Below are positions 1 through 64,000 of a DNA stretch of 64,000 bases, one piece after another. This DNA comes from Methylocystaceae bacterium (GTDB lineage: Bacteria > Pseudomonadota > Alphaproteobacteria > Rhizobiales > Beijerinckiaceae). Every line of letters begins with the position of its first letter. Position 1 is the first letter of the stretch. Below the pieces are notes generated by a model. That model worked only from the letters and a program-made list of their open reading frames with translations. It had not been told where the DNA came from and did not search any database. The stretch covers positions 1-64,000 of the forward strand of contig WSXZ01000003.1 in assembly GCA_009773555.1 (NCBI GenBank), in the 5' to 3' direction. A program made the position numbers and the translations under genes.

Positions 1-39
1 CCGGTCATTCCGAAGTTCGTCGCGGGCGATATGCCCTGA
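1..39 (+). CDS. pmoB: C-terminal end of a gene cut by the window edge, probably pmoB
   Basis: Frame 1 reads PVIPKFVAGDMP and then TGA, followed about 25 bases later by a strong terminator. Only 12 residues are visible, so the identity is inferred from context. The next genes (pmoD, copC, copD, PCu(A)C) are those that follow pmoCAB in Methylocystis and Methylosinus, and a short Pro/Phe-rich end is compatible with PmoB, the copper-binding periplasmic subunit of particulate methane monooxygenase. The residues alone do not prove it. Confidence 0.5.
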   Translation, partial: PVIPKFVAGDMP

Positions 40-63
40 TCGATACTGACGAATTGAACTAAA

Positions 64-95
64 AAGCCCCCGGCCCATAAAGCCGGGGGTTTTCT
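64..95 (+). terminator. Rho-independent terminator after the pmoB-like end
   Basis: CCCCCGGC at 67-74 and GCCGGGGG at 82-89 form an 8-bp GC-only stem with a 7-base loop. It is flanked by an A-run on the left and TTTTCTTTT on the right. This suggests that the upstream (pmoCAB-like) operon ends here and pmoD is transcribed separately or by read-through. Confidence 0.9.
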
Positions 96-508
96 TTTGA
101 GGCGGCGCCGCGATGCCTTCCGGTTCGCCAGGGATGCGCGGGGGGGCGAGAAGCAAAGCGCCGCTGCGTATCAAACGCCTGCCGCGGGAAGCGCTCGCTG
201 ATGGTCGAGCGTTGTTCGGTAGCCGCCTGGCGAGAGCCGGCGCAAGGCGATCGCTAGAGCCGAGGCCTCATCCGGTTCGATTGCCTCCAGAAGGCGGTGC
301 GTCCTTTGGACGCAAATTGTTCCGCCGTTTTTGCTCGCGTCAATTTCTGGCTTTTGTCAAAAGTAGAAGGAGCGTCCAGCCGCGTGGCGAGGTACTGGCA
401 AGGACAATAATCGAGCCGCGAACCAAAATCCGCTATAGAAGATGCAGGGCTCAGCAACGATCGCCAACAAGAGCGACAGCCCGTGAATCAATGGATCGAG
501 GGATGGAA
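96..508. other. Non-coding gap between pmoB end and pmoD
   Basis: About 400 bases without a convincing gene. The open frame covering 113-508 has no recognisable protein content upstream of the pmoD signal peptide, and the reverse-strand frames look like shadows. A pmoD promoter is expected here but none could be assigned. Confidence 0.5.
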
Positions 509-1104
509 ATGAAGAATAGGCGTAGCGTTGCAGCCGCAGTTCTCGGCGCGCTTTTCTCGCTGGCTTTGCTGGCTCCCCTGCGCGCATCAGAGGGCGGCGC
601 AGGCCCGGAAGCCATGTCGATGGGCAATATGTGCATGGTCATGTTCGGCTACGACATGATTCACATCACGGCCTATCAGCCCGGCAAATCGCGCAGTGAA
701 TATTGCGCCGAGATCCCGTGGTGTTCGACATCGAAAATCCGACGTTTCGCGACATGCCGCTGGAACTGCGCATTATTCGCGATCCGCTGACGCCGATCAC
801 CAAGGGCACCGATCTTGAGGCGCTGACCGAAGTTCATCGTCCCGCGACCAAATACGTCAAGGGCACCTTCAATCTGGAGCACGATTTCAAGGAAAACGGC
901 CATTATATCGGGATCGTCACTTTGACCCGCCCCGACGGCACGCAGGAGACGTCCGAATTCAAATTCACGGTCGGCGAAACACTGTGGGCCTGGGTGCCGC
1001 AGATCGCCGGGACCGTGCTCATCGCCGGCATCGTTTTCGTGTATTGGAAGCACACGCATCCCGCCGGCAAGAAGAAGGATGCCGCCGACGCCACTGTGTC
1101 TTGA
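509..1104 (+). pseudogene. pmoD: PmoD, copper protein of pMMO operons, disrupted by a frameshift
   Basis: PmoD proteins are periplasmic, membrane-anchored copper proteins of methane and ammonia oxidisers that can form a CuA-like site. Frame 2 from ATG 509 (good SD, AGGGA) encodes a signal peptide ending near LRAS and a Met/Cys-rich segment with C42, M50, H52 and C66. The open frame then leaves the family pattern. Homology resumes in frame 1 at about base 718 (VVFDIENPTFRD) and runs to a C-terminal membrane helix (residues WVPQIAGTVLIAGIVFVYW) and a Lys-rich tail. The paralogue at 8016-8567 has about four more residues between the second Cys and this point. A loss of 10 nt (or another 3n+1 number) near 711-720 would explain both the gap and the shift. 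As it stands the protein would lose its anchor. A sequencing or assembly error is the alternative. Confidence 0.8.
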
Positions 1105-1168
1105 TCGCGGCGACATGCGTAAACATCTCAAAAAGAAGAACGGGCTCACGCCTCTGGGGAGGAACGCT

Positions 1169-1588
1169 ATGACCAATGTTGACAGGACTTCGCCGGCGCG
1201 CGCGCGCCGGCAGGCCGGGTTCGGCTTCTCCGTCGCCGGGGCTTTCGCCTTCGTCATGGTAGCCGCCTTTGGGACGAGCTCGGCGCTCGCGCATTCTTTC
1301 CTGGTCGACGCCACCCCTTCTTCGAAGGAGCATGTCGCGGCGCCGCCAAAGACCATCAAGTTGCGGTTCGGCGGCGGAGTCGAGCCGCCTTACTCGAAGA
1401 TCACGATAGAGACGCCCGACGGTAAGGTGCTCGCCCAAGGCAATAGCGCCGTTCCCGACAAGCCGCGCGAATTGTCGGCCAATGCGCCGGAACTCGCGCC
1501 CGGCAAATATATCGTGCGTTACCGCGTGCTCTCCACCGACGGTCACATCGTCGAGGGAAATTACGAATTCACCGTGGACGCGAAGTAA
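1169..1588 (+). CDS. copC: Copper resistance protein CopC
   Basis: 139 residues. ATG 1169 is preceded by GGGGAGGA at good spacing, and the longer open frame upstream is not needed. A hydrophobic signal peptide ends at ALA, so the mature protein would start with His (HSFLVDATP). This is the N-terminal His ligand of the CopC Cu(II) site. The partner residues are visible near the C-terminus in the STDGH motif (Asp and His), within a YRVLSTDGHIVEGNYEF-like strand typical of the CopC beta-barrel. CopC binds copper in the periplasm and is commonly paired with CopD, which follows here. Its place behind pmoD fits copper delivery or storage for pMMO. Confidence 0.92.
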   Translation: MTNVDRTSPARARRQAGFGFSVAGAFAFVMVAAFGTSSALAHSFLVDATPSSKEHVAAPPKTIKLRFGGGVEPPYSKITIETPDGKVLAQGNSAVPDKPRELSANAPELAPGKYIVRYRVLSTDGHIVEGNYEFTVDAK

Positions 1589-1701
1589 GCGCCACGGGGC
1601 GAGTGACAGGCTCGCGGCTAGCTTGCGCGACGCGCTGCTCGTTTCTTGCTTCTCGTGCGAGCTGAAGAGATGAGCGCCAGAGAACATCGGGCGAAACAAA
1701 A

Positions 1702-3627
1702 ATGTATCTCTCTCTTGCGGCGATCCGCTTCCTTCTCAGCGCGCCCTCGGCCCTCGCGGTCGGCCTCCTGCTCCTGCCGCGTCTCATCGGCGAGGACGGA
1801 AAGCGCTTCAAGCCTGCCGTCGCGGCGCTGGCGCTGGTTCGCGCCGTTTTCGGCTTCGCGCTGCTGTATGTCACCGCGCGTGCGATCTTTCCCGCCGATC
1901 GTCCCATGGAATTCGACACGCTCTGGGAGTTCACCGTCAACACGAGCGTCGGAAACGCCTGGATCTGGACGCAGCTGATCGCTTTCCTCTTCGCGGCTCT
2001 CGCGGCGGCGCGCCTCTTCGTCGCTTCAGATTTGCTCGATAAGGTGACGCTGTGGGTCGGCGTCGTCCTTATCGCCGTTGTTTCAGTGACCGGCCACGCC
2101 ATCGACGACGGTCTGCCGCGGTGGACCCAGGTGAGTTTCCTTCTCCACACGGCCGCCGGCCTCACCTGGCTTGGCGGCTTGCTCGGCCTCGTCTGGTGGA
2201 TGTTCACGGCGCGCGGCAAACCGCCGGAACTGGCGGCGCAGCTCGCCGAACGCTGGTCGTTCATCGCAAAGGTCGCCATGGCGATCGTCGCCGTCTCGGG
2301 ATTTGCGATCGCCTGGGAGAACGTCGGAAGCATCCCCAATCTGCTGGCGACGCCCTATGGTCGGATGCTCACGCTGAAGCTCGTTCTTCTGTGCGCCGTC
2401 TTGCTCGCTGCGCTGGCGCTCGCGCGATACATCACGCGCCGGCCTGAAGGCGAATTCAACGTCGGCTGGTACAGCAAGGTCGGCGCGGGCGAGTCGGTCT
2501 TTGCGCTCGCTCTGCTTTCAATCGCCGGCTACATCGCGGTCATCACGCCGGCCTCGCATGAAACCAGTCTATATTGGCCGTTGCCGTTTCGCCTGTCCTA
2601 CATCGCGACGTGGGGACAGAACCCAGCGATGTTCAGCCCGATCTGGTGGTGGGGCATTGCCGCCGTCGTGCTCGCGATCATGGCGGCGCTGATCTGGTGG
2701 ACGCCATCGACTCGCCAGTATCGTCTCTATGCGACGCCAGCCGTCTCCGCCGCGGCGGTGATCTCGCTCGCCGTGTCCTTTGCGACAGAAGCCTACACCG
2801 ACACCTATGACGATCCAACGCAGGACTACACCGCGGAATCGGTGGCGCGCGGGCTAGCGCATTTTCAGGAGAACTGCGTCGGTTGTCACGGGGGTCAAGG
2901 CGAAGGCAATGGTCCCCTCGCCAAAGACCTCAAGAACCCGCAGGGACTTCCCGTGCAACCCGCGGATTTGACCGCTCCCCATGTCGGCACTCATACGATC
3001 GGCGACATTTTCCACTGGCTGACTCATGGCGGACAAAGCGGCGTCATGCCGGCCTTCGGCGAGCAGCTCGACGTCGACGACCGTTGGGACGTGATCAACT
3101 TCCTGCTGATGATGTCCTATTCAAACCGCGCGCGCTTCATGAGCGCTCAGCCGATGATTCAATGGCTGATCGCGCCGGATTTCGCGCTGATCGATCCAGA
3201 GGAGAATGCAACGTCTCTCTTCAAGTTGCGCGGCGTTCCAACCCTGGTCTCCTTTGCGCGCTGCGGGTCGTCCAACGGCGATCCCACAGCGCGCGCGGCA
3301 AGCGTCAAGATCGCGCATGCCGCCGCCAAGGCCGCCGGCGTAAACCAGGTGACGATCTATGACGCGGCCTGCCCGCAGGAGGCGAAAGGTCGAGAAGTCG
3401 TTCATCCAAAGGCGGTTGAGACCGCCTATTCGGTGATCAATCGCTACCCCAATGAAACGCCGTCCGAAGAGATTGAAGAGGCGCATTTCCTGGTGGATCG
3501 TTCCGGCTACATTCGGGCGCGTTTCCGCACATTCGCGCCTGACGAGGGGAATACTCAGAAACTGTCCGGCCTCGCCGCCGAACTCGCCCGGGAGCCCTTG
3601 ATCGAGATCAGCCTGCACTCGCATTAG
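1702..3627 (+). CDS. copD: CopD copper-transport membrane protein fused to cytochrome c and a redoxin-like domain
   Basis: 641 residues. Residues 1-360 hold about eight membrane helices of the CopD family (conserved TGHAIDDG, HTAAGLTWLGG and ITPASHET segments with candidate copper-binding His). A class I cytochrome c domain follows, with heme motif CVGCH at 392-396 and a candidate axial Met in the GVMPAFGEQLD segment. The last 140 residues (from about FALIDPEEN) have a thioredoxin/SCO-like look: VPTLVSFARC near the start and HFLVDRSGYIRARFR near the end, but no CXXC. CopD proteins import copper across the inner membrane. The added heme and redoxin-like parts suggest copper reduction or handling on the periplasmic side, which is inference. 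It is 113 bp behind copC and probably in the same operon. Confidence 0.88.
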   Translation: MYLSLAAIRFLLSAPSALAVGLLLLPRLIGEDGKRFKPAVAALALVRAVFGFALLYVTARAIFPADRPMEFDTLWEFTVNTSVGNAWIWTQLIAFLFAALAAARLFVASDLLDKVTLWVGVVLIAVVSVTGHAIDDGLPRWTQVSFLLHTAAGLTWLGGLLGLVWWMFTARGKPPELAAQLAERWSFIAKVAMAIVAVSGFAIAWENVGSIPNLLATPYGRMLTLKLVLLCAVLLAALALARYITRRPEGEFNVGWYSKVGAGESVFALALLSIAGYIAVITPASHETSLYWPLPFRLSYIATWGQNPAMFSPIWWWGIAAVVLAIMAALIWWTPSTRQYRLYATPAVSAAAVISLAVSFATEAYTDTYDDPTQDYTAESVARGLAHFQENCVGCHGGQGEGNGPLAKDLKNPQGLPVQPADLTAPHVGTHTIGDIFHWLTHGGQSGVMPAFGEQLDVDDRWDVINFLLMMSYSNRARFMSAQPMIQWLIAPDFALIDPEENATSLFKLRGVPTLVSFARCGSSNGDPTARAASVKIAHAAAKAAGVNQVTIYDAACPQEAKGREVVHPKAVETAYSVINRYPNETPSEEIEEAHFLVDRSGYIRARFRTFAPDEGNTQKLSGLAAELAREPLIEISLHSH

Positions 3628-3744
3628 CGCGCGCCATATTGTCGCAAGCGCGAACGGAGCGCGAGGCTATCGGAGCGGCGCGTCCTTGGTCATGATGCCA
3701 AGCAGTCCGGCGAGAGAAAAGTCCGGGCAAAAGGGAGAAGCGAG

Positions 3745-4323
3745 ATGCTAAAGCGGCGTGAATTTTTGCTGACCGGCGGAACTCTGCTCACTGGGACGGC
3801 GCTCGGGCTCTTCGCCGGGAGCGGTTCCGCGGCTGCGCATGAATACGACGTCGGCAATCTGAAAGTGGAGCATCCTTGGCTTCGCGCCCCCGTCGACGGC
3901 GACAACAAAGCGCAGTTCTACGCCATGCTGCACAATAGTGGCGCGACGCCCGACAAGTTGATCGCCGTCAAGTCGGAAAAATTCGGGAACGCCGAGATCC
4001 ACGGCGACCCCAAAAAGCTCGACCTCATCACGCCTGTCGTCCTGCCGCCCAAGTCGAAAGTCACGCTCGCGCCTGGCGGCGTCTATGTAACGCTTTTGGA
4101 CATCAAGAAGCATCTTGAGGTGGGCTGGGGCCTGGAGATGACGCTTGTCTTCGAAAAGGCCGGCGAAGTGGTGATTGACGCCGCGATCGATGCGCCGGAC
4201 GCCGCCCATGCGCATGACGCGGAAGCCATGGAGCGTTGGCAGAAAGCGCATGGCCAGGACGCCGCCGGGCCCAAGGAAGGCGGAGCGGCGCATCACGAGC
4301 ACCATCACATGGATAAGAAGTAG
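3745..4323 (+). CDS. PCu(A)C-domain periplasmic copper chaperone, PmoF-like, with His-rich tail
   Basis: 192 residues. The N-terminus carries a twin-arginine motif (KRREFLL) and a hydrophobic stretch ending SAAA, so cleavage would expose His32 as residue 1 (HEYDVG). The PCu(A)C (DUF461) fold follows: KVEHPWLRAP, FYAMLHNSG and AEIH (His86). The canonical family motif ends H-x-M, but here the Met is replaced (H-G-D), so the usual Met-rich Cu(I) site is incomplete. PCu(A)C proteins of Methylocystis (PmoF1/PmoF2) use a histidine brace built from the N-terminal His instead, and this protein fits that type. The tail is rich in His (HHEHHH). It closes the pmoD-copC-copD cluster and likely handles periplasmic copper for pMMO. 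Confidence 0.88.
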   Translation: MLKRREFLLTGGTLLTGTALGLFAGSGSAAAHEYDVGNLKVEHPWLRAPVDGDNKAQFYAMLHNSGATPDKLIAVKSEKFGNAEIHGDPKKLDLITPVVLPPKSKVTLAPGGVYVTLLDIKKHLEVGWGLEMTLVFEKAGEVVIDAAIDAPDAAHAHDAEAMERWQKAHGQDAAGPKEGGAAHHEHHHMDKK

Positions 4324-4361
4324 TTGCGGGGGGCTCGTTGGGCTCGTCAACGCGCAAACAA

Positions 4362-4395
4362 AAACCGGCCGCTGGAAATGCAGCCGGTTTGTTCA
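4362..4395 (+). terminator. Terminator of the pmoD-copC-copD-PCu(A)C cluster
   Basis: AAACCGGC at 4362-4369 pairs with GCCGGTTT at 4383-4390 around a 13-base loop, followed by a short T-rich stretch (TTTGTTC). It lies 38 bp after the PCu(A)C stop codon and before a gene on the other strand. Confidence 0.7.
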
Positions 4396-4476
4396 GCGCG
4401 TTGAACACGCCAAAAAGATTGCGCGCGTCGAAAGACGCGCGCCGTCTTACCCGCGATTGAAATTCGCAGAAGCGAT

Positions 4477-4710
4477 TTAGCGGTCGATCGTCACCAGTCG
4501 CCCGGCGAAAACGCCGCCGTCTGACGCGACGGGGGTGGCCTTCTGGGCAGGCGAGCCGATCGGTAGGGCGAAGCCGAGAACGAAAGCGGCCATCGCCATG
4601 GCGGCGACCAGCAGGAGCGAAACTCGAAACTGACGACGCGCAGAGTCCCGATCAAAGCTGCGCGTGAAGGCTGGCTCCATCTGATCTTCAAATTTGTCAA
4701 CGAGCGACAT
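4477..4710 (-). CDS. Small single-pass membrane protein of unknown function
   Basis: 77 residues from ATG 4710. The first 30 residues are charged (SLVDKFEDQMEPAFTRSFDRDSARRQ). One membrane helix follows (VSLLLVAAMAMAAFVLGFAL), then a short polar tail. No family recognised. A longer frame upstream to 4836 has no conserved character, so the inner ATG was chosen. It is convergent with the copper cluster and separated from it by a terminator. Confidence 0.65.
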   Translation of the reverse strand: MSLVDKFEDQMEPAFTRSFDRDSARRQFRVSLLLVAAMAMAAFVLGFALPIGSPAQKATPVASDGGVFAGRLVTIDR

Positions 4711-6374
<1,664 letters not shown>

Positions 6375-6555
6375 CCACACAATGCATTGCGCATTGCGCC
6401 CGCCGCTCTAAACTGACGTCCAGCGCGTCAGGCGGCGGGCCGTGGGCGAGCGCTTCGCGAGAGAGCGACATCTCTCGGCCCGGAGAGCGCGGAACTAAAT
6501 TGCACGTCCGTGGGCCGTTCGCTCGACGGACCCACGCTCTTGCGGAGACCTGCAT

Positions 6556-7104
6556 ATGACGATGTTCGCTCTCGTTTTCCTGGCTCTCGTCAGCGCGCTG
6601 ATCGCCTACATCTCCTTCTTGCCCGATAAATTCCGCATCGCCCGCTCGATCGTGATCGACGCGCCGCCGGAAGTGGTCTTTCGCCACATCAACGACTTTC
6701 ACAATTGGGCCGACTGGTCGCCCTGGGCCAGACTCGACCCGAATATGAAGGATGAATATGGAGGGACGCCGCAGGGCTATGGCGCGACCTATTCATGGTC
6801 CGGCGACAAGCAGGTCGGCGTCGGTCAGATGGAGATCGTCGAGAGCCGCCAGGGCGAGCGCGTCGGCATCAAGCTCGAATTCCAAAAGCCGTTCAAAACC
6901 AAGAACGACGTGCAGTTCAATCTCAAGCCTTTGGGCGAGAACAGCACGGACGTCACCTGGGCGATGTCCGGCCACCATGAATTTGTCGGCAAGGCGATGC
7001 ATAAGTTTTTGAACATCGACAAGACGGTCGGGGCGCAATTCGATCGCGGCCTCGCGGACCTAAAGCGAGTCGTCGAGTCGCAGCCGAAAATCGCCGCGAA
7101 TTGA
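6556..7104 (+). CDS. SRPBCC-family (polyketide cyclase-like) membrane-anchored protein
   Basis: 182 residues. One N-terminal membrane helix (FALVFLALVSALIAYISFL) is followed by a START/SRPBCC domain recognisable by IARSIVIDAPPEVVFRHIND near residue 30, FHNWADWSPWARLDPNMK and the late GKAMHKFLNIDKTVGAQFDRGLADLK helix. Such proteins bind hydrophobic ligands. The specific role of this subfamily is unknown. It is monocistronic and convergent with sodB. Confidence 0.85.
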   Translation: MTMFALVFLALVSALIAYISFLPDKFRIARSIVIDAPPEVVFRHINDFHNWADWSPWARLDPNMKDEYGGTPQGYGATYSWSGDKQVGVGQMEIVESRQGERVGIKLEFQKPFKTKNDVQFNLKPLGENSTDVTWAMSGHHEFVGKAMHKFLNIDKTVGAQFDRGLADLKRVVESQPKIAAN

Positions 7105-7179
7105 TCGCGCCGGGCGGCCTATGGCGCCGTGAAGGAAGCCGCTGATGCTTTTAGGCCTGCAGATCGCCGCGATCATTCA

Positions 7180-7221
7180 CAACTCAAAAAATGCGCGGCG
7201 CGCGAATTAGGCGCGCCGCGC
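7180..7221 (-). terminator. Terminator of sodB
   Basis: Perfect 11-bp inverted repeat GCGCGGCGCGC (7193-7203) and its complement (7211-7221), 7-base loop. Read on the minus strand it is followed by a run of T (complement of CAAAAAAT at 7185-7192). It lies 14 bp after the sodB stop. Confidence 0.9.
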
Positions 7222-7235
7222 GGAATGAAGTGGCG

Positions 7236-7829
7236 CTATGCCGCGTCGAACATTTCCTCGACATGTTCCCAATTGACGAGATGGTCGAGAAACGCCTTCA
7301 GGTAGTCGGCGCGGCGATTGCGATAGTCGATGTAATAGGAGTGCTCCCAGACGTCGGCGACGAGGATCGGCGCGGCGCCATGGACGAGTGGATTTTCCGC
7401 ATTCGGCGTCTTGCGAATGGCGAGCTTTCCATCCTTCGCTTCGAGCCACACCCAGCCGGAGCCGAATTGGCCGAGGCCTTCCTTCTGGAATTCTTCGCGG
7501 AATTTGTCGACCGAGCCGAAGGACTCGATGATCGCCTTCTCGACCTTGCCCGGAATGGCGCCGCCGCCGTTCGGCTTCATCCACTTCCAATAGTGGTGAT
7601 GGTTGAAATGCTGGGCGACGTTATTGAAGATCGGCGTGTTGCGATTGTAGGCGGTGACGATCACTTCTTCGATCGGCTTGCCTTCGTATTCGGTGCCTTT
7701 CACCAGATTATTCGCGTTGGCGACATAGGTCGCGTGGTGCTTGTCGTGGTGATATTCGAAGGACTCGCGGGAAAGATAAGGCTGCAGAGCGTCGTAGGGA
7801 TAAGGCAAATCTTCCAGGGTGAAGGACAT
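7236..7829 (-). CDS. sodB: Superoxide dismutase, Fe/Mn family (Fe type)
   Basis: 197 residues, the usual length. It dismutates superoxide in the cytoplasm. Metal ligands are in recognisable contexts: His in YHHDKHHATYVANAN, His in NNVAQHFNHHHYWKWM, and Asp/His in VADVWEHSYYIDYRN. Gly/Gln residues in FGSGWVWLE favour the Fe-type subfamily. The start is backed by AGGAGA six bases upstream. It has its own terminator. Confidence 0.96.
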   Translation of the reverse strand: MSFTLEDLPYPYDALQPYLSRESFEYHHDKHHATYVANANNLVKGTEYEGKPIEEVIVTAYNRNTPIFNNVAQHFNHHHYWKWMKPNGGGAIPGKVEKAIIESFGSVDKFREEFQKEGLGQFGSGWVWLEAKDGKLAIRKTPNAENPLVHGAAPILVADVWEHSYYIDYRNRRADYLKAFLDHLVNWEHVEEMFDAA

Positions 7830-8015
7830 AATTCTCTCCTGAATACGTTAGACGAGCGTAGCCTGTCAGCCTCAGCTGCACGCGCTTAACTAAACCCGCG
7901 CGCCTCGTGCGGCAATATCGCGAGATCCCAACGGCGCAGCTATGTTCGCTTTGTAGCGACAAAAAAGCATGGCTCGTCGGCGACCGAGCCATGCTGCAAT
8001 CTTCGGGCCGCTTGC

Positions 8016-8567
8016 TTAGGCGATCGCGTCGCCCGCTTGCGTCTTCTTCTTTGCGCCTGCGCGCAGCATCCACCACATCAGGCCGAGAAGGGAGAAGAAG
8101 CCGACGGCGTAGAGGATATATTCGATCAGGCCCCAGAAGGTGTAGAGCCCCACCGAGAAGGGAAAGCGCGAGACCCATTCATTGCCAAGATCGTCGCGCA
8201 CCGTGACGATTCCGACATAACGACCAGCATCCTTGAAGTCATGTTCGAAGGTCATGATGCCGTTGCGATAGACCTTCGGCTCGAGATAGGCGACGGTGAC
8301 CGCATTGAGGTTAGTCTTTTCCTTCTCTTCGCCGACATCCTTAACGACGCGGATGCCGATCGCCATGTCGCGCAGATCAGGCGAAACCGCGGTCAGCGCA
8401 ATGACGGTCGGCCCGGTTTTAGCGATGTCCTCGCAAAACTCCGCTTCTTCTCCCGAGCGCTGATAGCCGATGAAGTGCATGGTGTTCGGACCGATCCGCA
8501 GCACGCACTCGTCTTGCTCGAGCATCACGCCGCCATGCGCGAAGCGCACCCCAGTTAAACTTGTCAT
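8016..8567 (-). CDS. PmoD-family copper protein, second copy
   Basis: 183 residues from ATG 8567 (GGGGAG upstream; a GTG 15 bases earlier is possible). It shares with the pmoD at 509-1104 the pattern C21, M30-H31, C45, the block LRDMAIGIRVVKD, the block FEHDFKDAGRYVGIVTVRDDLG and a C-terminal membrane helix (FWGLIEYILYAVGFFSLLG) with a Lys-rich end. It is intact. No signal peptide can be seen: the protein begins with a polar stretch and reaches the first candidate ligand within about 20 residues. Either the true start lies elsewhere, or this version has a different route or topology. It is not next to pmo genes. Family assignment is firm by comparison inside the window; the role is inferred. 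Confidence 0.8.
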   Translation of the reverse strand: MTSLTGVRFAHGGVMLEQDECVLRIGPNTMHFIGYQRSGEEAEFCEDIAKTGPTVIALTAVSPDLRDMAIGIRVVKDVGEEKEKTNLNAVTVAYLEPKVYRNGIMTFEHDFKDAGRYVGIVTVRDDLGNEWVSRFPFSVGLYTFWGLIEYILYAVGFFSLLGLMWWMLRAGAKKKTQAGDAIA

Positions 8568-8954
8568 CACGGTTCTCCCCACGATTGCCGACGTCCATTC
8601 GGCCGATTTTCGGCGCGCTCTTCCGCCGCACGCGCGCGTCGACGCTGTGACGATGACGTTTGTATTGAGCGATCGAATTACGATGTGACACCATGCCGCA
8701 TCTTTTTAATACTGTTATCCAATTGAAAACAAATGAAAAAATATACGCCACTGCAGGCATGGCTGATAAATCCAACCACTAAATATAGATGTTATATGCA
8801 GTAATATACGCATATATGGTTTTCGAATTTCCCGACGACGCGGCGCTGCGCGCGCGTGCAAGTATTCGCGCGTCTTCCCCGGGGACTTGCGTTCCTATGG
8901 CGGTCGGCGCGCCTTGTGATAGGTTCCGGCCCGGACAATCACTGAAGGATGACG
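8568..8954. promoter_or_regulatory. AT-rich divergent promoter region
   Basis: About 385 bases between the PmoD-like gene (minus) and a membrane-protein gene (plus). Bases 8690-8830 are strongly AT-rich for this genome (for example AAATATAGATGTTATATGC, ATATACGCATATATGG), consistent with promoters. No known operator was recognised. Confidence 0.45.
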
Positions 8955-9395
8955 ATGAGACGATACGGCCTGGGCGTCATTTTTCTCGGGCTCGCGCTTG
9001 CGCTCTCTGGCGCCTACGGCATGTGGTCCGGCTGGGATTACATTCAGCTCGAGCGCGGTTGGAGCCTGTTCATCGGCGGCGCTACGGCGGTCTCTGGCGG
9101 CGTGGTGACGATCGCGCTGGGGCGCGCAATCGGCGTGCTGGGCCGCATCGCCGACAAAGTTCCGGCGACGCAGGCGAATGCGGCAGATTTGATCAATGAA
9201 GCGCAGGCGCCGACGCAGCCTGTCGCCGTCACAGCGCCGCCGAAGCCGCCGGTTGAAGTCGACCGATATATCGCCAGCGGATCCGTCTATGTGATGTTTT
9301 CCGACGGATCGGTCGAAGTGCAGACCGATGGCGCCGCGCGGCGCTATCCTTCGCTTGCGGCGTTGCGCGCCGACACTGGCGTCGGCGGTGGGTGA
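8955..9395 (+). CDS. Membrane protein of unknown function
   Basis: 146 residues. Two membrane helices at the N-terminus (YGLGVIFLGLALALSGAYG and LFIGGATAVSGGVVTIALG), then an Ala/Pro-rich linker and a soluble C-terminal segment (SGSVYVMFSDGSVEVQT). ATG 8955 fits the SD (AAGGA); an ATG six bases upstream would overlap it. No family recognised. It is convergent with the CBS-domain gene. Confidence 0.7.
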   Translation: MRRYGLGVIFLGLALALSGAYGMWSGWDYIQLERGWSLFIGGATAVSGGVVTIALGRAIGVLGRIADKVPATQANAADLINEAQAPTQPVAVTAPPKPPVEVDRYIASGSVYVMFSDGSVEVQTDGAARRYPSLAALRADTGVGGG

Positions 9396-9402
9396 CGCGC
9401 AC

Positions 9403-10344
9403 TCAATTGCGCGCCGCGCTCCACATCAGGAAGAGCGCAGCGTCGCCTGGCAGACCTTCGGGAAAATCGACGATTTGCGCGGCGATACGAAAGCCGCGAG
9501 GGTGTAGTTCATTCCGCCACCGATGAAAGACGTCGGCTGGCTCGCCGCGCAGAGTCGCCGGCCAATCGGGGTCTGGCGCATTGATTGCGCGGCCGCCGTC
9601 GGCGCAAAGCTGCGACGGAAACCGGATGAGCACATGTTCGGTGAGGCCGACCGCCGCACTGCGTCGCGCCTGCTCCAGCATCTCGCGCCATTGCGGGTCT
9701 GTCAGCCGCTGGCTCGCGAGATCACGAATGCGTTGTTCGCGCAGTTCGATCGCCACCCGTCGACGTTCGACGCGCTCGAGGTCGAGCTGACGCTCATGCG
9801 CCTCGACGAGTTCACGAAATTCCTGCGCCGTCGCGACGGCGCAGCGGTCGCCGGTTTGCTGCGGAAGCGAGATCAGCGGACGACGCCGATGCGCCTCCAA
9901 AGCCATCGCGGTAAAGCCTCCCGCCATCGCCTCCATGACTTCCTTGCGCAGCACGAGGCCGATGATCTTGTGCCCTTCGACGACGGGGATGCGTTTGAGG
10001 CTATGGCTCTCCATAATTCGCGCGATGTCTGGAACTTTGGCGAAGTCGGAAATCGATATCGCCGGCGACGTCATCACTTCGCGCAACGCGCGACCATTTG
10101 CGTGAAAGAGGGGCTTAGGCCTGTTGCGCAGCAGAAATTCCGGAATGGCGCCAAGGTCGGGCAGCGGCTGCGGGCGCGCCTGTTCAAGATTGCTGCGCGT
10201 CACGATTCCGATGGGCGCCAGCTCGTCGTCGACGACCGGCACGGCGCCTAGTCCGCATTCGGCGAGAAGTTTCGCGACGTAATCGAGATCCGCGTCCGCC
10301 GTCACATAAGGAAAGTTGCTGTTCATCAGATCGCGCGCGATCAT
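9403..10344 (-). CDS. Protein with paired CBS domains and a C-terminal extension
   Basis: 313 residues. Residues 1-55 (MIARDLMNSNFPYVTADADLDYVAKLLAECGLGAVPVVD region) and 88-145 (REVMTSPAISISDF...SLKRIPVVEGHKIIGLVLRK) are two CBS motifs, which usually bind adenosyl ligands and regulate a partner. Residues 165-225 are Arg/Glu-rich and probably helical. The last 90 residues are of unknown type. It lies 33 bp downstream of xthA on the same strand and may be co-transcribed. Confidence 0.82.
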   Translation of the reverse strand: MIARDLMNSNFPYVTADADLDYVAKLLAECGLGAVPVVDDELAPIGIVTRSNLEQARPQPLPDLGAIPEFLLRNRPKPLFHANGRALREVMTSPAISISDFAKVPDIARIMESHSLKRIPVVEGHKIIGLVLRKEVMEAMAGGFTAMALEAHRRRPLISLPQQTGDRCAVATAQEFRELVEAHERQLDLERVERRRVAIELREQRIRDLASQRLTDPQWREMLEQARRSAAVGLTEHVLIRFPSQLCADGGRAINAPDPDWPATLRGEPADVFHRWRNELHPRGFRIAAQIVDFPEGLPGDAALFLMWSAARN

Positions 10345-10377
10345 GCCGCCGTCTCGCCTCCCGATCCCCGTTTGCGC

Positions 10378-11193
10378 TCAGTCCGATAGTTCGATCGTCA
10401 CCGGCACGTGGTCGGACGGGCGGGTCCAGCTGCGCGCGTCGCGCAGCACGTCTAGACGTTCCAGCCCGCCGCCAAGCGCCTCGCTCACCAGAATATGGTC
10501 AAGCCGGCGCCCCCGGTTCGACGCCTCCCAATCGGCGGCGCGATAGCTCCACCATGTATAAAGCTTTTCGTCCGCCGGCACGAAATGGCGCATGGCGTCG
10601 ACCCAAGCGCCCGCCTGTAACACCGCGGTCAGCTTCTCCACCTCGACTGGGGTATGGCTCACGACTTTCAATAACGCCTTATGGCTCCAGACGTCATGTT
10701 CGAGCGGCGCGACATTTAGGTCTCCGACCAGCACCACGCGGCCGCGCGAGACCCCTTCGGCGACAATCCAGTCGCGCATTTCATCGAGGAAATCGAGCTT
10801 GTGCTGGAATTTCGGATTGATGTCGACGTCGGGTTCGTCGCCGCCGGCCGGCACATAGAAATTATGCAGCGATATCGGGCCGCTCCGGGCGTCGATTTCC
10901 ACACAGATATGACGCGCGTCGCCCTTTTCGCAGAAATCGCGCTTCTCGACGAAACGTAAGGGCCGCTTCGAAATGACGGCCACGCCGTGGTAGCCCTTCT
11001 GGCCGTTGATCGCGATATGCTCATAGCCCAGCGCATGGAGATCCTTCATCGGGAATTCGGCGTCCCGGCATTTCGTCTCCTGCAGGCAGAGCACGTCCGG
11101 CGCCCGGCTCTTGAGAAAGTCGGCGATCAGCGGCAGGCGCAGCCGCACGGAATTGATGTTCCAGGTGGTGATCTTCAGGCTTGCTGCTTTCAA
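10378..11193 (-). CDS. xthA: Exodeoxyribonuclease III
   Basis: 271 residues, typical length. Repairs abasic sites as AP endonuclease and 3'-5' exonuclease. Motifs of the EEP nuclease fold are clear: TTWNINSVRLRLP, CLQETKC (catalytic Glu), HNFYVPAGG, GDLNVAPLEHDVWS, YTWWSYR, RRLDHILVS, and SDHVPVTIEL (catalytic His) at the end. It is followed after 33 bp by the CBS gene and preceded by the DUF697 gene with 6 bp spacing, so it is likely in one transcription unit with both. Confidence 0.95.
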   Translation of the reverse strand: MKAASLKITTWNINSVRLRLPLIADFLKSRAPDVLCLQETKCRDAEFPMKDLHALGYEHIAINGQKGYHGVAVISKRPLRFVEKRDFCEKGDARHICVEIDARSGPISLHNFYVPAGGDEPDVDINPKFQHKLDFLDEMRDWIVAEGVSRGRVVLVGDLNVAPLEHDVWSHKALLKVVSHTPVEVEKLTAVLQAGAWVDAMRHFVPADEKLYTWWSYRAADWEASNRGRRLDHILVSEALGGGLERLDVLRDARSWTRPSDHVPVTIELSD

Positions 11194-11199
11194 TGCGGA

Positions 11200-12276
11200 T
11201 CAGCTCTTGGTCTTGTCGCCGAAGAGGAAAGGCGCGACATCCCTGACGCCCGGCTGCTTCTCGGCGATGAAGGGCGTCGGTCGGCAGACGGCCATGGCGG
11301 AAAGGCCGACTCGCGCGGTGAGAAGCCCATTTAATACGCCTTCGCCGAGCTTTGCCGAAATGCGTGCGGCGATGCCGTGGCCGAGCGCCTGCTGAAGGAT
11401 AGAGTCGCCGACCGCCACGCCGCCGGTGATGGCGAGATGCGCGCCGACCGAGCGGGCCAGCTTGAAGAAACCGAGCAGCCCCGGCTTGCCGCCGTAAATC
11501 TCCGCGATTTTTCGCATCAGCACGATCGCCTGGCCGACGACGAAAAGCACGTCGAGGAGCGCGCGCGGGCTGATCGCCGTGACGACGGAGACGCGTTTGG
11601 CGGCGCCGGCGATTTCGCGCCGCGCTTCTTGGTCCAGGGGCGCGACGAGATTACGCTCGGCCAGGGTGATCAGATCGCGTCCGTCGATAATCCGCTTCAA
11701 ATAGTCGTTGAGCAGCGCGCGCGCCCGGCCGGTGTCCGGACGATCTTCATAGAGCTTGCAAAGTTCGCCGACGCGCTCGCGCGCAGCCTTACCGTCATCG
11801 CTCGCATGCGCCTCGGCCAGCGCGGCATGCAGCTTGGCGATACGATTTTGCCGGCCGATGGCGCGAAACTCGCGCGTGAGGGAGATAATGGCCGCGACCG
11901 CGGCGAGGCCGGCAAGGACCAGGCCCAGCGTCCCGAGAATGGCGGAGTGGCGGAAAGAGTCTTCGACAACCCCCCATATCCACATCGTCAGCGCCAGGGA
12001 CAGAAGCCCGCTGACCGCGGAAAGGAAGATTCCGCCCCACGAGAAAACGTAGCGGCGCAGTATGCCATCGGCCTGCGCCGCTTCAACGGCCGCTTCATCC
12101 CCGGTCACGCCGTCCGCGAGCTGGGCGGCCTCAAGCGCGAAAGCGTCAAATTCCGCTTCGACAACCTCAATAGACGGCGTCCCGGCGTCGTCTGTAGACG
12201 GCGTCGCCTTGGCGGTGACCGTCTGGTCGCCTTCGAGGCGAAAAGCCCGTGGGCGCGGCCTGCGTTGCTCAGTCAT
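11200..12276 (-). CDS. YcjF/TIGR01620 (DUF697) family membrane protein
   Basis: 358 residues from ATG 12276 (MTEQRRPRPRAFRLEG). The open frame continues upstream to 12381 but without family character. A disordered acidic N-terminal region of about 95 residues is followed by two membrane helices (FLSAVSGLLSLALTMWIWG and ILGTLGLVLAGLAAVAAII). The DUF697-type C-terminal domain follows, with VSVVTAISPRALLDVLFVVGQAIVLMRKIAEIYGG and a Gly-rich helical region (ITGGVAVGDSILQQALGHG). The family is often next to the stress-associated ATPase YcjX, which is absent here. Function unknown. Confidence 0.85.
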   Translation of the reverse strand: MTEQRRPRPRAFRLEGDQTVTAKATPSTDDAGTPSIEVVEAEFDAFALEAAQLADGVTGDEAAVEAAQADGILRRYVFSWGGIFLSAVSGLLSLALTMWIWGVVEDSFRHSAILGTLGLVLAGLAAVAAIISLTREFRAIGRQNRIAKLHAALAEAHASDDGKAARERVGELCKLYEDRPDTGRARALLNDYLKRIIDGRDLITLAERNLVAPLDQEARREIAGAAKRVSVVTAISPRALLDVLFVVGQAIVLMRKIAEIYGGKPGLLGFFKLARSVGAHLAITGGVAVGDSILQQALGHGIAARISAKLGEGVLNGLLTARVGLSAMAVCRPTPFIAEKQPGVRDVAPFLFGDKTKS

Positions 12277-12504
12277 TCGATTCCTGATTTTGGCCTTCTT
12301 ACCGCCTCGCGTTCGAAAACGCGACGCATGGGTCTGTCGCCACAGCTTCCAGGGAGTGATTTCAAAAAAAGCCGCCCACAAGGCCTGGACGGCCGCCCTG
12401 AAATATAGGCGACCGTCCCGATTGAAAACGCTTATTGCGGCGCGATAGCGCCTCCTTTAGCATCCTGCGGCCTTTCGCTGTCGAGAAGTATCGCGTTTTC
12501 ACGG

Positions 12505-13098
12505 ATGAACTCCATCATTTACGACATCGTCGCCCTTGCGATCGGCTATTTGCTGGGCTCCATTCCCTTCGGTCTGCTGCTCACGCGCGTCGCGGGCACG
12601 ACCGATCTGCGCGCGATCGGCTCCGGCAATATCGGCGCGACCAATGTGTTGCGCACCGGGCGAAAGGATCTCGCGGCGGCGACGCTGCTCCTCGATGCGC
12701 TGAAAGGCACGGCGGCGGCGCTGATCGGCGCCTCGCTTTCGCCGGAAGGGGGCATGATCGCCGGCCTGGCCGCCTTCATCGGCCATATTGCGCCAGTCTG
12801 GCTGCAGTTTAGGGGCGGGAAAGGGGTCGCGACGTTTCTCGGCGTGCTCTTCGGGCTCAGCTGGCCGGCGGCGCTGATTTTCTGCGCTGTCTGGCTGTCG
12901 GCGGCGGCCCTGTCGCGTTACTCGTCGCTTGGCGCGCTGACCGCGAGCGCGACGGCGCCAGTGGTCCTGCTGATGCTCGGCCACAGAGCCGAAGCCTTTA
13001 CCGTTTCGGTGATGGCCGCAATCGTCTTCTATCGGCATCGAGAGAACATCGCCCGTCTGCGCGCCGGCACCGAAACGCGCATAGGACAGAAGGCGTGA
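12505..13098 (+). CDS. plsY: Glycerol-3-phosphate acyltransferase PlsY
   Basis: 197 residues. Membrane enzyme that acylates glycerol 3-phosphate with acyl-phosphate in phospholipid synthesis. The conserved motifs are in order: [15 protein letters not shown], the [14 protein letters not shown] loop, and [14 protein letters not shown]. About five helices. It overlaps dprA by 4 bases (GTGA), a common alphaproteobacterial arrangement. Confidence 0.95.
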
Positions 13099-14387
13099 CC
13101 GAGGCGTCGCCAGGGCGGCTGAGCGAAGAGCAGCTCGTCGACTGGCTGAGGCTCATCCGCAGCGAAAATGTCGGGCCGCGCACCTTCAGACAGCTGATCA
13201 ATCGCTTCGGCGGCGCCGGCGCGGCGTTGGACGCGCTGCCGTCCCTCGCGGCGCGTTCCCTGCGCGGTCGGATCATCCGCATCGCCACGCGTGAGGAAGC
13301 GCTGCGCGAGATCGAGGCGGCGCGCGCGCTCGGCGTTCGCTTCGCCACCACGGGCGATCCGGACTATCCGCCGCTGCTGCGGGAAATCGTCGATGCGCCG
13401 CCGCTCATCGGAATGCGCGGCGTGTTCTGGACCGCGCAGCGGGACGGCGTGGCGATTGTCGGCTCGCGCAACGCTTCAGCTGCGGGTCTCGCCTTCGCCG
13501 AACGCCTTGCGCGCAGCCTCGCGCTCGAGAATTACGTCATTGTCTCTGGCCTCGCGCGCGGCATCGACGCCGTCGCGCATCGCGCCACGCTCGAAACCGG
13601 CACGATCGCCGTGCTCGCCGGCGGGCATGCGCGACCGTATCCCGCCGAACATGCGCGGCTTGTCGAAGAGATCGCCGAGAGGGGACTGATCGTCTCTGAA
13701 ATGCCCATCGAATGGGAGCCGCGCGGCCGCGATTTTCCGCGCCGAAATCGGATCATCTCCGGGCTCAGCCGCGCGACCATCGTCGTCGAGGCGGCGCGGC
13801 GTTCCGGCTCGCTGATCACGGCGCGTTTCGCCAATGAGCAGGGGCGAGAGGTCTTCGCCGTTCCGGGTTCGCCGCTCGATCCGCGCGCTGAAGGCGTCAA
13901 CGATCTCATTCGCCAAGGCGCGACGCTGTGTGCGCGTCCCGAGGACGTCACTTCGGTGCTCGCCGAGAACGCGGGAACTCCGCCGCGCAAGAATCTTTTT
14001 GACGACGACTCTCTCGAAGGACAGGACACGCTGATCGACGAATTGGATCTTTTCGCCGGCCTCGATGGCGCGGCGTTTGAGGAGAGGGCCGCTCCCAAGA
14101 GGTTCTCGCCACCAAGCCCTCCGCCAAGCCTGCCGCCAAGCCCGCCAGCGGATTGCGTCGCCGATCTTGATGCGCCCCCGCGAGGCGACGAGGCGCCTCA
14201 GCGCGACGCGCAGGAGGTTATCCTGTCCCTGCTCGGGCCTGCGCCTATCGCGATCGACGATCTCATCCGTGTCGCCGGATTGACGGCCCGCGAAGTGCAG
14301 GGAGTCCTCGTCGAACTCGACATCGAGGGGCGCTTGCAGCGTCACGGCGCCAGCAGCGTTTCCCTCGTAATCAACTATAAGTTGTAA
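13095..14387 (+). CDS. dprA: DNA-processing protein DprA
   Basis: 430 residues, GTG start overlapping the plsY stop. DprA loads RecA on incoming single-stranded DNA during transformation. An N-terminal HhH-like part ([21 protein letters not shown]) is followed by the Rossmann-type DNA-binding domain with the [17 protein letters not shown] and [13 protein letters not shown] motifs. The [21 protein letters not shown] and [23 protein letters not shown] motifs come next. A Pro-rich linker at about 335-355 leads to a C-terminal winged-helix domain ([22 protein letters not shown]). Length is normal for long alphaproteobacterial DprA. Confidence 0.95.
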
Positions 14388-14388
14388 A

Positions 14389-14634
14389 TTATGCCGAGCG
14401 GTCGATTGAATAGCCGCCAAGCTCGCGCGCCCGCATATCCGCCTCGGCGCGGGCGAGGTTCAAGAAATAGCAGAGCATGGGCATGTCGCAGCGACTGGCA
14501 AGTTTAGCCATTTCGTCTGACATATCAGCGATATAGGATGCGATTGACGCCGCTTCCTCATGAGTTTTGGCAGTCTCCGCAGCCGTTCCACGGGGTTCAT
14601 TGAAATCTTTCTGAGAAGCATCTGGCCGGGGCAT
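14389..14634 (-). CDS. Small conserved-looking hypothetical protein
   Basis: 81 residues, soluble, mostly helical by composition (KTHEEAASIASYIADMSDEMAKLASRC and LCYFLNLARAEADMRAREL). It ends one base after the dprA stop on the opposite strand. Codon use matches its neighbours and the helices look real, but no family name can be given. Upstream 14640-14770 is AT-richer and probably holds its promoter. Confidence 0.7.
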   Translation of the reverse strand: MPRPDASQKDFNEPRGTAAETAKTHEEAASIASYIADMSDEMAKLASRCDMPMLCYFLNLARAEADMRARELGGYSIDRSA

Positions 14635-14771
14635 CGCTGTCAGTCTCCACGGACGACGAGGCGGGTTATGAATAAGGTAAGCATCAGACTTTCTTATATT
14701 TTTCTTCCATCACGCCTATCCCGTGTCAAGAACAAAATTCTATCAAAAGTTGTAATGCTGCTAGGGGGCCG

Positions 14772-15236
14772 CTACAGACGTTTCAATCGGTCGAGCGCGC
14801 CCTGCAGGATATAGGCGGCCGCCATTCGGTCGACGACTTCGGCCCGTTTGGCGCGCGAGGCGTTCTGCGCGATCAATTCGCGCGTTACCGCCGCGGTCGA
14901 CAGGCGCTCGTCCCAGAAGGCGAAGGGCAGGGATGCGAGCTTAGAAAGATTCCGCATGAAGGCGCGCGTCGCCTGCGCGCGCGGCCCTTCGGTGCCGTCC
15001 ATATTGAGCGGCAGCCCGACCACCAGCGCGCAAATATCGAAATCGGCCGCGCGTTTGAGAAGCGCGGCGGCGTCCTGAGAAAACTTCGCTCGCGCGATCG
15101 TATCAAGGGGCGACGCGAGCCGCCGCTCAACGTCCGAAAGCGCCAATCCGATGGTTTTGGTCCCGAGATCCAATCCCATCAGCCGGCCCTTAGGCGGCAG
15201 AAGCGCCGCCAGTTCTTCAAGGGTCGTCGCGCGCAT
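14772..15236 (-). CDS. ruvX: RuvX/YqgF, Holliday-junction resolvase-like nuclease (pre-16S rRNA processing)
   Basis: 154 residues from ATG 15236; a GTG six bases upstream and an open frame to 15269 are alternatives. RNase H-like fold: GLDLGTKTIGLALSD (first catalytic Asp), CALVVGLPLNMDGTEGPRA, PFAFWDERLSTAAVTREL (Glu), and AEVVDRMAAAYILQGALD (last Asp). It lies divergent from gatC. Confidence 0.93.
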   Translation of the reverse strand: MRATTLEELAALLPPKGRLMGLDLGTKTIGLALSDVERRLASPLDTIARAKFSQDAAALLKRAADFDICALVVGLPLNMDGTEGPRAQATRAFMRNLSKLASLPFAFWDERLSTAAVTRELIAQNASRAKRAEVVDRMAAAYILQGALDRLKRL

Positions 15237-15390
15237 GCTCACCGCGATTTCGCTAACACGCCGCCGCATTTCCGCAAACTCGGCTGGCTCCGCGCTTCGG
15301 CTTTTTGCCTCTGCGATCCGCTTCGCAACATTGCGCCGCGAAAGGCCAAGCGCTATAGCGCCCGTCGAGACCTTTCTTGCGGAGCCCTAG

Positions 15391-15678
15391 ATGTCCGTTG
15401 ATTCCGCGACCGTCCGCCGGATCGCCCATCTCTCGCGTATCGCCATCGAAGACAGCGAGGTCGAGCGCCTTCGCGGCGAACTCAACGCCATCCTGGCTTT
15501 CGTGGAGACGTTGAGCGAGGTCGATGTCGAGGGCGTTGAGCCGTTGACCTCCGCCTTGCCGATGCAAATGAAGAAGCGCGCCGACGTCGTGACCGACGGC
15601 GGCATCGCCGATGAGATTCTCGCCAACGCGCCTTTGCGGGAGGATCATTATTTCGTCGTGCCCAAGGTGATCGAATAG
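15391..15678 (+). CDS. gatC: Asp-tRNA(Asn)/Glu-tRNA(Gln) amidotransferase subunit C
   Basis: 95 residues, full length. The small GatC subunit stabilises GatA in the tRNA-dependent amidotransferase. Typical features: [34 protein letters not shown] at the start and the [23 protein letters not shown] segment. It is 52 bp upstream of gatA. Confidence 0.96.
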
Positions 15679-15730
15679 CGCTTGTCGCGCCGGCGCCGCG
15701 CATGCGGCGGCATCAGATATAAAGGGACAA

Positions 15731-17221
15731 ATGTCCGACCCCACGCATCTTTCATTGGCCGAGGCGCGCGACGCGCTCAAATCCAAACAGCTTTCCGCCG
15801 TTGAACTGGCGCAGGCGCATATCGACGCCATCAGCAAATCGCGCGCGCTCAACTGCTTCATCACGGAGACGCCGGAGTTCGCGCTGGCGCAGGCGCAAGA
15901 GAGCGACGCGCGCATTGCGCGCGGCGATGCGCGACCGCTTGAAGGTCTGCCGCTCGGCATAAAGGATCTCTATTGCTCCAAAGGCGTGCGAACGACGGCG
16001 GGGAGCCGAATTCTCGACGACTTCACGCCGACATATGAATCGACAGTCTCGGCGAATTTGTTGCGTGACGGCGCGGCCACGCTCGGCAAGCTCAATCTCG
16101 ACGAATTCGCGATGGGGTCGTCGAATGAAACGAGCGCCTTTGGCCCCGTTGTTTCGCCGTGGCGCCGCGCCGCGGATCCCGATGCCAAGATCGTGCCGGG
16201 CGGTTCTTCGGGGGGCTCGTCGTCGGCGGTGGCCGCACGTCTTTGTCTTGGCGCCACGGCGACAGATACAGGCGGCTCGATCCGTCAGCCCGCCGCCTTC
16301 ACCGGCACTGTCGGCATCAAGCCGACCTACGGCCGCTGCTCGCGCTGGGGCATCGTCGCCTTCGCGTCGTCGCTGGATCAAGCGGGTCCGATCACGCGCA
16401 CCGTGCGCGACGCAGCGATCATGCTCAGGTCGATGGCCGGCCACGATCCGAAAGACACGACCAGCGTCGATGCGCCTGTGCCGGACTACGAAGCCGCCGT
16501 CGGCGCCTCCGTGAAGGGACGCCGCATCGGCGTGCCGAAGGAATATCGCATCGACGGAATGTCGGCGGAGATCGCCGCCTTATGGGATAGAGGCGCCGCT
16601 TGGCTGAAGGACGCGGGCGCGGAGATCGTCGAAATCTCCCTGCCGCATACGCGCTACGCCTTGCCGACATATTACATTATCGCGCCGGCTGAAGCCTCGT
16701 CCAATCTCGCGCGCTACGACGGCGTGCGTTACGGGTGTCGTGAGCAGGGTCGCGACGTCAGCGAAATGTACGAGAAGACGCGCGCGGCGGGCTTTGGTCC
16801 GGAGGTGCGGCGGCGCATTATGATCGGCACTTATGTGCTCTCCGCCGGCTATTACGACGCTTATTATGTCCGTGCGCAGAAAGTCCGCAGCCTGATCAAG
16901 CGCGACTTTGACGAAGCCTTCGCGTCCGGCGTCGACGCCGTCCTGACGCCGGCGACGCCGTCGACCGCCTTCGCGCAAGGAGAGAAGGGCTCGGCCGATC
17001 CCGTAGAAATGTATCTCAACGACGTGTTCACCGTTACAGTGAACATGGCCGGTCTTCCCGGCGTCGCCGTTCCGGGCGGTCTCGCGGCGAACGGCTTGCC
17101 GCTGGGGTTGCAGCTCATCGGCAAAGCATTCGACGAAGAGACGCTGTTCTCTCTCGCCGCGGCGATCGAACGGGCGGCGCCGAAGATCGAACTTCCGCAG
17201 CCATGGTGGCGCGAGGGCTGA
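15731..17221 (+). CDS. gatA: Asp-tRNA(Asn)/Glu-tRNA(Gln) amidotransferase subunit A
   Basis: 496 residues. Amidase-signature enzyme that releases ammonia from glutamine. The catalytic Lys is in [10 protein letters not shown], and the Gly/Ser-rich signature with catalytic Ser residues is [14 protein letters not shown] followed by [17 protein letters not shown]. Length and order with gatC are normal. It is followed immediately by a chorismate mutase gene (ATGA overlap). Confidence 0.97.
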
Positions 17222-17604
17222 TGATGACGACGCCGAGCGCTGAAAAGGACATTGCGGAACGCCCGCAGCAAGCGCTGCAGGACGAAATGTCCGACGTGCG
17301 TCGTTTGATCGACGAGCTGGACGAAGAGCTTGTGGCGCTGCTCGCAAAGCGCCAGCGACAGATCGAGCGGGCCGCAAGGATCAAACCCGCGCTGGGACTC
17401 CCCGCCAATGTCCCCGAGCGCGTCGACGAAGTGTTGGCGCATGTGCTTGGCGCCGCGCGCCGCGAGGGACTGTCGGTCGAGGTCGCGATGACCCTGTGGC
17501 GCACGCTGATCGACTGGTCGATCTGCTACGAAGAGCGGCTGATGGGCGCTCGCGCGCTAAAGGGCGACTCTCAAGGATCGGCGGACGGTGACCGCTCTTC
17601 CTGA
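17221..17604 (+). CDS. Chorismate mutase, AroQ class
   Basis: 127 residues from the ATG that shares its A with the gatA stop. The AroQ helical pattern is visible: VRRLIDELDEELVALLAKRQRQIERAARIKP, then VPERVDEVLAHVLGAARREGLSVEVAMTLWRTLIDWSICYEER. It converts chorismate to prephenate. It may be translationally coupled to gatA, and its tail overlaps the end of the next gene on the other strand by about 34 bases. Confidence 0.9.
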   Translation: MMTTPSAEKDIAERPQQALQDEMSDVRRLIDELDEELVALLAKRQRQIERAARIKPALGLPANVPERVDEVLAHVLGAARREGLSVEVAMTLWRTLIDWSICYEERLMGARALKGDSQGSADGDRSS

Positions 17605-17903
17605 TCGCCGTTGGAGGTTTTTGTCTTCACGCGGACGAAACCGTTGCGGATCGACCAGCGCAGGAAAATTAGCCACCACCAATAAAAACGCCGCGACAGC
17701 CTGTGAGCGCCCGGGGAGTGCGGGGCGAGGATCGCAAGGCCCAAAGGAAACATCCACACCCCGAAGACGGGAAGCGGCGCAAGAATGGTTCCGCCGAGGA
17801 TCAGGCCGACGCCCACCGGAATGCTCACGAAGCGGGGCGCGCCGCGCATGCGGGCGATGACGCCTTTTCGGCGGCGGTCCTCAGAATTCCGTTCCGTGGC
17901 CAT
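17571..17903 (-). CDS. Small PGPGW-like transmembrane protein
   Basis: 110 residues. A basic N-terminus is followed by two close membrane segments ([20 protein letters not shown] and [17 protein letters not shown]) and a third hydrophobic patch ([12 protein letters not shown]). The [20 protein letters not shown] pattern resembles the PGPGW putative membrane-protein family. Function unknown. Its end overlaps the chorismate mutase gene convergently. Confidence 0.72.
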
Positions 17904-17990
17904 CTCGCCCGTTTCCTTCTGCTGCGCGCCGGCCGTTCCGCTCTTGCGAAGCGTGGTTTATATGGAAGGCGTAAGTTTAGCGAGGCGGAT

Positions 17991-19460
17991 ATGACGACAC
18001 AGGCGGCTCCCAACAAGCTCATCAGCGGCGCAACCGGCGACTGGGAAGTCGTGATCGGCATGGAGATACATGCGCAGGTGACGAGCAACGCCAAGCTCTT
18101 CTCCGGCGCTTCCGCGGAGTATGGCGGCGCGCCGAACGATCACGTGTCCCTAGTCGATGCGGCCATGCCGGGCATGCTGCCGGTCATCAACGAGGAATGC
18201 GTCAAACAGGCAATCCGCACAGGTCTCGGCCTAGAGGCCAAGATCAACCTGCGTTCGGTTTTCGACCGCAAGAACTATTTCTATCCCGACCTGCCGCAGG
18301 GCTACCAGATCTCTCAGTACAAACATCCGATCGTCGGCGAAGGCGTCGTGATCGTCGACGTATCGGCGAGCGAGCGCATCACCGTGGGCATCGAACGTCT
18401 GCATCTCGAGCAGGACGCCGGCAAGTCGCTGCATGATCTTTCGGCGACCGAAAGCCACGTCGATCTCAACCGCAGCGGCGTCGCGCTCATGGAGATCGTC
18501 TCCAAGCCCGACCTGCGTTCGGCGGAAGAGGCGCGCGCCTATGTTTCGAAGCTGCGGACAATCTTGCGCTACATCGGCTCCTGCGACGGCAACATGGAGC
18601 AGGGTTCGCTGCGCGCCGACGTCAACGTCTCCGTGCGCCGCCCCGGCGCGCCGCTCGGCACGCGCTGCGAAATCAAGAACGTCAACTCCATCCGCTTCAT
18701 CGGCCAGGCGATTGAGGTCGAAGCGCGTCGACAGATCGGCATTCTCGAAGACGGCGGCGCGATCGCCCAGGAGACGCGGCTCTTCGATCCGGGGAGGGGA
18801 GAGACGCGTTCGATGCGCTCCAAGGAGGAAGCGCATGATTACCGGTACTTTCCCGATCCGGATTTGCTGCCGCTCGAGTTCGACCAGCCCTATGTCGACG
18901 CGCTAAGGGCGCAGTTGCCGGAGCTGCCCGACGCGAAGCGCGCGCGCTTTATCGAACAATACGGGCTGCCGCCTTACGACGCCGGCGTGCTTGTGATGGA
19001 GCGCGCGGCCGCCGACTATTTCGAAGAGACGGCGAAGGGGCGCGACGCCAAGCTTGCGGCCAACTGGGTGATCAACGAGTTGTTTGGCCGTCTGAACAAG
19101 GAGGGGCTCGACGTCACGCGCTCGCCAGTGTCGGCGCGGGCTCTGGGCGCGATCATCGACCTCATCTTGGAGAATGTTATTTCCGGCAAGCTCGCCAAGG
19201 ATCTTTTCGAGATCGTCTGGACGGAAGGCGGCGACCCCAAGGAGATCGTCGAAGCGCGCGGCATGAAGCAGGTGACCGACACGGGCGCCATTGAAGCCGC
19301 CGTCGACGCCGTCATCGCCGCCAATCCTGACAAGGTAGAGCAGGCGAAGGCGAAGCCGACGATGCTCGGCTGGTTCGTCGGACAGGTGATGAAGCAGACG
19401 GGCGGCAAGGCGAATCCGCAGTCGGTGAACGAGCTGCTCAAGCGCAAGTTGGGCGTCTGA
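17991..19460 (+). CDS. gatB: Asp-tRNA(Asn)/Glu-tRNA(Gln) amidotransferase subunit B
   Basis: 489 residues from ATG 17991; the open frame begins far upstream over the reverse-strand gene and is not used. GatB binds tRNA and phosphorylates the charged carboxylate. Motifs: [11 protein letters not shown] near the start, [59 protein letters not shown] and the C-terminal GatB/YqeY helical domain ending [21 protein letters not shown]. It is split from gatCA by two genes. Confidence 0.97.
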
Positions 19461-20121
19461 CGCGCGCCCGTTCGTCGAAAAAACGAATCAGTTCACGACA
19501 CGCGCTGCGCGATTCTTCTCCCTGCGAAGCTGTCGCGCGCCAATTTTTTTTGATCCGACCGCGCTGATCACAATTTTTTTTTCTCTCCGAATGCGCGGCC
19601 TCGCGCGCGCCTTTGAGACGCGCGAGGTCGGCGCCACTCCACGTCCTCCGTCTCTCCGCCGGCGTCGAGTCGCCCGACCGGCACAGGCGCGTTCCGCAGT
19701 TTTTCATCGTGTTCCGATAGATTGCGCCACCGACGATCTCGGGCAGAGTGCGCGCGTCGCAACTGTTCGCGGATACGAAAGCAAATCAAGTAATTGAACA
19801 GCAGGCGCGACTTGCGCCAAAGCGTGCGTCAGCACGTCTGGAAGCCTTCTCGGAGCGGATGTCGCCAACCGAATCCGCGCGCGGATCGTCGTTAATAGAA
19901 CGCATAGCGCAAACCTGTCGCGATAGTCTCGCCGAAGCGTTTGCAAAGCAGCTTCGCGATCATTTTGCTTGTCGCGCGACAGCGCTCAACATGCCTCGTC
20001 ATGCGTTGCGTCGATCACTTCTGCGCGCGCGGCACTTGAACGACTGCTTAACCGCGTTACGCTATTTGCGCGTATTGTCGGTGGACCATAGTTCCGGCAA
20101 TTCGGATCAAGGGGACTTATT
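19461..20121. other. Intergenic region without a supported gene
   Basis: 660 bases. Several open frames on both strands give no coherent protein (Arg-rich, overlapping each other). Two T-runs (8 and 9 T, near 19545 and 19577) stand out. A promoter for the histone-like gene is expected near the right end, but none can be assigned. Confidence 0.45.
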
Positions 20122-20424
20122 ATGGCGAGAGCTACAATGAAGCGTAAGCCGGCCAAGAAGGCTGCGGCGAAGAAAGGTGCGCGTAAAACCGCAAGGAAGG
20201 CAGCGACGAAGAAGTCCGCGGCCAAGAAGGGCGCCCGCAAGGCTACGCGAAAGTCCGCTGCGAAAAAGACGGCCCGCAAGGGCGTCCGCAAGGTGGCGAC
20301 GAAAAAGCGCGGCGCTGTGAAAAAGGCAGGCGCCAAGAAGAGCACGCGCAAGGCTACCGCGAAGAAGCGCACGCCGCGCAAGGCGAAAACGCCAACCCCG
20401 CCAGCTGCGCCAGTGACCGCGTAA
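20122..20424 (+). CDS. Histone H1-like Lys/Ala-rich nucleoid protein
   Basis: 100 residues, about half Lys, Arg and Ala, in repeated KKA/AKK/RKA units (KPAKKAAAKKGARKTARKA and so on) and ending in a Pro/Ala tail. This is the composition of HC2/AlgP-like bacterial histone H1-type proteins that bind DNA without sequence preference. SD AGGGGA sits upstream of the ATG. Low complexity means homology cannot be judged in detail. Confidence 0.82.
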   Translation: MARATMKRKPAKKAAAKKGARKTARKAATKKSAAKKGARKATRKSAAKKTARKGVRKVATKKRGAVKKAGAKKSTRKATAKKRTPRKAKTPTPPAAPVTA

Positions 20425-20486
20425 GCCGAAGCGCCTCGCATGCGCGATCGGTCTTTCGCGTCACTGCGGCAGCGCTTCACGCACTC

Positions 20487-20529
20487 ATCGCCCGGGGGCG
20501 CGCGTCCAGTGAGACGCATCCCGGGCGAT
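20487..20529 (+). terminator. Hairpin after the histone-like gene
   Basis: ATCGCCCGGG at 20487-20496 pairs with CCCGGGCGAT at 20520-20529, with an inner GCGTC/GACGC stem. There is no clear T-run, so termination is likely but not certain. Confidence 0.6.
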
Positions 20530-20597
20530 TGCATTCAAAGCTCACTGCATTTCCGGCGCGTGCGACGCGTCCGGCGCGCTCCAGCCTTTAGATGCGC

Positions 20598-21037
20598 CTA
20601 GCGCGTCAGGCATTGCGTCGCGAAATCACGCCACATCGGCAAACCGTCTTTCGACTCGCGCTTCATCTTGTCCCATTCCTCGGCGCAGGCCCGCATCTTC
20701 TCGCGCGGCGCGCGGGGAAGAGTCGGTGGGGGCTGGCTTGTATCGACCGCAGGCGGCGCTTGCGGCGGCGAAAGCGCATCGCCGCCAGGCGGCCGCGGAG
20801 TTTGTGGAGCGGGCTTCGCGCTCGGCGTCGGCGATACGACCGTTGGAGGTCGCGTTGCGCGGGGCTGCCGCGCCGGCTCCTGTGGAGGCGAGGGGGTTCT
20901 CGCGCTCGAGTGGGCGGCGTTGGCGTCGCCGGCTTGACCTGTGCGAACGATACGCTCGCAGCGAGCAGCGCGGCGGCGGCGATCGCCAAAGCGCGCGCCA
21001 AGCGGCTCAGAGAAGAGTTGCGCGAGCCGATTTTCAA
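20598..21037 (-). pseudogene. Exported Pro-rich protein with a PsiF-like C-terminal motif, frameshifted
   Basis: From a TTG at 21037 (SD AGGAA) one frame encodes a clear signal peptide (LARALAIAAAALLAASVSFAQ) and starts a Pro-rich region (VKPATPTPPTRARE). The Pro-rich region continues only in another frame (SPPQEPARQPRATRPP...), ending with CAEEWDKMKRESKDGLPMWRDFATQCL, a Cys/Trp pattern like that in PsiF-type repeats. Adding one C to the five-base G/C run at 20892-20896 would join the two frames without a gap. A homopolymer error in the sequence or a recent one-base loss are equally possible. Function unknown. Confidence 0.65.
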
Positions 21038-21165
21038 TGTTTTTTCCTCGCGCAAGCACAATGGCCGTCCATTCTCTATAGCCTGAAGTCCGTTCCCCTC
21101 GAAAGCGGATGGCAGCGATGACCGGGGAAGGGCGCATGTCAGCGAGCCCAGAAAGCGGAGGCGCC

Positions 21166-22191
21166 ATGAACGATGCACGAAAGCCCGTCGAAGCAGCAGC
21201 GCGGCTGAGCCTGCTACAGCGCCCTCGTCGGAATCGGAAGAGCGAATGGGCGCGTCGTCTCGTCAGGGAAAACGCGCTTGAGGTCTCGGACCTCATCTGG
21301 CCCCTCTTCTTGATCGACGGTTCGGATCGACGCGAGCCCGTATCCTCGATGCCGGGCGTGTTCCGGTATTCGGTCGACGCGGCGGTTGAAGCCGTCGCAG
21401 AGGCGGCCGCGCTCGGCGTGCCCGCTGTTGCGCTCTTCCCCTATACGGATCCGGACTTGCGCGATGAGATCGCGAGCGCGGCGCTCGATCCCGAGAATCT
21501 CGTCTGCCGCGCCTGCCAGGCGATCAAGGCCGCCGTACCCGGCATCGGCATCATTACCGACGTCGCGCTCGATCCTTACACGAGCCACGGGCATGACGGC
21601 CTTCTCGTCGGCGACGAGATTGTCAACGACGCGACCGTCGCCGTGCTGGCGCGGCAGGCGGTCACCCAAGCGCGTGCAGGCTCGGACATCATCGCGCCCT
21701 CGGACATGATGGATGGACGCGTGGAAGCGATCCGCAACGCGCTCGACGCCGAGGGTTTCGAGAATGTTCAGATCATGAGCTACGCCGCGAAATATGCGTC
21801 GGCGTTTTACGGGCCGTTCCGCGACGCGATCGGCACGAGCAAGACGCTGCGAGGTGACAAGCGGACCTATCAGATGGACCCCGCCAATTCGGACGAAGCG
21901 CTGCGCGAAGTGGGTCTCGACCTTGAGCAGGGCGCCGATATGGTGATGGTGAAGCCCGGAATGCCGTATCTCGACATCGTGCGACGCGTCGTCGACGTCT
22001 ACCGCGCGCCTACATTCGCCTATCAGGTGTCGGGCGAATACGCGATGATTACCGCGGCTGCGCAAAACGGCTGGATTGACGGCGAACGCGCCATGCTCGA
22101 AAGTCTGCTCGCTTTCAAGCGGGCCGGCGCCTCAGGCGTTCTGACCTATTTCGCGCTCCGCGCGGCGCGGGCGCTGCAAGAAAGAAAGTGA
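21166..22191 (+). CDS. hemB: Delta-aminolevulinic acid dehydratase (porphobilinogen synthase)
   Basis: 341 residues from ATG 21166 (GGAGG upstream; an ATG at 21136 is possible). It condenses two 5-aminolevulinate molecules in heme synthesis. The two active-site Lys are in SYAAKYASAFYGPFRDA and MVKPGMPYLDI. The metal-binding stretch reads DVALDPYTSHGHDG, with Asp where zinc enzymes have Cys, so a Mg/K-dependent type is expected. It is convergent with the DUF2383 gene across a strong hairpin. Confidence 0.95.
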   Translation: MNDARKPVEAAARLSLLQRPRRNRKSEWARRLVRENALEVSDLIWPLFLIDGSDRREPVSSMPGVFRYSVDAAVEAVAEAAALGVPAVALFPYTDPDLRDEIASAALDPENLVCRACQAIKAAVPGIGIITDVALDPYTSHGHDGLLVGDEIVNDATVAVLARQAVTQARAGSDIIAPSDMMDGRVEAIRNALDAEGFENVQIMSYAAKYASAFYGPFRDAIGTSKTLRGDKRTYQMDPANSDEALREVGLDLEQGADMVMVKPGMPYLDIVRRVVDVYRAPTFAYQVSGEYAMITAAAQNGWIDGERAMLESLLAFKRAGASGVLTYFALRAARALQERK

Positions 22192-22211
22192 CGCGCTCGC
22201 GTCACTTTCTT
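22182..22211. terminator. Bidirectional hairpin between hemB and the DUF2383 gene
   Basis: A perfect 13-bp inverted repeat, AAGAAAGTGACGC at 22182-22194 and its complement at 22199-22211, with a 4-base loop. It includes the hemB stop codon. A-rich and T-rich ends serve both directions. Confidence 0.8.
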
Positions 22212-22225
22212 CCAAGAAACGATCG

Positions 22226-22666
22226 TCACGCGGCGTCGCGCAGGCTGCGTACGCGGTCGTGGTTTTCCTTCACGCCCTGATACTGGCGCTGGACCATCGA
22301 TCTGATCTCCGGAGGCAGAGGCTGCGCGATGGCCTGCTGATAAGCGTCCTTGGCGGCGTCTTCGCCGCGCTCGACCTCCTCCAGCACCGCCTGTTCCGAG
22401 CGGCTTGTCAGGGCGGCCTTCAGATTTGTCCAAGCCCGGTGCATGGCGCCGGGCATGGAGCCGCTCTTCGAAGGTTCGCCGCCCAAGCTGACGATCTTCG
22501 ATTCGAGCTCCTTAGCGCCTTCAGCGCAGCGCGCGGCCGCCGTTCGAAACACAGTCTTTAGCGTCGGATTTTCGACGTCTTCAGCCGCAGCCAGAAACCC
22601 TTGCTCGCCGTCGCGACTGATTTCGGCAAGCTCATTCAACGTGGTGATGACTTCAGACTTTTCCAT
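22226..22666 (-). CDS. DUF2383 (PA2169-like) four-helix-bundle protein
   Basis: 146 residues. GGGAGG is best spaced for ATG 22666; an ATG six bases upstream is possible. The whole protein is helical with the family pattern: VITTLNELAEISRDGEQGFLAAAEDV, FRTAAARCAEGAKELESKIVSLGGEPSKSGSMPGAMHRAWTNLKAALT and VLEEVERGEDAAKDAYQQAI. Ferritin-like bundle, soluble, function unknown but commonly stress-associated. Confidence 0.88.
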   Translation of the reverse strand: MEKSEVITTLNELAEISRDGEQGFLAAAEDVENPTLKTVFRTAAARCAEGAKELESKIVSLGGEPSKSGSMPGAMHRAWTNLKAALTSRSEQAVLEEVERGEDAAKDAYQQAIAQPLPPEIRSMVQRQYQGVKENHDRVRSLRDAA

Positions 22667-22896
22667 TTTCATGCCTCCCGAGGACGCAAGCGCGTACGGG
22701 TCCTAAACAATAGCCCGATTGCTTTGTTCCGGCGGATTGCAGGGCGGGCGCGTCGGTGGGATGGACGGGCGCGGCGAGACTCCGAGACCGCGGGGTGGAC
22801 AAAGACTCGCAAGCATGGTTTGCAGGACCGCCCGCTGCGCCGCTTTCGCGCGCGTCAGCGAGCTATCTTCAGCCCCCTCCAGGCATCGCTAAAGAT

Positions 22897-23316
22897 ATGA
22901 TTCGACGCGCCGTTCTTGTTGCCGCTCTAACGTTTTGCGCCGCCGGGCCGACCCGAGCGGATTTTCGTCTGTGCAACAACACGAGCGCGCGCGTCAGCGT
23001 CGCCATCGCTTATACCGACGGGCGCAACTGGTTGTCGGAGGGTTGGTGGAACCTTCGGCCGAGCGTTTGCGAAACGCTGCTGCGCGGTCCGCTCGCCGCC
23101 CAATATTACTATGTTTACGCGATGGACGAGCGCGGCGGCGAATGGAAGGGCAAAGCGTTCATGTGCACGCGTGATCGGGAATTCCGCATCGACGGCCGAG
23201 AGGACTGTTTCGCGCGCGGTTTTGATCGAACCGGATTTTTCGAAATCGACACGGGACGGGACGCGAAGAGCTGGACGGTTCAGCTCACGGACCCCAACGC
23301 CGCGCCCGCGCAATAA
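22897..23316 (+). CDS. DUF1036 exported protein
   Basis: 139 residues from ATG 22897. A signal peptide (RRAVLVAALTFCAAGPTRA) is followed by the DUF1036 pattern: FRLCNNTSARVSVAIAY, WLSEGWWNLRPSVCETLLRGPL, QYYYVYAMDERGGEW, FMCTRDREFRI and a second Cys pair (DCFARGF). Likely periplasmic with disulfides. Function unknown. It is 25 bp upstream of pyk and probably co-transcribed. Confidence 0.87.
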   Translation: MIRRAVLVAALTFCAAGPTRADFRLCNNTSARVSVAIAYTDGRNWLSEGWWNLRPSVCETLLRGPLAAQYYYVYAMDERGGEWKGKAFMCTRDREFRIDGREDCFARGFDRTGFFEIDTGRDAKSWTVQLTDPNAAPAQ

Positions 23317-23341
23317 TGACTCATTCAGGAACGGCTTCATC

Positions 23342-24784
23342 ATGAGAAGGTCGCGGCGCGTCAAAATAATCGCAACGCTTGGTCCGGCGACGGTCGACAA
23401 AGCGGTCATCGCAGGGCTCGTGCGCGCCGGCGCCGACGTCTTCCGCATCAACATGAGCCACACGGATCATGCCGGCCTCGCCAGCTATGTTCGGATCATC
23501 CGCGAAATTGAGAACGATATCTCGCGCGCGATCGCCGTGCTCGTCGATCTCCAGGGCCCGAAGCTGCGCATCGGCGCCTTCGAGGAAGGCTCGGTGCATC
23601 TGCGCAAGGGCGACGTCTTCGTCTTCGACAGCGATCCCAAACCCGGCGACGCCACGCGCGTGCGCTTGCCGCATCCCGAGATTTTAGCGGCGCTCAAGGT
23701 CAATGATTCGATTCTCATCGACGATGGCCGCGTGCGGCTGCATGTCGTGGAAACGTCTCCGGAGCGGGCGCACGCCGTCGTCGACGTCGCCGGGCGCCTC
23801 TCGAACCGCAAGGGCGTCAGCCTGCCCGACACCGAAATTCCGATCACCTCGATGACCAACAAGGATCGCGCCGATCTCGACGCCGCGCTCAAAGAGCGCG
23901 TCGACTGGGTTGCGATCTCCTTCGTCCAGCGTCCCGAAGACGTCCTTGAAGTGAAGCAGATCACGCAAGGCCGGGTGATGGTCATGGCCAAGATCGAGAA
24001 GCCTCAAGCGATTTCGAGGCTCGAGGAAGTGATCGAGGTTTCCGACGCGCTGATGGTGGCGCGCGGCGACCTTGGCGTCGAAGTGCCGCTCGAGCGGGTC
24101 CCTGGCCTTCAAAAACGCATCAACCGTTCGGCGCGACGACTGGGCAAGCCGGTCGTCATCGCGACGCAGATGCTTGAGTCGATGATCCTGTCGCCCTTGC
24201 CGACGCGCGCCGAGGTGTCCGACGTCGCCACCGCCGTCTTTGAAGGCGCGGACGCCGTCATGCTCTCGGCCGAAAGCGCCGCGGGGCAATATCCGCACGA
24301 AGCCGTCGCCACCATGAGCCGGATCGCGGAAGAGGTCGAGACCGACGCGATCTACCGCTCGATCATCAATGCCCAGCGCGGCGAATTGCCCAATCCGACC
24401 TCAGCCGACGCCATCGCCGTCGCCGCCCGCGACGTGGCGCAAACGCTTCATTCGAAGGCGATCATCGCCTGGACGTCATCCGGCTCGACGGCGCTGCGTA
24501 TCGCGCGCGAACGGCCGCAATCGCCGATTCTCGCGCTGACGCCGAAGCGCGACACCGCCCGTCGCCTGGCGCTTGTTTGGGGCGTGCACGCGCTGGAGAC
24601 GCGCGACGCCGTCGACATTGAAGATATGGTTGGCCGCGCCTGCGAATATTCGGAGAGCGAGGGGTTCGGCGGCCCCGGCGACCGGGTCATCATCGTCGCC
24701 GGCATGCCTTTCGGCACGCCGGGCGCGACAAACATGATCCGCATCGCCCATCTGGGCGAGCAGCGCCAAGGCGGCGACGTTTAA
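23342..24784 (+). CDS. pyk: Pyruvate kinase
   Basis: 480 residues. Converts phosphoenolpyruvate and ADP to pyruvate and ATP. Motifs: [65 protein letters not shown], the ATQMLESMI signature, and [15 protein letters not shown]. The C-terminal allosteric domain is present ([16 protein letters not shown]...). It ends on TTAA, where its stop overlaps the stop of the cold-shock gene on the other strand. Confidence 0.97.
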
Positions 24785-24993
24785 TCCTGCAGTTGCAGCT
24801 TATCGGCGGAGGATCTGCCGCTACGCTTGTCCACGACAAGTTCGTAGGAAACCTTCTGGCCTTCAGCGAGGCTGTCGAGGCCTGCGCGCTCGACGGCGCT
24901 GATGTGAACGAAGACGTCCTGGCCGCCGGCGTCCGGCTGAATGAAGCCGAAGCCCTTTTGTGCATTGAACCACTTTACGGCGCCTGTCGGCAT
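24781..24993 (-). CDS. Cold-shock domain protein (CspA family)
   Basis: 70 residues. RNA-binding OB fold with [17 protein letters not shown] (RNP1), [13 protein letters not shown] (RNP2) and the alphaproteobacterial ending [20 protein letters not shown]. Very similar to the second copy at 41959-42171. About 185 bp of non-coding DNA upstream could hold the long leader usual for csp genes. Confidence 0.95.
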
Positions 24994-25178
24994 GGCTTTT
25001 CCTTTCAAAATAGCGGGAACGCTGCGGATCGCTGCGTTCTTCTAGTCAATCGGAGCTTGGGAAAGGTCAGGCGCCGCGCGTCTTGAGACGAGAGAGCAAG
25101 ATCGTTCGGCCGAAACTCGAATGCGCGATGAATATTATAGGAGCGGACGCCCAATGAAAACCCGGCAGGCGAGAATTG

Positions 25179-25658
25179 TTATGCTCCTTGCGGCCGCCAT
25201 TCCATCACAATGGTTTCGCGCCCGGACAATGTGTTCGCGCCGCGCCCGATGCGCGAAAATCCGACGCGTTCGTAAAAATGGATGGCCCGGGCGTTGTCCG
25301 CATTGACGTCCAGCCGAATAAGCCGTGGCGAGACGTTTCGCGCCGCCGACAGCAGCGACGCGCCGAGGCCCGCGCCGAATCGATCCGGAGCGACGCAAAT
25401 CTGATCGAGCCAGCCGTCCGCCGGATTGATCACGACGAAGCCTGCAAGCGTCGACTGAGCGTCAAACAGGCAGAGCGTCACCGCTCCAATCGCTTCCAAC
25501 TCTCGAATGCGGCGCAGGAGCCAGTCGCGGCGCGCCTCAAAGTCGATCTCGGGATAGGTGGCCCGCCAGGAGGCGACCCAAAGGTCGAGAATGAAGGGCC
25601 AGTCGTCGTCGACGCGCGAACGCAGATTGCGCGACGCATATGCGGTCGGGGCGTTCAC
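25179..25658 (-). CDS. GNAT-family N-acetyltransferase
   Basis: 159 residues. Acetyl-CoA-dependent acetyltransferase fold: LWVASWRATYPEIDF in the first helix, AGFVVINPADGWLDQICVAPDRFGAGLGASLL (the Q/R-x-x-G-x-G/A loop, as RFGAGLG), then LDVNADNARAIHFYERVGFSRIGRG. Substrate unknown. Its start overlaps the suhB stop by 4 bases, so the two are coupled. Confidence 0.9.
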   Translation of the reverse strand: MNAPTAYASRNLRSRVDDDWPFILDLWVASWRATYPEIDFEARRDWLLRRIRELEAIGAVTLCLFDAQSTLAGFVVINPADGWLDQICVAPDRFGAGLGASLLSAARNVSPRLIRLDVNADNARAIHFYERVGFSRIGRGANTLSGRETIVMEWRPQGA

Positions 25659-26446
25659 GCCTTCCTCATCAGATCGAGCAACTGGCGGTGAATCGCCTCA
25701 TTGCCTGCGCAGACCTCGCCCTTCCCAAGCATGTCCGGGCCGCCCGAAAAATCGCTGACGAAGCCGCCAGCTTCACGCACGAGCACGATTCCCGCCGCCA
25801 CATCCCAGGAGCTGATGCCGCGCTCCCAATAGCCGTCGAAACGCCCGCAGGCGACCATCGCGAGATCGAGCGCGGCGGCGCCTAAGCGACGAATATTGGC
25901 GATCTTTCCCATGCCGGCCGCAAGCTCGCGCTTGAAGGATTCGTGATCGCGGACCCGCGCCAGCGGCGGAATTCCGCAGGCCACCATGGACTCGCCAAGC
26001 GACCGCCGCGCCGCGACGCGCATGCGGCGATTGTTGAAATAGGCGCCTTGGCCCAGCTCAGCGACGAACATGTCGTCGGTCGCGGGATTATAGACCAGGC
26101 CGGCGACGAGACGGTCCTCGCGCTCCAGGCCGATAGAGATGGCGAAGACCGGAACGCCATGGAGGAAATTCGAGGTGCCGTCGAGCGGGTCGATAATCCA
26201 GCGATGGCTCTTGTCGGCGCCTTCCACGACGCCGCCTTCCTCCAGAATGAAGCCGTAGCCGGGGCGCGCCCTCGACAGCTCGTCGAAGAGAGTCTTCTCG
26301 GCGCGCTTGTCGGCCGCGCTAACGAAATCGCCCGGACCCTTCACCGATACTTGGAGGTTCTCCACCTCCCCGAAATCGCGTTTAAGGCCACGTCCAGCTT
26401 TCAGCGCGGCGGCGGTCATCACATTCATCAAGGCGGAGCGAATCAT
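25655..26446 (-). CDS. suhB: Inositol monophosphatase family protein SuhB
   Basis: 263 residues. Metal-dependent phosphatase fold: GDFVSAADKRAEKTL, ILEEGG, WIIDPLDGTSNFLHGVP (metal-binding DxxDGT) and the late SSWDVAAGIVLVREAGG. In bacteria SuhB also acts with Nus factors on rRNA transcription. The start region faces a divergent SuhB-type sRNA. Confidence 0.94.
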   Translation of the reverse strand: MIRSALMNVMTAAALKAGRGLKRDFGEVENLQVSVKGPGDFVSAADKRAEKTLFDELSRARPGYGFILEEGGVVEGADKSHRWIIDPLDGTSNFLHGVPVFAISIGLEREDRLVAGLVYNPATDDMFVAELGQGAYFNNRRMRVAARRSLGESMVACGIPPLARVRDHESFKRELAAGMGKIANIRRLGAAALDLAMVACGRFDGYWERGISSWDVAAGIVLVREAGGFVSDFSGGPDMLGKGEVCAGNEAIHRQLLDLMRKA

Positions 26447-26664
26447 TTAAGGAGAGCCTGGGGGAGGGTTGTGGGAGATTCAACGCTTTTCAAGCGCGGC
26501 GAGCGCCCGGGGACGCACGCGAAGGCTAGTTCAAATGCGCCAGTTTTCGCCCTAGAGCCAGTCCCTTTTTCGGCTTTGCCGCCGCTTCGTCTCCATTGGC
26601 CAAAAACGCCGACACAGGAGCAGTTTGGCGCGTTAACCTTAAATTAAGGATTATCATGCAGCCT

Positions 26665-26767
26665 GAAAACGTCCCTTCAGTGGGACGTCCGAGTGGCTTC
26701 TTCTCCACTCGTCCTTGATGCCTCCCTGTCAAGAAGCCTTGAGAGCCGCCGTCGCGGCTCTCTTTTT
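26665..26767 (+). ncRNA. Structured small RNA, suhB/MmgR family candidate
   Basis: Three consecutive hairpins and a terminator on the plus strand: ACGTCCC/GGGACGT at 26669-26688, CGAGTGG/CCACTCG at 26690-26711, and CTTGA/TCAAG at 26714-26733 with the CU-rich loop TGCCTCCCTG. The terminator is GAGAGCCGC/GCGGCTCTC at 26741-26762 followed by TTTTTG. The alphaproteobacterial suhB (MmgR) sRNA is described next to suhB, and here the RNA lies divergently upstream of suhB. The exposed CCUCCC loop could pair with ribosome-binding sites. Family name is inferred from position and architecture; the 5' end is an estimate. Confidence 0.78.
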
Positions 26768-26890
26768 GCGTCCGGCGCCCGCTCCGGCCGTTAAGGTTAA
26801 GGAAAGGCTAAGCGCGCGCCCCTCGGTCCTCTGCGTTACAGTTCAAGCCATCGAAAGACGCAGCCGCGTCCAATTTGCGTGAACGTTCGT

Positions 26891-27421
26891 ATGGCTCGAG
26901 TCAAAGGCAGCGTGGGGGAGAAGCAGCCGGTCTCTTTTATCGAGAGACTGGCGGGATCCGAGGGCTTTTGCGCTCTGTTTCGCGAAGGAATGAGCCTCGT
27001 CGAGGAGGCGGCCTCCTATCTCGACGGCGACGGACGTCTCGACGCGAAGGCGCTGCCGCGGACCGACGCTCTCGCCTATGCGGCTGAAAGCATGCGGCTG
27101 ACGACAAGGCTGATGCAGATCGCGTCCTGGCTGTTGCTGCAGCGCGCGGTGAATCAGGGAGAGTTGACGCGCCATCAGGCGGCCAGCAACCGGCATCGCG
27201 TCAAGCTTCGTGAGCAGGAGCTGGCCTCGGCCCCCGACCTCTTCCAGCGCCTGCCGCTCCGTTTGCGCGAGCTGTCGTTGCAGTCGCTGCGCCTGCAAGC
27301 GCGGATTATCCACCTTGACCGGCTGATCCATGCGCTCGAGCCAGCGCTCGCCGCGCCGGCGCCAACGTCCAGTCCGGTCGAAGCGCAGATTGCGAGACTG
27401 CGCGCCGCTTTCGCCCAGTGA
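26891..27421 (+). CDS. rcdA: RcdA, adaptor for CtrA degradation (DUF1465)
   Basis: 176 residues from ATG 26891; a GTG at 26879 is in frame. The DUF1465 pattern is clear: FIERLAGSEGFCALFREGMSLVEEAASYLDG, AYAAESMRLTTRLMQIASWLLLQRAVNQGE and LQARIIHLDRLIHALEP. In Caulobacter RcdA is a helical adaptor that, after CpdR primes ClpXP, helps destroy the cell-cycle regulator CtrA. A cpdR gene lies 1.5 kb away in this window. Confidence 0.9.
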   Translation: MARVKGSVGEKQPVSFIERLAGSEGFCALFREGMSLVEEAASYLDGDGRLDAKALPRTDALAYAAESMRLTTRLMQIASWLLLQRAVNQGELTRHQAASNRHRVKLREQELASAPDLFQRLPLRLRELSLQSLRLQARIIHLDRLIHALEPALAAPAPTSSPVEAQIARLRAAFAQ

Positions 27422-27442
27422 GATCCTTCAGCCGAACCAACT

Positions 27443-27478
27443 GAAGGCGGCGGTTTGAACCGCCGCCTTCGCTTTATT
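27443..27478 (+). terminator. Terminator between rcdA and rpmE
   Basis: A perfect 13-bp stem, GAAGGCGGCGGTT at 27443-27455 with its complement at 27458-27470 and a 2-base loop centre, followed by GCTTTATTTCTT. It probably serves both convergent genes. Confidence 0.85.
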
Positions 27479-27704
27479 TCTTGCCGAAAGAGAGATTTCC
27501 GAAGCGGGAGTTGAAGCGCGACAAGCGTCCGCCGCGGTCGAGCAGTTGCGTCGAACCGCCCGTCCAGGCCGGATGGGTCTTCGGATCGATGTCGAGCTGC
27601 ATCGTGTCCCCCGCCTTACCCCAGGTGGAACGGGTCGTAAATTCGGTGCCGTCGGTCATCACGACCTTGATCATGTGATATCCGGGGTGGATGTCCTTTT
27701 TCAT
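27474..27704 (-). CDS. rpmE: 50S ribosomal protein L31
   Basis: 76 residues from ATG 27704 with AAGGA upstream. Alphaproteobacterial L31: [46 protein letters not shown], and the end [14 protein letters not shown]. It lacks zinc-binding Cys, so it is the zinc-independent form. Confidence 0.96.
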
Positions 27705-27868
27705 AATGATGCATCCTTTTTGCGATGGAAACGACTGAAGACCCACGCCGCGGCGGCGCGGGGTCGGCCGTTCGAAACAAGCGAATTTGCTGGCGCTGAT
27801 AACGCACTGCGGGCAAATGGGCAAGTTGGCCCCTAGCGGCCGGGCGCCACAAGCGAGGAACACAGGTA

Positions 27869-28804
27869 ATGACCGGATACCGAGCCGATCTGCCGCAGTT
27901 GAAGCCGGGGCTCTTCGTCAGCGACGGCGGCATGGAAACGACGCTTATCTTTCATGAGGGCGTCGAGTTGCCGCATTTCGCGTCGTTTGTCCTGCTCGAC
28001 AGTGAGGAGGGCAGGGCGCGACTCCGCGCCTATTACGAGAGCTACCTCGCGATCGCGCGGCGCCACGGACGCGGGTTGATGCTGGACAGTCCGACCTGGC
28101 GCGCAAATCCCGACTGGGGCGCGAAGATTGGCTATGACGCGGCAGGGTTGAAGCGCATCAATGAAGCCTCGATCGCGCTGCTCGACGAGCTGCGGCAGGC
28201 CTGGGAGACGGCTCAAACGCCGATCGTCGTCGCCGGCGTGCTCGGGCCGCGCGGAGACGGCTACGCGGAAGGGCGCATGAGCGCCGTGGAAGCGGAAGAC
28301 TATCACGCGCCGCAGATCGCCTCCTTCGCCCAAACGGCCGCCGACATGGTCGCGGCCTACACTCTCAATTATGTCGAGGAAGCGATCGGGATCGCCCGCG
28401 CCGCCCGCGCGCTCGCCATGCCCTGCTCAATTTCCTTCACGGTGGAGACCGACGGCAACCTTATCGGCGGGCGGAGCTTGCGCGACGCGGTCGAGACGGT
28501 GGATCGCGAAACCGACGCGGCGCCTGCCTATTACATGATCAACTGCGCCCATCCGACGCATTTCGAGCAGGCGCTCTCAGCGGACGCGCCGTGGATGAAC
28601 CGGCTGTTGGGGATCAAGGCCAACGCTTCGACGAAAAGCCACGCCGAGCTGGACGAATCGGAGACGCTCGACTCTGGCGATCCCGTCGATCTGGGCCGCA
28701 GATATCGGAAATTGCGCCAGGCATATCCCAGCTTGCGCATCCTCGGCGGATGTTGCGGGACGGACGACCGCCATGTCGCCGCGATCTGCGAAGCCTGCGC
28801 TTAG
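27869..28804 (+). CDS. Homocysteine S-methyltransferase family protein
   Basis: 311 residues. TIM-barrel methyltransferase using zinc-bound thiol: [14 protein letters not shown] at the start, [11 protein letters not shown], the zinc Cys in [12 protein letters not shown] and the Cys pair in [11 protein letters not shown]. It transfers a methyl group (from S-methylmethionine, betaine or a similar donor) to a thiol such as homocysteine. The true donor is unknown. Confidence 0.9.
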
Positions 28805-28862
28805 AGCGCGCCGCGTGATCTGCATGGGCGATAAAGCCCAGACGCAGCGTGATCTAAAGCGT

Positions 28863-29237
28863 TTATGCCGCAAGCATTCTGTGCACCTCTGTGACCAAGT
28901 CCCGCAGATGGAACGGCTTGGAGAGGATTTTCGCCTGTCGCGGCGCGTGACTGTCGGGGTTGAGCGCCACGGCGGCGAAGCCGGTGATGAACATGACCTT
29001 GATGTCGGGATCGAGCTCGGTCGCGCGGCGGGCGAGTTCAATTCCATCCATCTCGGGCATGACGATGTCGGTCAGCAGCAGTTCGAAGGGCTCGACCCGA
29101 AGCTGATCATAGGCAGAAAGCCCGTTGTCGAATGACGTGACGGAAAAACCGGCCTGCTGCAAAGCCTTGACCAGGAAGCGCCGCATGTCGTTGTCGTCTT
29201 CCGCAAGCAGAATTCTCGCGGTCGGTCTATCGTTCAT
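28863..29237 (-). CDS. cpdR: Single-domain response regulator CpdR
   Basis: 124 residues from ATG 29237 (GAGG at correct distance; an ATG six bases upstream is possible). Receiver domain only: ILLAEDDNDMRRFLVKALQ (acidic pocket), phospho-acceptor Asp57 in LLLTDIVMPEMDG, Thr/Lys in MFITGFAA and ILSKPFHLRDL. The wording and the neighbours (N-formylglutamate amidohydrolase and hisN) match alphaproteobacterial CpdR, which in unphosphorylated form brings substrates and RcdA to ClpXP. Confidence 0.92.
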   Translation of the reverse strand: MNDRPTARILLAEDDNDMRRFLVKALQQAGFSVTSFDNGLSAYDQLRVEPFELLLTDIVMPEMDGIELARRATELDPDIKVMFITGFAAVALNPDSHAPRQAKILSKPFHLRDLVTEVHRMLAA

Positions 29238-29416
29238 CGCCATCCTCGCGGGTTTTTAGCCATATCGCCCGAGCTTCGTAAATTTCAGGTGAAACCGGGG
29301 TGGCGCCGCGTTAACTTAGCGCCCACTATAGCGCGACGCACCGTCCTTTTTGAGCTGATCCGCCACGCCGGCGCTCGTCTGAAGAGGCCATCGCGGCGCG
29401 GGAACGAGAAAAACGA

Positions 29417-30376
29417 ATGAACGACGGCATGCGCGAGTGGCGCGAAACCAGTTTGACGGCGACGCCCTGCTGCGAACCGGAATTTGAACGCGCCTTCGAT
29501 ATCATCGAGCCGGATGCGCTCATCTCGCCGCTGGTCTTTTCCTCACCGCATTCGGGGCGGATCTATCCTGCGCGCTTTCTCGCCGCGACGCCGCTCGACG
29601 CGGCGACGCTGCGCCGTTCGGAAGACGCCTATGTCGACGATCTCTTCGCTTCGGCCTCATCCCTGGGAGCGCCTCTGCTGCGGGCGCGCTTTCCCCGCGC
29701 CTATCTCGATCTCAATCGCGAACCTTACGAACTCGATCCCAAGCTCTTCGACGGCGCTTTGCCGTCCTTCGCCAATACGCGCTCGCTGCGCGTCGCAGCC
29801 GGACTTGGGACGATCCCGCGCGTGGTCGCCGACGCGCGCGAGATCTATGCAAGCCGCCTCACGCTCGAGGAGGGCTTGCGGCGCATCGACAGCCTCTACA
29901 AGCCCTACCATGCGGCCTTGCGCGGCCTGATGGAGCGCGCTGCTGCGCGTTTTGGCGTCGCCGTGCTGATTGATTGCCATTCGATGCCGTCGACCGGCGC
30001 GCGCGACCCCTTGCTGTCGACGCGGGGCGACAAGCGGCGCATCGACTTCGTTATCGGCGACCGCTACGGCGCCAGCGCCTTCACCGGACTCGTCGACGTC
30101 GTCGAGGATCGGTTGCGCGGCCGCGGCTATCACGTCATGCGCAATCGGCCCTATGCGGGCGGTTTCATCACGGAGCATTACGGCAAGCCCGTCGGGGGCT
30201 GGCACGCCCTGCAGATCGAAGTGTCGCGTGGTCTTTACATGGACGAGTCTACGCTTCAGAAGAACGAGCGCTTCGACGCCGTCGCCCGCGATCTTGCGGA
30301 CGTCATGGCGGTGGTGGCGCGCCACGAAGACTTGAACGAGATTTTGGGCGGCGAGCGGCGGGCGGCGGCCGAATAG
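29417..30376 (+). CDS. N-formylglutamate amidohydrolase family protein
   Basis: 319 residues. Family motifs: VFSSPHSGRIYP, SEDAYVDDLFASA, FPRAYLDLNREPYELDP, LIDCHSMPS and EHYGKPVGGWHALQIEVSRGLYMDE. Metal-dependent hydrolase related to HutG. In alphaproteobacteria it commonly sits between cpdR and hisN, as here. The physiological substrate is uncertain because no other hut genes are present. Confidence 0.9.
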   Translation: MNDGMREWRETSLTATPCCEPEFERAFDIIEPDALISPLVFSSPHSGRIYPARFLAATPLDAATLRRSEDAYVDDLFASASSLGAPLLRARFPRAYLDLNREPYELDPKLFDGALPSFANTRSLRVAAGLGTIPRVVADAREIYASRLTLEEGLRRIDSLYKPYHAALRGLMERAAARFGVAVLIDCHSMPSTGARDPLLSTRGDKRRIDFVIGDRYGASAFTGLVDVVEDRLRGRGYHVMRNRPYAGGFITEHYGKPVGGWHALQIEVSRGLYMDESTLQKNERFDAVARDLADVMAVVARHEDLNEILGGERRAAAE

Positions 30377-30411
30377 CCGGGCGCTCGACGCGCGCCCCGC
30401 CGGGAGCTGGC

Positions 30412-31233
30412 ATGACCGCCGTTGATTTCGAGAAGTTCGTTGAGCGCCTCGCCGACGTTTCGGCGGAAGCCATCATGCCTTTCTTCAGGACCGCGCTCGC
30501 CGCCGATGACAAGGCGCATGGCGGGGCGTTCGATCCCGTCACAGAAGCGGACCGCGGCGCAGAACTCGCCATGCGGCGGCTGATCGAGGCGACCTTCCCC
30601 GACCACGGGGTCTATGGCGAGGAATTCGGACATTTGCGCGAAAACGCCGAATATGTCTGGGTGCTCGATCCGATCGACGGCACCAAGAGCTTCATCTGCG
30701 GCCTGCCGCTGTGGGGCACGCTGATCGGCCTCACGCATCGCGGGCGCCCCTGCTATGGCTTGATGAGCCAGCCGTTCACCCGAGAGCGGTTCTTCGGCGA
30801 CGGCGAGGCCGCCTATTGGCGCGGGCCGGCGCGCGGGCCGGAGGGCGCGCGCGGCGTTCTTGAGACGCGCAAGATTGCCTCGCGCCACTGTCCAGAGCTC
30901 GCGCAGGCGACGCTGATGACGACATCGCCGCTGCTGATCGACCCGGCGCTGCGCGAGCATTTTCACCGCGTTGAGCGCGGGGCGCGGCTTTCCCGCTACG
31001 GCGGCGACTGCTACGCCTATTGCGCGCTTGCGGCCGGCCATGTCGACCTCGTCATCGAGACGAATTTGCACCCCTATGACATCGTCGCGCTGATTCCGAT
31101 CATCGAGGGCGCGGGGGGCGTCGTCACCAATTGGAACGGCGGCGCGGCGGCGCTGGGCGGCGCCATCGTTGCGGCGGGCGACCCGGCGCTGCACGAACAG
31201 GCGTTGAAGCTGCTCGGCGATCACGCGCTCTAG
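30412..31233 (+). CDS. hisN: Histidinol-phosphatase, inositol monophosphatase-like (HisN)
   Basis: 273 residues from ATG 30412 (GGGAG upstream). Metal-site motifs: FDPVTEADRGAEL, GEEFGHLRENAEYVWVLDPIDGTKSFICG, and HPYDIVALIPIIEGAGG. The TKSFICGLP and RYGGDCYAY segments match the HisN group, which dephosphorylates histidinol phosphate. It is 35 bp after the amidohydrolase; its stop overlaps the convergent hydrolase stop (CTAG). Confidence 0.92.
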   Translation: MTAVDFEKFVERLADVSAEAIMPFFRTALAADDKAHGGAFDPVTEADRGAELAMRRLIEATFPDHGVYGEEFGHLRENAEYVWVLDPIDGTKSFICGLPLWGTLIGLTHRGRPCYGLMSQPFTRERFFGDGEAAYWRGPARGPEGARGVLETRKIASRHCPELAQATLMTTSPLLIDPALREHFHRVERGARLSRYGGDCYAYCALAAGHVDLVIETNLHPYDIVALIPIIEGAGGVVTNWNGGAAALGGAIVAAGDPALHEQALKLLGDHAL

Positions 31234-32177
31234 GAAACGTGCGCTTCGCCCGGAATGAAAGCGTCGAAGCCGCGCCAGAACTGACTGCGAAACTCGTCGC
31301 GCTCCATCATGAGTTCATGCTTGGCGCCGGGGACCATCGCGAGAACGCCGCTGTCGAGATTTTGAGCGAAACGCTCGATGGCGGCGTTGGAGACGATCAT
31401 CTCGCGCCCGCAGCCGAACATCAGAATTGTGGCCCGGATTCTTCGGGCATAGTCGGGCGATTCGAAGCCCCTCATGAGACGGAAGGCGGCGTTTACCCAG
31501 CCGATCGTCGGATCGCCGATCGCGAGTTGCGGCGCCACCCTGAGAATCGCCGCGTTTCGTTCAAAGCGAACCGGATCCGTGGTCAGGAGATTGCCGTTGA
31601 AGGGTTTTTCGATAAAGGAGGCGCCCGTTCCGCCCGGAATGTACATGCCGCCCAGTCCACCCATGTCGAGCGTGTCAGCGAGCCAGCGTGAGGCGCGTGG
31701 AAAGCGCAGATTGGCGAGATCAATCATGGGGGCGGTCAGCACGAAGCGCTGGAACGGCGTTTTTCCGCCATGCGCGGCGTCCAGCAGGATAGCCGCGCCC
31801 ATCGAATGGGCCAGGGCGAACCAGGGCTGCGGCCGTTCGCTCAACACCTGGGAGATGAAAACCTCCAGATCGCGCTGATATTGCGAGAAGTCGTCAATAT
31901 GGCCCTTGCGCGAGTCGGCGAGTTCGCGCTCCGAGCCGGCCTGGCCGCGCCAATCGAGCGCCACCACGTCGAGGCGGCGACTGCGCAACTCCTCGATCGT
32001 CTCGAAATATTTTTCGATGAATTCATTGTGGCCCTGAAACAGCGCCACCGTGCCCCGCGCACTTCCGCTGCAGGGAAATGCGGCGGCGCGCAATCGTCGG
32101 CCGTCCCGCGTCTTCAGGGAGTAAACGGCGGCGCCTTCGGGGATCGGGTTGCCGGGCGACGCGACAAGTTCTCGCAT
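31230..32177 (-). CDS. Alpha/beta hydrolase, lysophospholipase (PldB)-like
   Basis: 315 residues. Serine hydrolase fold: GTVALFQGHNEFIEKYFETIEEL (oxyanion region), LDWRGQAGSERE, nucleophile Ser in FALAHSMGAAILLDAA, late catalytic His in PGAKHELMMERDEFR. This is the PldB/monoglyceride-lipase-like group in Rhizobiales. No signal peptide, so cytoplasmic or membrane-associated. Confidence 0.9.
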   Translation of the reverse strand: MRELVASPGNPIPEGAAVYSLKTRDGRRLRAAAFPCSGSARGTVALFQGHNEFIEKYFETIEELRSRRLDVVALDWRGQAGSERELADSRKGHIDDFSQYQRDLEVFISQVLSERPQPWFALAHSMGAAILLDAAHGGKTPFQRFVLTAPMIDLANLRFPRASRWLADTLDMGGLGGMYIPGGTGASFIEKPFNGNLLTTDPVRFERNAAILRVAPQLAIGDPTIGWVNAAFRLMRGFESPDYARRIRATILMFGCGREMIVSNAAIERFAQNLDSGVLAMVPGAKHELMMERDEFRSQFWRGFDAFIPGEAHVS

Positions 32178-32255
32178 GGGATCTCCTCGGCGCTTCAGAG
32201 CCGAATCTTCGCGCCAAGATAATGCATTTTGGCGACAAGGCCGAACGGCGCCGTT

Positions 32256-33050
32256 TCAATCGGCGCAGAAGGCGGCGAGGCGCTGTGGCTCCGCGAAGTT
32301 CAGTCTTCCGTTGACGATGGCGTCGACGCGACCGGAAGCGCCGATCAAATAGTGGAGAGGGGTAACGACGCCGCCGTCGGCCGTTGCGCCGTAGAACGCC
32401 CGCGCGCTCTTTGCTTTCGCGACATCGGTTTTCGTAGAATCGCCGACGCGAAAAATCTTCCAGGGCAGGCCGTAGGTTTTGAACTTCGCCAGATCCTTGG
32501 GGTAGTCGCTTGCGCGCGCCGAGACGAAGACGATGTTCCAGCGATCCGGGCAGGCGGCGGCGATCGCCTTGAAGCCTTTCATTTCGGCGAGACAATTCGG
32601 ACACCAATAGGCCCAAAGGCTGACAAGCGTCGGCCGACCGTTCGCCATCAGCGCGCGCAGATCGAGCGGCGCGCCATTTGCGCCCACGAGATCGACCTCG
32701 CCCAGAGAGGCCTTCATCTCGTCCTCGGTGACCGCGCGCGGCGCGTTCGCGCCGATGATCTCGGCGTGCGCCGATGCAAGCGAAGCGCAGAGCAGAACGG
32801 TCAATAGCAACGCCAAACGCGCGCCCAGCTGTGGCGCGTCGTAGACGCTACGGCCATGTTGGTCGGTGCTACCGACAACATAGCGGCGACCGCGGCGAGT
32901 TATTTGGCGTCGCGCGATACGCGCGGGTTCGCGCCAAAGTAACTCACTGCCGACGCCAGGAATGTCGCTCGCTGTGAAAAGAATTTCGACGTCCACGACC
33001 TCTCGACAAGCAAGGTTATCGTCTAATCCCATCTCCGATAGGCCCCTCAT
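32256..33050 (-). CDS. TlpA-like thiol-disulfide oxidoreductase, start uncertain
   Basis: 264 residues if read from the ATG that overlaps the histidine-kinase stop (TGATG). A thioredoxin-like domain is clear: PTLVSLWAYWCPNCLAEMKGFKAIA with a WCPNC active site, and HYLIGASGRVDAIVNGRL. A signal peptide-like stretch (RLALLLTVLLCASLASAHA) occurs only about 80 residues in. The true start may therefore be one of the in-frame TTG codons near 32815, leaving 32850-33050 as a leader or decayed sequence. It would be a periplasmic redox protein. It is grouped with the two-component system facing the TonB receptor. Confidence 0.78.
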   Translation of the reverse strand: MRGLSEMGLDDNLACREVVDVEILFTASDIPGVGSELLWREPARIARRQITRRGRRYVVGSTDQHGRSVYDAPQLGARLALLLTVLLCASLASAHAEIIGANAPRAVTEDEMKASLGEVDLVGANGAPLDLRALMANGRPTLVSLWAYWCPNCLAEMKGFKAIAAACPDRWNIVFVSARASDYPKDLAKFKTYGLPWKIFRVGDSTKTDVAKAKSARAFYGATADGGVVTPLHYLIGASGRVDAIVNGRLNFAEPQRLAAFCAD

Positions 33051-34411
33051 CAAACAATCTTAGGAAGGGAAACTTTGAACGTCGCGCCTCCGCCGGGCGT
33101 ATCCGCAACCCATATCTTTCCTTTCAGCTTGGTGACGAGCTCCTTGGCGATCGCTAAGCCAAGCCCCGCGCCGGATGCGCCTTCGCTCTTGCGCCAAAAC
33201 GGCTCGAAAATCGTTTGCCGATCATCTTCGGCGACGCCAGCGCCATGATCGATAACCTCGATCGTCGCATTCTCACCAATTCTAATCGCCACCGAGCCGC
33301 CCTGGGGCTCCGCACGAAGAGCGTTGTCGATAAGGTTCGCGATAACCGCCTCGATCGCACCCTTGTTGCCGCGAACGAAGACAGCGCCTGAAGGACCCAG
33401 GTACTCGATTTCACGGCCGTCCCGAATTGCGAGCAATGCAGCGTCGTCAACCATTGTCCGGGCCGAGGCAGCGACATCCACAAGCTCATCAAGAGGTAAT
33501 GTTTGCTCGTCCGCACGCGCCTCGGCGAGCAGCTGGTGAACGATGTGGGAAATACGCCAAACATCTCGTCTCAGTTGGAATTCGAAATTCGGCTCGCGCG
33601 GGGCGTCAAGGCGCGCCGCAAGCACCGCGACTGGCGTGCGCAATTCATGGGCGGCATTTGCGGTAAAAAGTCGCTGTCTTCTCGTTCCGACATCAAGTCT
33701 CTCAAGCGCATGATTGATCGCTCCAACGAGCGGCATCGCCTCAGTCGGCACGACATCCAAGGTCAGTCGATTCCCCAGAGTGTCCATATCGATGAGCGAC
33801 GCTTCATGAGCAACCTGACGCAACGGCAAAAGCCCATTTCGCACAGCAAACCACGCAGTCGCGGTTGAAAGCACGGCGGCCGTTGCAAAATAGGCGGCAA
33901 GAACTTTGATATCGAACGCCCAGGCGTCGATCAGATCGTACCATAGAAATTTTTGCCCATGTACCGCGACATGAAGCTGTCCAAACTGCGTCCTCATTGG
34001 CGCCATGAAGCCTTCGGGCGCAAAACTGTCATCCTGGGGAAGCGCAAAATGAACATGTGTCGGACTGATGCCGACAACGGGAGTCAAAATTGAAACCAGC
34101 ACCGGGTCTGATCCGGGCAGCGCTTGCTTGAATTTGTCAAACACGGCGATGCGCATGTGTGGCGCACGACGTATCTCGGACAGAAGTTCTTGCGTCGGCG
34201 TAATGCGGACAGCGCCATCTCCGTCCGCGGTGAGTGACGCGATCGCCTGTCGCTGCGCACGCGAAATCGCAAGGGAATCCCATGACGAGGGAAAAACGCC
34301 GATTCCCGCCATCGATAGCGCGGTCGAGATGGTCCAACCACAAAAAAAAGCAAACAACTGAGCGACGATAAGATATCCGACAACGCGCGGCGCGAGAGGC
34401 AATGATTTCAT
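33050..34411 (-). CDS. Sensor histidine kinase of a two-component system
   Basis: 453 residues. Two membrane helices (about 10-38 and 168-190) enclose a periplasmic sensor of about 130 residues with a His-rich stretch (ISPTHVHFALPQDD). A HAMP-like linker leads to the H-box ANAAHELRTPV (His255), then N-box ANLIDNALR, DHGAGV and GAGLGLAIAKEL. It overlaps the response regulator gene upstream by 4 bases. Signal unknown; the divergent TonB receptor suggests a metal or chelate signal. Confidence 0.92.
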   Translation of the reverse strand: MKSLPLAPRVVGYLIVAQLFAFFCGWTISTALSMAGIGVFPSSWDSLAISRAQRQAIASLTADGDGAVRITPTQELLSEIRRAPHMRIAVFDKFKQALPGSDPVLVSILTPVVGISPTHVHFALPQDDSFAPEGFMAPMRTQFGQLHVAVHGQKFLWYDLIDAWAFDIKVLAAYFATAAVLSTATAWFAVRNGLLPLRQVAHEASLIDMDTLGNRLTLDVVPTEAMPLVGAINHALERLDVGTRRQRLFTANAAHELRTPVAVLAARLDAPREPNFEFQLRRDVWRISHIVHQLLAEARADEQTLPLDELVDVAASARTMVDDAALLAIRDGREIEYLGPSGAVFVRGNKGAIEAVIANLIDNALRAEPQGGSVAIRIGENATIEVIDHGAGVAEDDRQTIFEPFWRKSEGASGAGLGLAIAKELVTKLKGKIWVADTPGGGATFKVSLPKIV

Positions 34412-35085
34412 AATGCCTTCTCCGCAAGCAAGTAGCCTCTCCCGCGCACGGTATGAATTTCCACGCGGGCGCCGAGTTCCGACAATCTCCGGCGAAGTCG
34501 AGAAACAATCGTTTCAAGGGCCGTATCACGCACGTCGTCTTCGCTTCCATAAATCTCGGTAAGCAAAGATTCTCGTGAGGTCACCCTGCTAACTCTTTGC
34601 ACGAGCGTCCGTAACAGCATCAATTCTCGACGAGACAAATGAATTATCGAGCCATCGACCGATACATCATCCGTCTGCAGGTCATAGGACAGGGCGCCGA
34701 CAACAATAGGCGGGCGGATCTCCCCGCCCGGCCGTCGGAAACAGGCGCGGATACGCGCAATGAGCTCGTCGCCCTGAAAAGGCTTGGTCAAGTAATCATC
34801 GGCCCCGGCGTTTAGCCCGGATATTTTGTCGCTCAATGCGTCCAACGCAGTCAACATGATGACTCGAATGCCGGGATGCAGGTGTCTTGCCGCCTTCAAG
34901 ATGGACGCTCCGTCGCCATCGGGCAATCTTCTGTCCAAGAGAAGTAAGTCGTACGCTCCTTCGCGAATTGCATGGAACGCATCGGCCATCGTCGTGACCA
35001 CGTCGATTTTGAAACCAGAGTGAGCGATTAGCGACGCCACCAGACGCGCCATCTCCTTCTCATCCTCGACCAGCAAGATCTTCAT
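34408..35085 (-). CDS. OmpR-family response regulator
   Basis: 225 residues. Receiver domain with acidic pocket (LLVEDEKEMARLV), phosphorylation Asp51 in LLLLDRRLPDGDG, Lys in YLTKPFQGDEL. C-terminal winged helix with LSRRELMLLRTLVQRVSRVTSRESLLTEIYGS and VSRLRRRLSELGARVEIHTVRGRGYLL. It forms an operon with the kinase and probably controls the divergent TonB-receptor unit. Confidence 0.95.
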   Translation of the reverse strand: MKILLVEDEKEMARLVASLIAHSGFKIDVVTTMADAFHAIREGAYDLLLLDRRLPDGDGASILKAARHLHPGIRVIMLTALDALSDKISGLNAGADDYLTKPFQGDELIARIRACFRRPGGEIRPPIVVGALSYDLQTDDVSVDGSIIHLSRRELMLLRTLVQRVSRVTSRESLLTEIYGSEDDVRDTALETIVSRLRRRLSELGARVEIHTVRGRGYLLAEKAL

Positions 35086-35614
35086 CAGGCACGCTCCTGT
35101 CGCGCTGAGCGCTTTGAGTGTAAGGCCTGCGGGAGAGCCGATCTATGGCGGCAGCGCACGGAAGACGATACCGATTTTCGCCGTTCCACGCGCGCGACAC
35201 GAATTGCCGGCGCCAACCTACTGGCTCTGCTGAGTCTGGCGACGCGTAAGGTTGAGATTCGCCATTGTTGTTTCCGCTCGCCGCTAGGGTTACTTGTTCG
35301 GAGTGCTGTGGCTAGAATGCCACAACCGGCTGTAATTGCCAGCATCAAGCCCATTGACAGGCTGTTGCAAGGTGACCTGGCGTATCAAATGTCCAGGGAA
35401 ATCTTCGCCTCCAGAAGACTTCGATTTGGGACGGTCGATGCGTCGGAATGCGCCGCTTGCCGAATTCAGGAAATCCGACCCGCGCGAGGCGGTTTTCGGC
35501 TTTTCGATTCAACTCGGCGCGCGCGTCGGCCTTCGTGCATCGAAAATCTTTTCCCACCGGACTGATCTTAGATCCTTCGCCAGATTATTCCCCTGCCGTC
35601 TTCTAACTGTTTGT
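35086..35614. other. Unassigned region upstream of the TonB locus
   Basis: About 530 bases divergent between the response regulator and the TonB-receptor unit. Open frames occur on both strands (for example 35345-35557 minus, ending in TFDTPGHLATACQWA) but none is recognisable. Promoters and response-regulator sites are expected. It could include remnants of a mobile element; no terminal repeats were found. Confidence 0.35.
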
Positions 35615-35977
35615 TTGCAGCTTGCCGCGATCGCCCTCGTGCTGACGGTCGGCCCGCGCGATGCGATCGAATCTCGAGAGTATCGGGCAGTCGACAGCAG
35701 CCTGATGTCATCCACAGATACTGTAAATTGCAAGGCCCAGGCGGGCGACGAAGCCCCGACGCATCCGCGCCGTGGGCACGCTCAATGTTGCCTATCCTGT
35801 ACCGCAGGCGGGCGCGACCTTTTAGCTTTTCTCATCGCAAGCATTCACATCGCTGGTTATTGTTTCGCTCCTGCGGCTTACGGATTGGTCGCGTATTTCA
35901 CCCATCGCGAATTCTTTCCTCGCGTGCTGGGATGGGCCAGCAGTTGGTCCTCCCGCGCCCCTCCTGTGTCCCTCTGA
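35615..35977 (+). CDS. Possible small Cys/His-rich membrane protein upstream of the TonB receptor
   Basis: 120 residues if started at TTG 35615; the frame is open from 35336. A hydrophobic N-terminus (QLAAIALVLTVG) is followed by a polar loop with GHAQCCLSC, then a second hydrophobic stretch (LLAFLIASIHIAGYCFAP). Small proteins with a His-x-n-CCxxC loop between membrane segments (DUF2946-like) often sit beside TonB-dependent metal receptors, so a metal-related role is possible. Coding status is not secure. Confidence 0.4.
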   Translation: MQLAAIALVLTVGPRDAIESREYRAVDSSLMSSTDTVNCKAQAGDEAPTHPRRGHAQCCLSCTAGGRDLLAFLIASIHIAGYCFAPAAYGLVAYFTHREFFPRVLGWASSWSSRAPPVSL

Positions 35978-36057
35978 CCTGATCGCCTCCTCAAGGCAGG
36001 CCTAGCCACTCTCAGATCAAATCAGGAATGCGGTCCGCGCCGCATAAGGGGATACTC

Positions 36058-38481
36058 ATGTCCTTCAACACTCTATTGCGCGGCGTTTCCGCCAGCGCGG
36101 TCGCCCTCGTGTGCTGGTCGTCTATGGCCGAAGCGCAACAAAGTTTGCCTACTATCGACATCGGGGGCCGCACGACTGGAAAGCCCCAGCGCGCACAACT
36201 TTCGCGGGGCGCCTCGACGGGCGCGCCACAAGCCGCCGTTTCGCAACCGTCGCCGTCGCAGTCTGCGCCTCAGCCGCTCCTGGGGATTCCACGCCGGCAG
36301 GATAGCTACGTCGTCAAAACCACGTCCACCGCGACGAAGATGGCCATTCCAATGATCCAGCTTCCCGCCTCGGTGAAGGTCGTGCCAGGCGAAGTGATCC
36401 AGGATCAGAGCATAACCGACATCAAAGGCGCGCTCGAAAACGTCAGCGGCGTGCAATCGGCGCAGACGCAAGGCGGCAACGCCTCCTTCACTCGCATTCG
36501 CGGCTTCCAGACGCCGCGAATCTTCCGAAACGGATTATTGGCGGTGTCGCCGACCAACTTTACCGATTTCGGCACGTCGAACATCGAGAGAATCGAGGTG
36601 ATGAAAGGGCCGGACGCGATGCTCTACGGACGCAGCGATCCTGGCGGATTGATCAATCTCATAACGAAGCGCCCGATCGTCGATCGCATCCACATGGTCC
36701 AGCAGCGCTTTGGAAAGTATAACGACTATTTCACCGAATGGGATATGGCCGATTCATTGAACGCAGACAAATCTCTCTTCTATCGGTTCTCGGGCGGCTA
36801 TTTGAACACCGGCGGATTTGTCGATTTCAGCCGCGCCGAACGTGTGCATGTCAATCCGAGCGTCGCCTGGCATCCGGATGAGGATACGACCTTCGTGGCG
36901 GACGTCGAATATTACAATCAGGACTATAGGCCCACTCTCGGCCTGACCATCAATCCCTTCAATACCACGAGGCCGGCGGACGTTCCGGTTTCGCGCAACC
37001 TTGAAGGTCCGTACGTGCCGCTGTCCAATAACAACAACGTCTTTGTCGGATCGGAGTTCACGCACCGTTTCAACGACACGTTCACGTTCAAGCAGCGGTT
37101 TCTCGCGGCGTTCCTGCATCATGACGACGCCTACTCCAGTCATGCAGGCGTCGATGCGATAGGCAATGTCCTGAAGAATGCCTTCAGTCAGCAGAATGAC
37201 TCGGAAGTTTACGGAACCAATTTGGATCTGCTCGGGAATTTCGATTTTCTCGGCGCCCATCACGACACGCTGCTCGGATTCGACTATCAGCGCGTCCACT
37301 CGATATACGGCAATCAGGGGCGCTTTTTTCCGCCCAATCCTATGCTCACCGTCAATATGTACTATCCGTGGACCAGCAACATCTACACCTCGATCCCTAC
37401 AGCCTTTTATGACTGGCAACGCGTGTTCGACCGGCCCCGCTTCCTGAACGATCGCCAAGCGAACCTCTCGAACCAGGAAGGTTTCTACTTCCAGGATCAC
37501 ATCACGCTTCTGGACGGGAAAGTGCATATTCTCGGCGGCGGTCGCTTCGACTGGTTCTGGCAAGGCCAGGCGAGAGGCGCCACCGGCGACCTGGCGGAAT
37601 CCTACATCTACACTCAGCCCTATACCATCAGTCCCTTCGCCACCGGCAATCCCTTTTCCGCCGCCAATCGGCAATACACTTTCTTTGCGCCCACGCGTTT
37701 CGACTCGGCCTTCAGTCCGCGCGTCGGATTGCTTGTCCAGCCGGTTCCCTGGGCGAGTTTCTATGGAAGCTGGACGCAGGGGTTTGGACCGAACGTCAAC
37801 GCCTCGGTCGGCGCTGACCAATTCAATCGGCCCTTCGCGCCGGGGAAGAGCGAACAAATCGAAATCGGCGCCAAGGCGGAGTGGTTCGAGGGACGTCTGT
37901 TGACCACATTGGCGTTATACAACCTCACGAAGACGAATATTCCCGTGAGGGACATCACATCGCTGGATCCGACCGCGGTCGTCTTGGTCGGCGCGGCGCG
38001 CAGTCGGGGCATAGAACTCGACGCGACGGGGAAGATTCTCGACAATCTCAGCCTGATTAGCAGCTTCACCTATATGGACGCGCGCGTCACCCAGGACAAT
38101 AACACCGACCCTGTGACCACCACGCTCGGACGCCGCCTGATTGGCGTGCCGCGCTATCAGGGCAGCTTCTGGGCGAAATGGGACATTAAGGAGATTGCCG
38201 AGCTCGATGGGTTCAGTCTTGGGTTTGGCGTATTCGTGGTCGGCAACCGCCAGGGCGACGATCAGAGCACCTTCCAGCTGCCCGGCTATGTGCGGCTCGA
38301 TGCGATGGCCGCTTATAAGTTCAAGGTTATGGGCAACGAGGTGACCGCGCAGCTCAATCTGCGAAACCTCGCCAACACCCGATATTTCGAGTCTGTGGAC
38401 AACAACTTCTCCACGCCAAGACTCAGCATCTATCCAGGTGCGCCGTTCACGGCCTTCGGAACGGTTAGAGTTGCGTTTTAA
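36058..38481 (+). CDS. TonB-dependent siderophore-type outer-membrane receptor
   Basis: 807 residues from ATG 36058 (AAGGGG upstream). A signal peptide (VSASAVALVCWSSMAEA) is followed by a TonB-box-like start and a Pro/Gln-rich linker. The plug domain follows: NVSGVQSAQTQGG, FTRIRGFQTPRIFRNG, SNIERIEVMKGPDAMLYGRSDPGGLINLITKRP. A 22-strand barrel completes it, ending in aromatic Phe (GTVRVAF). It imports a metal chelate across the outer membrane using TonB energy. The chelate is unknown; methanotroph relatives include ferric siderophore and copper-methanobactin receptors. It is followed by a PepSY protein. Confidence 0.94.
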   Translation: MSFNTLLRGVSASAVALVCWSSMAEAQQSLPTIDIGGRTTGKPQRAQLSRGASTGAPQAAVSQPSPSQSAPQPLLGIPRRQDSYVVKTTSTATKMAIPMIQLPASVKVVPGEVIQDQSITDIKGALENVSGVQSAQTQGGNASFTRIRGFQTPRIFRNGLLAVSPTNFTDFGTSNIERIEVMKGPDAMLYGRSDPGGLINLITKRPIVDRIHMVQQRFGKYNDYFTEWDMADSLNADKSLFYRFSGGYLNTGGFVDFSRAERVHVNPSVAWHPDEDTTFVADVEYYNQDYRPTLGLTINPFNTTRPADVPVSRNLEGPYVPLSNNNNVFVGSEFTHRFNDTFTFKQRFLAAFLHHDDAYSSHAGVDAIGNVLKNAFSQQNDSEVYGTNLDLLGNFDFLGAHHDTLLGFDYQRVHSIYGNQGRFFPPNPMLTVNMYYPWTSNIYTSIPTAFYDWQRVFDRPRFLNDRQANLSNQEGFYFQDHITLLDGKVHILGGGRFDWFWQGQARGATGDLAESYIYTQPYTISPFATGNPFSAANRQYTFFAPTRFDSAFSPRVGLLVQPVPWASFYGSWTQGFGPNVNASVGADQFNRPFAPGKSEQIEIGAKAEWFEGRLLTTLALYNLTKTNIPVRDITSLDPTAVVLVGAARSRGIELDATGKILDNLSLISSFTYMDARVTQDNNTDPVTTTLGRRLIGVPRYQGSFWAKWDIKEIAELDGFSLGFGVFVVGNRQGDDQSTFQLPGYVRLDAMAAYKFKVMGNEVTAQLNLRNLANTRYFESVDNNFSTPRLSIYPGAPFTAFGTVRVAF

Positions 38482-38676
38482 GTTGGGGACCACGAAACTC
38501 CACTTTCAGGAGATGCGAATTCGAACGCAGTCCAAGGGGGCTCCGTCGTTCCTCGATAGGCTGAGAAGAGCCTGTCCTCTTAGCGCATGCGAGACGGCCG
38601 CTGACTGTTTCTGTAACGCTGCGGCGTCGCCATGCGCCGCAAGACCGCCAATCGCGCGACGCGCATAGGGGCCAAC

Positions 38677-40134
38677 ATGTCGACGACAATCGGTTCATGG
38701 GAAAAGATGGGATTGAACAGGCTCGATCAGGCCGCGTTCTACCGGATGATCTGGCGTTGGCATTTCTACGCCGGGCTCTTCTGCCTCCCCTTTGTAACCA
38801 TCCTCGCCTTGTCGGGATCGGTTTACCTTTTCAAGCCGCAGATCGACGCCTTTTTCGACCTGCCGTACAATCATATGCCCCTCTCTGCGCCGGCGCGCGG
38901 TCTCGACGATCAGGTCGCAGCGGCTCTCGCCGCGGTCCCGCGGTCTCGCATCAAGGGCCTCGAACTGCGCGACGATCCGACCGACGCCGCGCGCGTGCGT
39001 GTGGTCGACGCGCAGGGCCAGGAGCAACGCGTGCTGGTCCGTCCGGATACGTTGGAAATTCTGAAGGTCGACGCCGAGAAATGGCGTCTATCGACGCTGA
39101 TGCGTGACATTCATGGATCTATGCTCCTCGGCGATGCGGGCGCGATCGCGCTAGAACTTGCCGGGGCCTGGGCCATCGTGATGTTATTGACGGGGCTCTA
39201 TCTTTGGTGGCCGCGCAATTCGATTGGGATCGGCGGCGTATTATACCCGCGCAAGGGCCGTGCGTTCCTGCGCGATCTGCACGCAGTCACGGGACTCTAC
39301 GTTTCGTTCTTCGCATTGTTTCTGCTCGTCTCCGGATTGCCCTGGACAAAGGTCTGGGGCGAGGCCTTCCGCTGGTCTAAGGGGATCACGGCCCAGCAGC
39401 AGGTCAAAATGGACTGGACCACGGGGCCGAGTTCGGCGAAGGCGCAGCGTATGGCGGCCTATCAGGCCGCGCCTCAGGCGCTTGCCGAGGCGTCGAGCGC
39501 GCCTGACGCGCATGAAGGACATGAAGGACATGAAGGACATGTAGACCACGCCGCCATGAAGCAGGAGCGCTCGCCCTCGCGCATCGTTGGGTTCGACAGG
39601 GTCGCCGCGATCGCGCGAGACGCGCGTCTCGCCGAGCCCGTGATGCTGGCGCCGCCATCTCCCAAGAACCCGAATTGGCTGGTGCGTTCAGAGACGCAAA
39701 ATCGGCCTCTTCAGGAGACGTTGCATGTCGAGCCCAAAAGCTTTGATGTGATCAAGCGCGAAGACTTCTCTGGCAAGCCGCTCATCGACAAAGTCGTCGG
39801 CGTCGGAATCGCGGCGCATGAGGGTCATCTGTTCGGCGTCGCAAATCAGCTGCTCGGCCTTTTCACGGCTTTATCTTTTCTGACGCTCGTCGTGACGTCG
39901 GTCCTGATGTGGCTGCGGCGTCGCCCGATAGGCGCATTGGGCGCTCCGCCGGCGCTCGTGACGCCGCCGCGTCTGGCGCCTGCGCTCGTCTTGCTGATTT
40001 TGGCGATAGGCGTTTTTCTGCCTACCCTCGGCGTATCGCTCATCCTTGTTCTCGGCTTTGAAGCTACCGCGCGGCGCTTCCTGCCCGGCGTTTCACGATG
40101 GCTCGGGCTGACGCCGCGCGCCGCCCCGGTTTGA
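38677..40134 (+). CDS. PepSY-associated membrane protein with a His-rich insert
   Basis: 485 residues from ATG 38677. PepSY_TM pattern: YRMIWRWHFYAGLFCLPFVTILALSGSVYLFKPQID, DIHGSMLLGDAGAIALELAGAWAIVMLLTGLYLWWPR, LRDLHAVTGLYVSFFALFLLVSGLPW. Two further helices near the C-terminus follow GIAAHEGHLFGVANQLLGLF. Residues about 277-292 hold HEG repeats and nearby His and Met, a likely metal-binding loop. Such proteins accompany TonB receptors and are thought to reduce or release metals from chelates in the periplasm. Conserved membrane His fit heme or metal handling. Confidence 0.9.
   Translation: MSTTIGSWEKMGLNRLDQAAFYRMIWRWHFYAGLFCLPFVTILALSGSVYLFKPQIDAFFDLPYNHMPLSAPARGLDDQVAAALAAVPRSRIKGLELRDDPTDAARVRVVDAQGQEQRVLVRPDTLEILKVDAEKWRLSTLMRDIHGSMLLGDAGAIALELAGAWAIVMLLTGLYLWWPRNSIGIGGVLYPRKGRAFLRDLHAVTGLYVSFFALFLLVSGLPWTKVWGEAFRWSKGITAQQQVKMDWTTGPSSAKAQRMAAYQAAPQALAEASSAPDAHEGHEGHEGHVDHAAMKQERSPSRIVGFDRVAAIARDARLAEPVMLAPPSPKNPNWLVRSETQNRPLQETLHVEPKSFDVIKREDFSGKPLIDKVVGVGIAAHEGHLFGVANQLLGLFTALSFLTLVVTSVLMWLRRRPIGALGAPPALVTPPRLAPALVLLILAIGVFLPTLGVSLILVLGFEATARRFLPGVSRWLGLTPRAAPV
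39511..39540 (+). repeat. 9-bp tandem repeat coding His-Glu-Gly units
   Basis: CATGAAGGA occurs three times in exact tandem and continues as CAT, in frame with the PepSY gene, giving HEGHEGHEGH. Repeats of this kind can expand or contract in multiples of three residues and so change the number of metal-binding His. Confidence 0.9.
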
Positions 40135-40265
40135 GACGATTCGAAGCTCAATGCTGCTCGCTGCATCCGAAAGCATCGCATGGCTTTAAAAGACGTGTGA
40201 GCGACATAATCGCGCCGCTCACCTGAAACCGAAACGCCGCCGCATCCCGACAAGCTTTCGAGGCT

Positions 40266-40667
40266 CTACTGCGGGAAGTGCTCCACATGCGTTTCAGCGG
40301 TGCGGCCAAAGTAGAGTACGCGGCGGCCCGAGAAGGACACGATGTAGCCCGCGCATCCTAAGGCCTTCACATTCTTGCAGAAGGCGGCATAGGAATAGCC
40401 AGGCGGATTGGTCTGCGCCCATTTGACCTGAGCCGAAACGCCCGCTCCGTCGAACTGCGCGGCGATCACTCCGTCCGACGGGCGGTTTTCCAGCACAACG
40501 CTCTCCCCATCCGCCAGGAAATAGGTGGTGGCGTTACGGCGGTAATCGACGAAATAGCCCTCAAAGCCAGCTTTTATCAGCGTTCCGACGATGTCCGGAA
40601 ACGCCATCGTCTTATCGTAGGCTGCGTTCAGGCAGTTTTGAGCAATAGAGATCCGCTGCGCTTGCAT
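40266..40667 (-). CDS. DUF1398 family protein
   Basis: 133 residues from ATG 40667. Family pattern: ISIAQNCLNAAYDKTMAFPDIVGTLIKAGFEGYFVDYRRNATTYFLADGE, AAQFDGAGVSAQVKWAQTNPPGYSYAAFCKNVKALGCAGYIVSFSGRRVLYFGRTAETHVEHFP. Soluble, no known function. It lies 46 bp downstream of a MarR-type regulator on the same strand and is its likely operon partner. Confidence 0.88.
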   Translation of the reverse strand: MQAQRISIAQNCLNAAYDKTMAFPDIVGTLIKAGFEGYFVDYRRNATTYFLADGESVVLENRPSDGVIAAQFDGAGVSAQVKWAQTNPPGYSYAAFCKNVKALGCAGYIVSFSGRRVLYFGRTAETHVEHFPQ

Positions 40668-40713
40668 CGCGCCATCCTTCTCGTCTGTATATTGCGTCCT
40701 TCTACCGATCACG

Positions 40714-41175
40714 TCAGTCGATCGGCGCCTTCGTCAGTTTGCGTTCGGATACGATTTTCATGAGAAGCGCTCTCAAGGCGCGCTGCTCGTCGGGCGCAAG
40801 CATCTTGAAGAAAGCGGCGTCGTTCGCATCCGCGATCGCCGCCAGCGCTGGGACCAGCGCCCGGCCGGCTCGCGTGAGAGCCAGCACCTGAGCCCGCCGA
40901 TCCGTCGGATTTGCCTCATGCTCCACAAGGCCCTTCTCGCCGAGGCGCTCCGCGAGCTTCGAGATTGCCCCCCTGGTCATGCCCATGCGCTCCGCGAGCA
41001 TTGACGGCGCAATGCGGTCAGCGTCGTAGAGCACTCTCAGAAACACCCATTCCGCTACGGTGACCCCCTCTTTTTCCACTTGCCGTGCGAAATTTTGCGA
41101 TACAGCGTTGGAAACCGCTCTTAGCCAATAGCCGAGGTGGTGGTGGAGATCCGATGGGGGCTTGTCGTTTGGCAC
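40714..41175 (-). CDS. MarR-family transcriptional regulator
   Basis: 153 residues from GTG 41175. The frame is open further upstream but would run across a palindromic operator. Winged-helix MarR pattern: LGYWLRAVSNAVSQNFARQVEKEGVTVAEWVFLRVLYD, LAERMGMTRGAISKLAERLGEKGLVEHEANPTDRRAQVLALTRAGRALV. It probably represses itself and the DUF1398 gene. The ligand is unknown. Confidence 0.9.
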   Translation of the reverse strand: MPNDKPPSDLHHHLGYWLRAVSNAVSQNFARQVEKEGVTVAEWVFLRVLYDADRIAPSMLAERMGMTRGAISKLAERLGEKGLVEHEANPTDRRAQVLALTRAGRALVPALAAIADANDAAFFKMLAPDEQRALRALLMKIVSERKLTKAPID

Positions 41176-41184
41176 AGGCGCTCT

Positions 41185-41224
41185 GTTGACTAGGAAACTG
41201 CCTGAAAATCGTTTCCTAGTCAAC
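41185..41224. promoter_or_regulatory. Perfect 14-bp inverted repeat, probable MarR operator
   Basis: GTTGACTAGGAAAC at 41185-41198 and its exact complement at 41211-41224, separated by 12 bases. It lies 9 bp upstream of the GTG start of the MarR gene. The outer half, TTGACTAG, resembles MarR half-sites. This supports autoregulation and also the choice of the downstream start. Confidence 0.8.
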
Positions 41225-41258
41225 AAGTAGCTTCGGCTGCAGGCTTTGCGGTACGTAT

Positions 41259-41582
41259 CTACACGGCGTACGCTTGGCGGTCCCGCATCCACGCTGGCGC
41301 GCCACTCAAATCGTGAAAGGCGGCGCGTCGGCGAAATGTTTGCGATAGAATGCGCCAAGCCATCCTGTCGCCGGTCAGAGCGAAGTCGCCGTCATCGCAG
41401 CAGTCCGCGGCAAGTTCAGCAACTTTCCGCCACTCGTCGGTGGTCGGCGAGAGCCAGATCTCCTCTGGGGTCCGATCATCGGTGGAGAGCGACAGAATCG
41501 CATGCACGATGACCAGATGGGCGCGGGGATGTTCAGCCCACCACGCTGATGACCTAAAGGGCAGACTCACTTTTTCGCCCAT
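41259..41582 (-). CDS. Hypothetical protein
   Basis: 107 residues from ATG 41582 (MGEKVSLPF). Soluble, with acidic and Trp-rich segments (AWWAEHPRAHLVIVHAILSLSTDDRTPEEIWLSPT and CDDGDFALTGDRMAWRILSQTF). Amino-acid balance is that of a real protein, but no family recognised. It ends 34 bp before the MarR operator. Confidence 0.6.
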   Translation of the reverse strand: MGEKVSLPFRSSAWWAEHPRAHLVIVHAILSLSTDDRTPEEIWLSPTTDEWRKVAELAADCCDDGDFALTGDRMAWRILSQTFRRRAAFHDLSGAPAWMRDRQAYAV

Positions 41583-41958
41583 CGCCCTTGCTCCTTCGCC
41601 GGTGCTCACTGCCGCGAAGCCGGGGAGTGTCCACGAAATGGGCGTTGCGATCGACGAAAGCAATTTTTTGGATTTATTTCGTCTTGAAGGTGGAAGCCGA
41701 ACGTATTCTCAGGCCAAATACGGGCCGAAATGTTTTTCCCTCGAAGGCCGGCCGAGGGCTCAACGTCGCTCAGTTCTTCCCGCGTTACAGCTTGTATTTT
41801 CGCCCATATGCGCTAAATATTGAACATCGAGTTTCGGCCGAATGATCTTGCTTCCGCTCCCTTGGCGCGTCGGCTTCTGACTTCCTCTCCAGAACTTCGA
41901 TCCCCAAGCGCCACGCAATCTTGCATGGCGCAGACAGCTGTTCTCGAAAGGACATGTC
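41583..41958. other. Gap upstream of the second cold-shock gene
   Basis: About 375 bases. No gene is supported. The part next to the cold-shock gene (about 41800-41958) may be its 5' leader. Nothing else recognised. Confidence 0.4.
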
Positions 41959-42171
41959 ATGCAGACCGGTATCGTAAAATGGTTCAACGCCCAAAAAGGC
42001 TTTGGCTTCATCCAGCCGGAGTCCGGCGGCCCGGACGTATTCGTCCACATCAGCGCGGTTGAGCGCGCAGGGTTGATGGGCCTCGCCGAAGGCCAGAAGC
42101 TCAGCTACGAAATCGCCATTGATCGTCGTAGCGGAAAGTCTTCGGCCGATCAGCTGCAGGTCGCAGCTTAA
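41959..42171 (+). CDS. Cold-shock domain protein (CspA family), second copy
   Basis: 70 residues. RNP1 ([17 protein letters not shown]) and RNP2 ([13 protein letters not shown]) are intact, with the ending [20 protein letters not shown]. It differs from the copy at 24781-24993 at only a minority of positions. It is followed by a large GC-rich hairpin. Confidence 0.95.
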
Positions 42172-42179
42172 TCATCTTC

Positions 42180-42226
42180 CCGGCCCCTGGTGGTCCGGCC
42201 GCAACGCGGCCGATCGCCGGGGCCGG
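42180..42226 (+). terminator. Nested GC-rich hairpin after the cold-shock gene
   Basis: Outer arms CCGGCCCC (42180-42187) and GGGGCCGG (42219-42226) enclose an inner GGCCGC/GCGGCC stem (42197-42211). No T-run follows, so it may act as a terminator or as a 3' stabilising structure. Confidence 0.55.
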
Positions 42227-42327
42227 CGAGTTCCTTTGAAAGAGGAACGAGACTCTATTCAACGTCCGCGCCAGATGGCGCAGCAGTGGACGTTGAGCGC
42301 GAGGCCCATTCATACGGAGGGGCGGAC

Positions 42328-42483
42328 ATGGCTAAAGGCCAACGGCGCAGTAATCGCGAAGCGAAAAAGCCCAAGAAAGACAAAACCCGCGACGGGGGTG
42401 CGGCGGCGGTCGTTAAGGATTCGTCCTGGCTGACCGTTGAAAAGCTCCAGGCGCGTGAAGCCGACGCGAAGCGACGGCGGTAA
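42328..42483 (+). CDS. Small basic protein (MAKGQRRSNRE type)
   Basis: 51 residues, strong SD (GGAGGGG). Very basic: AKGQRRSNREAKKPKKDKTRDG and LTVEKLQAREADAKRRR. Short proteins beginning this way are widespread in Rhizobiales. Function unknown. Confidence 0.75.
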   Translation: MAKGQRRSNREAKKPKKDKTRDGGAAAVVKDSSWLTVEKLQAREADAKRRR

Positions 42484-42549
42484 GTCGAGCGCATGGCGGG
42501 CTCATCCGCCTGAATGCGCTCATGACGAACACTCGAGGAGCGCCTCCAC

Positions 42550-42816
42550 ATGACCAATGACAACGACACGATCCGAAGCTTTCGGCGTCCGGCGCAAAGG
42601 CTTACCGCTGTCCCATCGCATAAATTCGCGATCGGGGTTCGCGTGATCCAAAAATTCGGCGCCGCGACGGGGACGGATTCGTTCAGCATCTCCCGCCATC
42701 TGCCAGACGCCGGCGCCGGCCTGCAGTACCGGATGAAGAGAGAACGCGATGGGCAGGAAAGGGTCGCCGTAGAATCCGCTCTCGAACTCGTCGCGCGGGA
42801 AGACTTCATGCAATAA
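42550..42816 (+). CDS. Hypothetical protein
   Basis: 88 residues with an SD (GGAG) upstream of the ATG. The C-terminal half (DAGAGLQYRMKRERDGQERVAVESALELV) resembles short Rhizobiales proteins of unknown role. First of a run of small same-strand genes. Confidence 0.65.
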   Translation: MTNDNDTIRSFRRPAQRLTAVPSHKFAIGVRVIQKFGAATGTDSFSISRHLPDAGAGLQYRMKRERDGQERVAVESALELVAREDFMQ

Positions 42817-42832
42817 CTTCTGGAGGCGATCG

Positions 42833-43075
42833 ATGGACGCGAAGCAATATACAACGGAAGCCGCCCTCTATTTTTCCAAAGCGGCCCATTCGAATTCAAA
42901 ATCCCTCAATTTTCGGCGCTTCGAGCACGCCTCGGAGGCTATTCGCTTCGCCGTAGAGGAGCTTACGCCAAAGGCTCTCGCCGGCTGCTCCCTCGAAGTG
43001 GATGAGCAGCACTTTTTCGGCCGCGAGATTCGGCCGCTTTACGACAGCGAAGATTATCCGTTACGTCGCCGGTGA
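42833..43075 (+). CDS. Hypothetical protein
   Basis: 80 residues, GGAGG upstream, 16 bp after the preceding gene. Contains FRRFEHASEAIRFAVEELTPKALAGCSLEVDEQHFFGREIRPLYDSEDYPL, a soluble alpha/beta pattern. No family recognised. Likely co-transcribed with 42550-42816. Confidence 0.68.
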   Translation: MDAKQYTTEAALYFSKAAHSNSKSLNFRRFEHASEAIRFAVEELTPKALAGCSLEVDEQHFFGREIRPLYDSEDYPLRRR

Positions 43076-43293
43076 TGTAGAGCCGCGAGTATCGCGCCTG
43101 AGAAGGCCGCGCCTGAAGTCGGATTGAAAAATCTTGCTAGAGCGCGGCGTCGCACCACCCGCGGCGTGGTCGTCGGGTCCCCTCCTTAAGCTGCTCAGCG
43201 TTCGCACGCCTCGTCCCTTCGAAGCGTGGCGCCCTATCTGTTCTTGCAAGCGCGATCAGGCGGAAGGCCTGAGCGCAAGTGAGGATCAGAACA

Positions 43294-43539
43294 ATGGCCG
43301 AGACACCGAAGACGGCTGAGAGATACGCCAAGCCATACGCCAAGCCATACGCCACGACCGACGCAAAGACCTCTGACGACATCAGCGGCGCGACGGCTCC
43401 ACTCGCCTTTGCCGGAATCGGCTCCGCACTGGCCGCAGGTTTGGGCGTCGCCGCGGCAGGACTTTCCGTTGCATTCATGTGCGCCATCGCCGGCGCGATC
43501 GGCGGAGCGGTCCTCGGCGTGTGGGTCAACCGCCGCTGA
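43294..43539 (+). CDS. Small glycine-rich membrane protein with YAKP repeats
   Basis: 81 residues from ATG 43294 (GAGGA upstream). The N-terminal part repeats YAKP (RYAKPYAKPYATTDAK), coded by a 12-bp tandem repeat. Two Gly/Ala-rich membrane segments follow (APLAFAGIGSALAAGLGVAAAGLSVAFMCAIAGAIGGAVLGVW). Function unknown. Confidence 0.65.
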   Translation: MAETPKTAERYAKPYAKPYATTDAKTSDDISGATAPLAFAGIGSALAAGLGVAAAGLSVAFMCAIAGAIGGAVLGVWVNRR

Positions 43540-43668
43540 GGCATTTTTCTGCGGAGGGCTTAGAGAAACCACACGATCCTCTATCCACGAGGGGCGCGTG
43601 CGGAGGCGCACATTCGCGCGGTTCTGAAACGGGTAGCGTTCTCTTCAGCAAAACAACAGGAGGACGTC

Positions 43669-43803
43669 ATGTCGAAATTTACCAGCGCGTTTGTCGGAGC
43701 CATCATCGGATCGGTCATCTTCTTCGGAGTCGGCGCCGGTTTGGCTCATGCCCATACTGCGCCTCAGCAGACCGGATCTGTTGTCTATGTCGAGGCGCCT
43801 TAA
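43669..43803 (+). CDS. Very small membrane or exported peptide
   Basis: 44 residues with a strong SD (CAGGAGGA). One hydrophobic segment (AFVGAIIGSVIFFGVGAGLAHA) is followed by a short polar tail (HTAPQQTGSVVYVEAP). It could be a signal peptide plus a short secreted tail, or a single-pass protein. It ends 14 bp before the stop of doxX on the other strand. No family recognised. Confidence 0.6.
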   Translation: MSKFTSAFVGAIIGSVIFFGVGAGLAHAHTAPQQTGSVVYVEAP

Positions 43804-43817
43804 GCGCGCCTCGCCGA

Positions 43818-44294
43818 CTACGCTCGAAACAGCAGATGGTCGAGGGAGATCGCGCCGGGCCCACGGGCGATCAACACGGTGAGGATCGCCATCCAATAGG
43901 CATGAACCGTCCACCATGCATCGGGATAGACGAAGATCTGGATGACGATTGTCATCGCCAGAAGAATCAACGCCGACAAGCGCGTCAAAAGCCCAAGCAC
44001 GAGCAGCAGCGGCAGGACGAATTCGAGGCCGCTCGCCACATAGGCGGCGGCGGTCGGCGAAATGAGCGGCAGTTTATATTCGTCGGCGAACAGCGCGAAG
44101 GTCGCGCTGCGCACGGCTGCCGGGATCTGGAACGACAGATCAAGGCCGAAAAATTCGCGGCCTAGAGTTGGTCCTTCAATCTTTGTCTGACCGGAGACGA
44201 AGAACGGATGCGCGGCGACGATCCGCAGAAACAGCGCGATCAGCGAGTAGGGGATTGCATCCAACCAGCGTGCGATCTTTCTTATGAAATTCAT
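43818..44294 (-). CDS. DoxX-family membrane protein of the bufferin operon
   Basis: 158 residues from ATG 44294 (GGAG upstream). DoxX pattern with four helices: LIALFLRIVAAHPFFVSGQTKIEG, AAAYVASGLEFVLPLLLVLGLLTRLSALILLAMTIVIQIFVYPDAWWTVHAYWMAILTVLIARGPG. DoxX-like genes are regular partners of bufABC operons. The role is unknown, possibly redox or quinone-related. It lies 58 bp after bufC. Confidence 0.9.
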   Translation of the reverse strand: MNFIRKIARWLDAIPYSLIALFLRIVAAHPFFVSGQTKIEGPTLGREFFGLDLSFQIPAAVRSATFALFADEYKLPLISPTAAAYVASGLEFVLPLLLVLGLLTRLSALILLAMTIVIQIFVYPDAWWTVHAYWMAILTVLIARGPGAISLDHLLFRA

Positions 44295-44352
44295 TGCGTT
44301 CAAGCTCCATCAATGATCGCTGCGGCCACGCCAAAACGCGTTTTTTTTGAGT

Positions 44353-45126
44353 TCAGTGCGCGACGCTGAGGGCCACGAAGGCTCCAGTCAAGAGAAGCTC
44401 GCGCAAGCAATCGATCAGTTTGAAATCCGCCGCGACGGCGGTCGCCGCGTTCATGGCCTCGCCGAAGGTTCTTCCGTTCCTGAGCGCGTCCACGAAAGCC
44501 GATCCGCCGACGGGAAGAGCCGCTACCTTGATCGCCAGCTCAGGACGAACGACAAGCGCCTCTTCGCCGTGGTCCAGCTCCACTGGCGTCATCTCGTCGT
44601 CCGACATGTGCCGTCGCCAGATCGAAACGATTGGATACGCGGACGCCACGACATGCGTCGAGGGATGCAGAACAGCCGTTGCGCTGTCTAGTCGCTCGTG
44701 TGGGAAGGCGCGCAGGAAATCCAATGGCAGCGGCGCGGCGTCAGCGGCGTGATAGGCGGCGCCCACGGCATATTCCAGCCGCGCGACGTCCGGAAGATAA
44801 GGAAGTTCGCGCGCCGGCTCAAATTCCGAAACGAATGCCGGAAACGCGTCGCCATACTCGAAAAGCATCGGCGTGCGCGGAAGGCGCTCGCGGACATAGC
44901 ATTGCGCCATAGCGCGAAAAAATTCATCGCCGACCAACTGCGCGCAAATTGGAAAGCGCTCCGCCAGCGCGTCGACCAGTCCGACGCACACATTGTTGCG
45001 ATAGACGGCGAACCGTCGCTCTGGCGGAAAGCCGCCGGGGGTTTCGAGCTCGTTGGGCGGCGGCAGCTCTGGCTCGAGCAGCGCGCGGACAAATGCGGCT
45101 TGATCGACGTCAGCCGAGGTCGTCAT
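44353..45126 (-). CDS. bufC: BufC, DUF2063 partner protein of the MNIO maturase
   Basis: 257 residues. N-terminal DUF2063 pattern: DQAAFVRALLEPELPPPNELETPGGFPPERRFAVYRNNVCVGLVDALAERFPICAQLVGDEFFRAMAQCYVRERLPRTPMLFEYGDAFPAFVSEF. A second domain follows, with LDHGEEALVVRP. In bufferin systems BufC helps BufB recognise and modify the precursor peptide. Its start overlaps the bufB end by 17 bases. Confidence 0.92.
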   Translation of the reverse strand: MTTSADVDQAAFVRALLEPELPPPNELETPGGFPPERRFAVYRNNVCVGLVDALAERFPICAQLVGDEFFRAMAQCYVRERLPRTPMLFEYGDAFPAFVSEFEPARELPYLPDVARLEYAVGAAYHAADAAPLPLDFLRAFPHERLDSATAVLHPSTHVVASAYPIVSIWRRHMSDDEMTPVELDHGEEALVVRPELAIKVAALPVGGSAFVDALRNGRTFGEAMNAATAVAADFKLIDCLRELLLTGAFVALSVAH

Positions 45127-46036
45127 GAAGCGCCTCCGATTTTAAGCCATCTTCAACAACACGCCGCCGCCTTTCAAGGAACGCCTCCGCTTGCGTGGCT
45201 TGCGCCAAGAGGGTCGGCCAGGAGGGAACGTCATTGTCCCATTCGATCAGCGTCGCGACCGGTCCGCATCGCGCCAGCGCGCGATCATAGAGTCGCCAAA
45301 CCGCGTCAGCGACGGGCGCGCAATGCGCGTCGATCAGCAGAGGCGCGGCGACTTCATCGACATCCTCGGCATATCCGGCAAGATGAATCTCTTCGACGTA
45401 GGACATCGGGAAGGCGTCGATATAGTCCTCCGCCGAATAAGCGAGGTTCGTTGCGCTGACATAGACGTTGGTTACGTCGAGCAGCAGCCGGCAGTCCGTG
45501 CTGCGCACCACCTCGCGCAGGAATTCGATCTCCGAATATTCCGAGGATCGGAACCGCAGATAGGCCGCTGGGTTTTCGAGGAGGATCGGCCTGCCGAGCG
45601 CCTCCTGGAGCTCATCCACATGAGCGACGACATGCGCCAATGTCGTCGCGTTATAGGGCAGGGGCAGCAAGTCGTTGAGAAATCGCGCGCCCAGCGTCGA
45701 CCAGGCGAGATGTTCGGAGAACGCGGCCGGGTCATAGCGATCGACGAGCGTCTTTAGGCGGCCAAGATGCTCGCGGTCGAGGGGTTCAGCGCCGCCGACG
45801 GAAAGGCCGACGCCATGGATCGAGAGCGGCGAATCTTTACGCAAACGCATCAGCTGCGCATGCGGAGTGCCGCCGGCGCCCATGTAATTCTCGGCGTGGA
45901 TTTCGAAAAAACCGACATCGCGCGCCTCGGCCTCGATCTCGGCGAGATGCACGCTCTTGAAACCGACTCCCGCGCGGGCGGGCAGCGAGGACGCTGCGCG
46001 CTCACGGCGATGTTCGGGGGCGGAATGCGCGCCCAT
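45110..46036 (-). CDS. bufB: BufB, DUF692 multinuclear iron oxidase (MNIO) that matures bufferin
   Basis: 308 residues. TIM-barrel MNIO family with metal-binding His/Asp/Glu in typical places: FFEIHAENYMGAGG, LSIHGVGLSVGG, FSEHLAWS, ILLENPAAYLRF, LLLDVTNVYVSATN, EIHLAGYAED, LLIDAHCAPV, TLIEWDNDVPSW. MNIOs convert Cys residues of precursor peptides into modified thiol-derived heterocycles. In Caulobacter BufB treats BufA so that it binds copper. It is 7 bp downstream of bufA1 and overlaps bufC. Confidence 0.95.
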   Translation of the reverse strand: MGAHSAPEHRRERAASSLPARAGVGFKSVHLAEIEAEARDVGFFEIHAENYMGAGGTPHAQLMRLRKDSPLSIHGVGLSVGGAEPLDREHLGRLKTLVDRYDPAAFSEHLAWSTLGARFLNDLLPLPYNATTLAHVVAHVDELQEALGRPILLENPAAYLRFRSSEYSEIEFLREVVRSTDCRLLLDVTNVYVSATNLAYSAEDYIDAFPMSYVEEIHLAGYAEDVDEVAAPLLIDAHCAPVADAVWRLYDRALARCGPVATLIEWDNDVPSWPTLLAQATQAEAFLERRRRVVEDGLKSEALHDDLG

Positions 46037-46043
46037 GCCGGCC

Positions 46044-46322
46044 TCAGTGCGAAATCGGCTCGAGGCTGCCCTTGCCCTTGGGCGTCACGATAGACGTGCA
46101 CGTGCCCTTGGGAACATATTTCCATGCGTCGCCTTGATAATTGGTCTTTGACGTTCCCGCGCAGCTGGTTCCCGGGCCTGCCGCACAATCATTCTTGCCC
46201 TTCAGGGAGACGCCGAAGCACTTTTCCTGGTCGTTCGCGGCCTTCGCCGTTTCCGCCAGAGCGACAGCCGTCGCGAAGGCGCCGGCGATCGCAAAGGCGG
46301 CGCAAAGCTTCTTGTCCGACAT
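46044..46322 (-). CDS. bufA1: BufA1, bufferin-1 precursor peptide (DUF2282)
   Basis: 92 residues from ATG 46322 (GGGAGA upstream). A signal sequence ([21 protein letters not shown]) is followed by the DUF2282 core with four Cys: [24 protein letters not shown] and YVPKGTC (C35, C46, C54, C75). It is the substrate of BufB; mature bufferin chelates copper in the periplasm. The C-terminal tail ([17 protein letters not shown]) is longer than the common short family ending. First gene of bufA1-bufB-bufC-doxX, behind a SigF-type promoter. Confidence 0.95.
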
Positions 46323-46430
46323 TCTGATCTCCCTCTGCTTGCGTCCGATCATCCATAAAGGAGCAATCGGTTGAACCTGACGTATTTGGCGTGCAATTCA
46401 AGACGACCGTTCGCCGTCTCAAGGGTCAAT

Positions 46431-46456
46431 TTCGTCGCGACGGCGTCAAAGGTTAC
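46431..46456 (-). promoter_or_regulatory. SigF-type promoter of the bufA1 operon
   Basis: On the minus strand GTAACC (46456-46451), exactly 16 bases, then CGAA (46434-46431). This equals the Caulobacter SigF consensus GTAACC-N16-CGAA. The wider match to the bufA2 element includes GGCTGTAACCTT and GCGACGAA. It lies about 110 bp upstream of the bufA1 start, leaving a leader of roughly 100 nt. Confidence 0.88.
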
Positions 46457-46552
46457 AGCCGAAAGCGTTCATCGAAAACTACGAAAAAGTCGAGTAGGGT
46501 GAGATGGCGCGCGGACGCTTGATCGATTAGAGCTGGCAGATTCGCAGCGGAC

Positions 46553-47128
46553 ATGAGCGAATTGAGCGATACGTCGAACGATCGGGAAAGTCGGTGGCGC
46601 GCGCTGATGACATCGGCGCAGGACGGCGATCATGCCGCGTATGGCGAGCTCTTGTCAGATCTTTTTCCCGTTTTGCGCCGGTTCGTCGTGCGAAAATGGC
46701 CGAACGCGCATGACACGGAAGACGTGGTTCAGGAAATCCTGGTGTCCATTCACACGGTGCGCCAGACCTATGATCGCCGGCGTCCGTTTACGCCCTGGCT
46801 GATGACCATCGCGGCGCGGCGCGTCGCCGACGCCGCACGTAGTCGTTACGCACGAGGCGCCAACGAAACGACGGTCGATATTTTGCCTGAAACCTTTGAC
46901 GGCGACGGCGCGAACTCCGAACAAGAGACGACGGACGATCGCGAGGCGCTTCGCAGAGCCATGGCGATCCTGCCGGCTGGCCAGCGCCAGGCGATTGAAC
47001 TGGTCAAGATACAAGGTCTTTCGCTGGACGAAGCGTCTCAGGTCACGGGGAAGAGCGTCGGTTCGCTGAAAGTCGGAATCCATAGAGCCATCAAAGCGAT
47101 GCGGCAGGCCCTGGAGCGGATTGGCTAA
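46553..47128 (+). CDS. sigF: ECF sigma factor, SigF-like
   Basis: 191 residues. Region 2: LLSDLFPVLRRFVVRKWPNAHDTEDVVQEILVSIHTVRQTYDRRRPFTPWLMTIAARRVADAARSR. Region 4: ALRRAMAILPAGQRQAIELVKIQGLSLDEASQVTGKSVGSLKVGIHRAIKAMRQAL. It is directly followed by its NrsF-type anti-sigma gene, as in Caulobacter sigF-nrsF. It is divergent from the bufferin operon. Two copies of the SigF promoter consensus are nearby; none was found in front of sigF itself. Confidence 0.93.
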   Translation: MSELSDTSNDRESRWRALMTSAQDGDHAAYGELLSDLFPVLRRFVVRKWPNAHDTEDVVQEILVSIHTVRQTYDRRRPFTPWLMTIAARRVADAARSRYARGANETTVDILPETFDGDGANSEQETTDDREALRRAMAILPAGQRQAIELVKIQGLSLDEASQVTGKSVGSLKVGIHRAIKAMRQALERIG

Positions 47129-47132
47129 GCGG

Positions 47133-47816
47133 ATGTTGAACCGAGACCTGATCGAAACTCTGACCGCCAATTGCGCGCCCATACGCCCGCTCGCGCATCC
47201 GGCGTGGCGCGCGCTCGTTTGGTTTGCGGTTTCGCTCTGTTATGTCGCGATCGTGGTGGCGGCGATGGGGGTGAGGCCCGACTTTGTCGCCAAGATCGCC
47301 GACCCGCAGTTTGCGACGGAATTGGCTGCGGCGTTCCTGACGAGCGTCGTGGCCGCAGCGGGCGCCTTCAGCGCGGGCTGTCCGGCGCGCCCGATGTGGG
47401 AACGGTTCGTCGCCGGATTGTTCTTCTTGCTCTGGGCAGGCGCGCTTGCCGTTGGATGCTGGAGGGACGTCAACGCCTTCGGCGTGTCCGGTCTCCTGTC
47501 GCATTCGGACATCTATTGCCTGCCCACCATTCTCGCCATCAGCATCCCGGCGGCGGTATTGATCCTGTCGATGGTCAAGCGCGGCGCGCCCATTGCGCCA
47601 TTCGTGACGATTGGACTTGCCGCTCTCGCATCGACGGCCCTGGCGGCGGCGGCGCTACGTCTGTCTTTCAGACAGGACGCGGCAGTGTCGGTCTGCATCT
47701 GGCAGTTCGGTTCCGTCGTCCTGCTGACGGGAATCGCTTCGCTGTTCGGCCGGGCGCTCCTGCACTGGACCATGCGCGACGAGTTGATCGCGTCGTTTCA
47801 AGCGCATCGCCGCTGA
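47133..47816 (+). CDS. nrsF: NrsF-type anti-sigma factor (DUF1109), membrane protein
   Basis: 227 residues from ATG 47133, 4 bp after sigF. Six membrane helices with short loops (from ALVWFAVSLCYVAIVVAAMG to VVLLTGIASLFGRALL). Cys129 (SDIYCLP) and Cys188 (VSVCIWQ) are placed like the two Cys that Caulobacter NrsF needs to sense metal stress. It holds SigF at the membrane until a signal arrives. Family and mechanism follow established work on SigF/NrsF; the Cys correspondence is judged by spacing only. Confidence 0.92.
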   Translation: MLNRDLIETLTANCAPIRPLAHPAWRALVWFAVSLCYVAIVVAAMGVRPDFVAKIADPQFATELAAAFLTSVVAAAGAFSAGCPARPMWERFVAGLFFLLWAGALAVGCWRDVNAFGVSGLLSHSDIYCLPTILAISIPAAVLILSMVKRGAPIAPFVTIGLAALASTALAAAALRLSFRQDAAVSVCIWQFGSVVLLTGIASLFGRALLHWTMRDELIASFQAHRR

Positions 47817-47895
47817 CGACGGCTCTTCTTGGCTGAGGAAATCGCCGGCCGGCGCGGAACGGACGAAGAAAACGCATCCGTCCGCGCCGCTTGGC

Positions 47896-48162
47896 TTACA
47901 TCTCGGCGATCTTGCCGCCCTTCGCCTCGCAAGCCGCTGCTGATTTTTCAGGCAACCACCCCTGACCCTTGCATGAGTTCATGCCCTTGCAGGCGTTGTT
48001 CGCGGTCTTGCAGAGGCTCGTCCCCTTGCAGGAATTGATTCCGGCGCAGTGGACAGACTTGCTCATTTTTTTGGCGAGCGCCGGCGCGGGCGCCCCGCCG
48101 CTCAGAACCAGGGCGATCGCCGCGGCGGCCATTGAGGCGCCCGAAACGCTTTTGACGTTCAT
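47896..48162 (-). CDS. bufA2: BufA2-like bufferin precursor peptide, without its own bufBC
   Basis: 88 residues from ATG 48162 (AAGGAG six bases upstream; an ATG six bases earlier overlaps the SD). A signal peptide (ASMAAAAIALVLSGGAPAPALA) is followed by a Cys-rich core: HCAGINSC, GTSLCKTANNACKGMNSCKGQGW and AAACEAKGG. The repeated C-K-G-x-x-x-C units match the BufA2 peptide group, which MNIO enzymes modify for copper binding. No bufB2 or bufC2 follows: its neighbour downstream is convergent nrsF. The BufB at 45110-46036 may serve it. Confidence 0.9.
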   Translation of the reverse strand: MNVKSVSGASMAAAAIALVLSGGAPAPALAKKMSKSVHCAGINSCKGTSLCKTANNACKGMNSCKGQGWLPEKSAAACEAKGGKIAEM

Positions 48163-48228
48163 TTCCATCTCCTTGAAAATCTGCTCGCGGACGAGCGTTC
48201 CAGGTTCACGGGGAACCTACGGACGCTA

Positions 48229-48254
48229 TTCGTCGCCGCTACGAATAAGGTTAC
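48229..48254 (-). promoter_or_regulatory. SigF-type promoter of bufA2
   Basis: On the minus strand GTAACC (48254-48249), exactly 16 bases, CGAA (48232-48229). It shares GGCTGTAACCTT and GCGACGAA with the element before bufA1. The distance to the bufA2 start is about 67 bp. Confidence 0.88.
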
Positions 48255-48500
48255 AGCCGTGTGTCCCGAAGGATGGGCGGTCCCTTTGGCAGCCGCGCGG
48301 GCAAGAGCGACGCGCCCGCTCCGCCCTGCGTCTCTAAAAAGTCCGTTGCGAAAAACTTCTGCAGTATCGCGGATTTGATCGATTGGAGATCACGCTGATC
48401 AGCTGAATTCGGAGAAGATTAGTGACAGGCATATACTTTGCTGTGACAATTAATTCGATTTTGGGATCAGTTCCGCAGTCGAGAAAAATTTGGAGACGCC

Positions 48501-50312
48501 GTGTATCCACCCCTCCGCGGCTTTTTGCGCCGCTGCCATGAACAGTTCGCCGCCGATGATTCCGGCGCGGTCGCCAATTACATTCCGGAATTGACGAGGG
48601 CCAACCCAGCGCATTTCGGCGTCAGCCTCGCAACGATCGACGGCCATGTCTATGAAGTCGGCGACAGTTCCACGCCGTTTACGATTCAGTCGATATCGAA
48701 GGCCTTTGTATTCGCGCTCGCCCTCGAAACGCTTGGCCACGAGCGCGTCGAGTCGGTGATCGGCGTCGAGCCTAGCGGCGAAGCTTTCAATTCGATTCGA
48801 CTGACGGGCGACAACAAGCCGTTCAATCCCATGGTCAACGCTGGAGCGATCGCCTGTTCCGGTTTGATCCATCAGCATGAAGGCGACGGCGCTTTTGACC
48901 TCATCCATCGGACGCTGAGCCGCTTCGCAGGACGCGAACTCGACGTCGACGAAGCGGTGTTCGCCTCGGAACGCGCGACCGGCGACAGGAACCGCGCTAT
49001 CGCCTGGCTGCTTCGTAATTATTCGGTGCTCGGCGACGACGTCGACGCCGTCCTGGACGTCTATTTTCGTCAATGCGCCGTGCTCGTCACCGCGCGCGAT
49101 CTGGCGGTCATGGCGGCGACGTTGGCCAACTGCGGCCGCAACCCGCTCACCGGCGAGCAGATCATTTCCTCTTACGTCGTGGCGCGCACGCTCTCGGTGA
49201 TGACGAGCTCCGGCATGTACGACTATGCCGGCGAGTGGATCTATCGGGTGGGAATTCCCGCAAAGAGCGGGGTCGGCGGCGGAATCATCGCCGCCCTTCC
49301 GGCGCAACTGGGGCTCGGCACCTTTTCGCCGCGGCTCGACAGTCATGGCAACAGCGTCCGCGGTCTAAAGGTCTGCGAGGCGCTATCGGCGCATTTCGGA
49401 TTGCATGTGCTCAATCGCAGCGACGATGTGCGCACCTGCATCATTAGCGATTACAACGCAGCCGGTGTTTCCTCGCGCCGCAACCGACAGAATTTCGAGC
49501 TGGCGATTCTTCAGGAGCGCGCAAGCGACATTCGGGTGATCGAACTCGTCGGCGCGCTCTCATTCGCCGCAATGGACTACGTCTCGCGCAGGCTGGATGG
49601 CGAAGGGCCGCCAGGCGAGCTGCTGATTTTGGACTTTCGACGCGTTCCGAGCGCGACGACCGCCGCTGCGCGACTCCTGGCGGAAGCGCTCGCTGGCCTC
49701 GCCGCCCGCGGCGTCACCCTCATCGTCGCCGGCTTTGAAAAGGCGTCGCAGCTCTGGCAGGCGATACACGCAGAGCGCAACGTTCTGCCGAAGTTGCGTC
49801 ATTTTTCGCTGCTCGACGACGCAATCGAATGGGCCGAAGATCAGGTGATCTATCGCTATGGCGGCTTCGAAGGCCTGGCCAAGACGACCCATCTCAGCGA
49901 ACAAGCGCTGCTCGCTGGTCTGTGTTCGGATGAAATAGACCACATCGCGGCGATCGGGCTCGCGCGTGCTTTCAAAACCGGCGAGCGGATCATCGCCGCC
50001 GGAGATCCCGCGGCCTCGCTGTTCTTTCTGCAAAGCGGCATGGTCAGCGTGAAACTGCGCAGCGGCGCGCGATTGGCGTCGATCTCGCCGGGCATGGCAT
50101 TCGGCGAGATGGCGCTCATCGAACGCGAGCGCAGCGCAGACGTGTGGGCCGACACGGCGGTGCAGTGCCTCGAATTGCCGCTGAGCGCCTATGCTTCGTT
50201 TCGCAAGAGCCATCCAGCAAGCGGAGAGCTGATCATGCGAAATCTCGCAGCGTTATTGGCAAGGCGCCTGGTGCTTGCAAACGCCAAAGTCGACCTGCTC
50301 AGCGCCTATTGA
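48501..50312 (+). CDS. glsA: Glutaminase fused to STAS and cyclic-nucleotide-binding domains
   Basis: 603 residues, GTG start with GGAGA upstream. Residues 1-310 are a serine-dependent glutaminase: IPELTRANPAHFGVSLATIDG, catalytic Ser-x-x-Lys in FTIQSISKAF, FNPMVNAGAIA, and AKSGVGGGIIAALP. Residues about 330-440 form a STAS domain (ERASDIRVIELVGALSFAAMDYVSRRL and GELLILDFRRV). Residues about 465-585 are a cAMP/CRP-like domain (LARAFKTGERIIAAGDPAASLFFLQSGMVSV and FGEMALIERERSADVWAD). Hydrolysis of glutamine may thus be regulated by a ligand or partner. No DNA-binding helix was seen. Confidence 0.92.
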   Translation: MYPPLRGFLRRCHEQFAADDSGAVANYIPELTRANPAHFGVSLATIDGHVYEVGDSSTPFTIQSISKAFVFALALETLGHERVESVIGVEPSGEAFNSIRLTGDNKPFNPMVNAGAIACSGLIHQHEGDGAFDLIHRTLSRFAGRELDVDEAVFASERATGDRNRAIAWLLRNYSVLGDDVDAVLDVYFRQCAVLVTARDLAVMAATLANCGRNPLTGEQIISSYVVARTLSVMTSSGMYDYAGEWIYRVGIPAKSGVGGGIIAALPAQLGLGTFSPRLDSHGNSVRGLKVCEALSAHFGLHVLNRSDDVRTCIISDYNAAGVSSRRNRQNFELAILQERASDIRVIELVGALSFAAMDYVSRRLDGEGPPGELLILDFRRVPSATTAAARLLAEALAGLAARGVTLIVAGFEKASQLWQAIHAERNVLPKLRHFSLLDDAIEWAEDQVIYRYGGFEGLAKTTHLSEQALLAGLCSDEIDHIAAIGLARAFKTGERIIAAGDPAASLFFLQSGMVSVKLRSGARLASISPGMAFGEMALIERERSADVWADTAVQCLELPLSAYASFRKSHPASGELIMRNLAALLARRLVLANAKVDLLSAY

Positions 50313-50316
50313 TGTG

Positions 50317-50652
50317 CTACGCCGCGCTCTTAGGCGTCATGCTTGGGGCTGTGGCCGCCTGCAGGAGCATGGCGCGCGTCTCGTCAACCGAGAACACTCT
50401 GGTGAGGCGATTGCGGCTCAGATGCCCTGCGGCGACGTCCGCGATCTCAATAGCTGCGGCGGTGGTTTCATCGGGCGCTTCGAAGAGCGCGAATCCGTCA
50501 TATTCTGCGCCAGGCGTGTAATATAATCCGACGAGGCGGCCGCCGAAGTGCTCAAGAAGCGCTTCTGAAGCCGCAGCGCGGTCCTGGGGCGCCTTGATGA
50601 AGGTGGCCCAAGCGGCAGGGGAATAGGCAAACTGCGCCAGGAACAAGGGCAT
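50317..50652 (-). CDS. GYD-domain protein
   Basis: 111 residues from ATG 50652. Pattern: LFLAQFAYSPAAWATFIKAPQDRAAASEALLEHFGGRLVGLYYTPGAEYDGFALFEAPDETTAAAIEIADVAAGHL, the small GYD fold of unknown function. It ends 4 bp after the convergent glutaminase gene. Confidence 0.85.
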   Translation of the reverse strand: MPLFLAQFAYSPAAWATFIKAPQDRAAASEALLEHFGGRLVGLYYTPGAEYDGFALFEAPDETTAAAIEIADVAAGHLSRNRLTRVFSVDETRAMLLQAATAPSMTPKSAA

Positions 50653-50834
50653 GTGGTTAGCTCCTCCGTCCGGAGGCGGCAGTTTGCGCGTTTCGGCAAA
50701 GCTTGGCAACGCTGGGCGGGAGAGGCGCTGCACAGCGCGATTCGCCTTCCGCTAGCGCTGTCCTTACTGCGTGCCAGCGTTATGCGCCGGTCAAGAATGG
50801 CCGGTTCAATGCGAACGTCAAAACCGGAGGTGAG

Positions 50835-52031
50835 ATGCTGTTGACTTTTGTGGCGACGCGCGGCGGCGATGGTCACGGGAGAGTCGCAAGCGCATTGTTT
50901 AAAACGCTCGCGGCATTGGTGTTTCTCGCCCAATCAGCGGGGGCGCGCGCAGAGGGTCCATCCCCCGAAGTGGTTGTCTCCCGCCCGCTCGCCAGGACGA
51001 TTCCGCGCTGGGACGAATATACGGGTCGTTTCGAGGCCTTGAAGCAGGTCGAGGTGCGCGCCCGCGTCTCCGGCGCTCTGGAGAAGATCAATTTCACCGA
51101 TGGGCAGTTCGTTAAAGCCGGCGACGTCCTTTTCGTCATCGATCAGCGGCCGTATCAGATCGCGGTCGACAGCGCCCGTGCGGAACTCACGCGGGCGCAG
51201 GCGCAAGCCGTGGCGTCGATCCGCGATTATGCACGCGCTCAGGAAATGACGCAGGGTCGCACCATCACCGCGCGCGACGTCGATCAGCGCAAAGCGAGCA
51301 ATGATATCGCCAGGGCGCAGGTTTTGAGCGCCGAAGCCGCGCTTCGCAACGCGGAACTCAATCTGGAATGGACGCAGGTCCGCGCGCCGATCGCCGGGCG
51401 CGTGTCGGACCGTCGCGTCGATTCGGGCAATCTCGTTCAGGGCGGACAGGCGGATGCGACTTTGCTCACGACGATCGTGACGCTCGATCCCATTCACTTC
51501 ATCTTCGACGCCTCCGAGGCCGACTACATTCGCTATGCGCGCTCTGCGGAGCGCCAGAAAGAAAATTCGCGCCAGTTTAAAAATCGCGTTTCGGTGCGGC
51601 TTGCCGACGAGACCGAGTGGACCCGCAGCGGCGTCATGGACTTCATGGACAATCAGCTCAATCGGCGCTCCGGCACGATCCGCGGCCGGGCCGTCTTCGA
51701 CAACAAGGACTATTTTCTGACGCCCGGCACGTTCGGGCGCCTGCGCCTGTTCGGCGGCGACGTCTCCGCGCTGCTCATTCCCGATGCTTCCGTCGTCTCC
51801 GATCAGACGAGCAAGACCGTGCTTGTCGTGTCCGACGACAACAAGGTCATCGCCAAATCGGTGAGTCTCGGCCCCATTCACAATGGTCTGCGTGTGATCC
51901 AATCCGGCCTCGACGCGAAGGATCGGATCGTGATCGGCGGGCTCGCAAATCCAATGGTTCGATCCGGCGCGACCGTTCAGCCCAAGGAAGGCGAAATCAA
52001 GGAAGCGCCAGTCGCGGTCAGCGACCGCTAG
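50835..52031 (+). CDS. RND efflux periplasmic adaptor (membrane fusion protein)
   Basis: 398 residues from ATG 50835 with GGAGG. N-terminal hydrophobic segment (ALFKTLAALVFLAQSAGARA) for export. Adaptor pattern: YTGRFEALKQVEVRARVSGALEKINFTDGQFVKAGDVLFVIDQRPYQI (lipoyl-like), coiled-coil helices with AQEMTQGRTITARDVDQRKASND, then LNLEWTQVRAPIAGRVSDRRVDSGNLV. It connects the RND pump encoded next to an outer-membrane channel that is not in this window. Confidence 0.94.
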   Translation: MLLTFVATRGGDGHGRVASALFKTLAALVFLAQSAGARAEGPSPEVVVSRPLARTIPRWDEYTGRFEALKQVEVRARVSGALEKINFTDGQFVKAGDVLFVIDQRPYQIAVDSARAELTRAQAQAVASIRDYARAQEMTQGRTITARDVDQRKASNDIARAQVLSAEAALRNAELNLEWTQVRAPIAGRVSDRRVDSGNLVQGGQADATLLTTIVTLDPIHFIFDASEADYIRYARSAERQKENSRQFKNRVSVRLADETEWTRSGVMDFMDNQLNRRSGTIRGRAVFDNKDYFLTPGTFGRLRLFGGDVSALLIPDASVVSDQTSKTVLVVSDDNKVIAKSVSLGPIHNGLRVIQSGLDAKDRIVIGGLANPMVRSGATVQPKEGEIKEAPVAVSDR

Positions 52032-52051
52032 ACGTCGAGATCAGGAACCCT

Positions 52052-55000
52052 ATGCGCATTTCGCACTTCTTCATCGAGCGGCCGATCTCTGCGGCGGTGC
52101 TTTCCGTGCTTCTGACGCTTGCGGGAGCGATTGCGCAAGGCGCGCTTCCCGTCTCCGAATATCCGGAGATCGCGCCGCCGACGGTGAATATCAGCGCCAC
52201 CTATCCCGGCGCGTCGGCGGACGTGATCGCCGAGACTGTGGCGTCGCCCATCGAGCAGGAGGTCAATGGCGTCGACGACATGCTCTACATCACGTCGCAA
52301 TCGACAGGCGACGGACGCGTGTCGATCGACGTCGTGTTCAAGCCGGGCGTCAATATCGATCTCGCGCAGGTGCTTGTTCAGAACCGCGTCGCCATCGCCA
52401 ATCCGCGCTTGCCGGAGGAGGTGACGCGCTTCGGCGTCGTCGTGAAGAAAGCCTCGCCGGATCTGATGATGGTCGTCCATCTGCTGTCGCCCGACGGCTC
52501 GCGCGACCAGCAATATATTTCAAATTACGCGACGCTTTACGTGAAGGACGCCATCGCCCGAATCGACGGGGTCGGCGACGCGCGCCTCTTTGGCGCGAGA
52601 GACTATTCGATGCGCGTCTGGCTCGATCCGGCGAAAGTCGAGGCGCGCGATCTGACGGCGGGCGACGTCATCGCCGCGCTGCGCGGAGCCAATCTGCAAG
52701 TCGCCGCGGGCGCGGTCAATCAGCCGCCGGCGGCCTCGGCGGGCGCCTTCCAGCTTTCGGTGCAGACTCTGGGACGGCTCAGCACGCCGGAGCAATTCGG
52801 CGACATCGTCATCCGCGCCGACGCCGACGGCCAGATTTATCTGCGCGACATCGCGCGCATCGAATTCGGCGCGCAGGATTATACGCTCAACGCCTATCTC
52901 AACCACGACGTTGCGACGGCGCTCGGCATCTTTCAGCGTCCCGGCTCGAACGCCTTACAAACCGCCGAAGCCGTCAAGCAGGAGATGGAGCGGCTCAAGA
53001 AGAACTTCCCTGCCGGCGTCGATTACACGGTCGTCTACAACCCCACCGAATTCATCCAGCAGTCGGTGGACGAAGTTGTCCATACGCTGCTCGAGGCCAT
53101 CGTCCTCGTCGTCCTCGTCGTCATCCTGTTCCTGCAGACGTGGCGCGCGGCGATCATTCCCGTCGCGGCGATCCCGGTGTCGCTGATCGGCAGCTTCGCC
53201 GTGATGAAGGCCGCCGGCCTCAGCTTCAACACGCTCTCGCTCTTTGGTCTGGTGCTCGCCATCGGCATCGTCGTCGACGACGCGATCGTCGTCGTGGAGA
53301 ATGTCGAGCGCTATCTCGCGCAAGGGCTCTCGCCCAAGGAAGCCGCGCACAAGACCATGGATGAAGTCGGCGGGGCGCTGATCGCGATCGCGCTCGTGCT
53401 CTGCGGCGTGTTCATCCCGACCGCCTTCATCAGCGGCTTGCAAGGCGCCTTCTATAAGCAGTTCGCCATCACCATCGCGAGCGCCACGCTGATCTCAGCC
53501 TTTGTTTCGCTGACGCTGTCGCCGGCGCTGGCGGCGATGTTGTTGAAGCCGCATGATGTGGAGGAGGAGGAGAAGACGCATCGGCTGAGCTGGGCGCATG
53601 CGCCGCTTCGGCGCTTCTTCGACGCCTTTAATTCTGTGTTCGACAGGGTGTCGACGGCATATGGCGCGGCGACGGGCCGCCTCGTGCGGCTTGGCGTCGT
53701 CATGCTCGCCGTCTATGCGATCCTCATCTTTTTCGCCTTCGATCTGCTGCGCCGAACGCCGACCGGCCTTATTCCGCAACTCGATCGCGGCTATGTGATC
53801 GCCGCTTTCCAATTGCCGCCCGGGGCGACGCTCGATCGCACGGATAAGGTCATGCGTGCGGCGACCGACATTATTTTGAAACGTGCGGGCGTGAAGGACG
53901 CCGTCGTTTTCACCGGCTTCGATGGCGCGACATTCACCAATGCGCCGAACACCGGCGTGATCTTCGTCACGCTGGAGGCCTTCGAAGAACGTGCGAAAAA
54001 GGGGCTGTCCTCCGCGCAGATCCAAGCCGACCTTTACGGCCAATTGTCCAAGCTGAACGACGCCTTCGTCTTCGTGCTGGCGCCGGCGTCGGTTCCTGGC
54101 ATCGGCACCGGCGGCGGCCTTAAGGGCTATGTGCAGGATCGCGCCGGGCGTGGACTTCCCGCGCTCGAAGGCGCGACGTGGGCGCTGGCCGGCGCGGCCG
54201 GTCAGTCGGGAGAATTTACTCAGGCGTTCACGCTGTTCAACACGCGCACGCCGCAAATCTTCGCCGACGTCGATCGCACGAAGGCCGAACTCATCGGCGT
54301 GCCGATCTCGCGCGTTTTCGAGACGCTTTCGGTCTATCTTGGCTCGACCTTCGTCAACGACTTCAATGTCCTTGGACGCACCTACCGCGTCATGGCGCAG
54401 GCGGATGATCCTTTTCGCCTGACGCTGCGCGACATCGCCAATCTAAAGACCCGCAGCGCCTCGGGCGCGATGGCGCCGATCGGCGCGGTGGCCACCTTCC
54501 GCGACGCGACGGGGGCGTTCCGCGTGCCGCGCTACAATCTCTATCCGGCCGCCGAGGTGCAGCTCAATCTCGCGCGCGGCGTCTCCTCGGGCCAGGGCAT
54601 CGCGGCGGTCGAGAAGCTCGCGGCGGAGAAGCTGCCGCAGGGATTCGGCTTCGAATGGACCGAAATCGCCCTGCAGGAGAAGCTTGCCGGAAACACCGCG
54701 GCCGTCGCCTTTGGCCTCGCGGTGGTGTTCGTCTTTCTGCTGCTCGCCGCGCTGTATGAGAGCCTGCTGCTGCCGGTTTCGGTGATCCTCATCGTGCCGA
54801 TGTGCATTCTCGCGGCGATGCTCGGGGTCGTCTCACGGGGGCTCGATCGCAACATATTGGTCGAGATCGGGCTGGTCGTGTTGATCGGCCTCGCGGCGAA
54901 GAACGCCATCCTCATCGTCGAATTCGCCAAACAGGCGGAAGACGCCGGCCAATCCAAATTCGACGCCGCCGTCACCGCGGCCCGCACGCGGCTTCGGCCC

Positions 55001-55333
55001 ATTTTGATGACGTCGCTGGCGTTTATTCTCGGCGTGCTGCCGCTCGCCGTTGCGCAGGGCGCCGGCGCCGAAATGCGTCAATCCATCGGCACGGCGGTGT
55101 TTTTCGGCATGCTCGGCGTGACGCTGTTTGGCCTCGCGTTCACGCCGACCTTTTACGTGGTCGTACGCATCTTCGCGCGATATTTCCAGTCGGGGAGCGC
55201 CCGCGAGTCCACGCCGGCGGCCGCAAGGTCTGGCGAGAGTTTCGCGCAAGAGATCGGCTTGCACGAAGCAAAAAAGATTAATCTGGGCCGAGCCAAGAGG
55301 TGGCTCGACGACCTTCGGCGCAGGCTTCAATGA
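52052..55333 (+). CDS. RND multidrug efflux transporter, HAE-1 type
   Basis: 1093 residues from ATG 52052. Twelve-helix RND pump: FFIERPISAAVLSVLLTLAGAIAQGALPVSEYPEIAPPTVNISATYPGASADVI, NGVDDMLYITSQS, GIVVDDAIVVVENVERYL (proton-relay Asp pair in helix 4), and VLIGLAAKNAILIVEFAKQAEDAG. The C-terminus is longer than usual by about 40 residues with a charged tail. Substrate unknown. Separated by 20 bp from its adaptor gene. Confidence 0.95.
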   Translation: MRISHFFIERPISAAVLSVLLTLAGAIAQGALPVSEYPEIAPPTVNISATYPGASADVIAETVASPIEQEVNGVDDMLYITSQSTGDGRVSIDVVFKPGVNIDLAQVLVQNRVAIANPRLPEEVTRFGVVVKKASPDLMMVVHLLSPDGSRDQQYISNYATLYVKDAIARIDGVGDARLFGARDYSMRVWLDPAKVEARDLTAGDVIAALRGANLQVAAGAVNQPPAASAGAFQLSVQTLGRLSTPEQFGDIVIRADADGQIYLRDIARIEFGAQDYTLNAYLNHDVATALGIFQRPGSNALQTAEAVKQEMERLKKNFPAGVDYTVVYNPTEFIQQSVDEVVHTLLEAIVLVVLVVILFLQTWRAAIIPVAAIPVSLIGSFAVMKAAGLSFNTLSLFGLVLAIGIVVDDAIVVVENVERYLAQGLSPKEAAHKTMDEVGGALIAIALVLCGVFIPTAFISGLQGAFYKQFAITIASATLISAFVSLTLSPALAAMLLKPHDVEEEEKTHRLSWAHAPLRRFFDAFNSVFDRVSTAYGAATGRLVRLGVVMLAVYAILIFFAFDLLRRTPTGLIPQLDRGYVIAAFQLPPGATLDRTDKVMRAATDIILKRAGVKDAVVFTGFDGATFTNAPNTGVIFVTLEAFEERAKKGLSSAQIQADLYGQLSKLNDAFVFVLAPASVPGIGTGGGLKGYVQDRAGRGLPALEGATWALAGAAGQSGEFTQAFTLFNTRTPQIFADVDRTKAELIGVPISRVFETLSVYLGSTFVNDFNVLGRTYRVMAQADDPFRLTLRDIANLKTRSASGAMAPIGAVATFRDATGAFRVPRYNLYPAAEVQLNLARGVSSGQGIAAVEKLAAEKLPQGFGFEWTEIALQEKLAGNTAAVAFGLAVVFVFLLLAALYESLLLPVSVILIVPMCILAAMLGVVSRGLDRNILVEIGLVVLIGLAAKNAILIVEFAKQAEDAGQSKFDAAVTAARTRLRPILMTSLAFILGVLPLAVAQGAGAEMRQSIGTAVFFGMLGVTLFGLAFTPTFYVVVRIFARYFQSGSARESTPAAARSGESFAQEIGLHEAKKINLGRAKRWLDDLRRRLQ

Positions 55334-55368
55334 CCCAAGCGCGGCGCAGAGCCGCGCCTGGCGCAGAC

Positions 55369-55629
55369 TTATTGGAAATGTTCTTCGCGCAGCTTCGTGC
55401 TCTGCGTCGGGGCGAATTCGCGACGGCAGGCGGGGCTCAATCGCGCGATGTTCTGCTGCAGACAGGACTCGATCTCATCGACGAAGGGAATGTCGGAGCT
55501 GCAAAATCTCATGGCGTCGCCCATGCAGTCGGAACGCTCCTGAGTTGTGCCCTGAGCCGAGGCGGGCGTCGCGGCGGCGAACGCCAAGAGAAACGGGAAG
55601 AGAAACGAGAACGGAATGAGCTTACGCAT
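55369..55629 (-). CDS. Exported Cys-rich-repeat protein
   Basis: 86 residues from ATG 55629. A signal peptide (LIPFSFLFPFLLAFAAATPASA) is followed by one repeat of the type CMGDAMRFCSSDIPFVDEIESCLQQNIARLSPACRREF, the Cys-rich GLG1-like motif seen in many small Rhizobiales exported proteins. Probably periplasmic with disulfides. Function unknown. Confidence 0.82.
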   Translation of the reverse strand: MRKLIPFSFLFPFLLAFAAATPASAQGTTQERSDCMGDAMRFCSSDIPFVDEIESCLQQNIARLSPACRREFAPTQSTKLREEHFQ

Positions 55630-55705
55630 GTTGATCCTTTCACACCTAAGCGTCTGTGATGCGCAAATATAAGCGTAGAACCGTTCTTGAGAAAAGCAAA
55701 GCGGT

Positions 55706-56056
55706 TCAACTAAGCTTTTCTTGTTCATCGTAACTTCGCGATGGCGCTGGGATTTGTTCGGCAAGGGCGGCGCGGGCGAAACGCAAAAGGTCGTCGAGCG
55801 AGGGATTGGACAGGGCGTCGCCTGACGGTTCGAAACGCACGACGGGATCGCGCGTGCAGAGCCGCAGACAGTCTCGCGTCGTAACGACGAGACGGCCGGA
55901 AGCCAGTTCATTCGAAAAGGCCTGGGCAAAAGACGTCTCGACCGACGCGAGCAGCATGCGGCCTTTCCCTTCGGCGTCGCAGCGTGGGCCGACGCAGACG
56001 AGGAGACGCACGGGGCCAGCGTTCACGGCGCTTAATAGATTAGGTGTTGCGCGCAC
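55706..56056 (-). CDS. Thioredoxin-like [2Fe-2S] ferredoxin family protein
   Basis: 116 residues from ATG 56056, overlapping the glyA end by 25 bases; a GTG at 56026 is an alternative start. Four Cys are placed as in thioredoxin-like ferredoxins: LLVCVGPRCDAEGKG and TTRDCLRLCTRDPVVRF. It likely carries a [2Fe-2S] cluster. The partner enzyme is unknown. Confidence 0.82.
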   Translation of the reverse strand: MRATPNLLSAVNAGPVRLLVCVGPRCDAEGKGRMLLASVETSFAQAFSNELASGRLVVTTRDCLRLCTRDPVVRFEPSGDALSNPSLDDLLRFARAALAEQIPAPSRSYDEQEKLS

Positions 56057-57300
56057 AGCGCCGCGACGTCTTTGCGGACAGCTTCGATCAACGCGTCATC
56101 CTCCGGATTTTTCAGCACCCGGTCGATCCATCCGGCAATCCTTTCGAACTCGGCGGCGCCGAAGCCGCGCGTCGTTCCGGCGTTGCTCGAAAGGCGCAGG
56201 CCCGACGGCGCCTCGGGCGGACGCGGATCGAAGGGGATCATATTCTTGTTGACGGCGAGGCCGGCGCGCTCCAGCGCCTTGGCGGCGACATCGCCGGTGA
56301 GTTCGCGCGCGGCAAGATCGACGAGCATCATTCCCATATCCGTGCCGCCGGTGACGATGCGCAGTCCGGCATCTGCAAGAGCGCGCGCCAGCGCCCGCGC
56401 ATTGTCGATCACCGCACGGTTGTAGGCTGTAAATTCCGGCCGCAAGGCTTCGCCAAGGCACGCCGCCTTGCCGGCGACGCCATGCAGCAGCACCGAGCCC
56501 TGCACGCCAGGAAATACGCCCGCGTTGATCGGCTTGCTTAAGCCCTCGTCGTTCCACAGCACCATGCCGCCGCGCGCGCCGCGCAGCGATTTGTATGTCG
56601 TCGTCGTCACGACATGCGCATGGGGCAGGGGATCAGGATAGAGGCCGGTCGCGACGAGGCCGGCGAAATGCGCCATGTCGACGAGGAGATAGGCGCCGAC
56701 CTCGTCGGCGATCGCGCGCATCGACGCGAAATCGATGGCGCGCGCATAGGCGGAGCCGCCGGCGACGATCATGCGCGGCTTTTCGCGCCGCGCGAGATCG
56801 CGCACCTCGTCAAGATCGATGCGTTCGGACTCGCGGCTGACGCCATAGGAGACGATTCTATAATCGCGCCCGGTCAGCGTCGCCGGATGGCCGTGGCTGA
56901 TGTGGCCGCCAGCGGCGACGTTCATCGAGAGGATCGTATCGCCGAGCTTCAGAAGGCCAAGAAACACGCCGGCGTTGGCGTTGGAGCCCGAATGCGGCTG
57001 CGCATTGGCGAAGCGGCAGTTGAAGAGTTTCTTCGCGCGCTCGACGGCGAGGGCCTCGATGGCGTCGGCGAATTGCGCGCCGCCATAATAGCGCGCGAAG
57101 GGCAGGCCCTCGACGGTCTTGTTGGTGAGGATCGAGCCCTGCGCCTCCAGCACCAGCCGCGAGACAATATTTTCGGAGGCGATGAGCTCGATGCCGTCCT
57201 GCTGGCGCCGCAACTCCCCGGCGATGGCTGACGCGAGCTCGGGATCGGCGGAGAGGCCGGCGGTGAAATCGTGATCGTGTAGGGTCGCAGTCGCAGACAA
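56032..57300 (-). CDS. glyA: Serine hydroxymethyltransferase
   Basis: 422 residues. PLP enzyme interconverting serine and glycine with tetrahydrofolate, also part of the serine cycle by which alphaproteobacterial methanotrophs assimilate formaldehyde. Motifs: IELIASENIVS, GLPFARYYGGAQFAD, HSGSNANAGVFLGLLKLGDTILSM, HISHG, LVDMAHFAGLVATGLYPDPLPHAHVVTTTTYKSLRGARGGMVL (PLP Lys in TTYKSLRG). Several segments differ from the housekeeping type (SRLVLEAQGSILTNKTVEG), so this may be the serine-cycle or a second GlyA. Its 5' end is duplicated downstream of parD. Confidence 0.93.
   Translation of the reverse strand: MSATATLHDHDFTAGLSADPELASAIAGELRRQQDGIELIASENIVSRLVLEAQGSILTNKTVEGLPFARYYGGAQFADAIEALAVERAKKLFNCRFANAQPHSGSNANAGVFLGLLKLGDTILSMNVAAGGHISHGHPATLTGRDYRIVSYGVSRESERIDLDEVRDLARREKPRMIVAGGSAYARAIDFASMRAIADEVGAYLLVDMAHFAGLVATGLYPDPLPHAHVVTTTTYKSLRGARGGMVLWNDEGLSKPINAGVFPGVQGSVLLHGVAGKAACLGEALRPEFTAYNRAVIDNARALARALADAGLRIVTGGTDMGMMLVDLAARELTGDVAAKALERAGLAVNKNMIPFDPRPPEAPSGLRLSSNAGTTRGFGAAEFERIAGWIDRVLKNPEDDALIEAVRKDVAALCAQHLIY
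57167..57268. repeat. Copy A of a 102-bp direct repeat (5' end of glyA)
   Basis: It matches 57779-57880 in the same orientation with 14 mismatches in 102 positions by hand alignment. The last 32 bases are identical. It codes for GlyA residues around FTAGLSADPELASAIAGELRRQ to SENIV. Confidence 0.9.
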
Positions 57301-57428
57301 AGACTCTCGATCTCCAATGGATTTGTTCCCCTTAACATCGCGCTCCGGGAAAATCGATCGACGCTGGACGCCGTATTCGGGCCTGTCGGGGCGCGTCGCA
57401 GCGTCCGCTGGCGGTCCGCGTAGTTATG

Positions 57429-57445
57429 ATCTATTATTAATAGAT
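57429..57445. promoter_or_regulatory. 17-bp palindrome before the antitoxin gene
   Basis: ATCTATTA-T-TAATAGAT is a perfect palindrome with a single central base, in an AT-rich stretch 31 bp upstream of the parD-like start. Antitoxins of the ribbon-helix-helix type bind palindromes of this kind in their own promoter. Confidence 0.65.
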
Positions 57446-57475
57446 AAGAGTTTATCCGAAAAATGGGAGGATGCG

Positions 57476-57748
57476 ATGGCGACGGTGACGATTTCGCTTC
57501 CAGAGTCGCTCAAGAAATTCGTCGAAGATCAACTGGCCGACAAGGGCTATGGAAACGTGAGCGAATATTTTCGCGGCCTGTTGCGCGAGGCGCAAGCAAA
57601 GGAACGCGACGCGCGGCTTGAGACGCTGTTGCTTGAAGGATTGGCGAGCGGCGAGGGCGTCCCCTTGTCGAAGGAGTTCTGGGCGCGATTGCGGAATGAC
57701 GCCGTCGCTTCGGCCAAGGCGCGCGCGGGCCAAAAGAAGAAAGCATGA
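57476..57748 (+). CDS. parD: ParD-like ribbon-helix-helix antitoxin
   Basis: 90 residues from ATG 57476 (GGGAGG upstream). The N-terminal RHH motif is TVTISLPESLKKFVEDQLADKGYGNVSEYFRGLLREAQ. A charged C-terminal part follows, which in this family wraps the toxin. The stop overlaps the start of the toxin gene (ATGA). The toxin is cut, so this antitoxin is probably an orphan. Confidence 0.9.
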   Translation: MATVTISLPESLKKFVEDQLADKGYGNVSEYFRGLLREAQAKERDARLETLLLEGLASGEGVPLSKEFWARLRNDAVASAKARAGQKKKA

Positions 57749-57787
57749 AGGCGTTCATCCAGCGGTCGGCGCGCGACGATATTTTCG
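57745..57787 (+). pseudogene. parE: parE toxin remnant, about 13 codons
   Basis: Starts ATG overlapping the antitoxin stop and reads MKAFIQRSARDDI, a normal ParE beginning. It then runs straight into sequence antisense to glyA, so the rest of the toxin (about 80 residues) is missing. The junction falls near GATATT, where both sequences are alike. Confidence 0.78.
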
Positions 57788-57900
57788 GACGTGATGAGTT
57801 TGATGCGGTATTGCCTGCGCCGCATCTCGCCGGCGATCGCCGAGGCGAGCTCGGGATCGGCGGAGAGGCCGGCGGTGAAAAAGATTCTCGGCATCAGCAT
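57779..57900 (-). pseudogene. Diverged second copy of the glyA 5' end (copy B of the repeat)
   Basis: On the minus strand from ATG 57900 it reads FFTAGLSADPELASAIAGEMRRRQYRIKLITSENIVA, parallel to GlyA residues FTAGLSADPELASAIAGELRRQQDGIELIASENIVS. Homology then ends at the parE remnant. It is a truncated glyA fragment, not a gene. Confidence 0.85.
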
Positions 57901-57964
57901 CTCGCTAGCACCAAGCGTCTGCTCCTCTCAGCTGATACCGAATGGATGTTGCGCAATGAAGTCG

Positions 57965-59035
57965 TCAGATTTTCTTAGAACCAAACCGATTAAGCGCGAC
58001 GTATGCCAGTTTGCGGAGCAAAGTTCTCCATTGTGCGGGCTTGGCATCATCTTCAAGAACAGAATCTGAGTGCAGCGTATACCCAGCGCTAAATTTACCG
58101 TGAACAATGGAGTTTCGAAATGAATAGAGGGCTTCACAAAAAGTGCTTATGGCTGTGTTTTGCGTCAAACGAGCTGTGGCCGCGTCTGCTAAGAGAGCAT
58201 CATCTGTAATTGAAGTAACAAGACGAAATAGAGGGCCTTTTTCATCTCTCGTAGCTAGCTCAATGACTCGTTTACAAAATTCTACATCGCTTAAATTATA
58301 GTCATGTCTAAGATTTTTTATTTCACCAATATTAGCAAACGTCGAAAAATACTCAATAACTCTATAATAGTATATACAAGCACCAGTATGGTCGGGGTCG
58401 ATCAAGCCACGATAAAAAAATCTTAAAGGCTCGATGTTCGCTATCATAGGTGGGGCAGACATTGTGGTCCGATCGCTTTTCTTTATTTCCCATTCCAGAT
58501 CAGATTCTGATATTTCATCGTAATACAAAGAACGTGTTGTTGGAGTGATACCGAACTTCTGCTGATAAGCTATGCATGCATTTACAAGAACCAATTCAAT
58601 ATCTGCAATTGTTGCTCCGACAATTCTAAGGCTCGAAATTTCATCCCATTCGCCAAATATATCCTCATGATATGGACAAAATACCCAGGCGGCTATCGGA
58701 GTTGCGTCGCCAAAAGTGGCCTCGATGCCGCTCCACTGCATCCCAACATAGTGAGTTTTTTCGATAAAACTTCCAGCAGAAAGGCCGACGAGGAACTCGT
58801 GATAGTTTCCAATACTGAAGCCGCTCAAGCCATGGGCTTTAAATCCTGGATTTTTTGATTCCAGAAGTTCCATCGTTGGGGATGGGTCGTCTCCCGGAAG
58901 AAATATCTGCACCCCAGCGATTGGCCAGCTTACCGTCTGTCCCCCTGTGACCCTTTCAAAATTCAGATGAACGCCCTCGTATTCAGAGGCCGATGGTTTG
59001 AATTTGAACGGGACAATAAATTTCGATTCCATCAA
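57965..59035 (-). CDS. AT-rich acquired gene, candidate HEPN-domain protein
   Basis: 356 residues, soluble. The gene is markedly AT-rich against its neighbours and uses codons rare in the rest of the window, which suggests recent transfer. The C-terminal half is helical with YYYRVIEYFSTF and, later, LYSFRNSIVHGKFSAGY. RNSIVH fits the R-x4-H motif of HEPN nucleases, and the whole pattern resembles Apea-like HEPN domains found in defence genes. The N-terminal 200 residues are of unknown type (WPIAGVQIFLPGDDPS, WVFCPYHEDIFGEW). It stands between a toxin-antitoxin scar and gyrB. Confidence 0.75.
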   Translation of the reverse strand: MMESKFIVPFKFKPSASEYEGVHLNFERVTGGQTVSWPIAGVQIFLPGDDPSPTMELLESKNPGFKAHGLSGFSIGNYHEFLVGLSAGSFIEKTHYVGMQWSGIEATFGDATPIAAWVFCPYHEDIFGEWDEISSLRIVGATIADIELVLVNACIAYQQKFGITPTTRSLYYDEISESDLEWEIKKSDRTTMSAPPMIANIEPLRFFYRGLIDPDHTGACIYYYRVIEYFSTFANIGEIKNLRHDYNLSDVEFCKRVIELATRDEKGPLFRLVTSITDDALLADAATARLTQNTAISTFCEALYSFRNSIVHGKFSAGYTLHSDSVLEDDAKPAQWRTLLRKLAYVALNRFGSKKI

Positions 59036-59044
59036 TTTTCAGTC

Positions 59045-61549
<2,505 letters not shown>

Positions 61550-61748
61550 TCAAATGGCGGCGTCAATGCACGGAAATAGTTGACGATTGGGCGCTTTTGC
61601 CAGGGAACGCGCCCCCCATGACGGGCGCTCCGCCGACCTTCAGGCCGGGCTGGAACCATTCGCTGCGGCCGCTAGTTCACAGGCGGGGCGACGCGCTCGC
61701 GTTTCGGGCTGGCTAAGTTCGCGGGCCGCCAAGAGAAAGTCACTTTCC

Positions 61749-62918
61749 ATGAAAGCGCTTACCTTCCACGGCAAAGGCGACATTCGCTGCGAGAGCGTTC
61801 CCGACCCCAAAATCGAAGACCCGCGCGACGCTATCATCAAGGTCACGGCCTGCGCGATCTGCGGCTCCGATTTGCACATTTTCGACGGCATCGTTCCTGA
61901 AATGCATACTGGAGACGTGCTCGGGCACGAAACGATGGGCGAGGTCGTTGAAGTCGGCTCGGAAACGAAGAAACTGAAGGTCGGCGACCGAGTCGTGGTG
62001 CCCTTCACCATTTCCTGCGGGGAATGTTTCTTCTGCCAGCGCGGCTATTTCTCCGCCTGCGAGCGCACCAACCGTGACCGCGTCAAAGCTGAAAAGCTCT
62101 GGGGGCACTCTCCGGCCGGTCTGTTCGGCTACTCGCATCTCCTGGGCGGCTACGCTGGCGGCCAGGCGGAATATCTGCGCGTGCCGCACGCAGACGTGGG
62201 GCCCATCAAGGTCCCCTCTCAGCTTCGGGACGACCAGGTGCTGTTTTTGTCGGACATTTTCCCGACGGGTTATATGGCGGCCGAATTCTGCGACATTAAG
62301 CCCGGCGACGTCATCGCGATCTGGGGGTGCGGCCCGGTCGGGCAATTTGCCATCCGCAGCGCGTTCCTGCTTGGCGCCGAACGCGTCATCGCGATCGACA
62401 AGGCGCCTGAGCGGCTCAGCCTCGCCAAAGCGGCCGGAGCGGAGACGCTCGACTATAGTAAGGTTGATGTTTACGAGGCGATCCAGAGCCTGACGAAGGG
62501 CCGCGGCGCCGACGCCTGCATTGACGCGGTTGGAACCGAGCCCGACCCGACCGCGAGCATCGACTCGATGATCGACCGCGCCAAGGTCGCGACGTTTCTT
62601 GGGACCGATCAGCCGCATGTGCTGCGCCAGGCGATTCATTGCTGCCGCAATTTCGGAACGGTGTCGATCGTCGGCGTCTACGCGGGATTTCTCGACAAAG
62701 TGCCGCTGGGATCGGCGATGAATCGCGGCCTCACCTTCCGCATGGCGCAGACTCCCGTTCAGCGCTATTTGCCGAGGTTGCTTGAACGTATCGAGTCCGG
62801 GGAAATCGATCCATCCTTCGTCGTCACGCACCGCGGATCGCTCGAGGACGGGCCTGAACTCTACAAGACTTTTCGCGACCGGAAGGACGGCTGCGTGAAA
62901 GTCGTGCTCACTCCTTGA
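61749..62918 (+). CDS. Zinc-dependent alcohol/formaldehyde dehydrogenase
   Basis: 389 residues from ATG 61749; the frame is open upstream without family match. MDR fold: catalytic zinc ligands in [12 protein letters not shown] and GHETMGEV, structural zinc Cys in [16 protein letters not shown], the Rossmann motif [27 protein letters not shown], and [13 protein letters not shown]. This is the glutathione-independent formaldehyde dehydrogenase-like group. A role in formaldehyde handling is plausible for a methanotroph; the substrate is not certain. Confidence 0.88.
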
Positions 62919-62928
62919 TCGGTAAGCG

Positions 62929-63141
62929 CTAGTCCCCGGATACGTCCGGAGGATCGCGGTCGCGGATCTTCGCGCGGCGGCGGAGAATGCCGCGCGTCAC
63001 CACGTCGACGCGCAAGGCGAAGAGCAGGGCGACGAGCAGAAATGTGGCGCCGATGAACCAGGCCGTGAATCCGACAAGAGCGCCGACAGCCAGCCAGACC
63101 GCACAGAGGGCCAATCCGAGTATCGCCAGTCCGGTAGTCAT
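62929..63141 (-). CDS. Small two-helix membrane protein
   Basis: 70 residues from ATG 63141. Two membrane segments (TTGLAILGLALCAVWLAVGALVGF and FIGATFLLVALLFALRVDVV) and a basic tail (RGILRRRAKIRDRDPPDV). No family recognised. Bases 63142-63346 upstream are AT-rich and hold no gene. Confidence 0.65.
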   Translation of the reverse strand: MTTGLAILGLALCAVWLAVGALVGFTAWFIGATFLLVALLFALRVDVVTRGILRRRAKIRDRDPPDVSGD

Positions 63142-63346
63142 TCTGCCCGATAGTGGTTGTCCGTTGGGGAAACAGGAGACCGCCGCTGTCACGTTCTACA
63201 CGCCATGAGGCTTACTCCAATTTTTTTCAATTTCGACGCGAAATCTCGCGAAATCCCCTCTTCTTTCGTTCATATTCACGTAATACGAGTAAATTTCTCA
63301 TCGATATATCTTAAGTTGTAGCCTGCCGAGCCTACGCGGCGCACCC

Positions 63347-64000
63347 TCAGACATGGGTGGCGCATCCGGGCGTGACAAGCATAGGCTCGGCGGACAATTG
63401 CACGGGCGCAAATAAGGCGGGGTCGGCGCCGGTCATCCAGACCTGGCCGCCAAGCGCCTGCAGTTCGGCGTAGAGAGCCTCCCGGCGCTTGACGTCGAAA
63501 TGCGCGGCGATCTCGTCGAGAAGAAGAATTGGCGCATGTCCGGTCATGGCGTTGATCAGCTTCGCATGGGCCAGAGTCAGCCCCGTCAGCAGGGCTTTCT
63601 GCTCGCCGGTCGAACAGGCCCGAGCCGCCACCAATTAATGTTCGTCCAGCGGCGGCGTCACGGCGGCGCGACGCGGCGAGTTCGCCGCGGTACCATTCCT
63701 CCACCGCGAGCGCGGGCTCGAGCGCCAGCCGCCGCTCCAGTTCGCCCTCGATCGTCACCTCCGCCCAAGGGAAGGGCGAGGCGTCGTCGCGTCCTGCGGC
63801 GATCAGCGCGACGAGCCGCGAAACAGTCTCGCGTCTCGCGGCGGCCACGGCGACGCCGAGCGCGGCGATCTCCTGCTCAGCGGCGTCGAGCCAGCGCCGG
63901 TCGGCGACGCCTTCTTCGAGAAGCCGGTTTCGGTTACGCAGCGCCCGCTCCAGCCTATTGGCGCGCGCGCCGTGCTCGGCGTCGACGCCGAGCGCCAGCC
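63347..64000 (-). pseudogene. recF: recF, C-terminal part, disrupted and cut by the window edge
   Basis: RecF loads RecA at gaps. From the right edge one frame reads a RecF-like middle region (ANRLERALRNRNRLLEEGVADRRWLDAAEQEIAALG, VEEWYRGELAASRRRDAAAGRTL) and leaves the family at about base 63640. Another frame then gives the RecF C-terminus from 63634 to the stop at 63347: [24 protein letters not shown] (signature), [12 protein letters not shown] (Walker B), GQVWMTGAD. The conserved GPHR-S/T-D-L segment normally between GRTL and CSTGEQ, about 17-20 residues, is absent. This looks like a deletion with frameshift and not like a single-base read error. Confidence 0.78.

Follow-up and report, generated by a model that had tools for sequence, protein, structure and literature searches.

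A Caulobacter-like bufferin locus in Methylocystis, with sigma-F-type promoters and a second bufferin probably matured in trans

A bufferin locus occupies positions 43818-48254 of the window, the whole stretch of 64,000 nucleotides that was analysed. On the minus strand, bufA1 (46044-46322) encodes a DUF2282 (Buf1) precursor (PF10048, 87.9 bits, cut-off 22.4) with a Sec-type signal peptide, recognised by eye, and five cysteines, one of them within the signal region, which gives it the four-cysteine DUF2282 make-up of a Buf1 precursor. It is followed on the same strand by bufB (45110-46036; NF050167, 370.2 bits, cut-off 310) for a Buf1-type MNIO maturase, bufC (44353-45126; PF09836, 89.9 bits, cut-off 27.2) for a DUF2063/RRE-type maturase partner (PME type 1), which overlaps bufB by 17 bp, and doxX (43818-44303; PF07681, 52.2 bits, cut-off 23.6) as the last gene of the Buf1 operon. 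By these profile matches the BufB-type MNIO, the DUF2063 partner and the DoxX protein of a Buf1 cluster are all present; on the NCBIfam HvfC and HvfX profiles the window genes score below the cut-offs. On the plus strand, sigF (46553-47128) encodes an ECF sigma factor (TIGR02937, 69.9 bits, cut-off 42.9; PF08281/PF04542) and nrsF (47133-47816) a divergent anti-sigma factor (PF06532, 81.9 bits, cut-off 26.8), so that an ECF sigma gene is followed by that of a PF06532 membrane protein, as is characteristic of SigF-NrsF; on the NCBIfam equivalog AntiSigF_NrsF (NF042994) the protein reaches 24.6 bits against a cut-off of 300. Beyond nrsF, bufA2 (47896-48162, minus strand; NF050166, 97.4 bits, cut-off 60) encodes a Buf2 precursor with a signal peptide (by eye) and six cysteines, four of them in Cys-Lys. 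Its start at 48162 is preferred over that of a longer ORF at 48168, since the upstream ATG is missing in M. suflitae (L020). All seven genes thus exist at the positions first assigned to them, each with profile support. A methanobactin locus was considered and rejected, as the TIGR04159 score of BufB, 47.8 bits, is far below the cut-off of 325; the MNIO superfamily is common to MbnB and BufB, while the precursors here carry signal peptides.

By sequence the host genome is Methylocystis, with bufB 89-91% identical to that of four named Methylocystis among the best 80 of 528 relatives. The gene order, together with both promoters described below, recurs in Methylocystis sp. H62, sp. L43, M. suflitae and a MAG (loci L018, L019, L020 and L022), as well as in a further genome of the genus (G135, locus L132). 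To the extent that the preliminary description claims bufferin genes accompanied by a dedicated sigma/anti-sigma pair in a methanotroph-like genome, it stands on profiles and bufB identity, but its emphasis on the compact arrangement does not hold. Caulobacter has the same core arrangement, with sigF (CC3253)-nrsF (CC3252) and the DUF2282-DUF692-DUF2063-DoxX operon CC3254-CC3257 (PMC3511200). Moreover, of the 80 loci compared (the best 80 of 528 relatives), 37 have a sigF relative close to their Buf1 genes, among them loci of Rhizobium, Ciceribacter, Shinella and Bradyrhizobiaceae, none of which is known as a methanotroph. A bufA1-bufB-bufC-doxX operon divergent from sigF-nrsF is thus ordinary. 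The unusual features, none of which the preliminary description had singled out, are the placement of bufA2 with its probable maturation in trans, the cysteines of NrsF, and a sigF gene with no self-promoter found.

Two promoter-like sites on the minus strand match the Caulobacter sigma-F consensus GTAACC-N16-CGAA (PMC3511200) exactly, one 5' of bufA1BC-doxX at 46431-46456 (GTAACCTTTGACGCCGTCGCGACGAA) and one 5' of bufA2 at 48229-48254 (GTAACCTTATTCGTAGCGGCGACGAA), so that the sigF-nrsF pair is accompanied by target genes with promoters of this type. Neither site appeared in the preliminary description. A scan of the window for GTAACC and CGAA separated by N14-18 returned these two matches, both N16, against 0.20 expected (two matches were reached in 1 of 100 shuffles). 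The bufA1 promoter is kept in L018-L022, and the bufA2 promoter in L018, L019, L020, L022 and L132. The relaxed motif GTAACN-N16-CG[AT]A occurs 5' of 45/108 bufA1 and 17/52 bufA2 genes, against averages of 0.12 and 0.02 in shuffles, and peaks sharply at N16, with N15 giving 4 and 6, respectively; these shuffle values, like the Fisher value given below, overstate the certainty because loci of one genus are not independent. Thirteen of the 17 motif-bearing bufA2 genes have no NrsF in the fetched flanks, a hint that many Buf2 operons are controlled by sigma-F in trans, in a way that surveys of neighbouring genes would miss. An apparent marking of orphan bufA2 genes by the exact promoter (4/14 orphan versus 0/38 MNIO-adjacent, Fisher p 0.0037) was rejected, since it disappears with the relaxed motif and had thus arisen from fixing the sixth base of the -35 box. 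The exact pattern was likewise discarded as a genome-wide regulon finder: the source genome has 9 matches at N15-17 versus 35 for a reversed control and 5 versus 6 at N16, and 12 genomes have 34 exact N16 matches versus 68, so that only position and conservation speak for the window promoters. Downstream of the seven other matches in the source genome no buf-like or obvious copper gene was seen by eye (one being without an ORF shown). Outside this genome, the fetched exact matches, three in G135 not being included, were screened for buf and sigF relatives, and the downstream ORFs were read for three matches plus one in G114. A DsbA-like ORF lies downstream of one exact N16 match in G114.

In Caulobacter the sigF regulon is induced by copper and a sigF::Tn5 mutant is copper-sensitive (PMC8224329), and NrsF mutants indicate that both sensor cysteines matter (PMC3511200). 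The first of these (C131 in Caulobacter) is kept in 51/51 NrsF proteins, whereas the equivalent of the second (C181) is present in 0/7 window-like versus 43/44 other NrsF. In the window protein a phenylalanine replaces it, and the loop that has the first sensor cysteine at one end carries an extra cysteine at its opposite end; this new loop cysteine is found in exactly the eight of 51 NrsF that have lost the second one. Furthermore, a sigma-F-type promoter was found within 450 nt 5' of sigF in 0/7 window-like loci versus 38/45 others (a count that includes L037, L041, L049, L050 and L062 and leaves out two doubled genomes). Compared with Caulobacter, the locus therefore lacks the C181 equivalent and a detectable sigF promoter of the sigma-F type, and additionally includes a Buf2 gene that is itself preceded by such a promoter. 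The loss of the second cysteine, the new loop cysteine and the missing self-promoter together predict that the switch should respond differently from that of Caulobacter. Somewhat tentatively, it may represent a distinct Methylocystis class of SigF-NrsF switch, with a one-loop cysteine pair, no autoregulation and two copper peptides served by a local and a remote enzyme. If so, the redox or metal sensor, elsewhere a pair of cysteines in two loops, would now consist of C109 and C129 (numbering from the ATG at 47133; the alignment counts began at 47136 and are one residue less), which lie at either end of a single periplasm-facing loop. Positive autoregulation would have been lost, one switch would command two chemically different copper peptides, and the remote enzyme for the second would also serve a His-rich bufferin that belongs to the methanotroph lineage. 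A natural lineage in which NrsF has dropped one cysteine and gained another elsewhere offers a ready-made comparison for the metal-sensing mechanism.

BufA2 resembles the precursors of Buf2 (Buf_6/12Cys, Cys-Lys) operons in its NF050166 score and six cysteines, but bufA2 adjoins sigF-nrsF and has no MNIO or partner gene beside it, such a neighbour being usual, not universal, for Buf2 genes. Sigma/anti-sigma genes were not found in Buf2 clusters according to the relevant passage of a 2025 survey (PMC12452194). The same source mentions a Buf2 in C. vibrioides, a possible earlier case of a Buf2 gene under sigma-F control, although 14 control genomes, Caulobacter vibrioides included, gave no NF050166 match. 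The enzyme next door is of the other type. In a tree of MNIO proteins the Buf1-type (22 rows, support 100/98) separates from the Buf2/His-type (24 rows, 97/85), and window BufB falls into the Buf1-type clade, with EWDND around the catalytic Asp and thus Asn as its selectivity residue. This position, directly following the catalytic Asp, holds Asn, Ser, Gly or Ala in 22/22 Buf1-linked rows and Asp or Glu in 23/23 Buf2- or His-linked rows; it has been tied to Cys-Lys substrates (PMC13097082), and since FonB F250D remained active on the FonB substrate (PMC13097082) it indicates a preference and is not proof. Two MNIOs of the tree stand outside these label groups: that of G105 (L171, Asn), with no precursor found within 900 nt, and the C21 MNIO (L100, Glu), which is fused to TIGR04222 and is separated by the tree only, on a long branch. 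A single clade of His-type MNIOs has a p-AU of 0.271, and 3BWW was labelled as of the Lys-Cys kind from reading ERDF.

An enzyme of the fitting type is encoded on contig C33 (58377-59240), where a Buf2-type MNIO (376.7 bits on NF050167, Asp at the Cys-Lys position) and a partner lie beside a His/Cys-rich Buf2-like precursor. Unlike bufA2, this precursor falls below the NF050166 cut-off (13.8 bits against 60), is rich in histidine (10 His in 76 aa) and has no sigma-F site in the 400 nt 5' of it. Since the neighbouring BufB is Buf1-type by tree and active-site residue and a Buf2-type enzyme exists on C33, BufA2 is probably matured in trans by the latter. Across the family, BufA2 exceeds the cut-off in 19/149 genomes, and an MNIO at least 61% identical to that of C33 occurs in 19/19 of these versus 1/130 others, a co-occurrence that is partly trivial because the two are adjacent in 15/27 family BufA2 loci, the other 12/27 being orphan. 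The C33-like MNIO of G033 has an internal stop. Against maturation in trans by C33, the presence of the C33 enzyme is explicable by its own precursor, and the C21 MNIO has an acidic residue, Glu, at the selectivity position; BufA2 could instead be left unmodified or be made by window BufB, both of which are incompatible with the reading in trans.

A local route, in which window BufB and BufC modify both BufA1 and BufA2, is unlikely, yet it would explain why bufA2 is kept beside bufB/bufC under the same sigma factor. Linkage and shared promoter type are conserved in L018, L019, L020, L022 and L132, the sigma-F site lies at window bufB and not at the C33 enzyme, and tandem precursor genes have been noted as a sign that several substrates may be accepted by some MNIOs (PMC12452194). 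Against this stand the Buf1-type clade and selectivity Asn of BufB, and also G017 and G146, which have orphan BufA2 only and a single MNIO match (E<=1e-20), of the C33 type and not the Buf1 type; moreover, at a similar locus in G114 (L136) bufA2 has its own Buf2-type enzyme despite the presence of bufB. Still less probable is that BufA2 remains an unmodified peptide, a simple thiol buffer free of enzyme control, as the frequency of orphan loci might suggest and as precursors away from MNIO genes may be modified elsewhere or not at all (PMC12452194); all six cysteines and the four Cys-Lys are kept in 5/5 relatives examined, and a Buf2-type enzyme is present in each of the 19 BufA2 genomes.

On balance we favour, as rather probable, a Caulobacter-like bufferin locus under sigma-F control, rewired in Methylocystis and with BufA2 matured in trans. 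SigF would be held by membrane-bound NrsF until the periplasm-facing NrsF cysteines are attacked by copper in excess or by a different metal that reacts with thiols. In this sub-lineage the second of these cysteines is missing, and the loop that holds the first has an additional one. SigF thus freed would act on the two promoters, for bufA1-bufB-bufC-doxX and for the single gene bufA2, while sigF, without a findable self-activating promoter, would give a response unlike that of Caulobacter. The BufA1 cysteines would be converted to copper-binding thiooxazoles by BufB/BufC before export; BufA2, not a substrate of window BufB, would be modified in trans by the C33 MNIO and its partner, and both peptides would bind copper in the periplasm. 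Counting against this reading, no sigma-F site was found 5' of His-rich precursors (0/8), so that SigF would not be expected to induce the C33 enzyme along with bufA2.

The earlier proposal of a role in pMMO assembly, with copper delivered or guarded for methane oxidation, concerns purpose and is compatible with any of these routes; it suits a methanotrophic host genus and the distribution of His-rich Buf2-like precursors with an adjacent Buf2-type MNIO, which occur in 7/10 PmoA genomes and, of 139 others, only in the source genome, but it is very improbable, as the core locus occurs in many non-methanotroph genera, two of the 10 PmoA-positive genomes among 149 of the family (G017 and G105) have no NrsF match, the His-rich association belongs to a different locus and cannot be separated from membership of the two genera in question, and the source assembly has no PmoA or PmoB match, possibly an assembly gap given its 144 contigs. 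The same genome carries a second bufA1-bufB-bufC-doxX operon on C103, with no sigma-F motif 5' of it. On C51, a BufA2 match 67% identical to bufA2 has an internal stop and no in-frame start with a signal peptide; it was therefore read as a remnant and excluded from the counts of BufA2 loci.

All seven genes of the bufferin locus claimed in the preliminary description are present at the coordinates it assigned and are supported by profiles. The genes bufA1 (46044-46322), bufB (45110-46036), bufC (44353-45126) and doxX (43818-44303) run on the minus strand, with bufB and bufC overlapping, and sigF (46553-47128) and nrsF (47133-47816, ATG 47133 being the likely start) diverge from this operon, followed past nrsF by bufA2 (47896-48162) on the minus strand. 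The core of the compact arrangement singled out earlier is ordinary, since Caulobacter CC3252-CC3257 has the same sigF-nrsF/Buf1 layout (excerpts of PMC3511200). Sigma and NrsF genes are among the frequent neighbours of bufferin genes (excerpts of PMC12452194), and a sigF relative lies close to Buf1 genes in 37 of 80 loci (the best 80 of 528 relatives), mostly from non-methanotrophs, judging by name. Among the literature matches listed, with most subscription journals outside the coverage, no publication dealt with bufferins or NrsF in methanotrophs. Nearby, a glutaminase-STAS-cNMP protein is encoded at 48501-50312, with an RND efflux pair (HlyD-type, AcrB-type) downstream (50703-55333), and the region 33050-40134, possibly concerned with metal uptake, holds a two-component system, a TonB-dependent receptor (36028-38481) and a PepSY_TM protein (38632-40134) that contains a His-rich stretch.

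What is unordinary is the placement of bufA2 and the SigF-NrsF switch. PMC12452194 detected neither sigma nor anti-sigma genes in Buf2 clusters. The neighbours of BufA2 were surveyed in 149 family and 385 class genomes, giving 52 BufA2 genes over the cut-off on 49 stretches (the window and 26 others from the family, 22 from outside; flanks of ~5 kb, less near contig ends), with a broken copy at C51:21137-21304 of the same assembly, close to a PepSY-like ORF (by eye), excluded. NrsF lies close to BufA2 in 4 of the 27 family stretches (window, G135, G114, G089), all from the host's genus, and in none of the 22 others within these flanks; a Buf2-type MNIO maturase adjoins BufA2 in 15 of the family stretches and in 20 of the 22 outside it. 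A fuller form of the locus is found in G114 (C2:151000-162000), with a Buf1 operon, a divergent bufA2-MNIO-partner set and a window-like sigF-nrsF.

The Caulobacter sigma-F site, GTAACC-N16-CGAA (excerpts of PMC3511200), occurs exactly twice in the 64-kb window, upstream of bufA1 and of bufA2, and both sites are conserved in Methylocystis sp. H62, sp. L43, M. suflitae, a MAG and G135. Among the collected loci the relaxed motif GTAACN-N16-CG[AT]A precedes 45 of 108 bufA1 and 17 of 52 bufA2 genes (shuffle means 0.12 and 0.02), while other spacings give 0-2 matches each, except N15 with 4 and 6. In reverse orientation there are 33 matches before bufA1, which fit the divergent sigF promoter, and one before bufA2. 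Two alignment gaps in M. silviterrae (L021, ~5900-6600) remove sigF, the beginning of nrsF, bufA2 and the greater part of the glutaminase gene but leave bufA1BC-doxX and its sigma-F site in place, a natural loss of the regulator as seen at this locus. In G114 an exact site also stands upstream of a DsbA-like ORF (named by eye).

The NrsF of the window, G135 and G114 score 82, 89 and 98 bits against PF06532, compared with 175-185 for six others (12 genomes searched). The first sensor cysteine is invariant in 51 NrsF. The second, C181 in Caulobacter, whose exchange raised basal expression (excerpts of PMC3511200), is present in 43 of 44 other NrsF but in none of the seven window-like ones, which carry Phe (six) or His (one). 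Exactly the eight NrsF without it, the seven and that of locus L161, have a cysteine 20 residues ahead of the first sensor cysteine, at the opposite end of the loop between two hydrophobic stretches. A sigma-F-type promoter precedes 0 of 7 window-like sigF genes (at least 60% identical) versus 38 of 45 others (Fisher p 2.6e-5, kinship ignored), and L161 groups with the seven in this respect too.

Four MNIOs were found in the assembly: window BufB, a Buf1-linked enzyme on C103, a fusion to a TIGR04222 membrane domain (C21:23968-24774, near a radical-SAM-like ORF by eye) and one on C33. In a tree of 47 rows, one branch sets apart the Buf1-linked enzymes (22 rows, 100/98) and another those linked to Buf2 or His-rich precursors, plus that of G105 (24 rows, 97/85). 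The residue after the catalytic Asp is Phe in Lys-Cys and Asp in Cys-Lys (Buf2) enzymes, and is not conserved among DUF2282 enzymes (excerpts of PMC13097082); the chosen alignment column is supported by PDB 3BWW, which reads ERDF there. This residue is Asn (19), Ser, Gly or Ala (one each) in Buf1-linked rows, Asp (14) or Glu (1) in Buf2-linked rows and Asp in all eight His-linked rows; the motifs are EWDND (window BufB), ERDDN (C33), ERDGK (C103), ERDEK (C21) and ERDNN (G105). Of the 149 family genomes, 19 encode a BufA2 over the cut-off. Each of these also has an MNIO at least 61% identical to that of C33, as does one (G105) of the 130 without BufA2. In G017 and G146, where BufA2 occurs only as an orphan, the single MNIO match is of the C33-like (Buf2) type. 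Given the tree, the selectivity residues, this co-occurrence and these two genomes, maturation of BufA2 in trans by the remote enzyme is the best reading, though not proven.

Most likely, then, metal would attack the NrsF loop cysteines, NrsF would release SigF, and freed SigF would fire the Buf1 operon and bufA2 jointly; BufA1 would be matured locally and BufA2 by the remote enzyme, and copper would be bound in the periplasm. The DNA-level parts of this chain are established; for metal sensing, peptide modification and copper binding it relies on analogy with Caulobacter, where the sigF regulon is copper-induced and a sigF mutant copper-sensitive (excerpts of PMC8224329).

The host genus is clear, since window bufB is 89-91% identical to that of four named Methylocystis genomes. 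Profile searches for PmoA and PmoB gave zero matches in this 144-contig assembly, PmoB being searched here alone; the PmoA search works, since it detected PmoA in 10 of 149 family genomes, four of them from the host's genus. The gap might stem from the collapse of a duplicated operon in the assembly. On C33 (58377-59240 and upstream) a His/Cys-rich Buf2-like precursor of 76 aa, signal-bearing and with 6 Cys and 10 His, is followed by the Buf2-type MNIO and its partner. Ten MNIOs, C33's included, are at least 75% identical to it; eight are preceded by a His/Lys/Cys-rich peptide, that of G089 follows BufA2, and G105 has no precursor found. The remaining 14 (61-71% identical) each follow a canonical BufA2. 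The His-rich peptide stands at 8 of 24 Buf2-type MNIO places in the family. The relaxed sigma-F motif is found in the 400 nt upstream of none of the eight His-rich precursors; the remote enzyme therefore seems to be regulated differently. These eight loci are confined to two methanotroph genera, g1 and g42 (Methylocystis, Methylosinus), and PmoA is present in seven of the eight genomes, the eighth being the assembly studied here. A formaldehyde-activating-enzyme-like gene adjoins the C33 precursor-MNIO locus.
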